A stretch of DNA of 55,798 bases from Glomus cerebriforme (Eukaryota; Glomeromycota; Glomeromycetes; Glomerales; Glomeraceae): positions 1 to 55,798 of the forward strand of contig QKYT01000488.1 of NCBI GenBank assembly GCA_003550305.1. The letters run 5' to 3'. Below are positions 1 to 55,798 of this stretch, piece after piece. Within the stretch, counting starts at the first letter, position 1; each line of letters starts with the position of its first letter. Below the pieces are notes generated by a model that saw nothing but the letters and a program-made list of their open reading frames with translations, did no database searches and was not told the DNA's origin. The position numbers were made by a program, and so were the translations under genes.

Positions 1-299
1 ACATGATCTACAAATCATGTGATTTTTATTTTCTAACAGTATAAAGGCTATTGGTTGATGTAAAACTATTCAAGCTGCAACAAAACAATATAAATAAAAT
101 ATGATAATTGTATTGAAAATAATATAATAGTTTAAATAAAGCATAATAAATTTTCATGATAATAATTTTTATAAATGTATAAAAAATATTTATTTATGAT
201 CTATATTATTTATATAATTTATTATTTAAAGATATATATACAGTTCCTTTAAAAAACCCTTCACCATTGCAATTGTAATATGAAAACTTGCTATAAAAA

Positions 300-1385
300 G
301 AGCATAAATAGGATTACTATAAAATCCTGATTTCTTTTTAAAAAACTTTTTATTACTGAAAAAGCAGTTTCAATCAGGTTTAAGTTTGAAGAATAAGAAG
401 AGAAACATTTTATACATATGTTAAATGCTTGAAAATATTCAATTAATTCTTTATCATAATGAATTCTTGTATTATTAAAAATAATGATACTATTAGGACC
501 TGAATATGGATTCATCTTGGATAGCTAAAGATACAAGATATAAGAATTAGAAATTAGTATGATAAGATTATTGTATTTAATCTATAAATAAAAAATTTTA
601 TCACATCAGAAATAACAAAGTTCTTAAACCACTCCTTAATATAACTTCCTTTCATAATATCAATTGTTATGAATCTTTGTAATGATAATGCAAGCAAAAT
701 TGTATATCTTTTGCTATACACAAATACTATCTTTTTTCTTGCACGAGTACTTATAAAAGAATATCTATATTTACATGATAAACTTCATTTATCTTTGGCA
801 GATTCATCCAAAAAAATTAGTTGATTAGGAGTATAATTAACTCCTATATTAGCAATAAATGCATTGTGAAGTATTTTATTTCATTTCTTAGCATTTTTAT
901 GAAGCTAATTGTAAAATAAAATTAATTAAAGAGAATAATAATATATAAATTCAACTACTTCTTTATTTTACTTTTTTTCGTATAATATTACAGAAACAAA
1001 GAGAACATTACAATGTTAGAATAGATACTTTTTTTCCAGTTAAGATCTCCATTTTAGATACAAATTTATCTAAATACCAATTTACATTATTGGCCACAAG
1101 TTGTCGTAATGCCTAATATTGATAATATTAATTTATTGATAAATGAGATAACTTATATAAAAAATAAGCTATAACATTTGCCTTTATATTGTCTCCATTA
1201 AAAAATTTTACATCATCCAGCTTTTTTTAACCATGGATCAACCACACACCTCCATTTTCTATAGATTTTTAAAATCTTCTTTATAGTATACTTACTTATA
1301 TAGAGTATTTATGCAATTTGCTTTGCAGAAAAGCCATCATAATGTAAATATACTATTCTTCACTTTAAATTATTACTAAAAGCCA
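300..1385 (-). mobile_element. Degenerate Tc1/mariner (IS630-like) transposon remnant
   Basis: Read on the minus strand, broken frames give the parts of a Tc1/mariner-type transposase in the right order. Around 1380-1220 there is a helix-turn-helix stretch (DGFSAKQIA, then YTIKKILKIYRKW). Around 1120-1030 there is a second N-terminal segment (YLDKFVSKMEILTGKKVSI). At about 840-795 the first catalytic block reads NYTPNQLIFLDESAKDK. At about 500-330 the second and third blocks read SIIIFNNTRIH and SNLNLIETAFSVIKSFLKR. The usual DN of the second block is NN, so the second catalytic Asp is lost, and several stops and frameshifts separate the blocks. The copy is inactive. Terminal repeats were not identified. 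Confidence 0.8.
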
Positions 1386-1632
1386 CCGGCATTAAGAAAT
1401 TGGTAGAGAATAAAGAAAATCAATAGAAATCAAAAAATTTGGATCAGAAATCTCAACAACCACTCAAAAACAATAAACTATATTTGAATATATTATATAT
1501 AAAAGTCATAAAAGATGTGAAAATCTTAAGAAAATCATAAGTAATCATGGTATAGCAGTTTTTTTTCTAAGTGTATTTCACTTTTATTAGGAAAATCTAA
1601 TAATTTTTTTTATCAGGTGATCTGTAGGGGTA

Positions 1633-1884
1633 GTAACTACTCCAAAAGCATCCTGAAAAATTTTGCAGTCACGTGACTATAAATAATTGTCATCGGCATG
1701 ATACATGGATGGTATTCAAAATTACTATTTATTTGAGGGACTTAAAATTTTTTCACGTGGTAAAAATTATTTGTCACATACTATTTATTACAGGTATGCC
1801 ACATGCTTTCACGTGCTTATACATATTTAATTAGTAAATATCATGTGACTGCAGAATTTTTTGGGATGCTCTTGAGGTAATTAG
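1633..1884. repeat. MITE-like element with 44-bp terminal inverted repeats
   Basis: Positions 1633-1676 and 1841-1884 are imperfect inverted copies of each other; each arm carries the core GCAGTCACGTGA or its near match. The 252-bp span has no coding content. It is typical of a non-autonomous DNA element. A clear target-site duplication was not seen. Confidence 0.7.
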
Positions 1885-2093
1885 GGATAGTATGATTTTG
1901 AAAACTATGATAATTATCATTATTAAAAAATATTATGAAAAGATATGGAGTATTATTTCTGAAAAACTTTGAAGAATTATGTTTCATAATATTAAATAAT
2001 TTATGATGCATAAAATTACTTAATTTTACATAAATGTATATTTTCAAAATATTATGAATATTTATGAAATATTACATTTACGTAAAATTTTGG

Positions 2094-2211
2094 AATATTA
2101 CACATTATAAAATTACTTAATATTACACATTATAAAATTACTTAATATTACANAATATTACACATTATAAAATTACTTAATATTACACATTATAAAATTA
2201 CTTAATATTAC
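2094..2211. repeat. Tandem repeat, 25-bp unit, about four copies
   Basis: The unit ACACATTATAAAATTACTTA plus ATATT recurs head to tail about four times. An ambiguous base (n) at 2153 falls between the second and third copies, which suggests the assembler had trouble here and that copy number may be wrong. Confidence 0.85.
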
Positions 2212-2233
2212 AAAACATATAATTTCAAAGAAA

Positions 2234-2611
2234 ATTTCTAAGTTTACACGGGATGTCTGGATACGAGTCACGTGATTTTTACTATATGATAATTTATCAC
2301 TCCCATATCATACCTTCTGTTTTCATTTTTTCTATTTATTCTAGGGACTTAGAATTTTTTTAAGGTGTGAAATCATATTCATCACATTTATTCGTCACTT
2401 CCCTAATTTTGGCCAGATTTCATAATGCCGGCCAGAATATCCTTTTTTGGAATATTGTACTATGTTATATGATCTAAAAAGCAATTTTATTTCTCTCAAA
2501 AATCAAATTTTGGGTTATACGAAATTCCCAAAAGGCAATTTTATTACAGATCATTTAATTCTGGCCAGAATTATGACCCTGTATTCAGACACCCTGTGTA
2601 CAAATAGAAAT
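2234..2611. repeat. MITE-like element with 31-bp terminal inverted repeats
   Basis: Positions 2234-2264 and 2581-2611 are inverted repeats with 6 mismatches in 31; the shared core is ACACGGGATGTCTGGATAC versus ACACAGGGTGTCTGAATAC. The interior is 316 bp and holds a second GGCCAGA-type inverted motif near 2412-2437 and 2563-2569. A short open frame from 2447 to 2707 starts inside this element and is not considered a gene. Confidence 0.6.
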
Positions 2612-2711
2612 CACCAATTTCAAAATATTATAAAAAGTTACATAATATTATGTTTACAAAAACTTGGAAAAACTTATAAAATATTATACTATGTAAATTT
2701 ATGCTAATTTT

Positions 2712-4330
2712 CATATTAAAATATTTCCTGATATAGCTTCAATTATATAAATAAGTTTCAAAATTTTTTTTAAAAATTCTTAAAAAAATAGTATTTAACT
2801 TTTTTTAAAAAAAATTGTCTAAATTTTAAAACTTAAAAAAATTATTATTTTAAATTTTTTTCTTTTTGTGTAATTATCTTCTTTCATATTGGTGGGTTTG
2901 GTTTATTGCAATTATAAACATTTTTTCTTAGTAAAATATTTTTTATGTAATATCAAATTGATTAGCATGTATGAGCTTTTATATCATGTGAATTTGCAGA
3001 TTAATTGAAAATTTTTTTTTGATTTTACTTTATATTAAAACAAAAAAAACTTAGTATAAAATCCCATTCTAACCCAGCCATCTAATATAGTTAACAATCC
3101 ATTTAACTTATGATAGATCATTTTATAAGTTGTATAAATAGTTATAGTAAATAGTTTTTTTTTATTTTTTAGATATTTTTTCTATTTCTATTTTTTTCTT
3201 TTCTGTCATGTTTTTCTTAAAAAAATTTTATTCTAACTTCTTTTTTTTCTTTTGTAATTTCTTATGTATAAAGATATTTTTAAAGATATACATTAAAAGA
3301 AGCGAAAATTTGCTTCTTGAACAATTTTTATCTTTATTTTAGTATGGTGAAGAATTATTTTGAATAATTTTTAATTAGAGTGGCTTAGCAATAACACATG
3401 ATATTACAAATGAACCAAACTCACTTATATGTTTATTTATTTCAGTAATACCTTTCAGAATGAAGGTTAGTTTTGGTTGTATTTTTGGTTTTTTTTAAAT
3501 TCTTTTTTATTTTCATTATTTACTAATTACTATTATTTTCTTATATTTCAATCTTTTTTTTAGAATTAGCAGTTCTTCTTATAAAAATATTGGTATTCAC
3601 TTATTCTTTCACTTTTTTGTTTTTATTATTTTCTTTACTAGTTTTTACCTTTTCTTTTAAATCTTTAGCTTTTCTTTTTTTTTGTGATTTTTCTCTTTTT
3701 TAGGTTTTAACAGTTTTCTTTTGAAAATAAAGGTTAGTGATTTTTTTTACCTTTTTATTTTTTGTTTTCTTTTTACTAACATTCATTTAATTTCTTTTTT
3801 TAGGTTTCAGATAACTTGTTCTTAAAAATTCATAAGTTTCAGTATATTTTTTTAGTAAGAATCTAACTTCTCTTTGATACTAGAATCCAAATGAATTTCA
3901 AAACAATTTTGAAATTACTTTTAAAAAATATTTTAATAATATTTTTTGTCCTTTTTTTTGTAGAATACTGGTTTTAACTTTGTTGTTAGAACCCTAAAGT
4001 TTAGACATATATTTTTAAAATACCTTCAAAAACTTTCTTTTATAAATTTAATTTATTTGTTTAATAATAAAATAAGTTTATTTACAGAATAATAATAGAT
4101 TTGAGTATGATTAGATTTAAAATAGAATAATTTAATATTTTTTAAATAAAGTTTATAGAACACTTTACAAATTATCTGTCATTTCAAAAATATAACTTTA
4201 AAATAAGTTTAATATACATCTAATATACATTTAATATAAGTTTAATATAAGTTTAAATACTATATTTGTTAAATCAGGTAACAATTTTCTTAATATGCAT
4301 CAACTTTATTATCCAGAATAAAGCAAAGGA
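2712..4330. other. AT-rich spacer, no gene seen
   Basis: Long T runs alternate with short AGGTTAG-type words between 3450 and 3850, which superficially look like chains of splice sites but give no consistent protein frame. Short direct repeats of TTTAATATAAG-type words occur at about 4200-4255. No RNA gene or coding exon could be supported. Confidence 0.5.
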
Positions 4331-4358
4331 TTATTATCCAGAGCGAAGCGAAGGACTA

Positions 4359-4743
4359 TATATGTTTACGCAAGGTGATAAATGATTAAGATCACGTGGT
4401 GATTTCTGGTTGTCTGCACGTGTAAATTGACAAATAAAAATTGTTATTTTGATTGGTTTGATGTTACGTTGGACAAGATATACCAATAACAATAAATAAT
4501 GTCGCATAAATAGTTTTTTTTCTCAAAGCTCCGGACTTACAATGGTTTCCATTGCCTAGTATATGTTTACACAAGGTAATAAATGATTAAGATCATGTGG
4601 CGATTTCTGGTTGTCTGCATGTATAAATTGATGAATAAAAATTGTTATTTTGATTGTTTTGATGTCAATAACAATAAATAATGTCACACAAATAGTTTTT
4701 TCCTCAAAGCTCTGAACTTACAATGGTTTCCATTGCCTAGTAT
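4359..4743. repeat. Tandem duplication of a ~200-bp segment
   Basis: Copy 1 (4359-4559) and copy 2 (4560-4743) are adjacent direct repeats. Both begin TATATGTTTAC and end in CAATGGTTTCCATTGCCTAG. Copy 2 lacks roughly 20 bp around the segment ACGTTGGACAAGATATACCA of copy 1 and differs by scattered transitions, many of C/T type. No coding content was seen. Confidence 0.85.
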
Positions 4744-5091
4744 ATACAATTTGCTTAAACATATTGTAATGATGTTAAACTATATTGTAACCAAATCTTG
4801 GTTATAAGGTTTATGATAAATTTCCAACTTGGTCATGATATGGATTCAATTTTAAAAATTTCTGCAAAGACGTTACACTGGTTATGGCTAAGAAATTATA
4901 AAATCACTTTGCAGTTACTGATTTATTAAACTATGCCAACAGAACACCCAAACATAACATATGAAAAAATTAGTTTGCATCATAATCCTAATAGACACAA
5001 ATTCTTACAATGCCTAAATTTTTTTGCCATTTTGATGAATTTTGAGAGAGAGATTCTATGTACTGTATAGTGCTGCCTATAGTACCAGGGT

Positions 5092-5290
5092 GTTGTAGCC
5101 CAAACGTAACCATGTCCCAAATCCGACTTGGGACAATCCTATGTCCGAAATTTAACCATATCCCAAACCAAGCTAGTAAATTTTAAATGTTTAACGTCTC
5201 AAACTACCATTAAGACCGGGTTAGTTTGGGACATGGTCAAGTTTCGGATATAAGATTTTCCCAAGTTTGATTTGGGACATGGGCTACAAC
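5092..5290. repeat. 199-bp foldback (full-length palindromic) element
   Basis: The element begins GTTGTAGCCCA and ends in its complement TGGGCTACAAC. The match continues inward through the motifs ATGTCCCAAATC, CTTGGGA, ATGTCCGAAA and CCCAAAC, so almost the whole element is two ~90-bp arms around a short centre near 5190. It lies about 100 bp upstream of the TATA box of kinase gene A. Confidence 0.85.
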
Positions 5291-5393
5291 AGAATTTATC
5301 TTGTCGCGACAGCTGTACGATCCATCAACCTGTGCAACCAAGCAAGCAAGATGTTAAACTCGTTAAAACAATATTTGTGTAACAGAATTGAGA

Positions 5394-5402
5394 TATAAAT
5401 AG
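5394..5402 (+). promoter_or_regulatory. TATA box of kinase gene A
   Basis: TATAAATAG lies 30 bp before the gene A start codon. The identical 9-mer precedes related kinase gene D at 13284-13292, which supports a shared promoter element. Confidence 0.55.
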
Positions 5403-5432
5403 AATTTAAAAAAACTCCTTTTCTCTATAATT

Positions 5433-6694
5433 ATGTCTGAGCCGTGGATTGAGGATGCTATAAACCATCAACATATTCAACTATTTAATTATGAAGATTT
5501 TAAGAACGCAGAATGTTTTAACGAAGGTGGATTATCTGATATAAAATGTGCGGATTGGCAATATTCAGATAAATTAGTTGTAATAAAGAAATTAAAAGAT
5601 TACGATATTCAAGAATTTGTACAAGAAGTAACTTGTTTGTTATTTCTTATTTTATTCTGTTTTTTAAAAAAAAAAAAATTATTAATTTTATAACAATTAA
5701 TGCGTAGGTAAAAATGCATATTTCATGTCATTGGAGTGAATATGTTATACGATTCTTTGGATTAACAAAAGGTTAATTTAAATAACTATTTTCTATATCA
5801 ACAAGTTGGGACGCAAGAATTTATTCCCATTTTTGTTTTAACAGACGACGAAAAATTTATGATGGTCATGGAATATGCCAACTTTCATAGCCTTCGAAAT
5901 TTTTTGAAAGTTAAAAAAGAACATATCGATTGGCAAATCAAATATAAACTTTCGTATGACATAGTCAAAGGACTTAATTGTTTGCATTCACGTGATATCA
6001 TTCATCGTGACCTGGTGAGATTAAATTAACTTCTCGTACTGTATATAATTTAATTTTAACTTTTTTTTTTTAATAAAGCATACTGAAAATATAGTCATAA
6101 ACCAAATACATTGGAATAAAGATAAGCCTGAGTTTATAGCACAAATCACTGATTTTGGTGAAGCAATATCATCAGAAAGCGTAATCGATACTGATTATGG
6201 CCGTTGTCGACCCGAATTCACCGATCCTAATTATTTAGACAATATGGCAAAAAAAACTTATAAAAGAAATGAAAAATCAGATATTTACAGCTTAGGTGTC
6301 ATTTTTTGGGAAATATCATCTGGTAGAATACCATTTGAAAATTTTATGTGTAAATTTCAAAATAAAACTTTATATTTATCATTAAATATAATAAATGGTA
6401 AACGTGAGGAAGTGCCCGAGATATCAAATTATTCACTTCTTTATACAACTTGTTGGCGTAAGGATCCAATAAAACGGCCGACACTTAAACAAATTATCGA
6501 AGTTTTAAGTAAAATCGACGATATTTCTGTCAATGATGTAAGAAACATTCTAGATATAGGAGGTAACCCTTTTTTATTTTATGTTATCGATTAAATAATC
6601 ATTATAAATTAAAATAACAATTAATATTAACTATTTAGATAATAGTAATGAAACAGATAAATCGAATTGGTTGGAAATTGATAATTATTGCTAA
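5433..6694 (+). CDS. TKL-type protein kinase, single domain (gene A)
   Basis: Exons 5433-5627, 5708-5771, 5845-6014, 6079-6562 and 6639-6694 join to a 322-residue protein kinase. The kinase fold fills almost the whole chain. The glycine loop is EGGLSD (about 31-36), the ATP lysine is in VVIKK (K52), and helix C has a glutamate at about 65. The catalytic loop is HRDL followed by HTENIVI (D142, N147), then DFG at 168-170, and the C-lobe has SDIYSLGVIFWEISSG. All key catalytic residues are present, so an active Ser/Thr kinase is expected. Intron phases are 0, 1, 0 and 1, exactly as in genes B and D. The short tail after the last intron is hydrophilic. The gene is convergent with B, with only 121 bp between the stops. 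The substrate is unknown. Expansion of such kinases is known in arbuscular mycorrhizal fungi. Confidence 0.9.
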
Positions 6695-6815
6695 CTTTTA
6701 ACTTTTAGATTATAGAGTAAATCATCTAATGTAGCGTATCAATTCTTTCCAGAAACGTTCTACTATACATTATATTTTGTATTATAGCGCTATTTTGTAA
6801 TAACAATCATTTATT

Positions 6816-9153
6816 TTATAATTGGTTATTCAATATGTGAAAGTTTTTATATACATCTTCAATACTTGGTCTGTCTAAACTATTTTTATCCCAACATTTC
6901 TTATAAAGATCTATATATTCAGCAGGAATATCAGGAATTTTAGAAATATCATCTTCTCTGTGACCTTCTTTAATTTTATGAATTAATTGTACAATTCCTA
7001 TATTTTTATCTTTTGAATATGGTACTTGTTCACTCATGATTTCCCATAACAGACTTCCTAAACTATATATATCCATAGACTTCCTTTTTTCAAAATGTTC
7101 ATTTAATAATGAATCTGGATCGAGATATCCAATTTTTTCAAAATAATGCTCATCAAAATATATGGATTTCTTCTCATATGGTAATGGTAAATCAGAGATA
7201 TTGGCGATTCCATCAAACATAAGAATATTTTTTGGATGCTATAATTTAAAAAAATTTTAAATTAAAAAATTTCATTATATTAAGATTAACTTTATTACTT
7301 ACTAAATTTTCATGAATAATATTATGTTCATGTAAAACTCGTATTCCATTTGTTATATCTGTTGCAATTTTAATCTTTTCCTTTAAAGAATAATTTTTAC
7401 TTTTTAAATAATCTCTTAAATTGCCTTCAGCCAATGGTGTAATTAAAAAAAATTTATTTTCATCTATAAATTAAATAAAAAGGTCACCAATATTCCTTAA
7501 TAAAACATTCACTTATTTTTTTTATAATAAATACCTTTATAAATTCCCAAAAATTTGATAATATTATTACATTGTTTACTTAACAAATTATTTAACTGAA
7601 ATAAAATTTAATTTATTAATAAAAAGAATTTAAAAAATAACAATATTCCATTACTTACATTTATTGTAATTTTATTATCGTGTAATTTTTTGATTATGAC
7701 TTTATTATTATTATTTGTTGGCATTTTTCCAAAGATAATATTATTGTGACTACAATTAAACTTTTTTGTATCAGTTATCTGATCTTTATTAAACAGTCCA
7801 AATTTACTTTTGGTAATATCGATATTTTCATTTTCGTCATCATCTTTGTCAATATTAAACTTTTCTTCTCTTTTTGAAATATTACCTGATGTTGATGCAT
7901 TATATGCATTATTATCTTTTTCATTTATATTTTTGTTAATATAATATTCGTTTTTGCTTTTATAAAAATCACTATGATCTAAATATGGATTGAATTAATT
8001 ATGAATTTTCATATACCAAATAGTATTTAATAAATAAATAAACAATAAACTTAACCTGTTATAATTGTGTTTAAAGTTTCAATAACTATTTTAATATTAG
8101 GTCGTTCAGATGGATCTTCATCCCAGCAGCGGACATAAAGTTTAACAAAATCATTTGGAGTACGAAGAACTTGACGCTCACGAAGCCCGCTTATTATTTC
8201 GGACGTCAAACGTAGATCTCTAAAATCGCCACGGGAATCTGGCATAAAATTTTCAAAAGGACTTCTACAAGAAGAAATTTCCCAGAAAATCACACCTAAA
8301 CTGTAAATGTCAGATCGTAAATTTTTTCTATAATTTCTATGGTCATCCAAGTATTTAGGATCTGTGAATGGAATTTGACCAATAACTCCAGTAGTGTCGT
8401 TAACATCATCTTCATCCATCATTATTGCACTACCAAAGTCAAAGATCTTTGCTATATATTCAGGTCGTTCACAGCTATGTACTTGGTTTATTACTACATT
8501 ATTACTATGCTTTATAAGGAGGAAGAAAAATTTTAGGCATTGGATTATGATAAAATTTACTTTGAAATTAATTTTAACTTACCAAGTCACGATGAGCGAT
8601 ATTAAGTAAATGTAAATAACTGAGTCCTTTAGCTATATCTAGAGACAGTCTTAATTTATCATCCCATTCAAGATTTGTACTTTTCTGCAAAAACATTCTT
8701 AGGTTGTTCCGGTCGGCATATTCTAATACCATTATATATGATGTTTCTGATTCTCTTTCTGTAAAATTTAAATTTAATTTAAAACTTTATAAACTATAAT
8801 GTATATAATTAAGCCTATTTATACCTTTAGTCAGTCCTAAAAATCTTACAATGTTTTTACTCGAATGAACCATAATGTGAATTTGCACCTAAAAATGATA
8901 GTTAGAGTGACACCTGAAGAGTGGTTTCAAATGTTTTACAAGTACATGAAAAGTAATTTACCTCCGATACAATTTTATCCACATTATAATACTTCATTTT
9001 CTTTAAAGCGACCTTTCTATTTGTACTAGGCCAATCTGCACTAGCAACTTGACTAAATCCACCATTATTTCCAATATATTTTATATTTTTAAAATCATTG
9101 TATGAATATTTTTGAATATATTTATTTTTTATAGCGTTGCTAATCCAAGTCAT
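6816..9153 (-). CDS. Tandem kinase-pseudokinase protein (gene B)
   Basis: Eight exons (9153-8962, 8888-8825, 8758-8583, 8509-8056, 7978-7659, 7595-7535, 7463-7303, 7238-6816) give 616 residues. The first domain (about 10-290) is an intact kinase: loop NGGFSQ, VALKK (K51), HRDL (D143) and DFG (168-170). A low-complexity Asn/Lys/Asp-rich linker follows (about 296-390). The second domain (about 390-612) keeps VIIKK but has HENL where HRDL should be (473-476) and SDL in place of DFG (491-493). It is therefore a predicted pseudokinase. The order kinase-then-pseudokinase is the reverse of animal JAKs. The start is the first ATG in frame; the frame is open further upstream without an ATG. The second domain is very close to the C-terminal domain of gene E. 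The likely role is a kinase held or scaffolded by its own pseudokinase; this is inference. Confidence 0.85.
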
Positions 9154-9701
9154 CGTGTCGTTAATCAAAAGTCATTTCCTCAATTTTTAAGTTGATTACA
9201 GATGTACACGTGAAATCGCGTGGGATCTAATCCTATCATAACTCAGCTTCCCAGGTATAGGTGCGTCAATTGACTTATCCATCAATATAGCCACACGAAA
9301 TTTATAGGAAAAGGTTTGATACAAAAAAAACCAGAAAGAATCGTTTTTAGCAATATATAAAAAACCGGAATCCATTAGAACTAGAAGTTTTTGAAAAAGA
9401 TTTCATTATAATCTCTTTATAGTAAACGGTAAAAAGTGTTAAAAAAAAAATCATGCAACGGACAACTAACGGACATTATTTCCGATCATAAACAAAAAAT
9501 TTTGGAAATTTTAACAATGTCCATCATTTCATTTATGGAACTTTTCAATCGGAGTACGGAATTTAGTAAAACATCCAAATTTGTAAGTATTACAAACAAA
9601 TTGAGGAAAGTGAAAGTAAAAAAAAAAAAAACTATATAAAGTCTGACCGTTGGTCGATTAAAAAAAGTAATTTTTTTTAACAAATTTCGTAAATTATAAA
9701 A
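9154..9701. promoter_or_regulatory. Divergent promoter region between genes B and C
   Basis: This 548-bp interval separates the divergent start codons of B and C. A TATATAAA box at 9633-9640 lies about 60 bp before the C start. On the minus strand CTATAAATTTC near 9312-9302 is a possible TATA box for B. CACGTG occurs near 9207. Short open frames here overlap on both strands and are not credible genes. Confidence 0.5.
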
Positions 9702-12081
9702 ATGACGGAAGAAATTGTTCGTGTATCAGTTACGGCAATGAAGAATGTGAATGATGCGGTAGGACCATTCTTACCATTCGTAACTTTAATAACAGGATTA
9801 ACAAAAGAAATAGCAGAAGCATATGAAAATGTTCAATATAATAAAAAAACATGTGGAACATTAGTGAATAGAGTAGAAGCAGCAGAAGCAGCCATTAAAG
9901 GATTAATGAGACAAAAAGAAGAAAATATTGAAAAATTTTGTAGTCAAGATTATTATGATTCATTTTTAAAATTTGTGAATTGTTTAAAACATATAAAAGA
10001 ATTTTTTTATGATATATCACAATTATCAAAATTTAAAAAATTTTATACTAGTGGTAATATTAAAGAAACTTTTGAAAGGATTATAAAAGAATTTGATGGT
10101 TGTTCAATAGATTTAAATTTAGCAATTTCTTTAGCTACAAATGATCAATTAAATAAGGATTTAATAATTTTACATTCTGATATTATTGAAATGATGAAAT
10201 TTTTGGATAATGTTGAAGGTGGTATCACTTCCATTGATAATCAAACCAAAGTAGTTATTACTAATGTTAATGAAATTCACATTCAAAATCAAGATATTAT
10301 TATTAGAATAAATAATATTGAAGAACAAAATAATAAAATTATTGAACAAAATAAAAAAATATTAGAATATGAAGATAAACATGAATCACTTGATTTTACT
10401 CCTCTCAACACTGAAATTGAAACCATTTCTATCTTAAATAAAGAAGTGAATAATCAACATTCAAAAATTGATGTTAAAGCTAAACGAATTGATCCTTCGA
10501 AAATTAAAGATAATCCACAATATGTTGCACGTAAAGGTAGTAGAATAACTATTCAGAAAAGAATTTATAAAGAAATGGATGTTGCTTGTAAACCGATCTC
10601 AATGGATAATATTCAAAGAATTCAAAAACATCTTGCAATTTTAAAAAAATTGGATGCTTGTCATTATATTATTCAATTTCATGGTCTATCAGAAATAAAT
10701 GGTGAAAATGTAATGATTTTTGAATGGGCTGAATTTGGAAATTTAAGAGAACTTTATCAGCAGTATAATATTGAATGGAATGCAAAGATTTCTATCGCAA
10801 GGAATATTTGTCGAGGTTTAATTTTTTTACATACGGGTATGTTTGATTCTTCTTTTTTTCCTTTAATTAATAATTGAAATCAATTAATTAATTAACCTTT
10901 TAAATTATAAACATCTTGTAGTGGAGATTTTGCATCATGATATTAGATGTGAGAACGTGTTAATTACTGAAAATATGCAACCTAAACTTTGCAATTTCAA
11001 ATTTTCTCGTGAATTTAATGCTGCTACCATTCCAATTGATGATATGAATGATATAATACATTGGTTGGCTCCTGAAAAATTGAGTCATATATCCACCACT
11101 GAAAAAGATTCGAAAAAAGCTAATAAAAAACAAGATGAAGCTAGTTATACTATTCAATGTGATATTTTTAGGTTGGTGAATTTATTATTTAGAATTATGA
11201 TATTAATGTTTTTTTTTTTTTTTACATATTTAAAGAATTATTATTATTATTTTTTTTTTAGTTTTGCAATGCTTCTTTGGGAACTTGGTTTTCAAAAGAA
11301 ACCTTACGAAAATATGAACATGTCTCAAATACAAAAACATGTATTAAAAGGTGGTAGAGAAATCTTGGATTTTGGATTAAATCCTAATTCAATGCAAAGT
11401 GAATATCGTACCATTATTGAACTTGCATGGGCACAAGAACCATCATTACGACCAGGAATTCAACATATTTTTAATATGTTACAAAATTTATATGAGAAAC
11501 ATGTATTACAAAGAGGTTCTCCTTCATTACAACCAAAAATGGATGAATTTGATGAAAATTTACAAAATTTAACAGTTCCTGATATTGGACACATTTCTAA
11601 AGTTACTCCATTAATTCCATTTAAAGAAGGTTTATTAGCTCATAAAGATAAAAATTATGAAAAAGCTTGGAAATGTTTTGAAGAACATGCAAAAGTTGGT
11701 GATATATTAGCAAAATATTGGCAAGGTTATTATTATTTAGAAGGAAGATTTGTTGAAAAAAATTATCAAAAAGCTAAAAATTTATTTAAAGATGCAGCAG
11801 ATGGTGGAAATGCTGATGCTCAATTACGTTATGCTTTTTGTTTAATTGATAAAGAAAATGATAATATGGATCGTGATAATTTCTTAAAATATTTAAAAAT
11901 GTCTGCTGATAAAAATAATCCTACTGCACTTTATAATCTTGGTGAAATATATTTTCAAGGTAAAATGGGTATTGAAAAGGATAAAAACAAAGGTATTCAA
12001 TATTTAAAATTGGCTGCTTTACATAATCAACCTAAAGCAAAAGAAATTTTAAATGATTATCATATTAATTTATATTCTTAA
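9702..12081 (+). CDS. MLKL-like helical domain + pseudokinase + Sel1 repeats (gene C)
   Basis: Exons 9702-10836, 10922-11171 and 11262-12081 give 734 residues. Residues 1-165 are an all-helical region resembling the MLKL N-terminal (HeLo-like) four-helix bundle: a hydrophobic first helix (GPFLPFVTLITGLTKEI), then Cys/Leu-rich helices. A long helical brace/coiled coil follows (about 170-225, NNIEEQNNKIIEQNKKI). The kinase-like domain (about 265-540) keeps a VACKP lysine (K297), but HRD is HHD (383-385) and DFG is NFK (403-405), with no clear glycine loop. It is therefore a predicted pseudokinase. Residues 582-730 hold about three to four Sel1-type repeats (e.g. GDILAKYWQGYYYLEGRFVE). The second intron is in frame and T-rich; removing it restores the continuous DIFSFAMLLWELGF motif. 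Helical bundle plus pseudokinase is the MLKL order. A membrane-active or death role is inferred only. Confidence 0.85.
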
Positions 12082-13347
12082 ATTTATATAAATTATTTAT
12101 TTATTTATTTTTAAAATTTTTATATATTGTATTTTTTTTATATCGAATAACCTAATAATTTGAATAAATAATTGAATAAGTATATAACTGTGTATTGCTG
12201 CATGTTTGTTCAATGTGAACGCGTACAAACGCGGATCAAATAAATGTTCAATCATATTCTATATTACACTAATTCAACAAATTGATTAACTTTATTTTAT
12301 CGCAAATTCCTTTACTATGCAAACTTTAGAACTCTATATAGTGTTTACTCGAGCAGATTTTAATACTTGGTAGTGTTAGAAATCTAAGGTCGCTAATACG
12401 GTTTTAAATATAAATTTAACAGCTGCTAGTTACGTTTATAAGCAGAAAATGGTACGCTATGGTATTTACGCGACTATATTTATTAAACCTTATTAGAGGT
12501 TCTACTTTTTTCATCTTGAAAAAACTCATTAGACTCATTACTGAGATCATGTTTATAATTCAAATCATAAAAGGAATAAGAAAGTAATAAGAAAAGAATT
12601 TAGTTTTTTTTAATCAAAAAACAAAATTGGTTGCAAAATGATTCATATTCAATCCCATTTCTACTCATTCTTTGATATTTTTTAAAATTGAAAAAAGTCC
12701 AAAGCAATCATATTTAGCCAACTGTACTCGGAGTTAAGGAACCTGCAATACTTTTTTTTTTATAGGAAGACTTACTTATATGACGTAAGTCAGTAACGTA
12801 AAGGAAACGTAATCGGATGTAGTATTGCGAATTGCGATCCGGATGAATCTGATCAATCAGCCGGTTAATCACGTGTTGGCTCCATACGGGATAAAAAAAA
12901 AAATTCAATTCGCACCTGATTGATTAGCGTATTTTCGTCTGAAATAAAAATGAGCCACCCGATTGATAGATTGACGGTCAGAAAAAATTCCCTTCCCTTT
13001 CTTTAAACACCTTCCAAGGACTGTTCCATCAGTTCCGAAGTGAAAGGGTTCCTAGTTCCTACAAAAGTAAAAAAAAAAAATAGATCGGAACTTTTTTAAT
13101 AATACGTAAATTATACATATCTTATTAAATCTTTATAAATTTTTTTTAATACATTAAAATATTTTATAATTGAATTCATCCGGTGAAGGATCCATCCGAT
13201 CAATCTGTTTATGGATGCATCAGATATCCGGATTGATCGAATTCGGATCGCATCGAGATTGTGAAACACTACATACAATAAACTATAAATAGGAAGTTTG
13301 TAAATGTAATTTTTTTGGTTCTTGAATCAAAATATGCTACAAAAAAT
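12082..13347. other. Intergenic region C-D with inverted-repeat island
   Basis: No gene was found. From about 12820 to 13260 the base composition is richer in G+C, with repeated CCGGAT and GATC words in both orientations: GCGATCCGGATGAATCTGAT near 12834, and the opposite sense of it near 13215-13250. A TGACGTAAGTCA palindrome lies at about 12780-12791. The island could be a decayed inverted-repeat element or the upstream regulatory region of gene D. Confidence 0.4.
13284..13292 (+). promoter_or_regulatory. TATA box of kinase gene D
   Basis: TATAAATAG, identical to the element before gene A, lies 55 bp before the gene D start codon. Confidence 0.5.
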
Positions 13348-14745
13348 ATGTCTAAAGGGACTGAATGGATTACGAATGCGATAAATAATCAATATATTCA
13401 ACAATATGAATATTCAGAATTTAAAAATATAACTAAATTTGAAGAAGGTAGATTCGCTCATGTTAAGTATGCAGATTGGCCATGTTCGGGAAGAAAGGTA
13501 GCAATAAAGGAATTAAAGTCTTATGATGTACAAAAACTTGTAGAAGAGGTAAATTTAAAACAAAAGAAAGTTTTATTTTTAAAAATTTATTATTTTTATT
13601 ATTATTATTTAACCACTTAAAATTTTAATAGGTGAAAATCCATTGTTCAAGTCATTCAAGCAAACACGTTGTAAGATTCTTTGGTTTAACAAAAGGTTAG
13701 ATTAAAAAAAAAAAAAAGTTTTGAGTTTTGCATTTTTCATGAGTTCGAAGCGTATAAATTGAAAAAATTACAGCTCCGTCTAATAATAGATATATGATGA
13801 TAATGGAATATGCTGACCTTAGAAGTCTTCGAAATTTTTTGTCCAAAGAACATGTAAATATTAGTTGGCAAACCCGATATAAACTTTCACTTGATATCGC
13901 TAAGGGACTTTATTGTTTACATTCTCGTAATATCGCTCATTGTGATTTGGTAAGATCAAAATTATTTTATTTAGTAATTCAATCATATATCGTAATCCCA
14001 ACGTCTAACATTTATAGGTAATTTTTTTTTTTTTATGAAGCATACTAGTAATATAGTAATTAAACGAACAAACGCTGAAACAACTTGTTGTCATTCAGAA
14101 TTTATCGCACAAATAACAGATTTTGGCGGAGCAATATCGATGAAGGAAAATGTAACCGGTGATTCTGAAGACGTTGGTCAATATACATTCACAGATCCTA
14201 AAATATTAAATGGTTTAGGTAAATATAAAAAGGATTTACGTTCGGACATTTATAGTTTAGGAGTTATATTTTGGGAAATTTCATCTGGTAAAATTCCATT
14301 TAAAAGCTATAAGCCAGAAACTAACGATAGCCATAGAGACCTATGTTTAACATTAGCTATAATAAATGGATTACGTGAAACTCCAACTTGTTCAACTCCT
14401 AAAAATTATATTGAACTTTATAAAACTTGTTGGGAATATGAACCATCTAAACGACCAATGATTGAAAAAATTATTGAAACTTTAGAGACTCTTAAACGAA
14501 CTTATAGAAAAGGTAAAAATGTAACAAGAAATTTTTTGTTTAATCATTTTTTAAACTATTTTATTAATTATTTTATTTTATATTTAATTAATTATGGTAT
14601 AGATTTAAATAATAATAGTAATGTTTTAGTTAAGAACCTTGGTGAGCTGGATAATAATGATAATAAATTGGGACAGAGGAAAGGAGTAAAACGTTTCGCG
14701 GAAGTATCTTTTAAAAGCCAAGAAAGTAAAAAGGTAAAAGTTTAA
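13348..14745 (+). CDS. TKL-type protein kinase with HCD catalytic loop (gene D)
   Basis: Exons 13348-13548, 13632-13695, 13774-13949, 14041-14512 and 14603-14745 give 351 residues. It is a paralogue of gene A and of the first half of B (shared WITNAIN, YADW and SDIYSLGVIFWEISSG motifs). The ATP lysine is K54 (VAIKE), DFG is at 174-176, and the catalytic Asp is D146. The HRD arginine is replaced by Cys (HCDL), which may change activation control but does not by itself abolish catalysis. The last intron (14513-14602) is 90 nt and open in frame, so an unspliced form would add 30 hydrophobic residues. The C-terminal tail is basic (RKGVKRF and KKVKV near the end) and could be a nuclear localisation signal. 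The first ATG (13348) is used; the frame continues upstream without another ATG. Confidence 0.85.
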
Positions 14746-15430
14746 TTAGAGTTTATTGTAAATTATAATAAAGAAATTACTTTATTTTAATACATAATAA
14801 AATACACAATAAAAATAAAATTTACAAATTTGGGCAAATATGATAATTTTCTATGGTACACTGAGTAACTTATCGTTTAATATCAAAGGTTCCAAAGCTA
14901 TTGATCCTTTTGATCCTTTTTGTGCCCATCTATTATAGCAAACGAATTTAGCACAAATGCACTAGATTTAAAGTATATGTAGTAGAAGCTGACACAGAGT
15001 TAAAGTTGATTTTTCCCACAATACATTCATTTTGAATTGAGAAAAAATTAACTTTGGCATTACACGAAATAAAAGTTATACAGACTAGGAGAAATATTCC
15101 TTCAAATTGTTCTTAGTGATATGTAAAAACTGTAATAGAATTAACTCTACTACCGTAGACTACTATACAAGCAAATAAATAAAATAGAAGGAATAAATAT
15201 AATAATAACAAATTATGATAAAGAATGAATTATATATTACAGATTTACCTTTAGGGGCAAAAAAAAAAGAAAATTATTATTAATGAATAAATATACTAAT
15301 ATTGACAATAATTAAGTAAAAATATATTTACTGAAGGTATTTTTGAACATAATATATTATGTATGTGGTATTCTCTCTCTTCCTTATTTCTTGATAAACC
15401 TATTTTGCTTCAAACTTGCTAGCTTCTTTA
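14746..15430. other. Convergent spacer between D and E
   Basis: This is the 3' flank of both genes. It contains AT-rich DNA with AATAAA-like words near 14800 suited to poly(A) signals. No coding frame or repeat was recognised. Confidence 0.4.
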
Positions 15431-17962
15431 TTATTCATCAGGAAAAAATTCAGGATTAGACACAATTTCTAAATAAAAATAGAAAATTAAAATATGATTT
15501 AATTAAATTTACCTTTATCCAAAAGTATTTCGTAAACATCTTCAATTTTTGGCCTAGCTAAACTATCACCATTCCAACATTTTTTATAAATATTAATATA
15601 TTCACATGGAGCAGAACTTATATCTTCTTCTCTATAACCATTATTTTTAATTTTGAGAACTAATTGTAAAATACCTTCATCTCTATCTTTTGAATAAGGA
15701 ACTACTTCACTCATGATTTCCCATAAAAGGGTCCCTAAACTATATATATCCATAGACTTATCTTTTTTAAAATTTTCATTTAATAACAAATTTGGATCAA
15801 TATATCCAATATTTTCAAAGAGATATTTGTCATAATATGAGAATTTCTTCTTATCATATGGTAATGGTAAATCTGAAATTTTAGCAATACCATCAAACAT
15901 AAGAATATTTTTCGGATGCTATAATTTAATATAATTTAATAAAATTTTTTTTTGAAATTTTTCGATTTTATTAAATATTACTTACTAGATTTTCATGAAT
16001 AATATCAAGATCTTTATGTATATATAATATTCCATCTGCTATATTTGTTGCAATTTCAATCTTTGACTCCAAAGAGCGTTTTTGATTTTTTAAATAATCT
16101 CTTAAATTGCCTTCGCGGGCATATGGTAATATTAAAGACATTTCGTTTTTATCTACATAATAATTTAAAATAATTAGTTTAGACCCAATTTGAAATGATT
16201 TAATAAGCATTCAAATAAAAAATTATTTATTACCCATGATAACTCCCAAAAATTTCACAATATTATCGTGATATTTACATATCGCATTCCAATTTTTCAG
16301 CTAAAATAAATAAATAAAAGATTAGATTGAAAAAAAAGCCGAAAAAAATATTATAATTATTTTTTTACTTGCTTGTTTTTGTAATATCGATAATTGAGTT
16401 TCATTTTTTAATTTTTTAATAATTATTTTAATGTCCCTATTACGTGATTCCATTTTAGCGGAACTAATATTATTAATATAACTATCACTAAACATTTGTA
16501 TATCGATGATTTGATCTTGATTAAAATTATTAATTTCATTTTCAGTTTGAAATTTTTTAAATATATGCTTATCACCTTTAACAGGATAAAAATTTATATA
16601 ATTATAATTTATAAAATCATCTAAAGCTAGAATCAAAATTATTCAATCAGTCATTGGAAGATAAAATCTTAAATTATTAACAAAAAAGACATAACTTACC
16701 ATAATAAGATATTGATCTAACTGATTTTATAGACTTCAATAATAATTCTGAATCTTTGAATAATAATATAATTAGATAAAGAAAAAAGATTATTTAGATT
16801 GTGATCATTAAAAAACTTACATGAAAGAAAAGAGGGTGCACAATATTCGAGTGAATTCTTATAAAGTCTTTCCGATACACATGACATATTTTGGAGTTCT
16901 TGTTTATCATCCAAAGAAAAGTTATAATATTGAAATTCATATATTGAGTTTTGTAATAAAATATTTTCTAATTCATTTATTGTAGGGCGATTACAAGGAT
17001 TTGTATTCCAACATTTAAAAATTAATTCTTTGAGAAAATATGGAACGTTGTGTAAAAATTTTGGTCGAACACCATTAATAATTTCATTTGTGATCTGTGA
17101 TTCATCCTTGATACCAGCAAATGGTTCTTGTTCAAAAATTATTCTATAAAAAATCATCCCAAGTGTAAATATATCGGATGATTGATCATTTTTCCTTTTT
17201 TTCTCTCGTAAAATTTCAGGAGAAGTATATGCTATATTAATCTCTTGTCCAAAAATATAAAATTTTACATCTATTTTGCCAAATCGATTAATTAATAAAA
17301 TATTTTTAGGATTAAAATAATTTATGCTAATATTGTTATCATAGAGGTTTTTTAATTTAGTTACTATTTTTTTTATTGTGTAATGTTTTTCGTTCCAATC
17401 CAATGTTTTTTCCAAATGTTGATCAAGAAATTTAAAAATTTCATATCTAATAACTAAAACATATTCTTTTCTTTTTGGATCTAATGAAAGTCCATATAAT
17501 CTAATAATATTTGATTTATCAGTAATCAAATAATTTTTTAACTAAAATAAAATAAAATTAAGATTAAAAAAATCATATCAAAAATTTTGTTGCAAATAAT
17601 AATAATAATAATTTTAAAACCTGGAAAATAACTTTCTGTAGATTTTCTTCATTGATATATTGCAAACCAACTTCATCATTTCCGTACCGTTTAAATCCAT
17701 TCGAATAACTTCGATGAATACATCCATCTATCCAATGTGCTTTATAAAATTCTCCGAAACCAAGATATTTAAAGTTTTTTAATTTATTATAATCTATCCA
17801 TTCTAATATATCAAGATAATCAATTGCTTCAAATTGAGATTTTTGAATTATCTCATCTATATATACATTTCCACTAGTCCATTTGTCATATTCTTTTTTA
17901 AGTTGTTCTTTAAGTATAGTTAGATTTGACCAAGATTCTGCATCAGGTGAATTCAACTGCAT
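15431..17962 (-). CDS. Double pseudokinase protein (gene E)
   Basis: Eight exons (17962-17621, 17541-16821, 16753-16700, 16626-16373, 16300-16234, 16152-15986, 15918-15513, 15468-15431) give 682 residues. Domain 1 (about 65-300) aligns with kinases in its C-lobe (YTSPEIL, SSDIFTLGMIF, CWNTNPCNRPTI). It lacks a VAIK lysine, has NYF for HRD (188-190) and IFG for DFG (210-212). Domain 2 (about 440-668) is a close relative of the B pseudokinase: IKIIIKKL is kept, HENL replaces HRDL (532-535) and SDLPLP replaces DFG. Neither domain should transfer phosphate. The exon ending at 16373 needs a GC-AG intron (donor GCAAGT) to stay in frame; the alternative GT donor 4 nt on gives a stop. It is convergent with D and divergent from the peptidase gene. 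A scaffold or decoy role is inferred. Confidence 0.8.
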
Positions 17963-18740
17963 ATTAATTATATTATTATTTTTTTTTTTTTGTGGATAAG
18001 ATAAAAGGATAAAAAAAAACGATCTGTTCAGTCAATTTGTCAATTTATAGTAGCTATCACGTGATATCCTTATTTATTTATACCACATTATTTTATTATT
18101 TTTAGCCGGAATTACGGCATTAAGAAGTTATCAACAAATTAATGGTCATGTCACAGGTTGAAAAAAGTTAGGGTCTTGGGGAAAATTCATTGGCCTTATT
18201 GCGGAATAATTAGTGCACGGGTTTGCGATTTAACGTAATCGAGAGATTTAAATTGAAAAAAATTAAAACACGAGAAATAAAATATATAATGCATTTATTT
18301 ATTTACTACAACAAGGTTGTAAAGAATCAAAATCACATTGTTTTACAAATCCAAGTATGGTAATAATATAATCGATTTAGAATAGGAGTGGTAATATCGG
18401 AATTATCGAATTCTTTGTCATTTAAGAATACTTGGAGGAAATATATTGGATTGTTTTCATTATAAAAAAGGTATTTTTATTAATAATGACATTAATCACA
18501 TATTAAATACATATTTAATTTGTTGCTTGGCACTTTATCTATTAACATAAAAGAGATTTTTTCGTTTAAAAGAAAATTCAAAAATTTAATTTTTTTTAAC
18601 ATTAAAATTTTTTTCTTTTTAAAATCAGGAAATACGATCTTTTTTTTGAAATCTAAACTATTTTTAAATCAAATAATTTAATAATTCATTGACACAACAA
18701 ATACAAAATGCAATAACAGATAATAATATCATTATTCAAT
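17963..18740. promoter_or_regulatory. Divergent promoter region between gene E and the peptidase gene
   Basis: The region separates the two start codons by 778 bp. ATCACGTGATA lies near 18056-18066. The stretch 18100-18260 is less AT-rich than the rest; beyond it lie T-rich tracts. No coding exon was seen. Confidence 0.4.
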
Positions 18741-20249
18741 ATGAGAATGAGATCAATTGTAGTGATATTATCGATATGGATTACATTTATATCATTTATA
18801 GTTAACGCAGAATATTGTTTTGATCCAAATATATTAGATTCAAGAGGAGGAAAAGTAGTGAATTGTGCATTGGTCACAGAAATAAAGTCATTGCTAAAAA
18901 ATCAAAACGAACGATATTTAAAATCACCTACACAAAATGTAAATATGTTTGAAACAACTTTACATTGTTCTTCTACAGAAGAAATTTGTACAAAAGTAAA
19001 AGCATCATTCGATTTAGCAGGAGAAATACTTTCTTCAACAATTCATTTTGTTGAAAAAATAAAAGTTAATGCAACATTTAAACCATTATGTGAAAAAAAA
19101 GGACATTGTGAAGACGAAGAAATATTAGGATCGGCTGGTCCGATAAGATTTCATCCTATGATTGATGATGATGATATGGTTAGATTATATCCACAATCTT
19201 TAGTTAAACAATTTCAATATCATACTCATTTAGAATATTCTCAATATGATATTGGTGCTATTTTTAATAGTGAAGCAAAATATTGGTTCGGTAATATTAA
19301 TAACAGCAATAATAATTATAATATCGGTATTGAGAAAAATCAATTTGATTTTTTATATATTATATTACATGAATTAATTCATGGATTAGGATTTGGTTCA
19401 AGTTGGGATCAATATTATATTGGATTAATTACTCCACTTATCATTAATAAGTTTAATGGAATTAGTGTTAATATTGAATCAAATGATAATAATAATAATT
19501 ATAATAAAGGAAAAGTTAAATTTGTTGAATGGGCTTTTGATAAATATGTAATATTAATGGGAAATGGAACAAAAGTATCTTCAATTACACAAGAATTAAA
19601 TAAATTTTTTGATCAAAGTTCATTGGATAATGTAGAAATTACTCAAAGAGATTTTGAAATTAATTTTCATAATTCTAAACAATATAATATTGCTAAACAA
19701 ATGTTTGATATAGCTCAAACTCCTAATACTATCGGATTTTTATCAAAAGAAAATAATAATAATTCAAAAGAAAAAAGAGATTTAAATAAAGATATTGTAC
19801 TATTAGAAACTTCTTTTAATCCATTTAGAGTTGCTAGTAGTATAAGTCATATTGATAATTCTCTTTATTCTAATACTGAGGATTTTTTAATGAGACCTAT
19901 TATTATGAATGGTGTTACTCTTCAACAAGAAATTATTAATGGTGGTAATTATTCTGGTGGACCTATTGGTCCTAAACTTAAACAAATTCTTGCAACATTA
20001 GGGTAAGTAATTACAAAGTCAACTAAAAAGATATTTTTTTTTTCAAAAATATTAATATTCTTTTTTTATATATATATATACAGATATTTAACAAAAGATA
20101 ATCCAACCTTTTACAACAAACCAAAAGTTATTGATCCTGCTTTAATTAATATCTCTTCTATTGCTGTTTCTTTAAAGAATAATATTTATTATATAGATGT
20201 TGTATTTACTTTATTAATTACTTTAATTTTGCATTTATTACTTCAATAA
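18741..20249 (+). CDS. Secreted HExxH metallopeptidase-like protein
   Basis: Exons 18741-20002 and 20084-20249 give 475 residues. An N-terminal signal peptide is clear (IVVILSIWITFISFIVNA, cleavage near 23-24). Residues 210-223 read HELIHGLGFGSSWD, a zinc-peptidase HExxH helix followed by the glycine turn of metzincin-like enzymes. The canonical third metzincin ligand position (HExxHxxGxxH/D) is Ser; D223 three residues later might take its place. Asn-rich loops interrupt the domain. The C-terminus ends in a hydrophobic segment (about 453-474: VVFTLLITLILHLLLQ) with no cytosolic tail, suggesting a GPI anchor or tail anchor at the cell surface. Paired Cys residues in the first 125 residues fit an extracellular protein. 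I recall similar proteins in fungi and bacteria but cannot name the family with certainty. Substrate unknown. Confidence 0.8.
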
Positions 20250-20430
20250 ACTATAACTTTGCATTTAACATTTCAAATTATAATTTGCATTTATTTATAA
20301 AGATAAACTTATATTATTATTATTTATTTATTTAAAAAGTTACAATTGTATTTTCTTTATATGATATATAATATATATAGTATATATACTAATAATAATT
20401 AAATCTTAAAACCTAATTTATAAATATATA

Positions 20431-21158
20431 TAATTTGAGGGCCATCACCAATAATTCAGAGCTTAGGTTGGAGGTAGGGTAGTTATTTTATTCTTGAATG
20501 ATGAAATATTCAGGTAAGGTGAAGAGGTTCAGTGTAAGCTTTTCGATGGATAGGCATAGGAATAGTATAGTGTTGGGTAGGAAAGTTATTAGTAGAATAA
20601 AGAAAATAGCGTTAAAAAAAGTATAAAAATTTCCATTAACAAGAGTGGTAGTTATTATTGCGAGGCTAAGATAACTCTTATTGTAAATGTACGTATGACT
20701 CCGTTCTTTATGGGCAGGATAAGATCTCTTAAATAGGATACATATGGGATTGTATCATACAGTTTGGTAATAGCAATCCTATTTCCCATTCTACTTCATA
20801 CATATATTATTTAAAACTAAATAAATATAATATTTACCTTAATAAAGAATTTGATTAAAGTTGACTAAAGAATAGATAGTATTCATCTTCTTGTTTGTCT
20901 AAATAAAATAAAAAAAAAAGATAAGTCAAAGGTAACTTAGTTGGGTGATTCGCTCCTCTCAAGACTATGGGCATAATGATCTAAGAAAGGATTGCTTTCA
21001 TCCTTCACCTATAATAGAGTAAACGTGATAACCTTTTCTCAGTTGTGATGACATAAACAAATAATTGTAATGTGCAATAGTGTTTAATCTTTAAACTGAT
21101 TGTGTATTCTTGAATTATAATCAATAAAGTTTATTCGTGAGAAAGGTTTAAAAAAAAA
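20431..21158 (+). mobile_element. Poly(A)-tailed retroposon insertion, 728 bp
   Basis: The segment lies between two exact copies of the 15-mer ATTTATAAATATATA (20416-20430 and 21159-21173) and ends in AATAAAGTTTATTC, a short 3' sequence and an A tract. A poly(A) end plus a long target-site duplication is the signature of LINE-type retrotransposition. No reverse transcriptase or other protein frame is visible inside, so this is a SINE, a truncated non-coding LINE part or a retroposed transcript. Internal Pol III boxes were not convincingly found. Confidence 0.65.
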
Positions 21159-21173
21159 ATTTATAAATATATA

Positions 21174-21302
21174 TTTTTACATTATAATAAAGGATATAAT
21201 ATCAGATATGAATTTATTTGCTTTATGATAGTCTGACTATATGTACTGTATTACCTAATAAATAAAGTTTATTCATTCCATCTTGTCTTTAAAAAAAAAA
21301 AA
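21174..21302 (+). mobile_element. Second, shorter poly(A)-tailed retroposon, 129 bp
   Basis: The segment follows directly on the target duplication of the first insertion and is closed by a third exact copy of the same 15-mer (21303-21317). It also carries AATAAAGTTTATTC (21261-21274) before its A tract, as the neighbouring element does (21123-21136). It is probably a 5'-truncated relative that used the same target motif. Confidence 0.6.
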
Positions 21303-21317
21303 ATTTATAAATATATA

Positions 21318-23400
21318 AATTTTATATTTTATATTAAATACTTTTGATTAATTTTACATTTACTTTTGGTGAATTTTACTGAATGAATTTTACTATGATT
21401 TACATTATATATAAATTTTAAAATAATTTAATATCTAGTTTTTTTTATTTATTTCTTTTCATATTTTTTTTTGTTTTTTTTTCCTAAGTAATAGTAGTAT
21501 TGTGCTATTGTTTTTAAATAATTGCATTTCTTTTATTTTTCTATATAATAGTATTTTTTTTATTTTCAATTCTTGTTTGATTTTATATTGTAAATATAAA
21601 ATATTTTAACAATTTTAAAATCTTAACAATTTTAAATTCTAAAATTCAAACTCTAATAGATTTAATAATAATTTTAAACTCTGATATTTCAAACTCTAAT
21701 ATTACAATAATAATAAATTCTGATTTTAATAATTTTAAATTTTGATATTTCAAATTCTAATATGATAATAACTTTAAATTCTGATAAACTTCAATATTCA
21801 AAATCTAATTATAATTTAAATTCTAATATGATAAAGATATATTACTAATTAAATATTAGATTTATTTTAATTATATTAATTATTTTATTAGTAGTTTAAT
21901 AGTTTCTATTTTTTTACTATTTATAAGAACTGTAATTATATATATATATTTTTTTTTATAAATAATTATTTTTTTTTTTATATTTTAAACAAAATATAAT
22001 AAAAAAAAAGTATTTTTATAATAAAATCATATAATAAAAATCACATAATATAATAACAAATAAGTATTAAAATAATTCAAAATTTTTTGTTTTTAATAAA
22101 TCTTAATCATAATAATAAAATAAAAATTAATAAAAATTTATTGTGATCTTAATTTCATTATATTTAATTTATATTTTATAAATATTTTTTATTTAAAAAT
22201 CTTAAATCTAAAATCATTCATAATTTCTTTTAATAATTAAAAAAATCTGATTTAATCTAATTTAATCTATTTAATAGATTAAAATATTTAATTTATAAAA
22301 TTTTTAATAAAGATACTTTTAAATTTAAATTATAAAGAATTTGACTAATTTATTATAATAGTTATATAAAAATTAAATAAAAATAATAAATGTATTTAGT
22401 ATTTTATAAGATAAATAAAAGAAAAAATACAAAAAAAAAATTTTTAATTCTAAAAAATACTTTAGTTATATATAGCATTTGTGAAAAATAATCAATTATT
22501 ATAATAAAAATAACTATATAAAATTACAAAAAAAAAAATGAAAAAATTGCTAATTATATGAAATTTTTAGAAATTATTATAAGAGAGTTTAATACAAAAA
22601 TAAATATTAACTGCTACTTAAAAAAAACTATAGGATTATTTAGTATTTATCTCTTATATAAGATGATAAAATTAAAAATTCAACTGAATTTTATTAAACT
22701 AAATAAGTAAAATTATTAAAGTTATTTAATAAATATAAAAATATTTAATTGATTTTTATTATACTTAAATCTTTATAGAGTTAATTCTTATTTTTTGTAA
22801 TAAAATTTACTGTATATATATATATTTTTTTATTTTATAGTATAACTTTTAACCTAAATTAACTTTTATTAAATAAATAAAGTTATTTAATATAATAGAT
22901 ATATAAATATTCAAATATATAATATTAATTCATAATTTGAAAAAAAAGAAAAAGATTTTATTAATTTTTATTAATAATTAGCAAAATATTTTAAATATTA
23001 ATTCTTATATTAAATATATACTTATAATTAAGCAAAATATTCTAAGCACTTAATTTAAAAAAAAAAATAAAAAATATTTAAATCTTTAGTCAAATATTTT
23101 AATAGTAAAATTTAATAAAAATAACTAATTTTAATTTTATAAATTTGGCTTATATTTAAAATTTTATAAAAGAAAGTTAAATATTTATTTAATAATAAAA
23201 TTATATAAATATTTTGTATTTTGGCTTCAATAATAAATTTATATTTATTTTTATTTTAAGTTTTTTATAAAAACTTTTGTATTAACATTTGAGATGTAAT
23301 ATAAATTATAAGTTTTTATAAATTACACCCATATCAGCCAATTATATTCATCAAAAATAGTTAGATGTAATTTCGGGAAATGATTAGCAAAGATGGTAAA
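21318..23400. other. Extremely AT-rich spacer, no gene seen
   Basis: About 2 kb built almost only of A and T, with short recurring words such as TTTAAATTCTAA near 21600-21850 and ATATATATAT tracts. No open frame longer than noise, no inverted repeat of note and no RNA gene was seen. Confidence 0.5.
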
Positions 23401-23522
23401 ATCAGTAAAGTATTTTAAACCTCCTTCCAAACCCTAAGTAAACTTGCAGAGCAGGTAAAAATACATCTACGGCATAAATTTAAAGGCTTTATGCAAAAGA
23501 AAACAATTGTTTACTTTTATTT

Positions 23523-26210
23523 TTGAAAATTGCTGCGCCACAAATCCGTCACACATTTCAGGCGTGCGTAATCTACTACTATTCAAGCAAAAGATCCAGT
23601 TATACCTTACGTCTCGAAGTCAGTTCCGATACTCAAAAAGGTCTAAGGCTTGAACGGGCGAAGAAGTTACTTGAACAGTACAGAAGGCGAGTTTATTTTT
23701 ATTTTTATTTTTTGTTGAAAACGTAGATAAGTATTTGGTGGCGTTGGCGCGAAGTTTTGACCTTACGTCAATCAAGTCTTTGGGACAAGCTACGAAGCAG
23801 CGTTGGGGCGCAAGACAATATTTTTGGGACTTTGGGTTGACATTGTGGGATGCAAAATCGAATAAAGAATTTTTAAAGATAATCAATAATATCATTAATA
23901 CCAAAATTTATTTGATAGTAACCTGATTATGAACATGTTCGAAATTGGAAGAAGGAAATTAAATCAGTTAGTGGACCGTCGGTTCACTCTCACCAAGTTA
24001 CGGATAGCTCAGTGATCGGGATCAATAATGGATCTTTCGATGTTAGCAATTCAAAAGAAATAATGATGAAACGGTACGGATGCGCAATTTTTATTTTAGC
24101 TATAAGTTGTATTTCTTTGTATATAGGAAATATTTATGAATGATGCTAATCGACCGAAATTGATTTATGACTTTTCCTATATGAAAGAAATCGGCTAGAA
24201 AAGAAAATCAATACTTTATACTGAAAGTGAAGAAGATAATTCATTGGATCATGAACAATCGGGCGACAAAAGCATGTAAGTATCTTTAACCAAGAATGTG
24301 TAATTTGAGATTAAAGGTCCTATTTGTTATATAACCGAAAATAAACCTTTTGGGTGTATAGTAATGATTCGGGTTTGGGTTTGAGACGAAACTAGCTTAG
24401 GAGGGTTTAGGCTATAAGGCGAAACTAGTTTAGGAATTCGCCAGAGGGTTTAGCCACTTTCGCCCGAATCACTAGTGTATAGGTCAAGACTACTATTGGA
24501 GACGACAAGGGATGAACTTCAGAACAACAAATGTATCCATCAGAACGAAGTGCAGAAGACCATTATGAACCATTGGGTTCAGCTGAGGAAAAGGAAGCCG
24601 ATGACCAATCTCTTTGTTCGGTAAGTCCTATTGTTTTGCTTGTTAAGTTATCTTTCTAATTACTGCTTTTTTTAAAGTCAAATGGCCACAACGAGTCAGA
24701 ACAAGATATAAATTATTTCGACTTGCCACAAACAGATTCTGAAACCAATGCCAAAGATCTTGATGATGATGGACAGATGTCAGCATGCATCAGATTATGA
24801 AAAATTACGTCAAAAATGTAATAGTATGGAAACTTCAAAAAAATGGCTGTTGAGAGAAGACAAACTTTACGACTTTGGACTGAAATGCACCCGGGAACAG
24901 CAAATTTTTTATTTGACATATCTTAATAGTTTCCGCCCAGTAAGTTGTTATATGTACTTTTATGATTTGTATATATATATTGCTTCTTTAAGATTTATAT
25001 CTTTTTTGAGTAGAAAACAACCTGCTGATCTCAGGCGATTGGCTTTCGGCGAGAAGCTATGGATCAAAATTTCGACCGGCAGAAAGATTTTGATCGGGAC
25101 AGGATAAACACGGCTTATAATTTGTATGTATTATTAGATTATAACTGTCCCTCTTTATGTTTATTCTAATCTAACTATTTTATAGGTTGCGGGAATATGA
25201 AGCAAACGGTCTCAAATGGAAATTTGGTTGTTATTGCACGTCTGGAGCTTTATTGATAATGTATTTGAAAGTTTGGAAGATGTAGAGGCTGTGAGGTTAA
25301 TAAATTCCTTTTTTGAAATTATGAACAAATTCTTTTTTCCAATCAAGATTATTCTTTCCACAGAGGCGAATCTTGCAGTCTTGCGTCATCGGAAAGGAAG
25401 AATAAGTAGCGGACTGTTTCTGCGCTAAAAAAGGTTAAAAGGAAGATATTGGGCCGAAAAGGAGATCTGAACATTCGTAAAATCTATTCGGAATATGGAT
25501 GTTCTGAGGTCGGGACGTTTTATAAGGGATAAAATGGCACCAAATTATTGCAGGAGAGAGACTAAAAACCTAATATGATCAAGGATATGTTTCACCATCT
25601 CTGCGTAGCCGTTGATTGAGATGAACATAGATTCGAAAAATGGACAATCGGGTTCTTGTATGCAGGCCCAATCAATTTTTTTTTGATTCAGCTTTTGATC
25701 ATTTATCAAGGGCCCTGTCGTATCTCACGTTCAAAATCTTTTGGCATCCCTTCACAAGTTGAGGAGCTTAGCACAAAGGCACTCCCAATCATTTTAATAG
25801 CATGGATGGCAAAAGTGAATTTTTTTGAATATCTATTACTGGTTGTTATGATTTTCTATCACAGTATCTAAAAATTTTTTTGTACTTTAATTCCCGTCAG
25901 ACAATTGTTGCCAACACAATCCGCTTGGTTGAGCAGGTCGATGTTAACGAAGAGGATCAGTTTCAACAATTACTGAGCTCGTGTGAGACTTCGAATATAA
26001 TATCTCCATCATCAAAGCGAAAAAGACACACTTGCCATCAAATTCAGATAGACCCCAAAAAAAGAAGAGTTGTTATTAGGTATAGTATTTTTTTTAGTTA
26101 TGGTGTATGTTTTGACGCAAAGTTTGTAGATGAGAGAATTAAATTTTTTATTCTTATTGATAATTTATTTCAGGATGGCCAAATGAATGGAAATTAGATT
26201 GCGAAATTGG
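23523..26210 (+). pseudogene. Decayed multi-exon gene of a dispersed fungal family
   Basis: The region is richer in G+C than its flanks and carries exon-like stretches joined by GT-AG introns, but with breaks. Readable blocks include RWGARQYFWDFGLTLWDAK (about 23800), WLLREDKLYDFGLKCTREQQ (about 24842), FDRDRINTAYN (about 25085), FIDNVFESLEDVEAVR (about 25250), RKILGRKGDLNIRKIYSEYG (about 25440-25500), GCSEVGTFYKG, KDMFHHLCVAVD, FEKWTIGFLYAG, RISRSKSF and SQVEELSTKALPIILIAWMAKV. Stops interrupt the frame after NK at about 25408 and after FYKG at about 25530. A MITE copy sits inside at 24362-24474. From memory, proteins with this GRxGDL...EYG..E.G and PxIL..W.AK layout recur in many copies in Glomeromycota and Mucoromycota; I cannot confirm this here. 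Function unknown. Confidence 0.5.
24362..24474. repeat. MITE copy 1 (TGATTCGGG family)
   Basis: A 113-bp element with ends TGATTCGGG and CGCCCGAATCAC. It is flanked by the direct repeat GTGTATAG (24354-24361 and 24475-24482). The interior shares GGAGGGTTTAGG-TATAAGGCGAAACTAG with copy 2. The 8-9-bp target duplication would fit a Mutator- or hAT-type parent. Confidence 0.75.
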
Positions 26211-26416
26211 TTGATAGTGAAAATATACACTCATTCTCGTGATTTCATTCGAAGCTTGCTGATAGGAAGTGTTCTTCCGTGCAATAGTGTGTTACTTTTA
26301 TTTTTATGTATTGTAATAATCTCGCTGAAAAAAACAATATTGGTTTGCCCACAAATCAGGCTTATTTTAACACGTGTATACTTGTATAGTTGTATGGGCC
26401 GGAAATAAAAAACGTA

Positions 26417-26536
26417 GTGATTCGGGCGAAAGTGGTTTAGAAGAGTTTGGGTTTGAGGCGAAACTAGTTTAGGAGGGTTTAGGTTATAAGGCGAAACTAG
26501 TTTAGGAATTCGTCAGAGGGTTTAGCCCGAATCATT
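26417..26536. repeat. MITE copy 2 (TGATTCGGG family)
   Basis: A 120-bp element in the same orientation as copy 1, starting GTGATTCGGGCGAAAGTGG and ending AGCCCGAATCAT. It is flanked by AAAAAACGTA (26407-26416 and 26538-26547). In copy 2 the GCGAAAGTGG extension is on the left end only; in copy 1 it is on the right end only. Confidence 0.75.
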
Positions 26537-26549
26537 AAAAAAACGTATA

Positions 26550-28980
26550 CTGCATGCTGACATATCAAATAAACTTTTCGTAAATCAGGAACTTAATTTG
26601 AGCCATTTATATAAAACCGCGTAAAGCACTCATGTAATTTTCCAGATGTATGGTATTACAAATTGTAATCCCAAAACTTTATTAAAAATCCCTAATATCT
26701 GGGCATTTTGCAACAATTGGAATAAATTCCTGCCTTCTCACATATATGTATTGTGTAGTAATGAGGCATTGCCTCTCAAAGTAAGTGAAAAAGAAAATCT
26801 GGTCAATAGTAATGAGATCGATTACAGTATTACAGGTTATATACAATCCTATCTCTAGTTTACATTTTTAATACTCGACGTTCTGCCTTAACTATTAAAA
26901 ATGACGACCCTGAAAAGAAAAAAAAATTGAAAATAAAAATTTTGCCAGACCAATTATTTCTGTGACGTGAAGAGGCTGATTTTTCAGGACTAGAATGCAA
27001 TCGCATATATTCATTATCATCATATCGAATTTTCTAATGTGGCAGTTAATGAAACCTATTAAAGTCGGATAAAATCAACACTAGTTAACCAATTCCAAGA
27101 GATTACGTACTGTATTTCTTACCTAATTCTAAATTTGGTATTTTATAAATTGTTTCTTTATTTGAACAATTTTTCGTTTCTCAAGGTAGGCAGCGTCTTA
27201 TTTATCATGAGAACCGGATGGTTCCTTTATGATTGCAAATATTCTTCCACATTCTTTACAACGTTCTGTTGGCATTATAAATTACAGTATAACACTCTAA
27301 CAAGAAGGGACTAAACATATAAAGTCTGAGAAATCGGGACAATAATTTACTCTGCATTCCTCTATAGAAAAATCAACACCATTATTATAAAAATTCGCAG
27401 GTGCAAATACATGCATAAATTGAAATAAGATACTGTAATAATTTAAGAGGTTTCTATTTTTAGTCAGTGATCTGCAAAAACGCGTTTACGCGTTTGTGTC
27501 AACTATTTAGACATTGTTCGTTCAACATCCATTATATAAACACCCTAAACAGTAAACACCCCTGATTTTAATTATAATCTTATGAAAGTTTCAGCTAATA
27601 AATAATTATACAGTATTATATAAATTAATAATAATATACAGTAATCATCGGCTCATCGCATTTTGACCATTTTGACTGTATATGGAATCAATGCAAATAG
27701 TTATGTCATATCATAAAATTACAATTATCTGAATAATTTATTACAGACATTTTAGACATTTTAATAAAAAAATTGAGCTTTATATAGTAATTTTGAATGG
27801 ATGAATTTACAAGTTACAATCTTTTACTAATTTTATCTAATATAATCTTGTAATTTTCTCCGTCACTGCGTCATAATTTCTTTATGAATGAATCCTTTTA
27901 CAATGTCCATATATTGATAATTCAAAGCATATACCGTACAGTATGTATGATATATCATACCTGATATCAACTATCATCATTTCCTTCAACAGCATTAGGT
28001 CTATGTCAAAAAGAAACTTAAAAATTAGATATATTCGTCATTTAGCCTCAAGGATTCATGACAATTACCTTAATAATTTTAATCGATTCTCTTTTAAATA
28101 GTTTATATAAGTCAACCTGTGTTTCGGATGCGGCTGCAGAAGTTTGTGTGACTGGCAAAGGTTTTTTGAGGGTAAAAGCTTAGAAAGGATTGATTACAAT
28201 TTTACCAATTAGCACACGATAGAGCCTTTTAATTTGTGTAGTTTTTAAGAATCTGGGGTACCTAAAAAATTTTTCATGGAACAGTTTCGCCATTGCTAGC
28301 TGCGCCTTATTATACATTTCTAAGCTACCGATCACATGTAAATTTCTCACGGAACAAAATATTATCAAATTTTTTTTTTTAAAAAAAAAGGAAAACAAAT
28401 TTTTATTAATTAAAACGAAAGATTTTTTGCCAATATACAGAAATTTTGCCGAATTGATAAACGAATTTGCCGAAAGTTTAAAAAATTTTTTGCCATCGAA
28501 AAAAAAGAAGAAAAATTAAAAAAAAAAAAGGAAAAATAAGAAACAAAATATAGAAAAGAAGAAAAGAAAAAACGAGTAGAGAAAAAAAAAATAAAGAATT
28601 GGAACATAAAACAATTTTATGCTTAAATGCATTTTTTTATATTATGAAAATTGATGAAAGAATGAAATATGCTTAACCAATATATATACACACATATATA
28701 TATATTGGAATGATGAAAATAATTTACAAAACGGAATGGAAAAAAAGATCTTACAAAATTTGGATGATAAATGCATGTATTAAATAGTGCCAGCACTAAG
28801 AGACAAGTTATAGAAATTTTTTTTTTTTAGTGTTGGCAAGTCCCAAAAAAAAAATAATAGAAAAAAAATATATATAACATATGTATAATATAAAATGGTA
28901 GTTAATTTACAAAGAAAACCCACGGTCCCACGGTCCCAAAAACAAACAAACCCAAATTATTTAAAAGAAAAGAAAAAATT
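26550..28980. other. Intergenic region, no gene supported
   Basis: The short open frame at 26646-26858 has no recognisable family and no splice support. ACGCGTTTACGCGTTT at about 27480 is a small palindromic motif. An AT/AC microsatellite lies at about 28681-28706, and A-rich tracts fill 28495-28600. Confidence 0.45.
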
Positions 28981-29469
28981 TCATTGTTTTTCAACCTCAT
29001 TTTGGATAAAAGCGAAAACAATTGCTCTAATATCATTTCCTAAACCCAAATAATCAATATTTTGCCAAAAATCGTAATAATTGTCCAAATTTAATAAATC
29101 GTATAATTTTTCATCATTACCAGTATATAAATATTCCAAGATAGGTTCAAAAGTTGAAGGAGAAGGAATAGGAATTAATATGATGTCACCCTGACCGACT
29201 TGAACAAATAATTTATTAAAGAAAATAGATTGTAATTCTAAATATTCTTTATGAACCCAAAAAGATTTATCAATTCCATCTACACGTAATTCGGCATAGG
29301 CAGTATATTTATCCTGAAAATATGTTGATCCCATTTCATGTAATTTCGCAACGATATAAGGAGTAGGAATATTCTCGATCAACGGTTTTGAAGGGGCGAT
29401 AGCCGAAGAAGCTGAAGGAAGAGAAGGAAGATTTGATTGGCACACTTGGTCAGCAGTAATAGTAGACAT
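28981..29469 (-). CDS. BTB/POZ domain protein, single exon
   Basis: The chain is 162 residues, complete from ATG (29469) to stop. Residues 1-30 are a Ser/Ala/Pro-rich disordered leader. Residues about 55-150 form a BTB/POZ fold: ELRVDGIDKSFWVHKEYLEL, then SIFFNKLF, IPIPSPSTFEPILEYLYTG, and a closing helix ending VFAFIQNE. The HKEYLELQSIFF-KLF and F-PILEYLYTG patterns are the usual BTB core helices. There is no second domain (no BACK, MATH, Kelch or TLDc), so it may act as a dimerising adaptor or as a substrate adaptor for a Cul3 ubiquitin ligase. Both roles are known for the family and not shown here. Confidence 0.8.
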   Translation of the reverse strand: MSTITADQVCQSNLPSLPSASSAIAPSKPLIENIPTPYIVAKLHEMGSTYFQDKYTAYAELRVDGIDKSFWVHKEYLELQSIFFNKLFVQVGQGDIILIPIPSPSTFEPILEYLYTGNDEKLYDLLNLDNYYDFWQNIDYLGLGNDIRAIVFAFIQNEVEKQ

Positions 29470-30478
29470 ATTGATTTATTTTTATTATTAAAAGAATTGA
29501 TAGTTGAAGAAAATTAAAAGAATTAAAAGAATTTTCAAAATTGATGTTTATATAATTGATGTTTTTTTTTCAAAGGAAAAAAAAAAAAGAAATGATATTT
29601 TTTTTTTGAAATTAAAAAATTTCAGAGAACAACTTACGGCGTATTTATTTAACAAATCGCGAATAAATAGTTCAAACATTCAAACATTTTTCAACCCCAC
29701 ATTTTCGTAACTATTGTTTTCTTCGTTTCTAGGTAAACCAAATAAGAAAAGAAACAAAAACTGAAATGAATAAATCATATACCATAAAATCAACTTGCTG
29801 CGGTAGATTCATAAAATGCTACAAAAGTGACACATGTATCTTGTTGATACAATAAACAATAGTAATATTAATATTGTCAGATGAAAAATTAGGACTAAAA
29901 TATTTTTTTAGTTTGTTTCAAATATTTTATTTCATTTTTTGAAACTTTACCAAACATCATCACTCAGAAATCCAACCCAGGAAAATAAATTGATTTGATT
30001 TACAACATTTACCACGTTAATTTATTTGGAAAATCATTAAATCTTGAAATTCAATTTTTTTTTATTTATTATTAATGGATGAATTTGGAATTAAATTATC
30101 ATTAATTGAAACTCATGGTAAGGAACAATATATATTATACATTGTTAATTGTTTATGTGTTTCATCTACTCTTCGTATATTTGTTTATATTCCATTTCGG
30201 TTACTTTTTATTTTTTTTGACGTTTAAATCTGGTGAGAGTAATGCTTTATACGGACAATCATTGTCTAGTTTTCTAAAAATATTCATGAATGGATTCATG
30301 TGCATCCAAAAATGCATGCAGCATTGCAGCCATGCAGCCTCTTTAAGAAATTATATATTATTATTATAGTTAATCTAAATTTTTTCATATGAAATTTTTA
30401 TTTAATTCCCAAGTTTTAAAAGTTTCGGTTTGAACTCCTTAACTTGAATAATATTTTATTTTTCCTTAACTTTTAGAA

Positions 30479-30509
<31 letters not shown>

Positions 30510-32000
30510 TTTTTTAAATTTTTATAATTTTTTTAAAATTTTTTATCTTTAAAAAAAAAAAAAAAAAATTTTTAAAAATATTTTCATACTTTTTTACTAA
30601 TACAAGTTAGTATAAAAATTTTCATTGAAGCCACGCTAAATTCCTTATTAGTTTTTTGTTGGTGGTGTACAGTATCATAATTATGCTATTAACTTTAAAA
30701 AAAAAACCCTTTTCAATTAGAATAATATTTAATTAATTTTCTATTATAAATATTGTTTCTTAATTACCTAAAACGAAATGGAATAATATTTTCTTTTAAA
30801 ATATTTTTAATATTTCAAAGATAATTTTTTTTTTCTGTTATGTTTTCACGTCATCTTACTCTCATTAGTCTCATATTCAATATCTATTTACAATTTTGCC
30901 TAGCCAAATTTAATTTCGGCCGGATTGTTAAAACAAATATAAACACAGTTAATTTATGGCTGCATTCAACTATCAATATTATAGAAATTTGGCTGTGACA
31001 CGAAATGGAAATAATATCTAATTTCTCATTGATTAAAAAAACTTAAACGAAAATGAAGTTTAAAAGAAAGGAAAGAACCGAGAACCAGCCCGTAGTCGTA
31101 GATTCTAATTTAGGAATCTATATATTTACATATATTTTCCCTTTTTCGGCTTTTCAAACATTCGTGTAACTATTTAAACCAATCTTTAATACCATCCCTG
31201 TGTTGAATTGGAAATTAACAATTCTAAAAATATTTCATTCCACTTATCTGAATGTTCCAAATTTCCGCTACCCGTACAAATAGGAGATTATCTAATTTTT
31301 TTTTTTTTTTTTGATAAACATTCCAATATTTGACATGTTCGACGCGACCTATATTTATTTATTCTCAATTTCACCCATTTTCGGTATTTAAAATCTATAC
31401 GTGTTACATCCGTTCTTTTGGTCGTGTAACGTGTGTTATTCTTCTTAATACTTCTTATCGTAATTTAGCTATTCAAATAACGCGTCTAGTCGTCTACCTT
31501 ACTAAAATTATAAAACTTTATTTTGTAAAGCGTGTATACTTTCCAATTAGGGAAATCGATGTTTACTTTTTGATCTCGACTATTTTTTATTTAAATAGCT
31601 AGGCGATTTACGATTTTATTTGAAATTTTTTTATTCTTTCATCTCCTTTTTTTTCATCTCAATTCTTAAGGGAACTTTTTCTCTCTCACAAGAAACGAAC
31701 CTTTTTTTTTTTTTTTTTCTAACTTCAAAATATTTTTTCGTTTATATTTAATAAACTCTTAGTTTGTGTATAGAAATAGAAATAATAACAAGTTGAAAAG
31801 AGTATTAAAACTTCGAAATTAATTGTGTATGCTTTTTATTTTGACACGTTAGAGTCCAAAAAAAANNNNNNNNNNNNNNNNNNNNNNNNNNNNNNNNNNN
31901 NNNNNNNNNNNNNNNNNNNNNNNNNNNNNNNNNNNNNNNNNNNNNNNNNNNNNNNTAAAAAAATCTTTTTATATAATCTATATAATCAAAAAAAAAAAAG
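29470..32000. other. Intergenic region with assembly gap and homopolymer hairpin
   Basis: The stretch contains an assembly gap of 90 Ns at 31866-31955, just before the F-box gene. At 30480-30570 a ~24-nt T run is followed by a ~16-nt A run, which could fold back. An ATG with 14 codons and a GTAAGG donor at 30075-30119 might be a stray 5' exon, but no partner exon was found. The region 31150-31800 is the likely promoter and 5' UTR of the F-box gene. Confidence 0.45.
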
Positions 32001-33717
32001 ATGGACGGACTTTCAATAGAAGTTTTACGCGAAATTTTTCTTTACCTTAAAGATGAATATAGTTCGGACGATTTATTTTCCGCTTTAATGGTAAACCGAA
32101 GATGGTGCAAAACAGTTGTACCTATTCTTTGGGAAGCTCCATTTAACAAACAAAATTATAATAAGCAACATTCAAAATGTATTAGAACTTATTTATCAAA
32201 TGCTGGAGAAAAATTAACTTCCGTATTAACAACACATGGAGTAGATTTATCTTCTTGTTCAAAAGGAACTACTTTTGATTATGCTTCATATTTACGACAT
32301 CTTCCATTATTGGAATTATTACAAAATATAAAATATTATTTTTTATCACCAGCAATGCTTGCGGATCCTTTTAAACAAGCTGAAGATGATAGTTATTTCA
32401 AAAATATGTTAGTTTTCGCTGTATTATGTATTTTGTTTACTAATCATAGTACTTATATTCGTACTTTACGAATTGTGAATGATCCGGATTTACATCCATT
32501 AAATGTTGTGGTGGCTAGACTTTTAAATTTATCTGGTGCAACTATTAGTTTGAGTGGATTACAATATTTTCAATGTCATAGTTTAATAAAAGAGGATGTT
32601 GCTCCATTATACAAGGAAATGGCTGAAGTTTGTAAAAATATTGTTCGAATGGATATTAATTCGGTGACACGTTCGGAAGAAAAAGCTTTATCATCCCTCA
32701 TTAGAGCTCAAAAGAGTTTAAAATATTTAACGATAAGATCTGAAGAAATTAATTTTATACCAGCTATGGAATCTATTCGTTCACAATCTTCTTCTCTCAT
32801 TAGACTTAGACTTGAATGTTTATTCTTGGATGTTGCGACTGATGAAGCTTTGAATTCATTTAAATCATGTAAAAAATTAAGGTCTCTTATATTACGGAAT
32901 TGTTATGAATTAGAATGTACTCGAGTATTAGAAGTTTCTAAATCTTTTCCTTTTCTTGAAGAATTTTATTATGGTGGATGTTTTGAAATGCCTGAAGAAT
33001 TTATAACTGGAATTCTTAAAACTTCCAATGGTAATTTACGAAGGTTAACTTTAAAAGATTATACACCTGGTGTTATAACTGCAATTATAACATATTGTAA
33101 AAATCTTGAAGATTTATTTTTATTAGAATTAGATGATGAAGAGATTTTATCCATCTTTCGTAATTGTACTCAATTAAAACATTTTACTTTTAATGGAGGC
33201 GAAGGTGTTAAAGCGGATGATTTATTTAGAAAGATGGCTAATTGTATACCAAAAACATTAGAATATATGTGTATTTTTATGGATCTTAAAGAACCTTGGG
33301 TTTTTAGTTCTAAAGCTCTAAAAGATTTTTTGGATATTGCGACAAGTCATTCATTTAAATATTTTACAGTCAATCATCGAGATTTTAATGAAGATGATGA
33401 TGAAACGAATACAAATTTTCCTGAATATGCTACTATGACAACATTCAATAATGAACATTTGGAAATAATAAAGCAAAGTAAAGTTAATTTTCATACTCAT
33501 TGTGGATACATGTTAGTAGAATATCCAGACTTTATTGCTGAAATTAACATTCCGGGTAAGTAATCAATGCTTTTTTATATATATATAATTTATATTTATA
33601 TTTAACTCTTTTATTTATTTATAAATAAAAATAGATTTACGAGAGATACCTTTATTTAAAAGATGGTACCATGTTCTGGGTCAAAGTTGGACGGAAAGAT
33701 TGATTGATTTTTGGTAA
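32001..33717 (+). CDS. F-box protein with leucine-rich repeat region
   Basis: Exons 32001-33555 and 33635-33717 give 545 residues. The N-terminus is an F-box (about 3-48: LSIEVLREIFLYL, then LMVNRRWCKTVVPILWEAPF), the Skp1-binding motif of SCF ubiquitin ligases. Residues about 170-450 have irregular leucine-rich repeats (KSLKYLTIRSEEI, KKLRSLILRNCYEL, KNLEDLFLLELDD, TQLKHFTFNGG). This fits a substrate-recognition subunit. The second exon adds 27 residues, ends TERLIDFW, and is reached by a phase-1 intron. The open frame continues upstream across the N gap with no ATG support, so the start at the F-box methionine is preferred. Very large F-box families of this form are typical of Glomeromycota. 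Confidence 0.85.
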
Positions 33718-34328
33718 GTCCGTTAAATATATTAAAAATATATTATACGCAATTTTTCATTCATTCGAAAATATTAACGATTCTTTTCTTATTTTATGAT
33801 GATAGATATAATTTTGGATGATTTTTTTCTTTAATCTTAAATAATTGATAGATAGTAAATAGTATATTAATAATAGACATGGTCACATGGGTTTATAAAA
33901 AAAAAATTATACATATATATATATAGCGAACAATATTTCATTATATGAAAAAAAAAGGGCATAATAAAATTTGTTGGGAACGTTTTAATAGTGGGTTTAA
34001 TTAAGATCATTTTCGAAAAAAAAAAAAAAGATTTTTTTTTTTTTTTTTTAATGCCTATACTTTAAATTAAAAATCAGAAAATATGTAAATATGTTGTTAC
34101 AGTACTTTATTTATTTATAAGTATAATAATATAATGAATGAAGATGATACAGTACATCAGTATGATTCAGATACGAGAGAAAACTAAAGTAAATATATGC
34201 TCATTAAGAACTTATGATAATATTTACAGTAGAAAAAGGGTATTTAAGCGAAGATTTCAAAATAATAAATAATAATAAAAAAAAAAAATAATAATTTAAT
34301 ATACAAAGATTTCGATAGTTTTTAAAAT
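33718..34328. other. Convergent 3' spacer
   Basis: AT-rich 3' flanks of the F-box and glucosidase genes. An A13 then T18 pair at about 34018-34050 may form a hairpin. No gene was seen. Confidence 0.4.
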
Positions 34329-37300
34329 TTAAAATTCCCAAGTTAAATTCCAAGATTGATTTAAATTTAAATCTAAATTAGATAAAATTAATTTTTTAAA
34401 ATTATTATTAATAATCCATTTATGATGATGATGAAATATTTCATTATCATTTAATAAAATTTTTTTAATAATAGGTTGATTTTTTAAAATTCCCATAATA
34501 ATAATTTTATCTAATTTAGTAATAAGATTATAATTATTTTCACATTCATTATATAAATCATTATTATTAATATTTGTATCTTTTTCTTTTCCTTTTTCAA
34601 ATCCTTTCTTATAAAGATCAAGATCACATTGTGATGTTAAAGTATTATTATTAACCATAAAAGTTAAATAAGTAAAATTTTTTCCAACATCAATACTTTC
34701 ACCATCATCTAAATAAAGAGTTCCTTTAGCATACTCATTTTCATCTAACGCGATCATTAAATAATAATTATTTCTTTTAGTAGCTGCAGTTGTTAATTCA
34801 GGATATTGCATAGGTAAAATAAAACCACCTCTAATGAATATAGGTAAAACTTCTAAAGGAGCGTATAAATCAACAAATTTTCCATTTAAATTAGTAATAT
34901 TAAAACTTAATTTTTCTTCATAAAAATCATACCATAATCCTGGTGGAATTAAAGCTTTAATATTATTAGTTTTTTTATATAAAACTGGTGATAATAATAA
35001 TCCTGAACCTATCATAAATTGTTTATCAATTATATAAGTATGTTTTGATGATGGAAATTCAAAAAATAATGGTCTCCATACTGTTAAACCTTTTAAATTT
35101 GATTCATAAAATAATGTATAATAATATGATAATAATGAATATCTTATTTTTAAAAATTTTCTTGATATTTTAGCTACTGAAGGCCATAAATATGGTTCTT
35201 GACTAGGTTCAAGTAATCCATTATGATTTCTCATAAATGGATAAAATGATCCAAGTTGCATCCATCTCAAACATAATTCTTCAGTTGTCCTTCCAACAAA
35301 TCCACATATATCTGCACCAACTAATGGTATCCCAAATAGCTAATCAAATGGAAAGAAAAATTTAAAGTAATTAATTTTATGATTAAGAATCCTAAATTTT
35401 ATAAAAATTACAAACCTGAAAGTTTAAAAGGCCAGGAATAGAAAAGTAAAGGTGATCCCACTAAAAAAAAAAAAAAAAGAAAATGAAAAAAAAAAGTTAA
35501 TAATTAGATGGTAATTCAACGTAAGTAAAAAAAAACGCGAAAAATCAATACCCACATTTGACCAATTGTCACCGGTCCAATGTCCAGCATATTTCCCAGT
35601 ACCAGCAAAGCTAGATCTAGTGATAATGAATGGTCTCTTTCCTTTCCTAATTCTTTTTGATAATATATTATATGTTATCATACTTTCCATGTGACCATAT
35701 AAATTATGAACATCATATTCAAGGAATCCATTACTATGAACGGCATCCATTGATAATGTTTTTTCATCTAAAGGTAACCTTACACCCCCATTATTAATCT
35801 TATATGGAGGATTATTTAGATCATGATGTCGAGTATTGATGGTGATATTTTGATCATTTATATTCTGTTGAATAACATTTGCTTTTTCGTCAATTACACA
35901 TTCCCCTCGACACCAACTAGAAACCTCATTCATATCTATCCAAATTCCATCGACTGCAACATTCTTTAACCATTTTTCATATAAATCTCCCCAATAATAA
36001 ATAATATTCTCATTAAACCAATCAGGAAACACTGTTAATCCTGGCCAAACGCGTCCCACAATATTTTCTCCTTTTGAATTCTTGATGAAAACATTTTTAT
36101 TGATACCATCTTCATAAGGATAATATCCTGCCTCAATTTTAATACCAGGATCAACAATAACAACGTAATGTTGTTCATTCTCATGTAACTTCTTAACAAA
36201 GTTTCCTATTTCATGACGCGAAAAGTTCTCGGAATCCCATGTAAAATCCTTGAAATCTTGCATATAATCTATATCCGTCCAAATTGTTTCTAATGGAATA
36301 TTCTGTGATTTAAACTCCGATACCACCTTTTCTAATGCTTTCACATTATTATACCCCCATCTACATTGATGATATCCGAGAGCCCAATACGGTGGTAATG
36401 AAGGTCTTCCAACAACCTAAAAAAGAAAAAAATTTTGAGATTAAAATTTAATATTAATAATAAATATTTTTCTTAATTTTATTACTAAACCTTCGTATAC
36501 TGAGCAATAACGTCTGAAGGTGTTGGTCCAAGAAATATATAAAAATCAAAAATTCCTCCTATAACTTTTTTACAGCAAAAAAAAAAAAAAAATTTAATAT
36601 TGAAATTTAATATTAATAATAAATATTTTTCAATAGTAAATAAATGAATGCTCATTTTTTACCTTTCCAATTCAATTTAGCAACATTTCCCGGAGTGATG
36701 GTCACATCCATTCCATTTGAATTTCTCAAAAACACGCCATGAGCAGTACCGTTTCTCATTTCTAAATAAAATGGTTGAGCTCCATAACCGTTTTCTGCAA
36801 CGGGAGTTGCAGCATCTCTATTCCAGATAGTTTGAAAAGTTCCACGAGGATTTCTCCGAAATGTATCTACTACTTCACCTAATCCATAAATGAATGGATC
36901 TTGTGGTAATTTAAATGAGATTTCCATATATTGATCCTCAAAAATTAATGTATTCATTCCAGGAACATCAGTATCAATGATCTTTTCTCCTGTATCAGCT
37001 CGTGCAACTGAAAAAGTAAATTGATTTTCATTATATAAAAAATTGTAAAGAATATCATCGGTTATTGATTCTAATCCTGAAACAGGAACAATTTCTTCCG
37101 GAATTTCAAATCTCCGTTCTTTCGGATCATAAATTTTTACATGCAGTCGATCCTCAGTCTCATACTTTAAAAAGTTAAAAGATAATAGAATTTAACCAAA
37201 AATATTTAATTTTATACATTTACTTTTTGTATCGATTAACTTACCTCAACCAATAATTTCAAATGTTTTGAATCATGCCCATAAAGTCCACATCCAATTC

Positions 37301-37796
37301 CATTCAATTCAAGATCCGCAATAAGAACGCGATCATTATTACGTTTTTTAGTATTAACCACTTTATAACCTTTACAAGGCTGAGTCTTATAATAACAATA
37401 ATTTCCACCTATAACATCTGTAGGATTCCAACAACAATTTAACTTGTTAACGCATTCATCCTTCTGAATTCCCAAATATCCACAATCAACTCTTGTAGCA
37501 GGGTCAATATTACAAGAGTATGAATCTCCTCTCTTATAAAAACACCATTTATCTTCTGGATTTTCTGATGGACGCCAACAGCAAAATCTTGCTTCACATT
37601 GTTCTTTCGTTATGCCAAAATAACCACAATCATATTTAACATCACTTATTGAACAAATATCTATTGAATCATTTATTAAATTATCGTTTTTTAGTGTTAA
37701 TAGAGGATTTTTTTCATGATTCCATGGTATCCATATCCATGGTAATAACAAGAAAGCTGAAAAAACATTTAATGCTATGAAAAGTACAAATATCAT
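34329..37796 (-). CDS. GH31 alpha-glucosidase with two trefoil (P-type) domains
   Basis: Six exons (37796-37245, 37164-36663, 36564-36491, 36416-35556, 35460-35416, 35339-34329) give 1014 residues. An N-terminal hydrophobic helix (about 2-25, signal anchor or uncleaved signal) is followed by two trefoil domains (about 53-90 and 103-140). Each has the DCGY-GI-K--C and CCW patterns. The GH31 N-domain and barrel follow: DPFIYGLGEVVDTFRRN, IWTDIDYM, the nucleophile in WIDMNE (D537), RSSFAGTG, and the acid/base in HWTGDNWSN (D659). The C-terminal beta domains include LPIFIRGGFILP. Trefoil plus GH31 is the layout of lysosomal acid alpha-glucosidase and maltase-glucoamylase. It should release glucose from alpha-1,4 (and 1,6) glucans such as glycogen, in the secretory pathway, vacuole or wall. 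The fourth intron starts GTGGGT, chosen because it alone keeps the frame. Confidence 0.9.
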
Positions 37797-40700
37797 GGTT
37801 TTTTTAACAAAGGAGAAACTGCTTTTTCATGGACACTGATTTTATATAATGGCTGAATTCGATATTTGCTCGTTTTTGTTTTCCTTCTTTTATACTTTAT
37901 TGGGTTAAAAAACCCTTATTTGTTAACAATAGTTTGAACCGATTTGGTTAGGATCGAGATTTTCCCATGTACAGCATATTTAATTTTCTTGATAATCTCA
38001 ATTTTTTTTTTCTCAAACGAAAACTGAAGTCTAGCCTCATATGTATTTATTCGAGATAAATAAACATCAAATTAATCACAAGATCAAAATAAATTTCTCG
38101 TTACATATTCTGTTTAAAAAAAGCAAGCGTGTTATATATTAGCGAAACTTTGTCAATAATTAAGAGTGCTATTTAAAAAAGAATTATTTGATTTTTAATA
38201 AGATTGAAATCTGAATGGGAGTAGATATGAGGCAAAGATATCAATCTTGAGAGAGACAATTTATTCAAAAAACTTGATTATAGAAAAGACTATTGGACAT
38301 ACAGTATATTTCTCTTGCTATCTGAAAATTCAACCCACATCGAACTTTATTTTTTAACCATGTGCACCACTTTAAAGTAATATTGCAATTTCCAATTAAA
38401 ATTTATCATGTGATCGTGAATTTATCAGACATTCAGACGATCGATTTCCAAGCCACTAAAATTTCAGTGTAAAAAAGATTTTAGATCTGTGGCATTAAAA
38501 ATCTTCATTTAATTACTTTCTCTCAAAATTTCTTACATGAATAGGCCAAGAGTGAAGTTTCTGGAAAAGTTGAGAAAATAGTTCTCCAAGTCGGTTTCAT
38601 TTAGCCCAGGTTGATAGAAATTACGCTGATTTTAATTTCATCCAGTATGACTTGTAAGAATTGTAATTTCCTCCTTGCAATAGGCTCAAAAGAAATAAAC
38701 AAGTTCCTTGAATATAAAGCACCTTGCGGGTACAAGTATTAACACCATGATTACGGCAATGTAACATGTCTAACACCGAGCACACCAGACTCGTTTTATT
38801 TTTGAGCATTTACTTTAATATTCAACAATGGTGGTGGTATTCTAGCTCTTAACCGCCCATTAATAGTACTTGTAAGGGAAATATTCCTTCAGGTAATTTG
38901 TTCTTTTGTTTTAATCATTTTTAACGTTCATATCCTTTTATCCTTTTTTTTTAAGTACATCCTAATAATTTCCCCAGACCTTGCAATATCTTTATGTCCC
39001 AAAATCTATTATTTCTCATCTGGTCCTCCTCCTCCTAGTGACATAAATGTATCTTGAATTTAATACATTTGAATCTTGAATAATATATCTGTCTAGGGCC
39101 AAGATAGTGATTGAACTGGATAGTCATCAATCTACTAGATCCTGGAAAGATAAGTGCGAATTACAGATATAAGTTTATGTATGCTATGATTTAGGTATCA
39201 AACTTCATAGAACAAAGAATATAAGGGATTCGGAATTCCAAAGGGCAAAAGTATAGATCAATAACAGCAAGGTTCTATACTTATTTTCTTTAATCAAATC
39301 CTTTTCCAATATGTATTCTGGTGAGATTACTCATATCCATCATAATATACCAATCCTCAGGCCTTCGGTTATAGAGATTTTTATATTCTACCAACAATTA
39401 CATCTCCTTACTGGATGCTTTATTCAATTTCTACTAAATTTACTATTAATACTATTATTACTTTTATTTAACTTCAGCAAAAGGTCTTAATATTATCAGA
39501 ACAATTGGTTTAATCTAGATATAAAATATGTAATTATTGCTGTATTATATTCTCAAAAGTATTATTTTATAATTTTATCTTATATAATTTTTTAAAATTT
39601 TAAATATTTTATTATAATAATATAATAAATCTTTACCTATATTAGGCTTGTAATAATGCAATATAATACATTAATTACTTTTTGATAATATTATTTTATA
39701 ACTATTTAAATAATAAAGTACTGATGATAATAATTAAATCTATTTATTTTTTCAAATTTTTAATTAATATTTAAATATATATATAATATACAGAAAATTT
39801 ATTATTTATAAATATATAAAATTTTATATTTTTTTTAGCTTTTTTTTTTAAGATAAGAAAATTTATAAGATTTTTAAAAACTATAGAATTTTTTATTTTG
39901 CTTAAATCTTAAATCTAATTATATTATTATGTAAGTTTTACAGTAGAAATTGTTATATAAATTAAAAAAGATAAAGATCACATGCAATACTGCTCCAAGG
40001 CTGTACTTGAAATATATTTAAAAAATATCATATTCGGTATTCTATATCTGATATATTTTATTAATATTATCAAAAATGGTAAGTTGTAAAAGAATCGACA
40101 TTAGCTAATCGACTGATGTTATTTATATGTAATGTCGTGGTATTAAATTATATCACGAGAATGTATAATAAACAATTAACGTCATATGAATGAATAAATA
40201 AAACAAATCCCTTTTCTAAATATTTAAGCCTTAATTTTTTGTAAGCAAGTCATTTATAAGCCAACAAATCCGTTCCGTTCTTCCGAATTAAAACGGGAGT
40301 TCCTTTATAGACATTCAAACAAATGATAGAACAGATAATCAGAATTCTATGTATACAAAATAGTAAATATTAGTAATATCTTCGAAAATCTTGGGCGTAT
40401 TCTACGCGCATTTTGTCTTGTAATTTTGTAATTTTAAATTTGCAATCGGCCATCTGCGGTTGGTTCTTTATTAACAATTAGAGAAACAGCTAAACTTAAA
40501 AAGAATCTAAATTAGTTTCAGGAAAGGTTTAATTCCGCCCACATATGATTATATTATTTATAAAATTTTGTCGATCTATAGTCACACTGCACATACCTTT
40601 TTTTATTAAATTTATTGTGCTTAAATTTAAACCAATAAAAAAAGAAAAAATACCAGTATACTATATATAGTAGAAGAGATGTTAAATGCAAATGCGGTAC

Positions 40701-41166
40701 ATTGCTTAGCGATTGTTATTATAAAATATCTAACTCAGCACCAATATAACCAATATATTAATGATCAACAATATATTATAATTATTAAAAATGATGAAAC
40801 TCGTCGTTTTTAAAAATGATGCTAGTCTTTATAATGTGAATACAATGTGAAAAAAAAAAAGTTTACCTTTGACTATCATTTTTATATATATATATCTTAG
40901 AGTAGTATTATTGAATATTGATGTAATACGAAGTATATAATATATTTTTATGCAAAAAAAGGTAAACAATGTCTTGATTCCGATATTCGGAAAGTATGTG
41001 TAAAATGATGCAGTTAATCATTCATCATTCAAAGCCGATCTCAATTTGTTATATAAATATCACAAAATTTCTATCAACGTCCTTTCTTATCTTTCACCAA
41101 CTTTTTTTTTTCTGTATTTTTTTTTTTTTAAAATTATTATTTTTCTTTTCCTTTATAAATAGCATA
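37797..41166. other. Long intergenic region, no gene seen
   Basis: The 3.4-kb region separates the divergent glucosidase and BTB-TLDc genes. Base composition is mixed (moderate at 38.0-39.3 kb, very AT-rich at 39.5-40.0 kb). A 62-codon minus-strand frame at 38621-38809 has no recognisable features. T tracts at 41100-41150 just before the BTB-TLDc start suggest a 5' UTR intron ending at the AG in TAGCATAATG. Confidence 0.45.
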
Positions 41167-42714
41167 ATGTCGGAATTTTACCAAAGCCTTTCAAAAGATT
41201 TTAGCGTATTACTTGATCATTCGGATGATTATAATGTTATTATTAGAGTCGGAGAAGAAAAAAACGAAAAATCATTTCAAGCTCATTCGGTTATTCTTAG
41301 AGCAAGATCACCATACTTTAGAACAGCATTATCAAATGACTGGGCTAGAAAAGAAGGCAACTCCACAGTATTCTCCAAACCAAATGTTTCTCCTGTTGTA
41401 TTCGAACTTATTCTCAAGTAAGTGTATTTGAAGATGTAAAGCGTAAAAATTCGTTTATTTATGATTTCACCGTGAATGAAATTAACCGTTTTTTTTTACA
41501 ACACTTTTTCTCTTTTGAAAATTAGGTACATATATTCTGGAGCTATAGATTTAAATAATCAAGACCCGTCACATATTCTTGAATTACTTATTGCATCAGA
41601 TGAGTTATTATTGCAAGAATTATTTAATTATGTACAAGATTATTTATTACAAAACAAATCAGAATGGATTAAAAAGAACGTAGTTAGAGTTCATCGTACG
41701 ATAAATCCACATGAGGGATGTAAAAAATTACAAGATTTTTGTTTAGAAACAATTTGTAAAAATCCTTTATTGGTATTTAAATCAGAAGATTTTTCAACCT
41801 TTGAAGAATCATTATTATTACCATTATTATCTCGAGATGATTTACAAACAGAAGAAATTGAAATTTGGGATCATCTAATTCAATGGGGTATTTCTCAAAT
41901 GAATATTTCATCATCTAACGAGTTTGATGATTCTTCTCTTGTCCCCCCTGAAAATATTTCTAAATGGGAGGAAAATGATTTTAAAGAATTACAAAGGATT
42001 TTAAAAAATTGTATACCTTTAATAAGATTTTTTGAAATTTCTTCAAGTGACTTTTATGATAAAGTTTGGCCTTATAATTCAATTTTACCAGAAGATTTAA
42101 AAGAAGATATTATTAAATTTCATTTAAAACCAAATTATAGGACGACTAACCCATTACATAAACCAAGATTAATTCCATTTGATTCAACATTGATAAAACA
42201 AGAACATATAGCAAGATTATGTGATTGGATAGATAGAAAAGATGGTAAACCATATAAATTTGAAGAAATTCCATATAAATTCAAATTATTAGTTAGAGGT
42301 AGCAAAGATGGTTTTGAATCCGAAACTTTTCATGAAAAATGTGATCATAAAGGTCCAACTATTGTTGTAATGCAAATAGCTTATTCAGGTGAATTGGTTG
42401 GTGGTTATAATCCTATTGAATGGACTACTGGAGATTCTCGTATCACAACTCAAAATAGTTTTCTATTTAGTTTTCCTAAACAAGGTAATATCGCAGATGC
42501 TAAATTATCAAGAGTAAGCAGACCGGGTTATGCTATACGTGTAAAAGATAAATCTCATGGTCCTTGTTTTGGTGATAAAGATTTATGGATGAAACATAAT
42601 TTTAATGCTTATGATAGTTGTTCTTCTGATAAAGATGATTATCAAGAAAGAGTGACTACTTTATCCAAATTTTGGGTATTAGAATATGAAGTATTTCAAG
42701 TAGTTAAAAAGTGA
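41167..42714 (+). CDS. BTB-BACK-TLDc protein
   Basis: Exons 41167-41417 and 41526-42714 give 479 residues. The BTB domain (about 5-125) includes DYNVIIRVGE, FQAHSVILRARSPYFRTALS and VFELILKYIYSGAI. The BACK-like helices (about 130-230) include ELLLQELFNYVQDYLL and LEIWDHLIQWGI-type segments. A TLDc domain follows (about 285-478): FKLLVRGSKDGF, FHEKCDHKGPTIVVMQIA, GELVGGYNPIEW, and GPCFGDKDLWM at the end. TLDc proteins are linked to oxidative-stress resistance and V-ATPase binding, and BTB-BACK to Cul3 ligases. This three-domain fusion is greatly expanded in arbuscular mycorrhizal fungi. The intron splits the BTB Lys-Tyr codon pair (phase 2). The ATG at 41167 is preferred over an upstream in-frame ATG because the intervening translation is hydrophobic T-tract noise. 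Confidence 0.9.
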
Positions 42715-42715
42715 A

Positions 42716-42768
42716 AAGGGGGTAAAAAGGAGGAAGGGATAACTAAAATAGGGGGTAACGGGGGGGAA
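42716..42768 (+). other. G-rich tract right after the BTB-TLDc stop codon
   Basis: Runs of 5, 3, 5 and 7 G separated by AT-rich loops (about 13, 12 and 4 nt) start 3 nt after the TGA. G runs of this kind are rare in this window. As 3' UTR RNA it could fold into a G-quadruplex. Confidence 0.45.
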
Positions 42769-43221
42769 CGACTCCTTGATTTTATTTGTAATTATTCTAA
42801 ACAAACCATAAATGATAAATGAACAATCTCAACAATTCTTATTTTTTTTTGCATATATACATACATTGATACATATATATTTTATTAATAATTTATTTGC
42901 ATTTTAATAAACGGTTTTTCGCAATTTATTTTTTTGAGCTATAAACAATCCAATGAATTATTAATAATCAATTTTCAAATTCGTTTAAGCGCGATAAAGA
43001 ATAAACTGATATTAGTGATATGAACCGCGGTCGAGTACTCCGAGTCCCGATTTAAACTATTAAAAGACGCGACTACGCGTAATTTTTATTTTCGTGTAAA
43101 ATATAAATCGTTTAAATAAAAATAAATAAGTGCGTCTAATTAATTAATTATAACAAAATAAAAAAAAATTAATACAATAATATAATAATATAATAATATG
43201 CTAACCCTCCCATAAAATAAA

Positions 43222-46200
43222 TTATTGTGCCTTATATTTAGCAAATTTACGAGGCAATAATATAGAACCTCCTTTAGAAAATATAGAAGAATCATCTTTA
43301 TTATCACTCCAATATTCGTCTAATGCAGGTACATCCCCTTCTAACACCAGTCTAGAAAGATATCGTTCTCTTTCTATTGCAATTTTAACTGTTTCTGATA
43401 CATCTGGTATCGTATATGCAAATATTAATTTAATAATAAATACAAAATGCTTTTTTTTTAAAAAAAAACAAATAAATAAATTAGTTAATAATATAAATAA
43501 AAATACAATTTAATAAAAAAAATTGATTATATAATATACCTCAAAAGCAAGTACAAATCCAAGCTTAATAACCAATAATTTATTATTATCACCATCTGTA
43601 TATTTTTTAAATTGATTTTCCATCCATATTGAATGAAAAGCTATAATTATTGCATTTGTTAATACTGCTATGAATGATATTATTGTCAGAATTTTCTCCC
43701 ACATTCCTAAGTCTTCTGCTCGATGGCCAACTGGTCTTTGTAATGCTTTAATATACTATTGGAGAAGTTTTTTTTTTTTTTTTGAAAAAAAAAGGAAATT
43801 ATTATTATATTTAAAAAGGTATACAAGAACATCATTAAAGGTTTGCGTACCTTGAACGCATCAGATCTTATTTCAGTAATATTATTAATCCAAGCGAATA
43901 ATGGAGCTAATGGGAAAGCAACTCCAAATAATGCAAGAAATCCAAATTGAATTACCATTTCTTCATATTCGGTCATAATAGATTCATCAGATGCCGGTAA
44001 ATGGTCATCTTCTACCCATTGTGGAACTTCAGAATTTTTCCTACCAGAATCTGCATATTTTTTTACCAACGTATCCCAATCCGCAGATTTAGCACTATTC
44101 CATTTATTTAATAACCATCTTTAAATGAAATTTAATTACATTAGAAAGAGAAATTCAACCAATTTTAATTAGACAATAAAGAATATACGCACGGAATCAA
44201 AATTTCTTGAATTTGTCCAATCAATTGTTTACCAATAAAAATAATTGCGAGTTGAATTGTAAGTCTAGTTAAACCTTTGCTCTAATTGGGAGGAGGGAAT
44301 TTTTGTTAAGAGAGAAAAAATTAATAAACAATAATTAAACAACTTACTTGTTCAATACATTTTTCGATGCATGCTGTGTCCTAATTCATAGAGGAAAATT
44401 ATTAAATAAATCCAAAGGGGAGAATTAATAATTTAATTATAAAGCAACCTACATGACAAGAATCGCGACATGATGCGTCCTAATCAATTGAAGAAAAAAT
44501 TATTAAATAAACGGTGAGGGAGGAAATAATCTAACTTTAATGCAACTTACTCCATTCAACATAATATAAATCAATGCGGAATAAAAATTGACGAAATCAA
44601 AGAGATATGCCTTAAGAATCAATGAATCTACAATTAAAAGAAGAATTTATTAATAAATGAATTCAAAACTTGAGTAAAGTTCAATCTTATAAAGACATAC
44701 CTTCAAATTGAGTTTCAGTTTTATGATTTTCGAAATTCGTAAGAAACCTTGCTACATTTTTATATACCTAATTAAATAATAAACTTAGAAACAATTCATA
44801 TTGTTCATCGAAACATTAAAATCAAAAAAATTTACCAGGTTTAATATAATAATAGTTGCTAAATTAATTATAGCAGTAATAACTGGTGCTACATATTTAA
44901 CATTTTTAAACACCTGCAATTGCGCTGGAATTTTTATCAAAACTACTACAGTTACAATTACAATTCCAATCTAAATGATAAAAGAAATACAATATTTCAG
45001 AAACTATTTTTACAATAAATCAGCATTATCATTCTGAAGCTTACCGAAATTAAAACTATTATTATGGAGATAATAATTTTAACTAATTTTTTTTTGTATG
45101 GAAAATGAATTTCTTTTTTCAAAGTAATTAAAGATGTACGAAGCGCTAAAAAAATAAATAAAAATTAATATTATTCAATCGTGAATAAATTGATAAATTC
45201 CTAAATAGAAAAAGATTAACTTACTAGTTCCGTAGAATTCAGGTCTTGGAAGTTCATCTTTTTCATAATCCATTACATCCCAGTCGTATTGTATTGACGA
45301 ATTGAATCTTTTCCATGTTTCTAAGAAACATGTGGCCCAGATTGCCATTATGAGTGCATAAGGTGCTGTAAGTGCGTTATCCCAAATTGCTGAAAATTTT
45401 TCTGATGATTTTTCGAATTTTCCGCTAAAAATAAAAACTTGAATCTAAAATCTATTTTATATTTCAATTAAATATTTTACAACAAATGAAACTTTAATTA
45501 ATATTTCACCTTGCTGCGTAAATTAATCCATAAATTACTACAATTATGCCTGCAATACTCGCTACTGATAACCATGATGTATAAAAACCTAAAATAATAT
45601 TAGTGTGATTAATATTATTTCATAATTTCACGACTTTAAAAATACAAAGGAAAAAATATTTACCCAACCAAGCAAAATATAAAGCCATCTTTTCACCAAA
45701 ATATTCTCTTATTTTATCTATCGGTTGTCTCCTAAAACTTCCTTTAACCCATAATTCATTTAATTGAGCTCTTAAATTGTTTTTTTCAATTGAATCCTTT
45801 TTAATTTTTGCAGGACCATCATGAATTGGATAGAATTCATCATAAACACCTTCATTAAGAAGTTTCTTTATTTCTAAAGATTCTACTTTTCTTTTAACAT
45901 ATACCGCCTTTCCTTCTTGTAAAGTTATCTTTTTATTAATTTGAGCAGCTGTAATTATCACTCTATGAACCAATAAATTTCTCCTTGAAGTATTAAAGAA
46001 ATGTAATGCAATTTCTGCAATATTTTTTCCAGGTTCTGCTCCCTCATAGTTTCTTAAACAATCTTTATTGAAAAGTGATGCTTGTTTTTTAAGGTCTATT
46101 TTATACGTGAATTGGCTAAAAATTTTAGATTTAGATGATTTATAATATTGATCAAGAATCGACAAATCATCAGGTAAACTTTCTTTCTAAACTCATCAAA

Positions 46201-47002
46201 AAGAAAAGAATTAAAAAAATATTGACAAAAATGTCTTTTAAGAGGAAGGATTTTCACTTACATTTATACGAATTTTAAGTTTAATTTCTCGAGCTACTTC
46301 ACATAATATATCAAATGGAGCAATGATTTTAAGATAAGTATAAATTCCATCTGTATCGATTTCATGCTCAAGAATTAATCCAGTCCGAAGAAGTAAAATC
46401 TCAAAGTTTTCACGCTTTTTTTGTTTCCTGTTCAAATCATCGTCGTCTTTATTATCCTTATATCTTATAATAAAATCTGGTGACGAATAATTAAAAACCA
46501 CCTTTGCAAGCGCATCAGAATTGTGATATTCTTCAGGATCTATTGATTTTATGACGTAGTAACGTTAATTAAAATTTGCTGCGCCACTGATTTTCCGGAA
46601 ATTTTTTACTTACTAAATTTCAAAATAGTATCTTCAAGATTACTTTCAGGATTCTCATAAACCCAATTATTGATTTCTTTATATAAAGTTTGATCTTTTT
46701 TATTAATTAAAAGTAAGGTACGATGTTCTTCAATTTTTTCTTTAATAATTTCAAGTTTTTCTACTATATCATCATCTGCGTCTCCAAGTGAAGTCGTCGA
46801 ACGATTAGAATGTCCAAAAAAATTAAATAAGTTTTCAAATTTAGTTTTTTTTTCGGATAATTCCTTGAACGAATTGATGAAATTAATTAAATTTGGCAAA
46901 AAGGGCATTATAAAAAAATCAATATAATTCATTATTCCTTACTCCATTTTCCTCCGATATTGAAATTTCTATCTGTTCTGAATTTTCTTGTTTATGCGAC
47001 AT
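43222..47002 (-). CDS. Anoctamin/TMEM16 family membrane protein
   Basis: Sixteen exons give 876 residues (47002-46943, 46863-46614, 46539-46262, 46186-45664, 45588-45510, 45424-45225, 45145-45045, 44970-44836, 44767-44701, 44627-44551, 44479-44453, 44380-44348, 44281-44193, 44118-43851, 43755-43540, 43449-43222). The cytosolic N-terminal part (about 1-355) includes the anoctamin motif EYFGEKMALYFAWLGFYTSW at its end. About ten membrane helices follow. Hallmarks are PRPEFYGT, FDFVNFYSALIYIM, a Cys-rich loop, IQLAIIFIGKQ, EYEEMVIQFGFLALFG, FPLAPLFAWINNITEIR, RPVGHRAEDLGMWEKIL and RERYLSRLVLEG. The E-x-x-E before MVIQFG matches the calcium-binding helix of TMEM16 scramblases. The protein is a calcium-dependent lipid scramblase or ion channel, at the plasma membrane, or a cortical ER tether as in yeast Ist2. 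The first two exons are less certain. Confidence 0.88.
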
Positions 47003-47771
47003 TTTTTTAATTAAATATGTTTAGAAAAAGAAAAAAAAAATCAAACATTAAATATTTATAGATTTAATTCGTCTATCATTTAGGTTTTAAAGATATTGTG
47101 TAACAAATTTACATAATAGAGGCATACAGCAACGTGATATATCGATTGTACAATGCATAACGTCTTAATGACACAATTAATTCGTTCTAAAAAAAGTAAA
47201 AATAACTGACCACTTATCTTCATCCGAACGACCTATTACATACTTTCACAAACGTTTATTTGTTCCCGTTTGCCTCTTCTACGCCCGTCAGTCCATGCCA
47301 GTGTCACGCCTGTAATTTCATGACGGATTTACCACGTATCAAAATTACTTGTTACTCACCTCCCAAAGTCATGTATTTTGCATTCAAAAATTTATAAAGA
47401 AACGTGAAAATTCATATCCCAAAAAATCATAGAAGTCGAATTTAAAGTAATTAAGATTATGATCGACATACTTGAAATTATTGCGATTGTCAACATACAT
47501 GCTTCATAAGTCACATGATAGCTCAAAATTTAGTGTCGCAGATCCGATTATAATAAAAAAAGTTCTAAACAAGAATCATCAATATATTTATTTCTTGGAG
47601 AAAATTTACCCCAAAATCTTTTTCAAAAGATCTATTTATTAAATTAATTTTCTTTTTAAATTAAATTACATTAAAATACAAAATTACTAATAAAATTATT
47701 TCCACCCACTTTACCAATAATTGTCCTTTTTCCTTATAATTAACAAGTGAAAAAACCTTTTAGTGATAAAA
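47003..47771. other. Spacer between the S28 peptidase (3' end) and the anoctamin (5' end)
   Basis: The stretch 47200-47560 is less AT-rich and probably holds the anoctamin promoter. No coding exon or repeat was recognised. Confidence 0.4.
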
Positions 47772-49441
47772 TTATTTTTTATACAACCATTTAGCTAAAG
47801 TATTATAAACAAAAGTTCTTGCTTCATTTAATGAGTCAGAATCAGAAGGTGAAGGAGGAGCAAAATCTCTAACGTGAGAACCACCTTTAACAAGGAAGAT
47901 TGTATTACCTTCTACTTTTGGATTAGCAGATTTACTACTGACAGTTAGAGCAGTCCAAGGATCAATATCACCATTAACAAAAACAGTTCTAGAGAATTTA
48001 CCATTAAATCCACCAAATTTCTTATTTGTTTTTTGAATTGTTGGAGAAGAAACTATTCCAGGAAATAAGAAATTACATTGTCCTTGATAATAATCAATAT
48101 CAATAATTTGTGAACGAGTACTTAATGAAGAAGATTTTGGAAAAGTTTGATAATAACCTAATTCATTACAATATTGATAAGTATAAGGAGCCAAATCATT
48201 TTTTTCAGTTGTACTTATTGAAGTTGTTGCAAATTGTGCAAGTTTATCTTCAGGAGTTATCACACCAGTCAAATTTAAAAATGCTTTAACACCTTCAGAA
48301 TAAATAAAAGCAGAAATTTCAGGAGATGATGATTGAGCGAATGGAGCACAAATGGACAATATAGGATCAGGTTGATCGGGAGTTTGAGGAGGAACGTAAT
48401 TTTGTACAATACTAGCAGTAGGATGACTTATAGCTGAAGCAAAATCTTTATTATCTTGAAGCATTTCTAAACCGAATTGTTGTTTCAGTTCTAAAATAGC
48501 AGAATCATTACCAGACATGAGGATAGGATCATATACAAATTTAAATGCATCCGAAATATTTTGTGCACAAGGTAATGCATTGACTACTCCTTGATCAAAT
48601 TCAAAGAAATCTAATTTAGCTTCTATTGGAGCTGATGAAACATAAGCCGCAAATACAAGATTAGGAAATTTTTCTCTCATCCATGTTGCTAAATTTCCTG
48701 CGTATGAACCTCCTACTGTTATCCATTTAGAATCTTTCGCAATATTTAATTCTTGTGGTGGATATTTTATGAAATTGGCAAAATCCAATAATGCTTGATC
48801 AACAGTTAAGAATTTCATATTTGGAGTTGATAAATCGTTAATTGGAGGATAACTTTCTCCATAATATCTATGTTCAATACTTATTAAAAGTCCATTAAAA
48901 CTTGTTGCTAATTCACTAACAAATGAACTTGTTGTTATTATTGGATTGATTCCAGTTTCACCAGGTGTGTGAACTATAATTACAATATATATAATTAATA
49001 AAAGATAAAAAAATCTTAAAATCTATAAAAAAAAAATGTTTTTTATACTTACGAAATATTGGTCCACCTTCTTTGTAAAAAGTTGAATTTATATAATATC
49101 TTTGCAAGAAAGTTCCTGAATTTTTATCAAAATGATCGATAGTTTGATTATAATAAAATACTGGTAATGATGGTACATCTGTCGGTTGTGGAGGACCATT
49201 TTCTGATATAGGATTTATTCCGGCCTGCGGACTTTTAATTAAGAAATTGAATTTAAAATTAATAATTATATGACGATTTAAACGTAATTTTGATTTTCAA
49301 AAAGTTTAAAATAACAAATAATTTTTACCTTTGCATTGATCTGGCATGTAAATTTAAAAGTATTGACGCAGCATTTACTTTAACACTACATCCACTAACA
49401 ATAGTAGCGATGATGAAAAATAAAGAAAAATATTTCATCAT
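47772..49441 (-). CDS. Secreted S28-family serine carboxypeptidase
   Basis: Exons 49441-49329, 49231-49053 and 48973-47772 give 497 residues. A signal peptide is present (MMKYFSLFFIIATIVSG, about 1-24). The domain is a serine peptidase of family S28 (lysosomal Pro-X carboxypeptidase, thymus-specific serine protease): QRYYINSTFYKEGGPIF, ISIEHRYYGESYPP, nucleophile in VGGSYAGNLATW (S187), Asp in NGDIDPWTAL (about D435) and His in KGGSHVRDF (about H464). The full catalytic triad is present. It should cut after proline near the C-terminus of peptides in the vacuole or outside the cell. The start has two adjacent ATGs; the first is used. Intron phases are 2 and 1. Confidence 0.9.
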
Positions 49442-50544
49442 TTTTTCTCAACAATTTACAAAGAAGGGGATAAGGGGGGTAAAATTTTTTTTTTTCCGAG
49501 AAAAAAAAATTATCTTTTTTGGAATACATCTTAAGAGATATATATATGGTTTTTTAAAAATTCACAATGTACATCTTGTATTAAGTTTTGTCGCACAGTA
49601 GTGTTATTTTCAGGGGGTATGTGACATATAAATTATAAAGTTTGAATTATTTTATATTGTTTTTTCAAATTTCAAAAGAAAAATAGTCTATTCTTCTTTA
49701 AGGGAAATGCCGTTTCAATTTCCTTTTTATCTTTAAAAAAGAAAAAAATGACAAAATATAATATATTTGGTCGTCAAAAGAAGTAATTTTTAAAAACCAA
49801 AAAAATACATAATGAAATAAATCCAGAAGTCATTTGTTGGTGTACAGTGTATAATAATATGTAGAACTAAAAAAAGGGACAATATGTTTAACATAATTTA
49901 ATATTAAGTTAGACATTATTATATTATTCATTGTTCTAATAATAATCCCGAAACATCTTTGTCCTCAGTTAAAAATCTACGTGATTTGCGTGGCACAAAC
50001 ACAGATATGGAAGGAGTATGGGAGCTTATTGTATATATTTAGTGTAGATCTTTTATTTTATATGCTCTTATGTCGTATAAAAAGCCAAGAAGAAACTTTA
50101 AAATCAAATTTTTTTCGTTGTTTGGATCAGTTCATATTCACTAATAACGAGTATATCACACGAATTCAGATTTAACAAAGTAACATTGAATACAAAGCAA
50201 TAACATAAAGAGAATATTTGAAACATATACGGTATATCTAATTTCCTTGGTTTATGAAACCCTAATTTATGTTTGGAGGAGGGTCGAATGTACGAAATAT
50301 TAATACCTGAATACCTGTGGCCAGTGATGTGCATTTTATGCTTCCAATAGTAAAAAACTTGATTGGAAACTTCCGATTTTATTAGAAAATTATGCTTCCA
50401 AGTCTTCCAAAGGTACTTCCAATAGTGATTCCAATCTTCCAAGTGCACATCACTACCTGTGGCCGATCTCCAAATCAAAGTTGACGAAAATCACGTGAAA
50501 GGTTTCGGCTATAAAGTCCATTCCTTTTCATTTCTTTATTTAAA
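49442..50544. other. Divergent promoter region between S28 peptidase and severin genes
   Basis: The region contains one short MITE (50323-50454, listed separately). Two overlapping open frames here (about 49981-50478, opposite strands) have no family features. CACGTG-type AATCACGTGAAA lies near 50490. Confidence 0.45.
50323..50454. repeat. 132-bp MITE with 10-bp target-site duplication
   Basis: The ends are AGTGATGTGCA and TGCACATCACT, exact inverted repeats of 11 bp. The element is flanked on both sides by ACCTGTGGCC (50313-50322 and 50455-50464). The interior repeats CTTCCAA-type words several times. The (C)AGTG terminus resembles hAT elements; the duplicated target may be 8 bp plus shared bases. 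Confidence 0.8.
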
Positions 50545-51373
50545 ATGACAGGTAATAAATTACTTAATGCCTAATGCCTTGAGCTCTTGATGCCGTTCAG
50601 TGAATGTTTGATGCATATTTTGGTGCCAAATTAGCTTAAATTAAACTCATGCCAGATGCCAATCATCCTATGTATATGACTACATCCGATAATTCCCATC
50701 AGTTATTTTAAATATAATATAATATACGTCGAGTTTTTAAAAAATTAACTTTTTATCATGAAACTTATCAGACAGCCAAAGTGGGGTAAATGATTTTTAC
50801 TTTAAATACGCTAAAACACACGTACCTTAATTTAATTGATTAATTATTTATTTATTTTTAGATATTGCTTCTACAAACCTCGCTAATTTTGGCACTCAAC
50901 TTGAGAAAGACGTCCGTGCTGAAGCTGGTGCTCAAGAGCCAGCTTGGGCTGATCCTTCTGCAAAGGTTGGTCAAAAGATGTAAGTGTATTTATATGAAAT
51001 TTAATGATTTGATGATTAATTTAATAAATTCCGAAAATTTTTATATTTGATAGAGGTCTTTGGATATGGCGTATAGAAAAATTTAATGTTGTTCCATGGC
51101 CAAAGGATAAATACGGACTTTTTTACTCCGGTGTGTATAAAAATTTTATTGAATTAATAATTGCTATTGTTTATTTACTAATATAAATAACTTAATTCAT
51201 AAAGGTGACAGCTACATTGTTCTTCACGTAAGTGTTTAAAATATGTATTGTACAATTTTATACCTACCTAAATCAATTATATTGAATAATAATAGTCTTA
51301 TAAGAAGAATAATGAAACCGAAGCATTGGCCCACGATATTCATTTTTGGCTTGGATTAGATAGCAGTCAGGTA

Positions 51374-51405
<32 letters not shown>

Positions 51406-52725
51406 GATTTTCGGACTTTTTAAAAACTATTTACGATCTTAATTTAGGATGAAGTCGGAACGGCTGCTTACAAGACTGTTGAATTGGATGATTGTAAGAT
51501 ATTATTATTCTATTTTTTTTTTTTTTTTTTTGACACACTTTGAAATAAAAAATTTTTACTTATTTATTACTAGATCTTGGAACATCTCCAGTTCAACATC
51601 GTGAGGTAACTTAATAACATATCATTTTATTACCGCAATTCTCTCTTTTAAATTTATAATCTTTAAAATTTAGGTTCAAGGCGTCGAATCAGATTTATTC
51701 CTTTCTTATTTCAAAAATCTTCGAGTTGAAGATGGAGGGATAGATTCGGGATTTAATCGTCTTAAACCAATTGAATATCGTCCTCGTTTACTTAAATTAA
51801 AACAAATTAAACGTACTGTTGTAGTTAGAGAAGTACCAAAAGACTATACATCATTGAATAGTGGTGATGTATTTGTATTGGATGTTGGCACCACTCTTTA
51901 TCAATTAAATGGTAAAAAGTCTCAAGGTTCTGAAAGAATTAAAGCTGCTGAATTTGTTAGAGCTATTGAAAGTGAACGACAAGGAGCTTGTAATGTTATC
52001 GTAATCGGTAAGTTTCTTAATGTTCTTACTTTATAAAGTCATTCTTGAACCAAGTATGATAATGTTTTTTATTATTATTTTAGATGAAGGAGATAGAGAA
52101 ATGGGTAAATTCTGGGATGCTCTTGGTAGTAAAGGTGAAATCAAAGCTGCTGAAGAAGATACCGGTGAAGATATGATTAAAGTTGAACATAAACTCTTCA
52201 GGTATTTACTATTATCTTTTTTAATATAAAGTTTAGGTTACACTCGTATATTAATTTATTATTATTCTTTCTCTTTAAAGAGTAAGCGATGCATCGGGAG
52301 AATTGACTTTCAAGGAAGAAACTACTGGTACAATTACAAAAGATCAATTTGATACTAATGACGTATTTGTTTTTGATGCTGGTCATGAAGGTAACATTTA
52401 ATATAAATTTACAATTTTTTTTTCTTTCCATCTAATATTAACAAATATGTATACTTTGTAGTTTTTGTCTGGATTGGTAAAAATTCTACTGCTAAAGAAA
52501 AGAAATATTCTTTACAATATGCTCAGGTAAACAACATGATACTGTATATAAACTCATTTTATTAATATATATATATATTTTTTTATTAATGAATTGTTTT
52601 TTTTCATATAGGATTATATTCAAAAATATAATCGACCTACTTATCTTCCTATTACCCGTGTACTAGAAGGCGGAGAAAATGAAACTTTTGAATCTGCTTT
52701 AATCACAGTTTCAATTGTTGTTTAA
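50545..52725 (+). CDS. Severin/fragmin-like actin-severing protein (gelsolin repeats)
   Basis: Twelve small exons (50545-50551, 50862-50979, 51054-51130, 51205-51227, 51296-51370, 51448-51493, 51574-51605, 51674-52007, 52084-52201, 52281-52390, 52462-52526, 52612-52725) give 372 residues, close to Dictyostelium severin (362). There are three gelsolin-like repeats. The first is about 45-160 (LWIWRIEKFNVVPWPKDKYG, FYSGDSYIVLH). The second is about 160-270 (NSGDVFVLDVGTTLYQLNG, with AAEFVRAIESERQG). The third is about 275-370 (KLFRVSDASGELTF, NDVFVFDAGHEVFVWIGK). The first coding exon is only 7 nt (Met-Thr plus one base), accepted because the splice keeps frame and fits the N-terminus. It should cut and cap actin filaments under calcium control in the cytoplasm. 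Confidence 0.9.
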
Positions 52726-53174
52726 ATAATTATTTAACAAATACTCTGTATTTTTTTTTAACTTGTATTAAGATGTGAATAAATTAATATACTTAATAAA
52801 ATTTTTGTAAAATATTTATAATCAGATTTTTTCCTTCATATTTAACAAAATCTAAATTTTTTTTATTTTGTTAGAAGAAAATTAAAAATGTCGCCAACCA
52901 CAATTGACGAAATAAGTCATTTCTCAAATTTTAAACGCTTCGTTCGCTCATTGTGAAACAGGGTGTTATTCCTGTTATCTTCTAGTACTAATTTCGGCCC
53001 AAAGTTAATATTTTTGGGCCAAATTAATGTGACCCGGGAGCATAATTGATTTTTTTAAACTATGCTAACATACATATGTTATCAGTTATCTCATCGTCTG
53101 ATAATCTGATAATTTAATTGTTTGGTGGCTGGTTGTTTGTTGACCAAAAAATCTTAGGAAAATTTTTTTTCGTA
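52726..53174. other. Spacer between severin and TMEM135-like genes
   Basis: Severin 3' flank, then a short promoter. A hairpin of GGCCCAAA and TTTGGGCC words lies at about 52996-53020. Nothing else was recognised. Confidence 0.4.
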
Positions 53175-55320
53175 ATGACAGAGCCAGAGATTACAAATAA
53201 TGATTCGGAGATCGAAGAATTTATTCGTGCTCGTTTACAAAATAATGAAAAAAAAACACGACTGCTCTTTCTTTTATCCTTTGTGATATCTAATAAAGGA
53301 TATGCCTCAACACTCAAATTATTAGCTCCCGTGTTGAAAAAAGTTCATACGAAACTTCCAACTCCTGCAGAATTTAAGGCTGTATCCAAGTTAGTTCTAT
53401 GATTTATATTTAAGTTCATTTAATTCGTTTACTAATTTGCCAACTTAAAATCTTCGCTATACTAGTTTAAAATCGCATTCCCATAATACGCCATTATCAG
53501 CAATATTCTGTTTTCATAAAGATTGCTTTCCACGAACTACACGTGTAGGCTTGTTTTCCTTTATACAAGTGTTTGCAATCACCAATATAGTCGAAATTTT
53601 GATACAATTGCCAGGACAACTTAGTAGGAAGAAATGGAGGTTAGCAAATTGATAAAGTTTGATTTAAAGGTTTAAATAATTTTTTAAATAATGATTTTTC
53701 CTATTTTGATAGTTTAAAACAAAGTATAGATAGCGTGTCATTATATTCTTCTGCACGATTTGCACTATCAATTTCATCATACGTCATGATTTATAAAAGT
53801 TTAGTTCGATTCTTTACGCGTTTATTTGATCCATTACTTCGACCACCACCTTCATCCAGTTTAATAGTTAATGATGTTGTTTGTTCTCCATTGGTTCCAC
53901 CCTTTTTGGCTGGATTACTGGCTGGTCCTACTTTGCTTATTGTCAATGAACAATCTCGTAGAATATTAATTGCTGTTTATATGTTGAGTAAAAGTTTACA
54001 ATTTACTTATCATGCACTTAGGCAAAATGGCATTATTCCTAAAATGCCTTGGTGGTGGGGTTCTTGGTTATTATTTCCAATTAGCTCTGCTCAATTAATT
54101 TATGCTTACTTATTACATCCTGATACATTTCCTGTGAGTAAAAAATTGGTTTATTTAAAGAACATTTATATTAAAGTATTAACATCTTACAATCATATTT
54201 TTTTTTTTTTTAATAGAATGGTTATGGTAACTTTATCACTAATCGAAGTATAACATATATAAATCCAAGACCAAGTGATTTTCCTGATACAATGCCGTGG
54301 CCAATTGGAAGAGAAATAATTGATCGTATAGCAATATTATCTTCACTTTACTTTCCTAAATTTTATTCACCTAAACTTCATGGTAGGGATGTACCCCCAC
54401 TTCCTGATAATTTAAAACCAATCCAACCAATATTGGAAATCGCTCATCCTGCTCATTCAAAAATGATGTGTGCAATGTTACATCACGATGAACCTAGTTG
54501 TTTGGTTACTTATACGAAATTTATTGCAAAAGAAGGTGCTGGTGCTCTTAAATTTATGGGAATAATTTATACAGTTGGTTTACTTTTCCGCGCAAAATCT
54601 CTGATTCAGAGGTAAGTGAAAAAATAATATTTTGTAATGAATTGTGGTCGTTTTAGTAAAAAAAAATTCCTATAACAGACCCATAGCATCGTGGCCTTTA
54701 TAACTAAATTATTAATTTAATTTTCTTAACAGACCTAATGAAGCTATAAAAAAGTTATTAAGTCATGCGGTACCTGAGATATTTAAGGGAGCTACATTTA
54801 TTACCATGGCAATTGCAACTTCATGGGCATTAATTTGTGGGTTTCAAAATATACTTCCAAATAAATTCATGCCTATCTCAAGGTATTTTTCGGTTCAATT
54901 TCTATCTATATAAAAAATTTATATTAATTATTTTTTTTTTTATTTATTTAGGATTTATCTTAATGGATTTATTGGGGGATTGTGGATTTTAGTGGAAAAT
55001 CCTAGTAGGAGATTAGATATTGGAATGTATAGTATAAGATTAATGATTGAGTCAGGTTGGAAATTGTTGGTTAAGAAAGGAAAAGTTAGGAATATAAGGT
55101 ATATACGAATTTATTTTAACAGCTAAATTATTGTATTATAGTATTATAATAAAAATAATAATCATTTATTAATTTTAATTTTTTTGGGACAAATAGAAAT
55201 GGAGAAGCTATTTATTTTTCATTTGCTATGGCAGCTATAATGGCTATTTATAAAAATCAACCAAAGAGTATATCTAGTCCTTTTGTTAGAATTGCTTTAT
55301 CAAGATTACTTGGAGAGTAA
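53175..55320 (+). CDS. TMEM135-like multi-pass membrane protein
   Basis: Seven exons (53175-53389, 53466-53639, 53713-54133, 54217-54611, 54733-54882, 54952-55098, 55197-55320) give 541 residues. Several hydrophobic segments are spread through the chain, e.g. VPPFLAGLLAGPTLLIVNE, WWWGSWLLFPISSAQLIYAY and LKFMGIIYTVGLLF. A Cys/His motif (AMLHHDEPSCLVTYTKFI, about 335-355) matches the Cys-rich segment of TMEM135 proteins (HPhxxSC). The C-terminal half resembles the Tim17-like half of the family (TFITMAIATSWALICG, RIYLNGFIGGLWILVENPSR). TMEM135 acts at peroxisomes and mitochondria in animals, affecting lipid and cholesterol handling. The same site here is inference. Exon joins after the first use phase 2 except one phase 0. 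Stop follows LLGE. Confidence 0.85.
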
Positions 55321-55798
55321 ATTTATCAAGATGAAAAATTTAAGGGTTGATAGTAAATAATAATACAGTTATCCCCTTCTATAGTTACTCTCTATTTAGT
55401 CATATTTTCCTTATAACACATTTATGCTTGATTCAAATTACTAATAACATTATTAAAAACCTTTATTATAATCATATCATATAAGTTTTTTTTATAATCA
55501 CATCTTTAACAATAACTGTATATTATTTTATTTAATTAAATTTCTGAAAATAATAATTCATTATTAGAAGAAAATGTAATTAAAATTTTGTATTATATTA
55601 AATATTTGGAATTGATATAACAAATAATAAAAAACATTAAAATTAAATATAAAAAATTTAATAATATATTATAGATCAATTATTAATTTAATGAGAAATT
55701 AAAATAAATTGAAAATTAATGGAAATTTAATTATTAGATTAAAAAAATAAGTAAAAATATTTGGGAATTGCTAAACATCGCCTGGGTGATTGTCGCCT
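55321..55798. other. 3' flank of TMEM135-like gene, no further gene seen
   Basis: AT-rich DNA to the window edge. The last ~25 bases are suddenly G+C-richer (CATCGCCTGGGTGATTGTCG), so another feature may begin there. Confidence 0.4.

Follow-up and report, generated by a model that had tools for sequence, protein, structure and literature searches.

An MLKL-like pseudokinase gene with Sel1 repeats in Glomus cerebriforme and its multi-copy family

In animals, MLKL is the executioner of necroptosis. In this work we ask whether a gene of the arbuscular mycorrhizal fungus Glomus cerebriforme, whose product joins a helical N-terminus and a kinase fold to Sel1 repeats, is related to MLKL, and whether it could act as a fungal counterpart. 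The gene lies in a stretch of 55,798 nucleotides (hereafter the window), contig C620 of the G. cerebriforme assembly searched here (112.5 Mb, 1117 contigs). A first-pass annotation had read positions 9702..12081 as a four-helix-like domain, a brace and a pseudokinase extended with Sel1 repeats. That span stands as a gene on the forward strand but not as one uninterrupted frame: open reading frames and a splice check resolve it into three exons separated by two GT-AG introns (10837-10921 and 11172-11261), and the 734-residue spliced product is identical, letter for letter, to the G. cerebriforme record P0001. Splicing, Pfam and a structure model recover helical N-terminus, brace, kinase with HHD and NFK, and Sel1 repeats, all in the order claimed. 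The features are given below, with conservation counted in A3, an alignment of 46 of the 85 fetched proteins that excludes short or partial records, fused ones and alternative models.

9702..10836, forward: exon 1, with the four-helix domain, the brace and the start of the kinase N-lobe
10922..11171, forward: exon 2, covering the pseudokinase region with the catalytic and activation loops
11262..12081, forward: exon 3, kinase C-lobe, Sel1 repeats and stop codon
9789..10145, forward: MLKL_N (PF22215) match, residues 30-148 (Pfam, fold searches, PDB profile)
10140..10466, forward: brace-like helices 147-171, 178-223 and 233-255 (structure model, parts at low confidence)
10470..11511, forward: kinase fold, residues 257-545, both introns inside the span (Pfam and model)
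10590..10592, forward: beta-3 Lys, K297 of VACK (Lys in 44/45 readable A3 rows by MAFFT alignment, the profile alignment being unable to read this place in 44/92 rows)
10933..10941, forward: HHD at the HRD place, residues 383-385 (Asp in 43/45 readable A3 rows)
10993..11001, forward: NFK at the DFG place, residues 403-405 (Asn in 45/45 readable A3 rows)
11026..11028, forward: activation-loop Thr414, candidate phosphosite (Thr in 43 of 44 readable A3 rows, Ser in one)
11620..12057, forward: Sel1-type helical repeats, residues 582-727 (Pfam and model)

Kinship of the N-terminal bundle and the pseudokinase

Pfam matches MLKL_N to P0001 with an E-value of 7.6e-9 and 35.7 bits, where the cut-off is 27, and a sequence profile of the N-terminus finds MLKL in the PDB at 3.9e-8. 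The region is modelled as helices at residues 16-42, 48-70, 82-106, 108-117 and 120-137. Two structural searches with it, one by Foldseek and one by a second aligner, filled ranks 1-8 with MLKL executioner domains or whole MLKLs, including plant AtMLKL2; the Foldseek E-values are weak (0.011 to 0.16), the model has a pTM of 0.60, and high Z scores are easily reached by helical bundles. The four-helix bundle proposed at first pass was thus borne out by profile and model, with MLKL rather than an unrelated fold at the head of both fold searches, and on this evidence the N-terminus is MLKL-like specifically, not just any coiled coil. Helices at the place of the brace are present in the model between bundle and kinase domain, parts of them with pLDDT below 60. 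We regard the anatomy of the protein and its N-terminal homology to MLKL as settled, with high confidence.

Passages of PMC9815663 and PMC12881547 place the fungal HeLo, HELL and Goodbye domains, the MLKL_NTD of basidiomycete NLRs and HET-S in the same helical-bundle superfamily of cell-death effectors. Membership in the HeLo/HET group gained no support from Pfam, in a screen that can miss remote matches; the link found is to MLKL_N itself. Pfam listed no HeLo, HET, SesA or Goodbye profile for P0001, nor for the sets of 46 and 29 family members scanned, and listed no NLR part in P0001. In HeLo-type killers the N-terminal helix is described as a key membrane-targeting element (in part of PMC10197012). 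Between 3 and 133 residues (median 51 in the 46 A3 rows) precede the equivalent of MLKL residue 1 in the fungal family, and a killing role is weakened by this long extension when it is set against the membrane-targeting terminal helix of HeLo-type killers.

The kinase domain (PK_Tyr_Ser-Thr, residues 290-534, 1.3e-31 by Pfam) carries the beta-3 Lys in VACK and the catalytic Asp in HHD, while DFG has become NFK, so that the Lys, HxD Asp and DFG Asp that together mark an active TKL kinase are not all present in P0001. Across all 85 proteins, a residue other than Asp stands at the DFG place in each of the 62 readable family rows (60 Asn, one Lys in P0029, one Tyr in P0077). The counts are not independent, since a single gene may contribute several rows as alternative models or as copies from different strains. 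In two more rows the place reads DFG; these belong to additional, separate kinases close to the N-terminus of P0022 and P0077. These two records and P0021 may be merged neighbours, because the annotations of P0027 and P0030 fuse the domain to unrelated sequence. Among the 29 genomic loci found by Pfam, the 28 that are readable at the DFG place have Asn in 25, Gly in one (GFE, L012), Arg in one (L022) and Asp in one (L017). Human MLKL has GFE at this place. Close relatives with an intact HRD/DFG kinase, named at first pass as a finding that would contradict the MLKL-like reading, did not appear; among the 28 readable loci of this genome, one distantly related paralogue (L017) is intact. The alpha-C Glu was dropped as an argument, the alignment being unsure at that place (Glu in 4/70 readable rows, and in some genome copies).

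The kinase domain itself shows no preference for MLKL, with bit scores of 57.4 for CTR1, 56.7 for MLKL (4btf) and 53.1 for RIPK2. Fold searches with the full model returned TRK and BTK kinases first, with MLKL not among the matches listed; the kinase domain dominates these searches, which are uninformative on the N-terminus. The activation loop (residues 405-418) is modelled at pLDDT below 50, and within it Thr414 is, by its conservation, a candidate phosphosite only. For comparison, human MLKL is phosphorylated by RIPK3 at Thr357/Ser358 (from a portion of PMC11476962).

A diverged family and its Sel1 tail

The animal proteins (PF22215; PDB 4btf, 2msv, 6zvo) have a common order with the fungal one, namely a related four-helix executioner domain, a helical brace and a pseudokinase. 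In contrast to animal MLKL, the fungal protein adds a Sel1 tail and an N-terminal extension, reads mostly NFx at the DFG place with GFE in one copy, and belongs to a genome with dozens of copies. These copies are diverged: 29 MLKL_N loci are found by Pfam profile, and protein queries gave 61 and 59 matches that include broken copies and several pieces per copy (all among the matches listed). A tree built from 30 N-termini places the window gene beside P0004 of R. irregularis (support 100/99); this pair is joined by L004 and L008 (99/96) and then by L003 (100/99). Homologues with a named source belong to Rhizophagus, G. cerebriforme and Funneliformis, plus a single partial record from Acaulospora; the homologue search relies on shared exact words, and a wider spread is possible. 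Decayed relatives were also observed, in the form of a broken copy of the MLKL-like N-terminus, interrupted by many stops and located some 2.5 kb from the L008 gene (C339:83274-83991, reverse strand) and a degenerate second copy, comprising N-terminal and kinase fragments, beside an intact one (L021:111-1143, reverse strand).

The Sel1 match in P0001 (PF08238; 1e-11, 45.3 bits against a cut-off of 30.7) falls in two stretches, and the helices of the tail are modelled well (block pLDDT 82-96). Sel1 lies downstream of MLKL_N in 26 of the 29 Pfam loci; it was not found in L015 or on the forward strand of L017, and the second copy at L006 runs off the fetched stretch. Five Sel1-less records (P0005, P0006, P0008, P0011 and P0012, the last two apparently models of one gene) have a strongly hydrophobic C-terminal tail (best 19-residue mean 2.4 to 3.3), perhaps a membrane anchor replacing Sel1, perhaps a translated intron.

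The forward-strand copy at L017 (5128-6870; genome C302:387127 on) joins MLKL_N to pieces of an intact kinase (GVGSGHFGSV, VVFKK, HEIQM, HRDL, TDFGYA and VAPE, supplying GxGxxG, Lys, Glu, HRD and DFG), has no Sel1 match and divergently adjoins a pseudokinase copy. A possible parallel is wheat Pm13, an MLKL_NTD protein said to retain key kinase residues (part of PMC10951266). Like the plant proteins AtMLKL2 and AtMLKL3, Pm13 is of another kingdom, and the Sel1 tail distinguishes the fungal protein from all three.

The family has been noted before. A passage of PMC8778642 (2022) reports MLKL homologues exclusively in Glomeromycotina and carrying Sel1 (TCDB 1.A.105), which are probably the same family as the window protein; its coverage, in the part available, consists of a short text, an abundance remark and a table line, and no structure, motif or gene-level analysis was found there. 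Homologues in both fungi and plants, one of them named from Basidiobolus, are mentioned in part of PMC11476962. No fuller account of the Glomeromycotina family was found in the literature searched, which takes in few subscription journals or preprints.

Kinase genes beside the MLKL-like loci

Between 5.4 and 17.5 kb of the window (5433-17541) the MLKL-like gene is flanked by six other kinase-like genes, and three of them bear DFG (5433-6594, 8054-9153 and 13348-14745). The gene at 8054-9153 lies head to head with the MLKL-like gene, with 548 bp between the two ATGs.

5433..6594, forward: kinase gene pieces VVIKK, HRDL and ITDFGEA
6819-7994, reverse: kinase-like gene with ISDLPLP at the DFG place
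8054..9153, reverse: head-to-head kinase gene, exon pieces GNNGGFSQV, VALKK, HRDL and IFDFGSA
13348..14745, forward: kinase gene pieces VAIKE, HCDL (for HRD) and ITDFGGA
15502-16642, reverse: kinase-like gene with ISDLPLP at the DFG place
16720-17541: degenerate kinase-like gene

The two ISDLPLP genes appear to be duplicated pseudokinases that lack the four-helix domain. Apart from itself, the flanking kinase at 13996-14640 has as its best three matches two in the window and one at C339:78219 (among the matches listed), roughly 8 kb away from L008, an MLKL-like gene, and 5 kb away from the broken copy on that contig.

Linkage was assessed for 59 N-terminal loci, broken copies included, on contigs other than that of the window and among the best-scored matches, with one match on C804 left out of the count as a probable domain of the locus itself. 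Kinases of the 13996-14640 type gave 7 matches in 5 clusters within 10 kb of these loci against 1.3 expected (Poisson 0.0004), 8 against 2.35 at 20 kb and 1 against 0.7 at 5 kb, whereas the general PF07714 profile was not clearly enriched (2, 3 and 4 against 0.67, 1.26 and 2.26 expected at 5, 10 and 20 kb; both among the matches listed). The enrichment is doubtful because the matches are clustered and the query was picked beside an MLKL-like gene, and also because R. irregularis has many copies of kinase and Sel1 genes, spread unevenly over its genome (part of PMC8647823). Direct inspection found separate kinase pieces close by in 3 of the 26 stretches L001-L026, namely L010 (HRDLHTGNI, reverse strand), L011 (ADFGLS, forward strand, about 0.4 kb upstream) and L020 (HRDLHPGNI and SDFGFC, reverse strand). 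Of twelve 10-kb flanks at six further-inspected loci, four contain kinase pieces (L027, L031, L033 and L034), those at L027 and one at L031 resembling fragments of MLKL-type copies. Kinase linkage is partly enriched on mixed evidence, and is a lead only.

Other genes were also observed. The window contains an alpha-glucosidase-like gene with a trefoil-like Cys pattern by eye (34329-37826, reverse), a BACK-TLDc protein (41476-42714, forward), an anoctamin piece (45620-46186, reverse), a serine carboxypeptidase S28 (47772-49022, reverse) and a 429-residue open frame (18717-20006, forward) that by eye carries the zinc-protease-like motif HELIHGLGFGSSWD and that matches no Pfam family at 0.001. 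Contigs C36, C980, C726, C765, C1049, C1007 and C133 hold strong kinase matches in which 1-8 in-frame TGA codons are the sole stops; the contigs may belong to an organism reading TGA as Trp (e.g. Mollicutes-related endobacteria), or the genes may be decayed.

A possible executioner and its alternatives

By homology with MLKL, the reading we favour, at about an even chance, is a fungal MLKL-type protein whose bundle is released by phosphorylation to permeabilise membranes, with Sel1 as the docking part. In the resting state, brace and pseudokinase would restrain the four-helix bundle; phosphorylation of the activation loop, where Thr414 is nearly invariant, would come from a TKL kinase acting upstream, possibly one of those linked to it; the freed bundle would let the protein oligomerise and permeabilise the membrane; and the Sel1 repeats would dock a partner or adaptor that sets the place and time of permeabilisation. 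The role in cell death or heterokaryon incompatibility suggested at first pass is putative. Arbuscular mycorrhizal fungi have many nuclei per cytoplasm and fuse their hyphae. The many diverged copies would suggest that many partners or threats are recognised, e.g. non-self hyphae at fusion, viruses or endobacteria, the role in hyphal fusion being a guess. A broader version, for which our expectation is low, is a multi-copy system resembling RIPK3 and MLKL, in which diverse MLKL-Sel1 pseudokinases would be activated by linked TKL kinases that carry DFG, as well as by one or more MLKL_N proteins with an intact kinase, and the whole would police the shared multinucleate cytoplasm at hyphal fusion or against viruses or endobacteria.

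The same parts could serve without killing. Sel1 repeats are protein-binding platforms, and together with the long, variable N-terminal extensions they would suit a signalling scaffold in which bundle and brace oligomerise or recruit to the membrane, the pseudokinase is the switch and Sel1 assembles a complex, e.g. in stress or symbiosis signalling. The broad expansion of kinase and Sel1 families in R. irregularis (in part of PMC8647823) is in keeping with this, but the N-terminus is specifically MLKL-like and a dedicated pseudokinase follows the bundle as in MLKL, and we consider a scaffold possible though somewhat unlikely. Multiple diverged copies, together with the intact kinase of L017, would fit a kinase-fusion sensor or decoy, with MLKL_N and Sel1 baiting or guarding a partner and the pseudokinase relaying to a real kinase, comparable to Pm13, an MLKL_NTD joined to an intact kinase for which part of PMC10951266 leaves killer or sensor undecided; the DFG Asp, however, is lost in 27 of 28 readable genome copies, and this reading seems improbable. 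Retention of the beta-3 Lys (44/45 by MAFFT), the HxD Asp (43/45) and the Asn after it (43/45 readable A3 rows) would favour an active atypical kinase working without the DFG Asp, and because the Lys and HxD Asp are retained, nucleotide binding or residual catalysis may persist; yet with the DFG Asp missing from every readable family row (62/62) and GxGxxG absent within 30 residues ahead of the Lys motif in 23/23 close homologues, such a kinase is very unlikely.

Returning to the MLKL-type protein, its whole architecture may go back to a common ancestor with animal MLKL or may have arisen separately from a local TKL kinase. The literature searched contained no cell-death executioner of arbuscular mycorrhizal fungi that had been put to experimental test, and the MLKL-Sel1 family offers directly testable executioner candidates, with the kinase neighbours as candidate activators. 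If the full MLKL architecture holds in Glomeromycotina, phospho-switched MLKL-type proteins would occur not only in animals and plants but also in a fungal lineage that diverged early.
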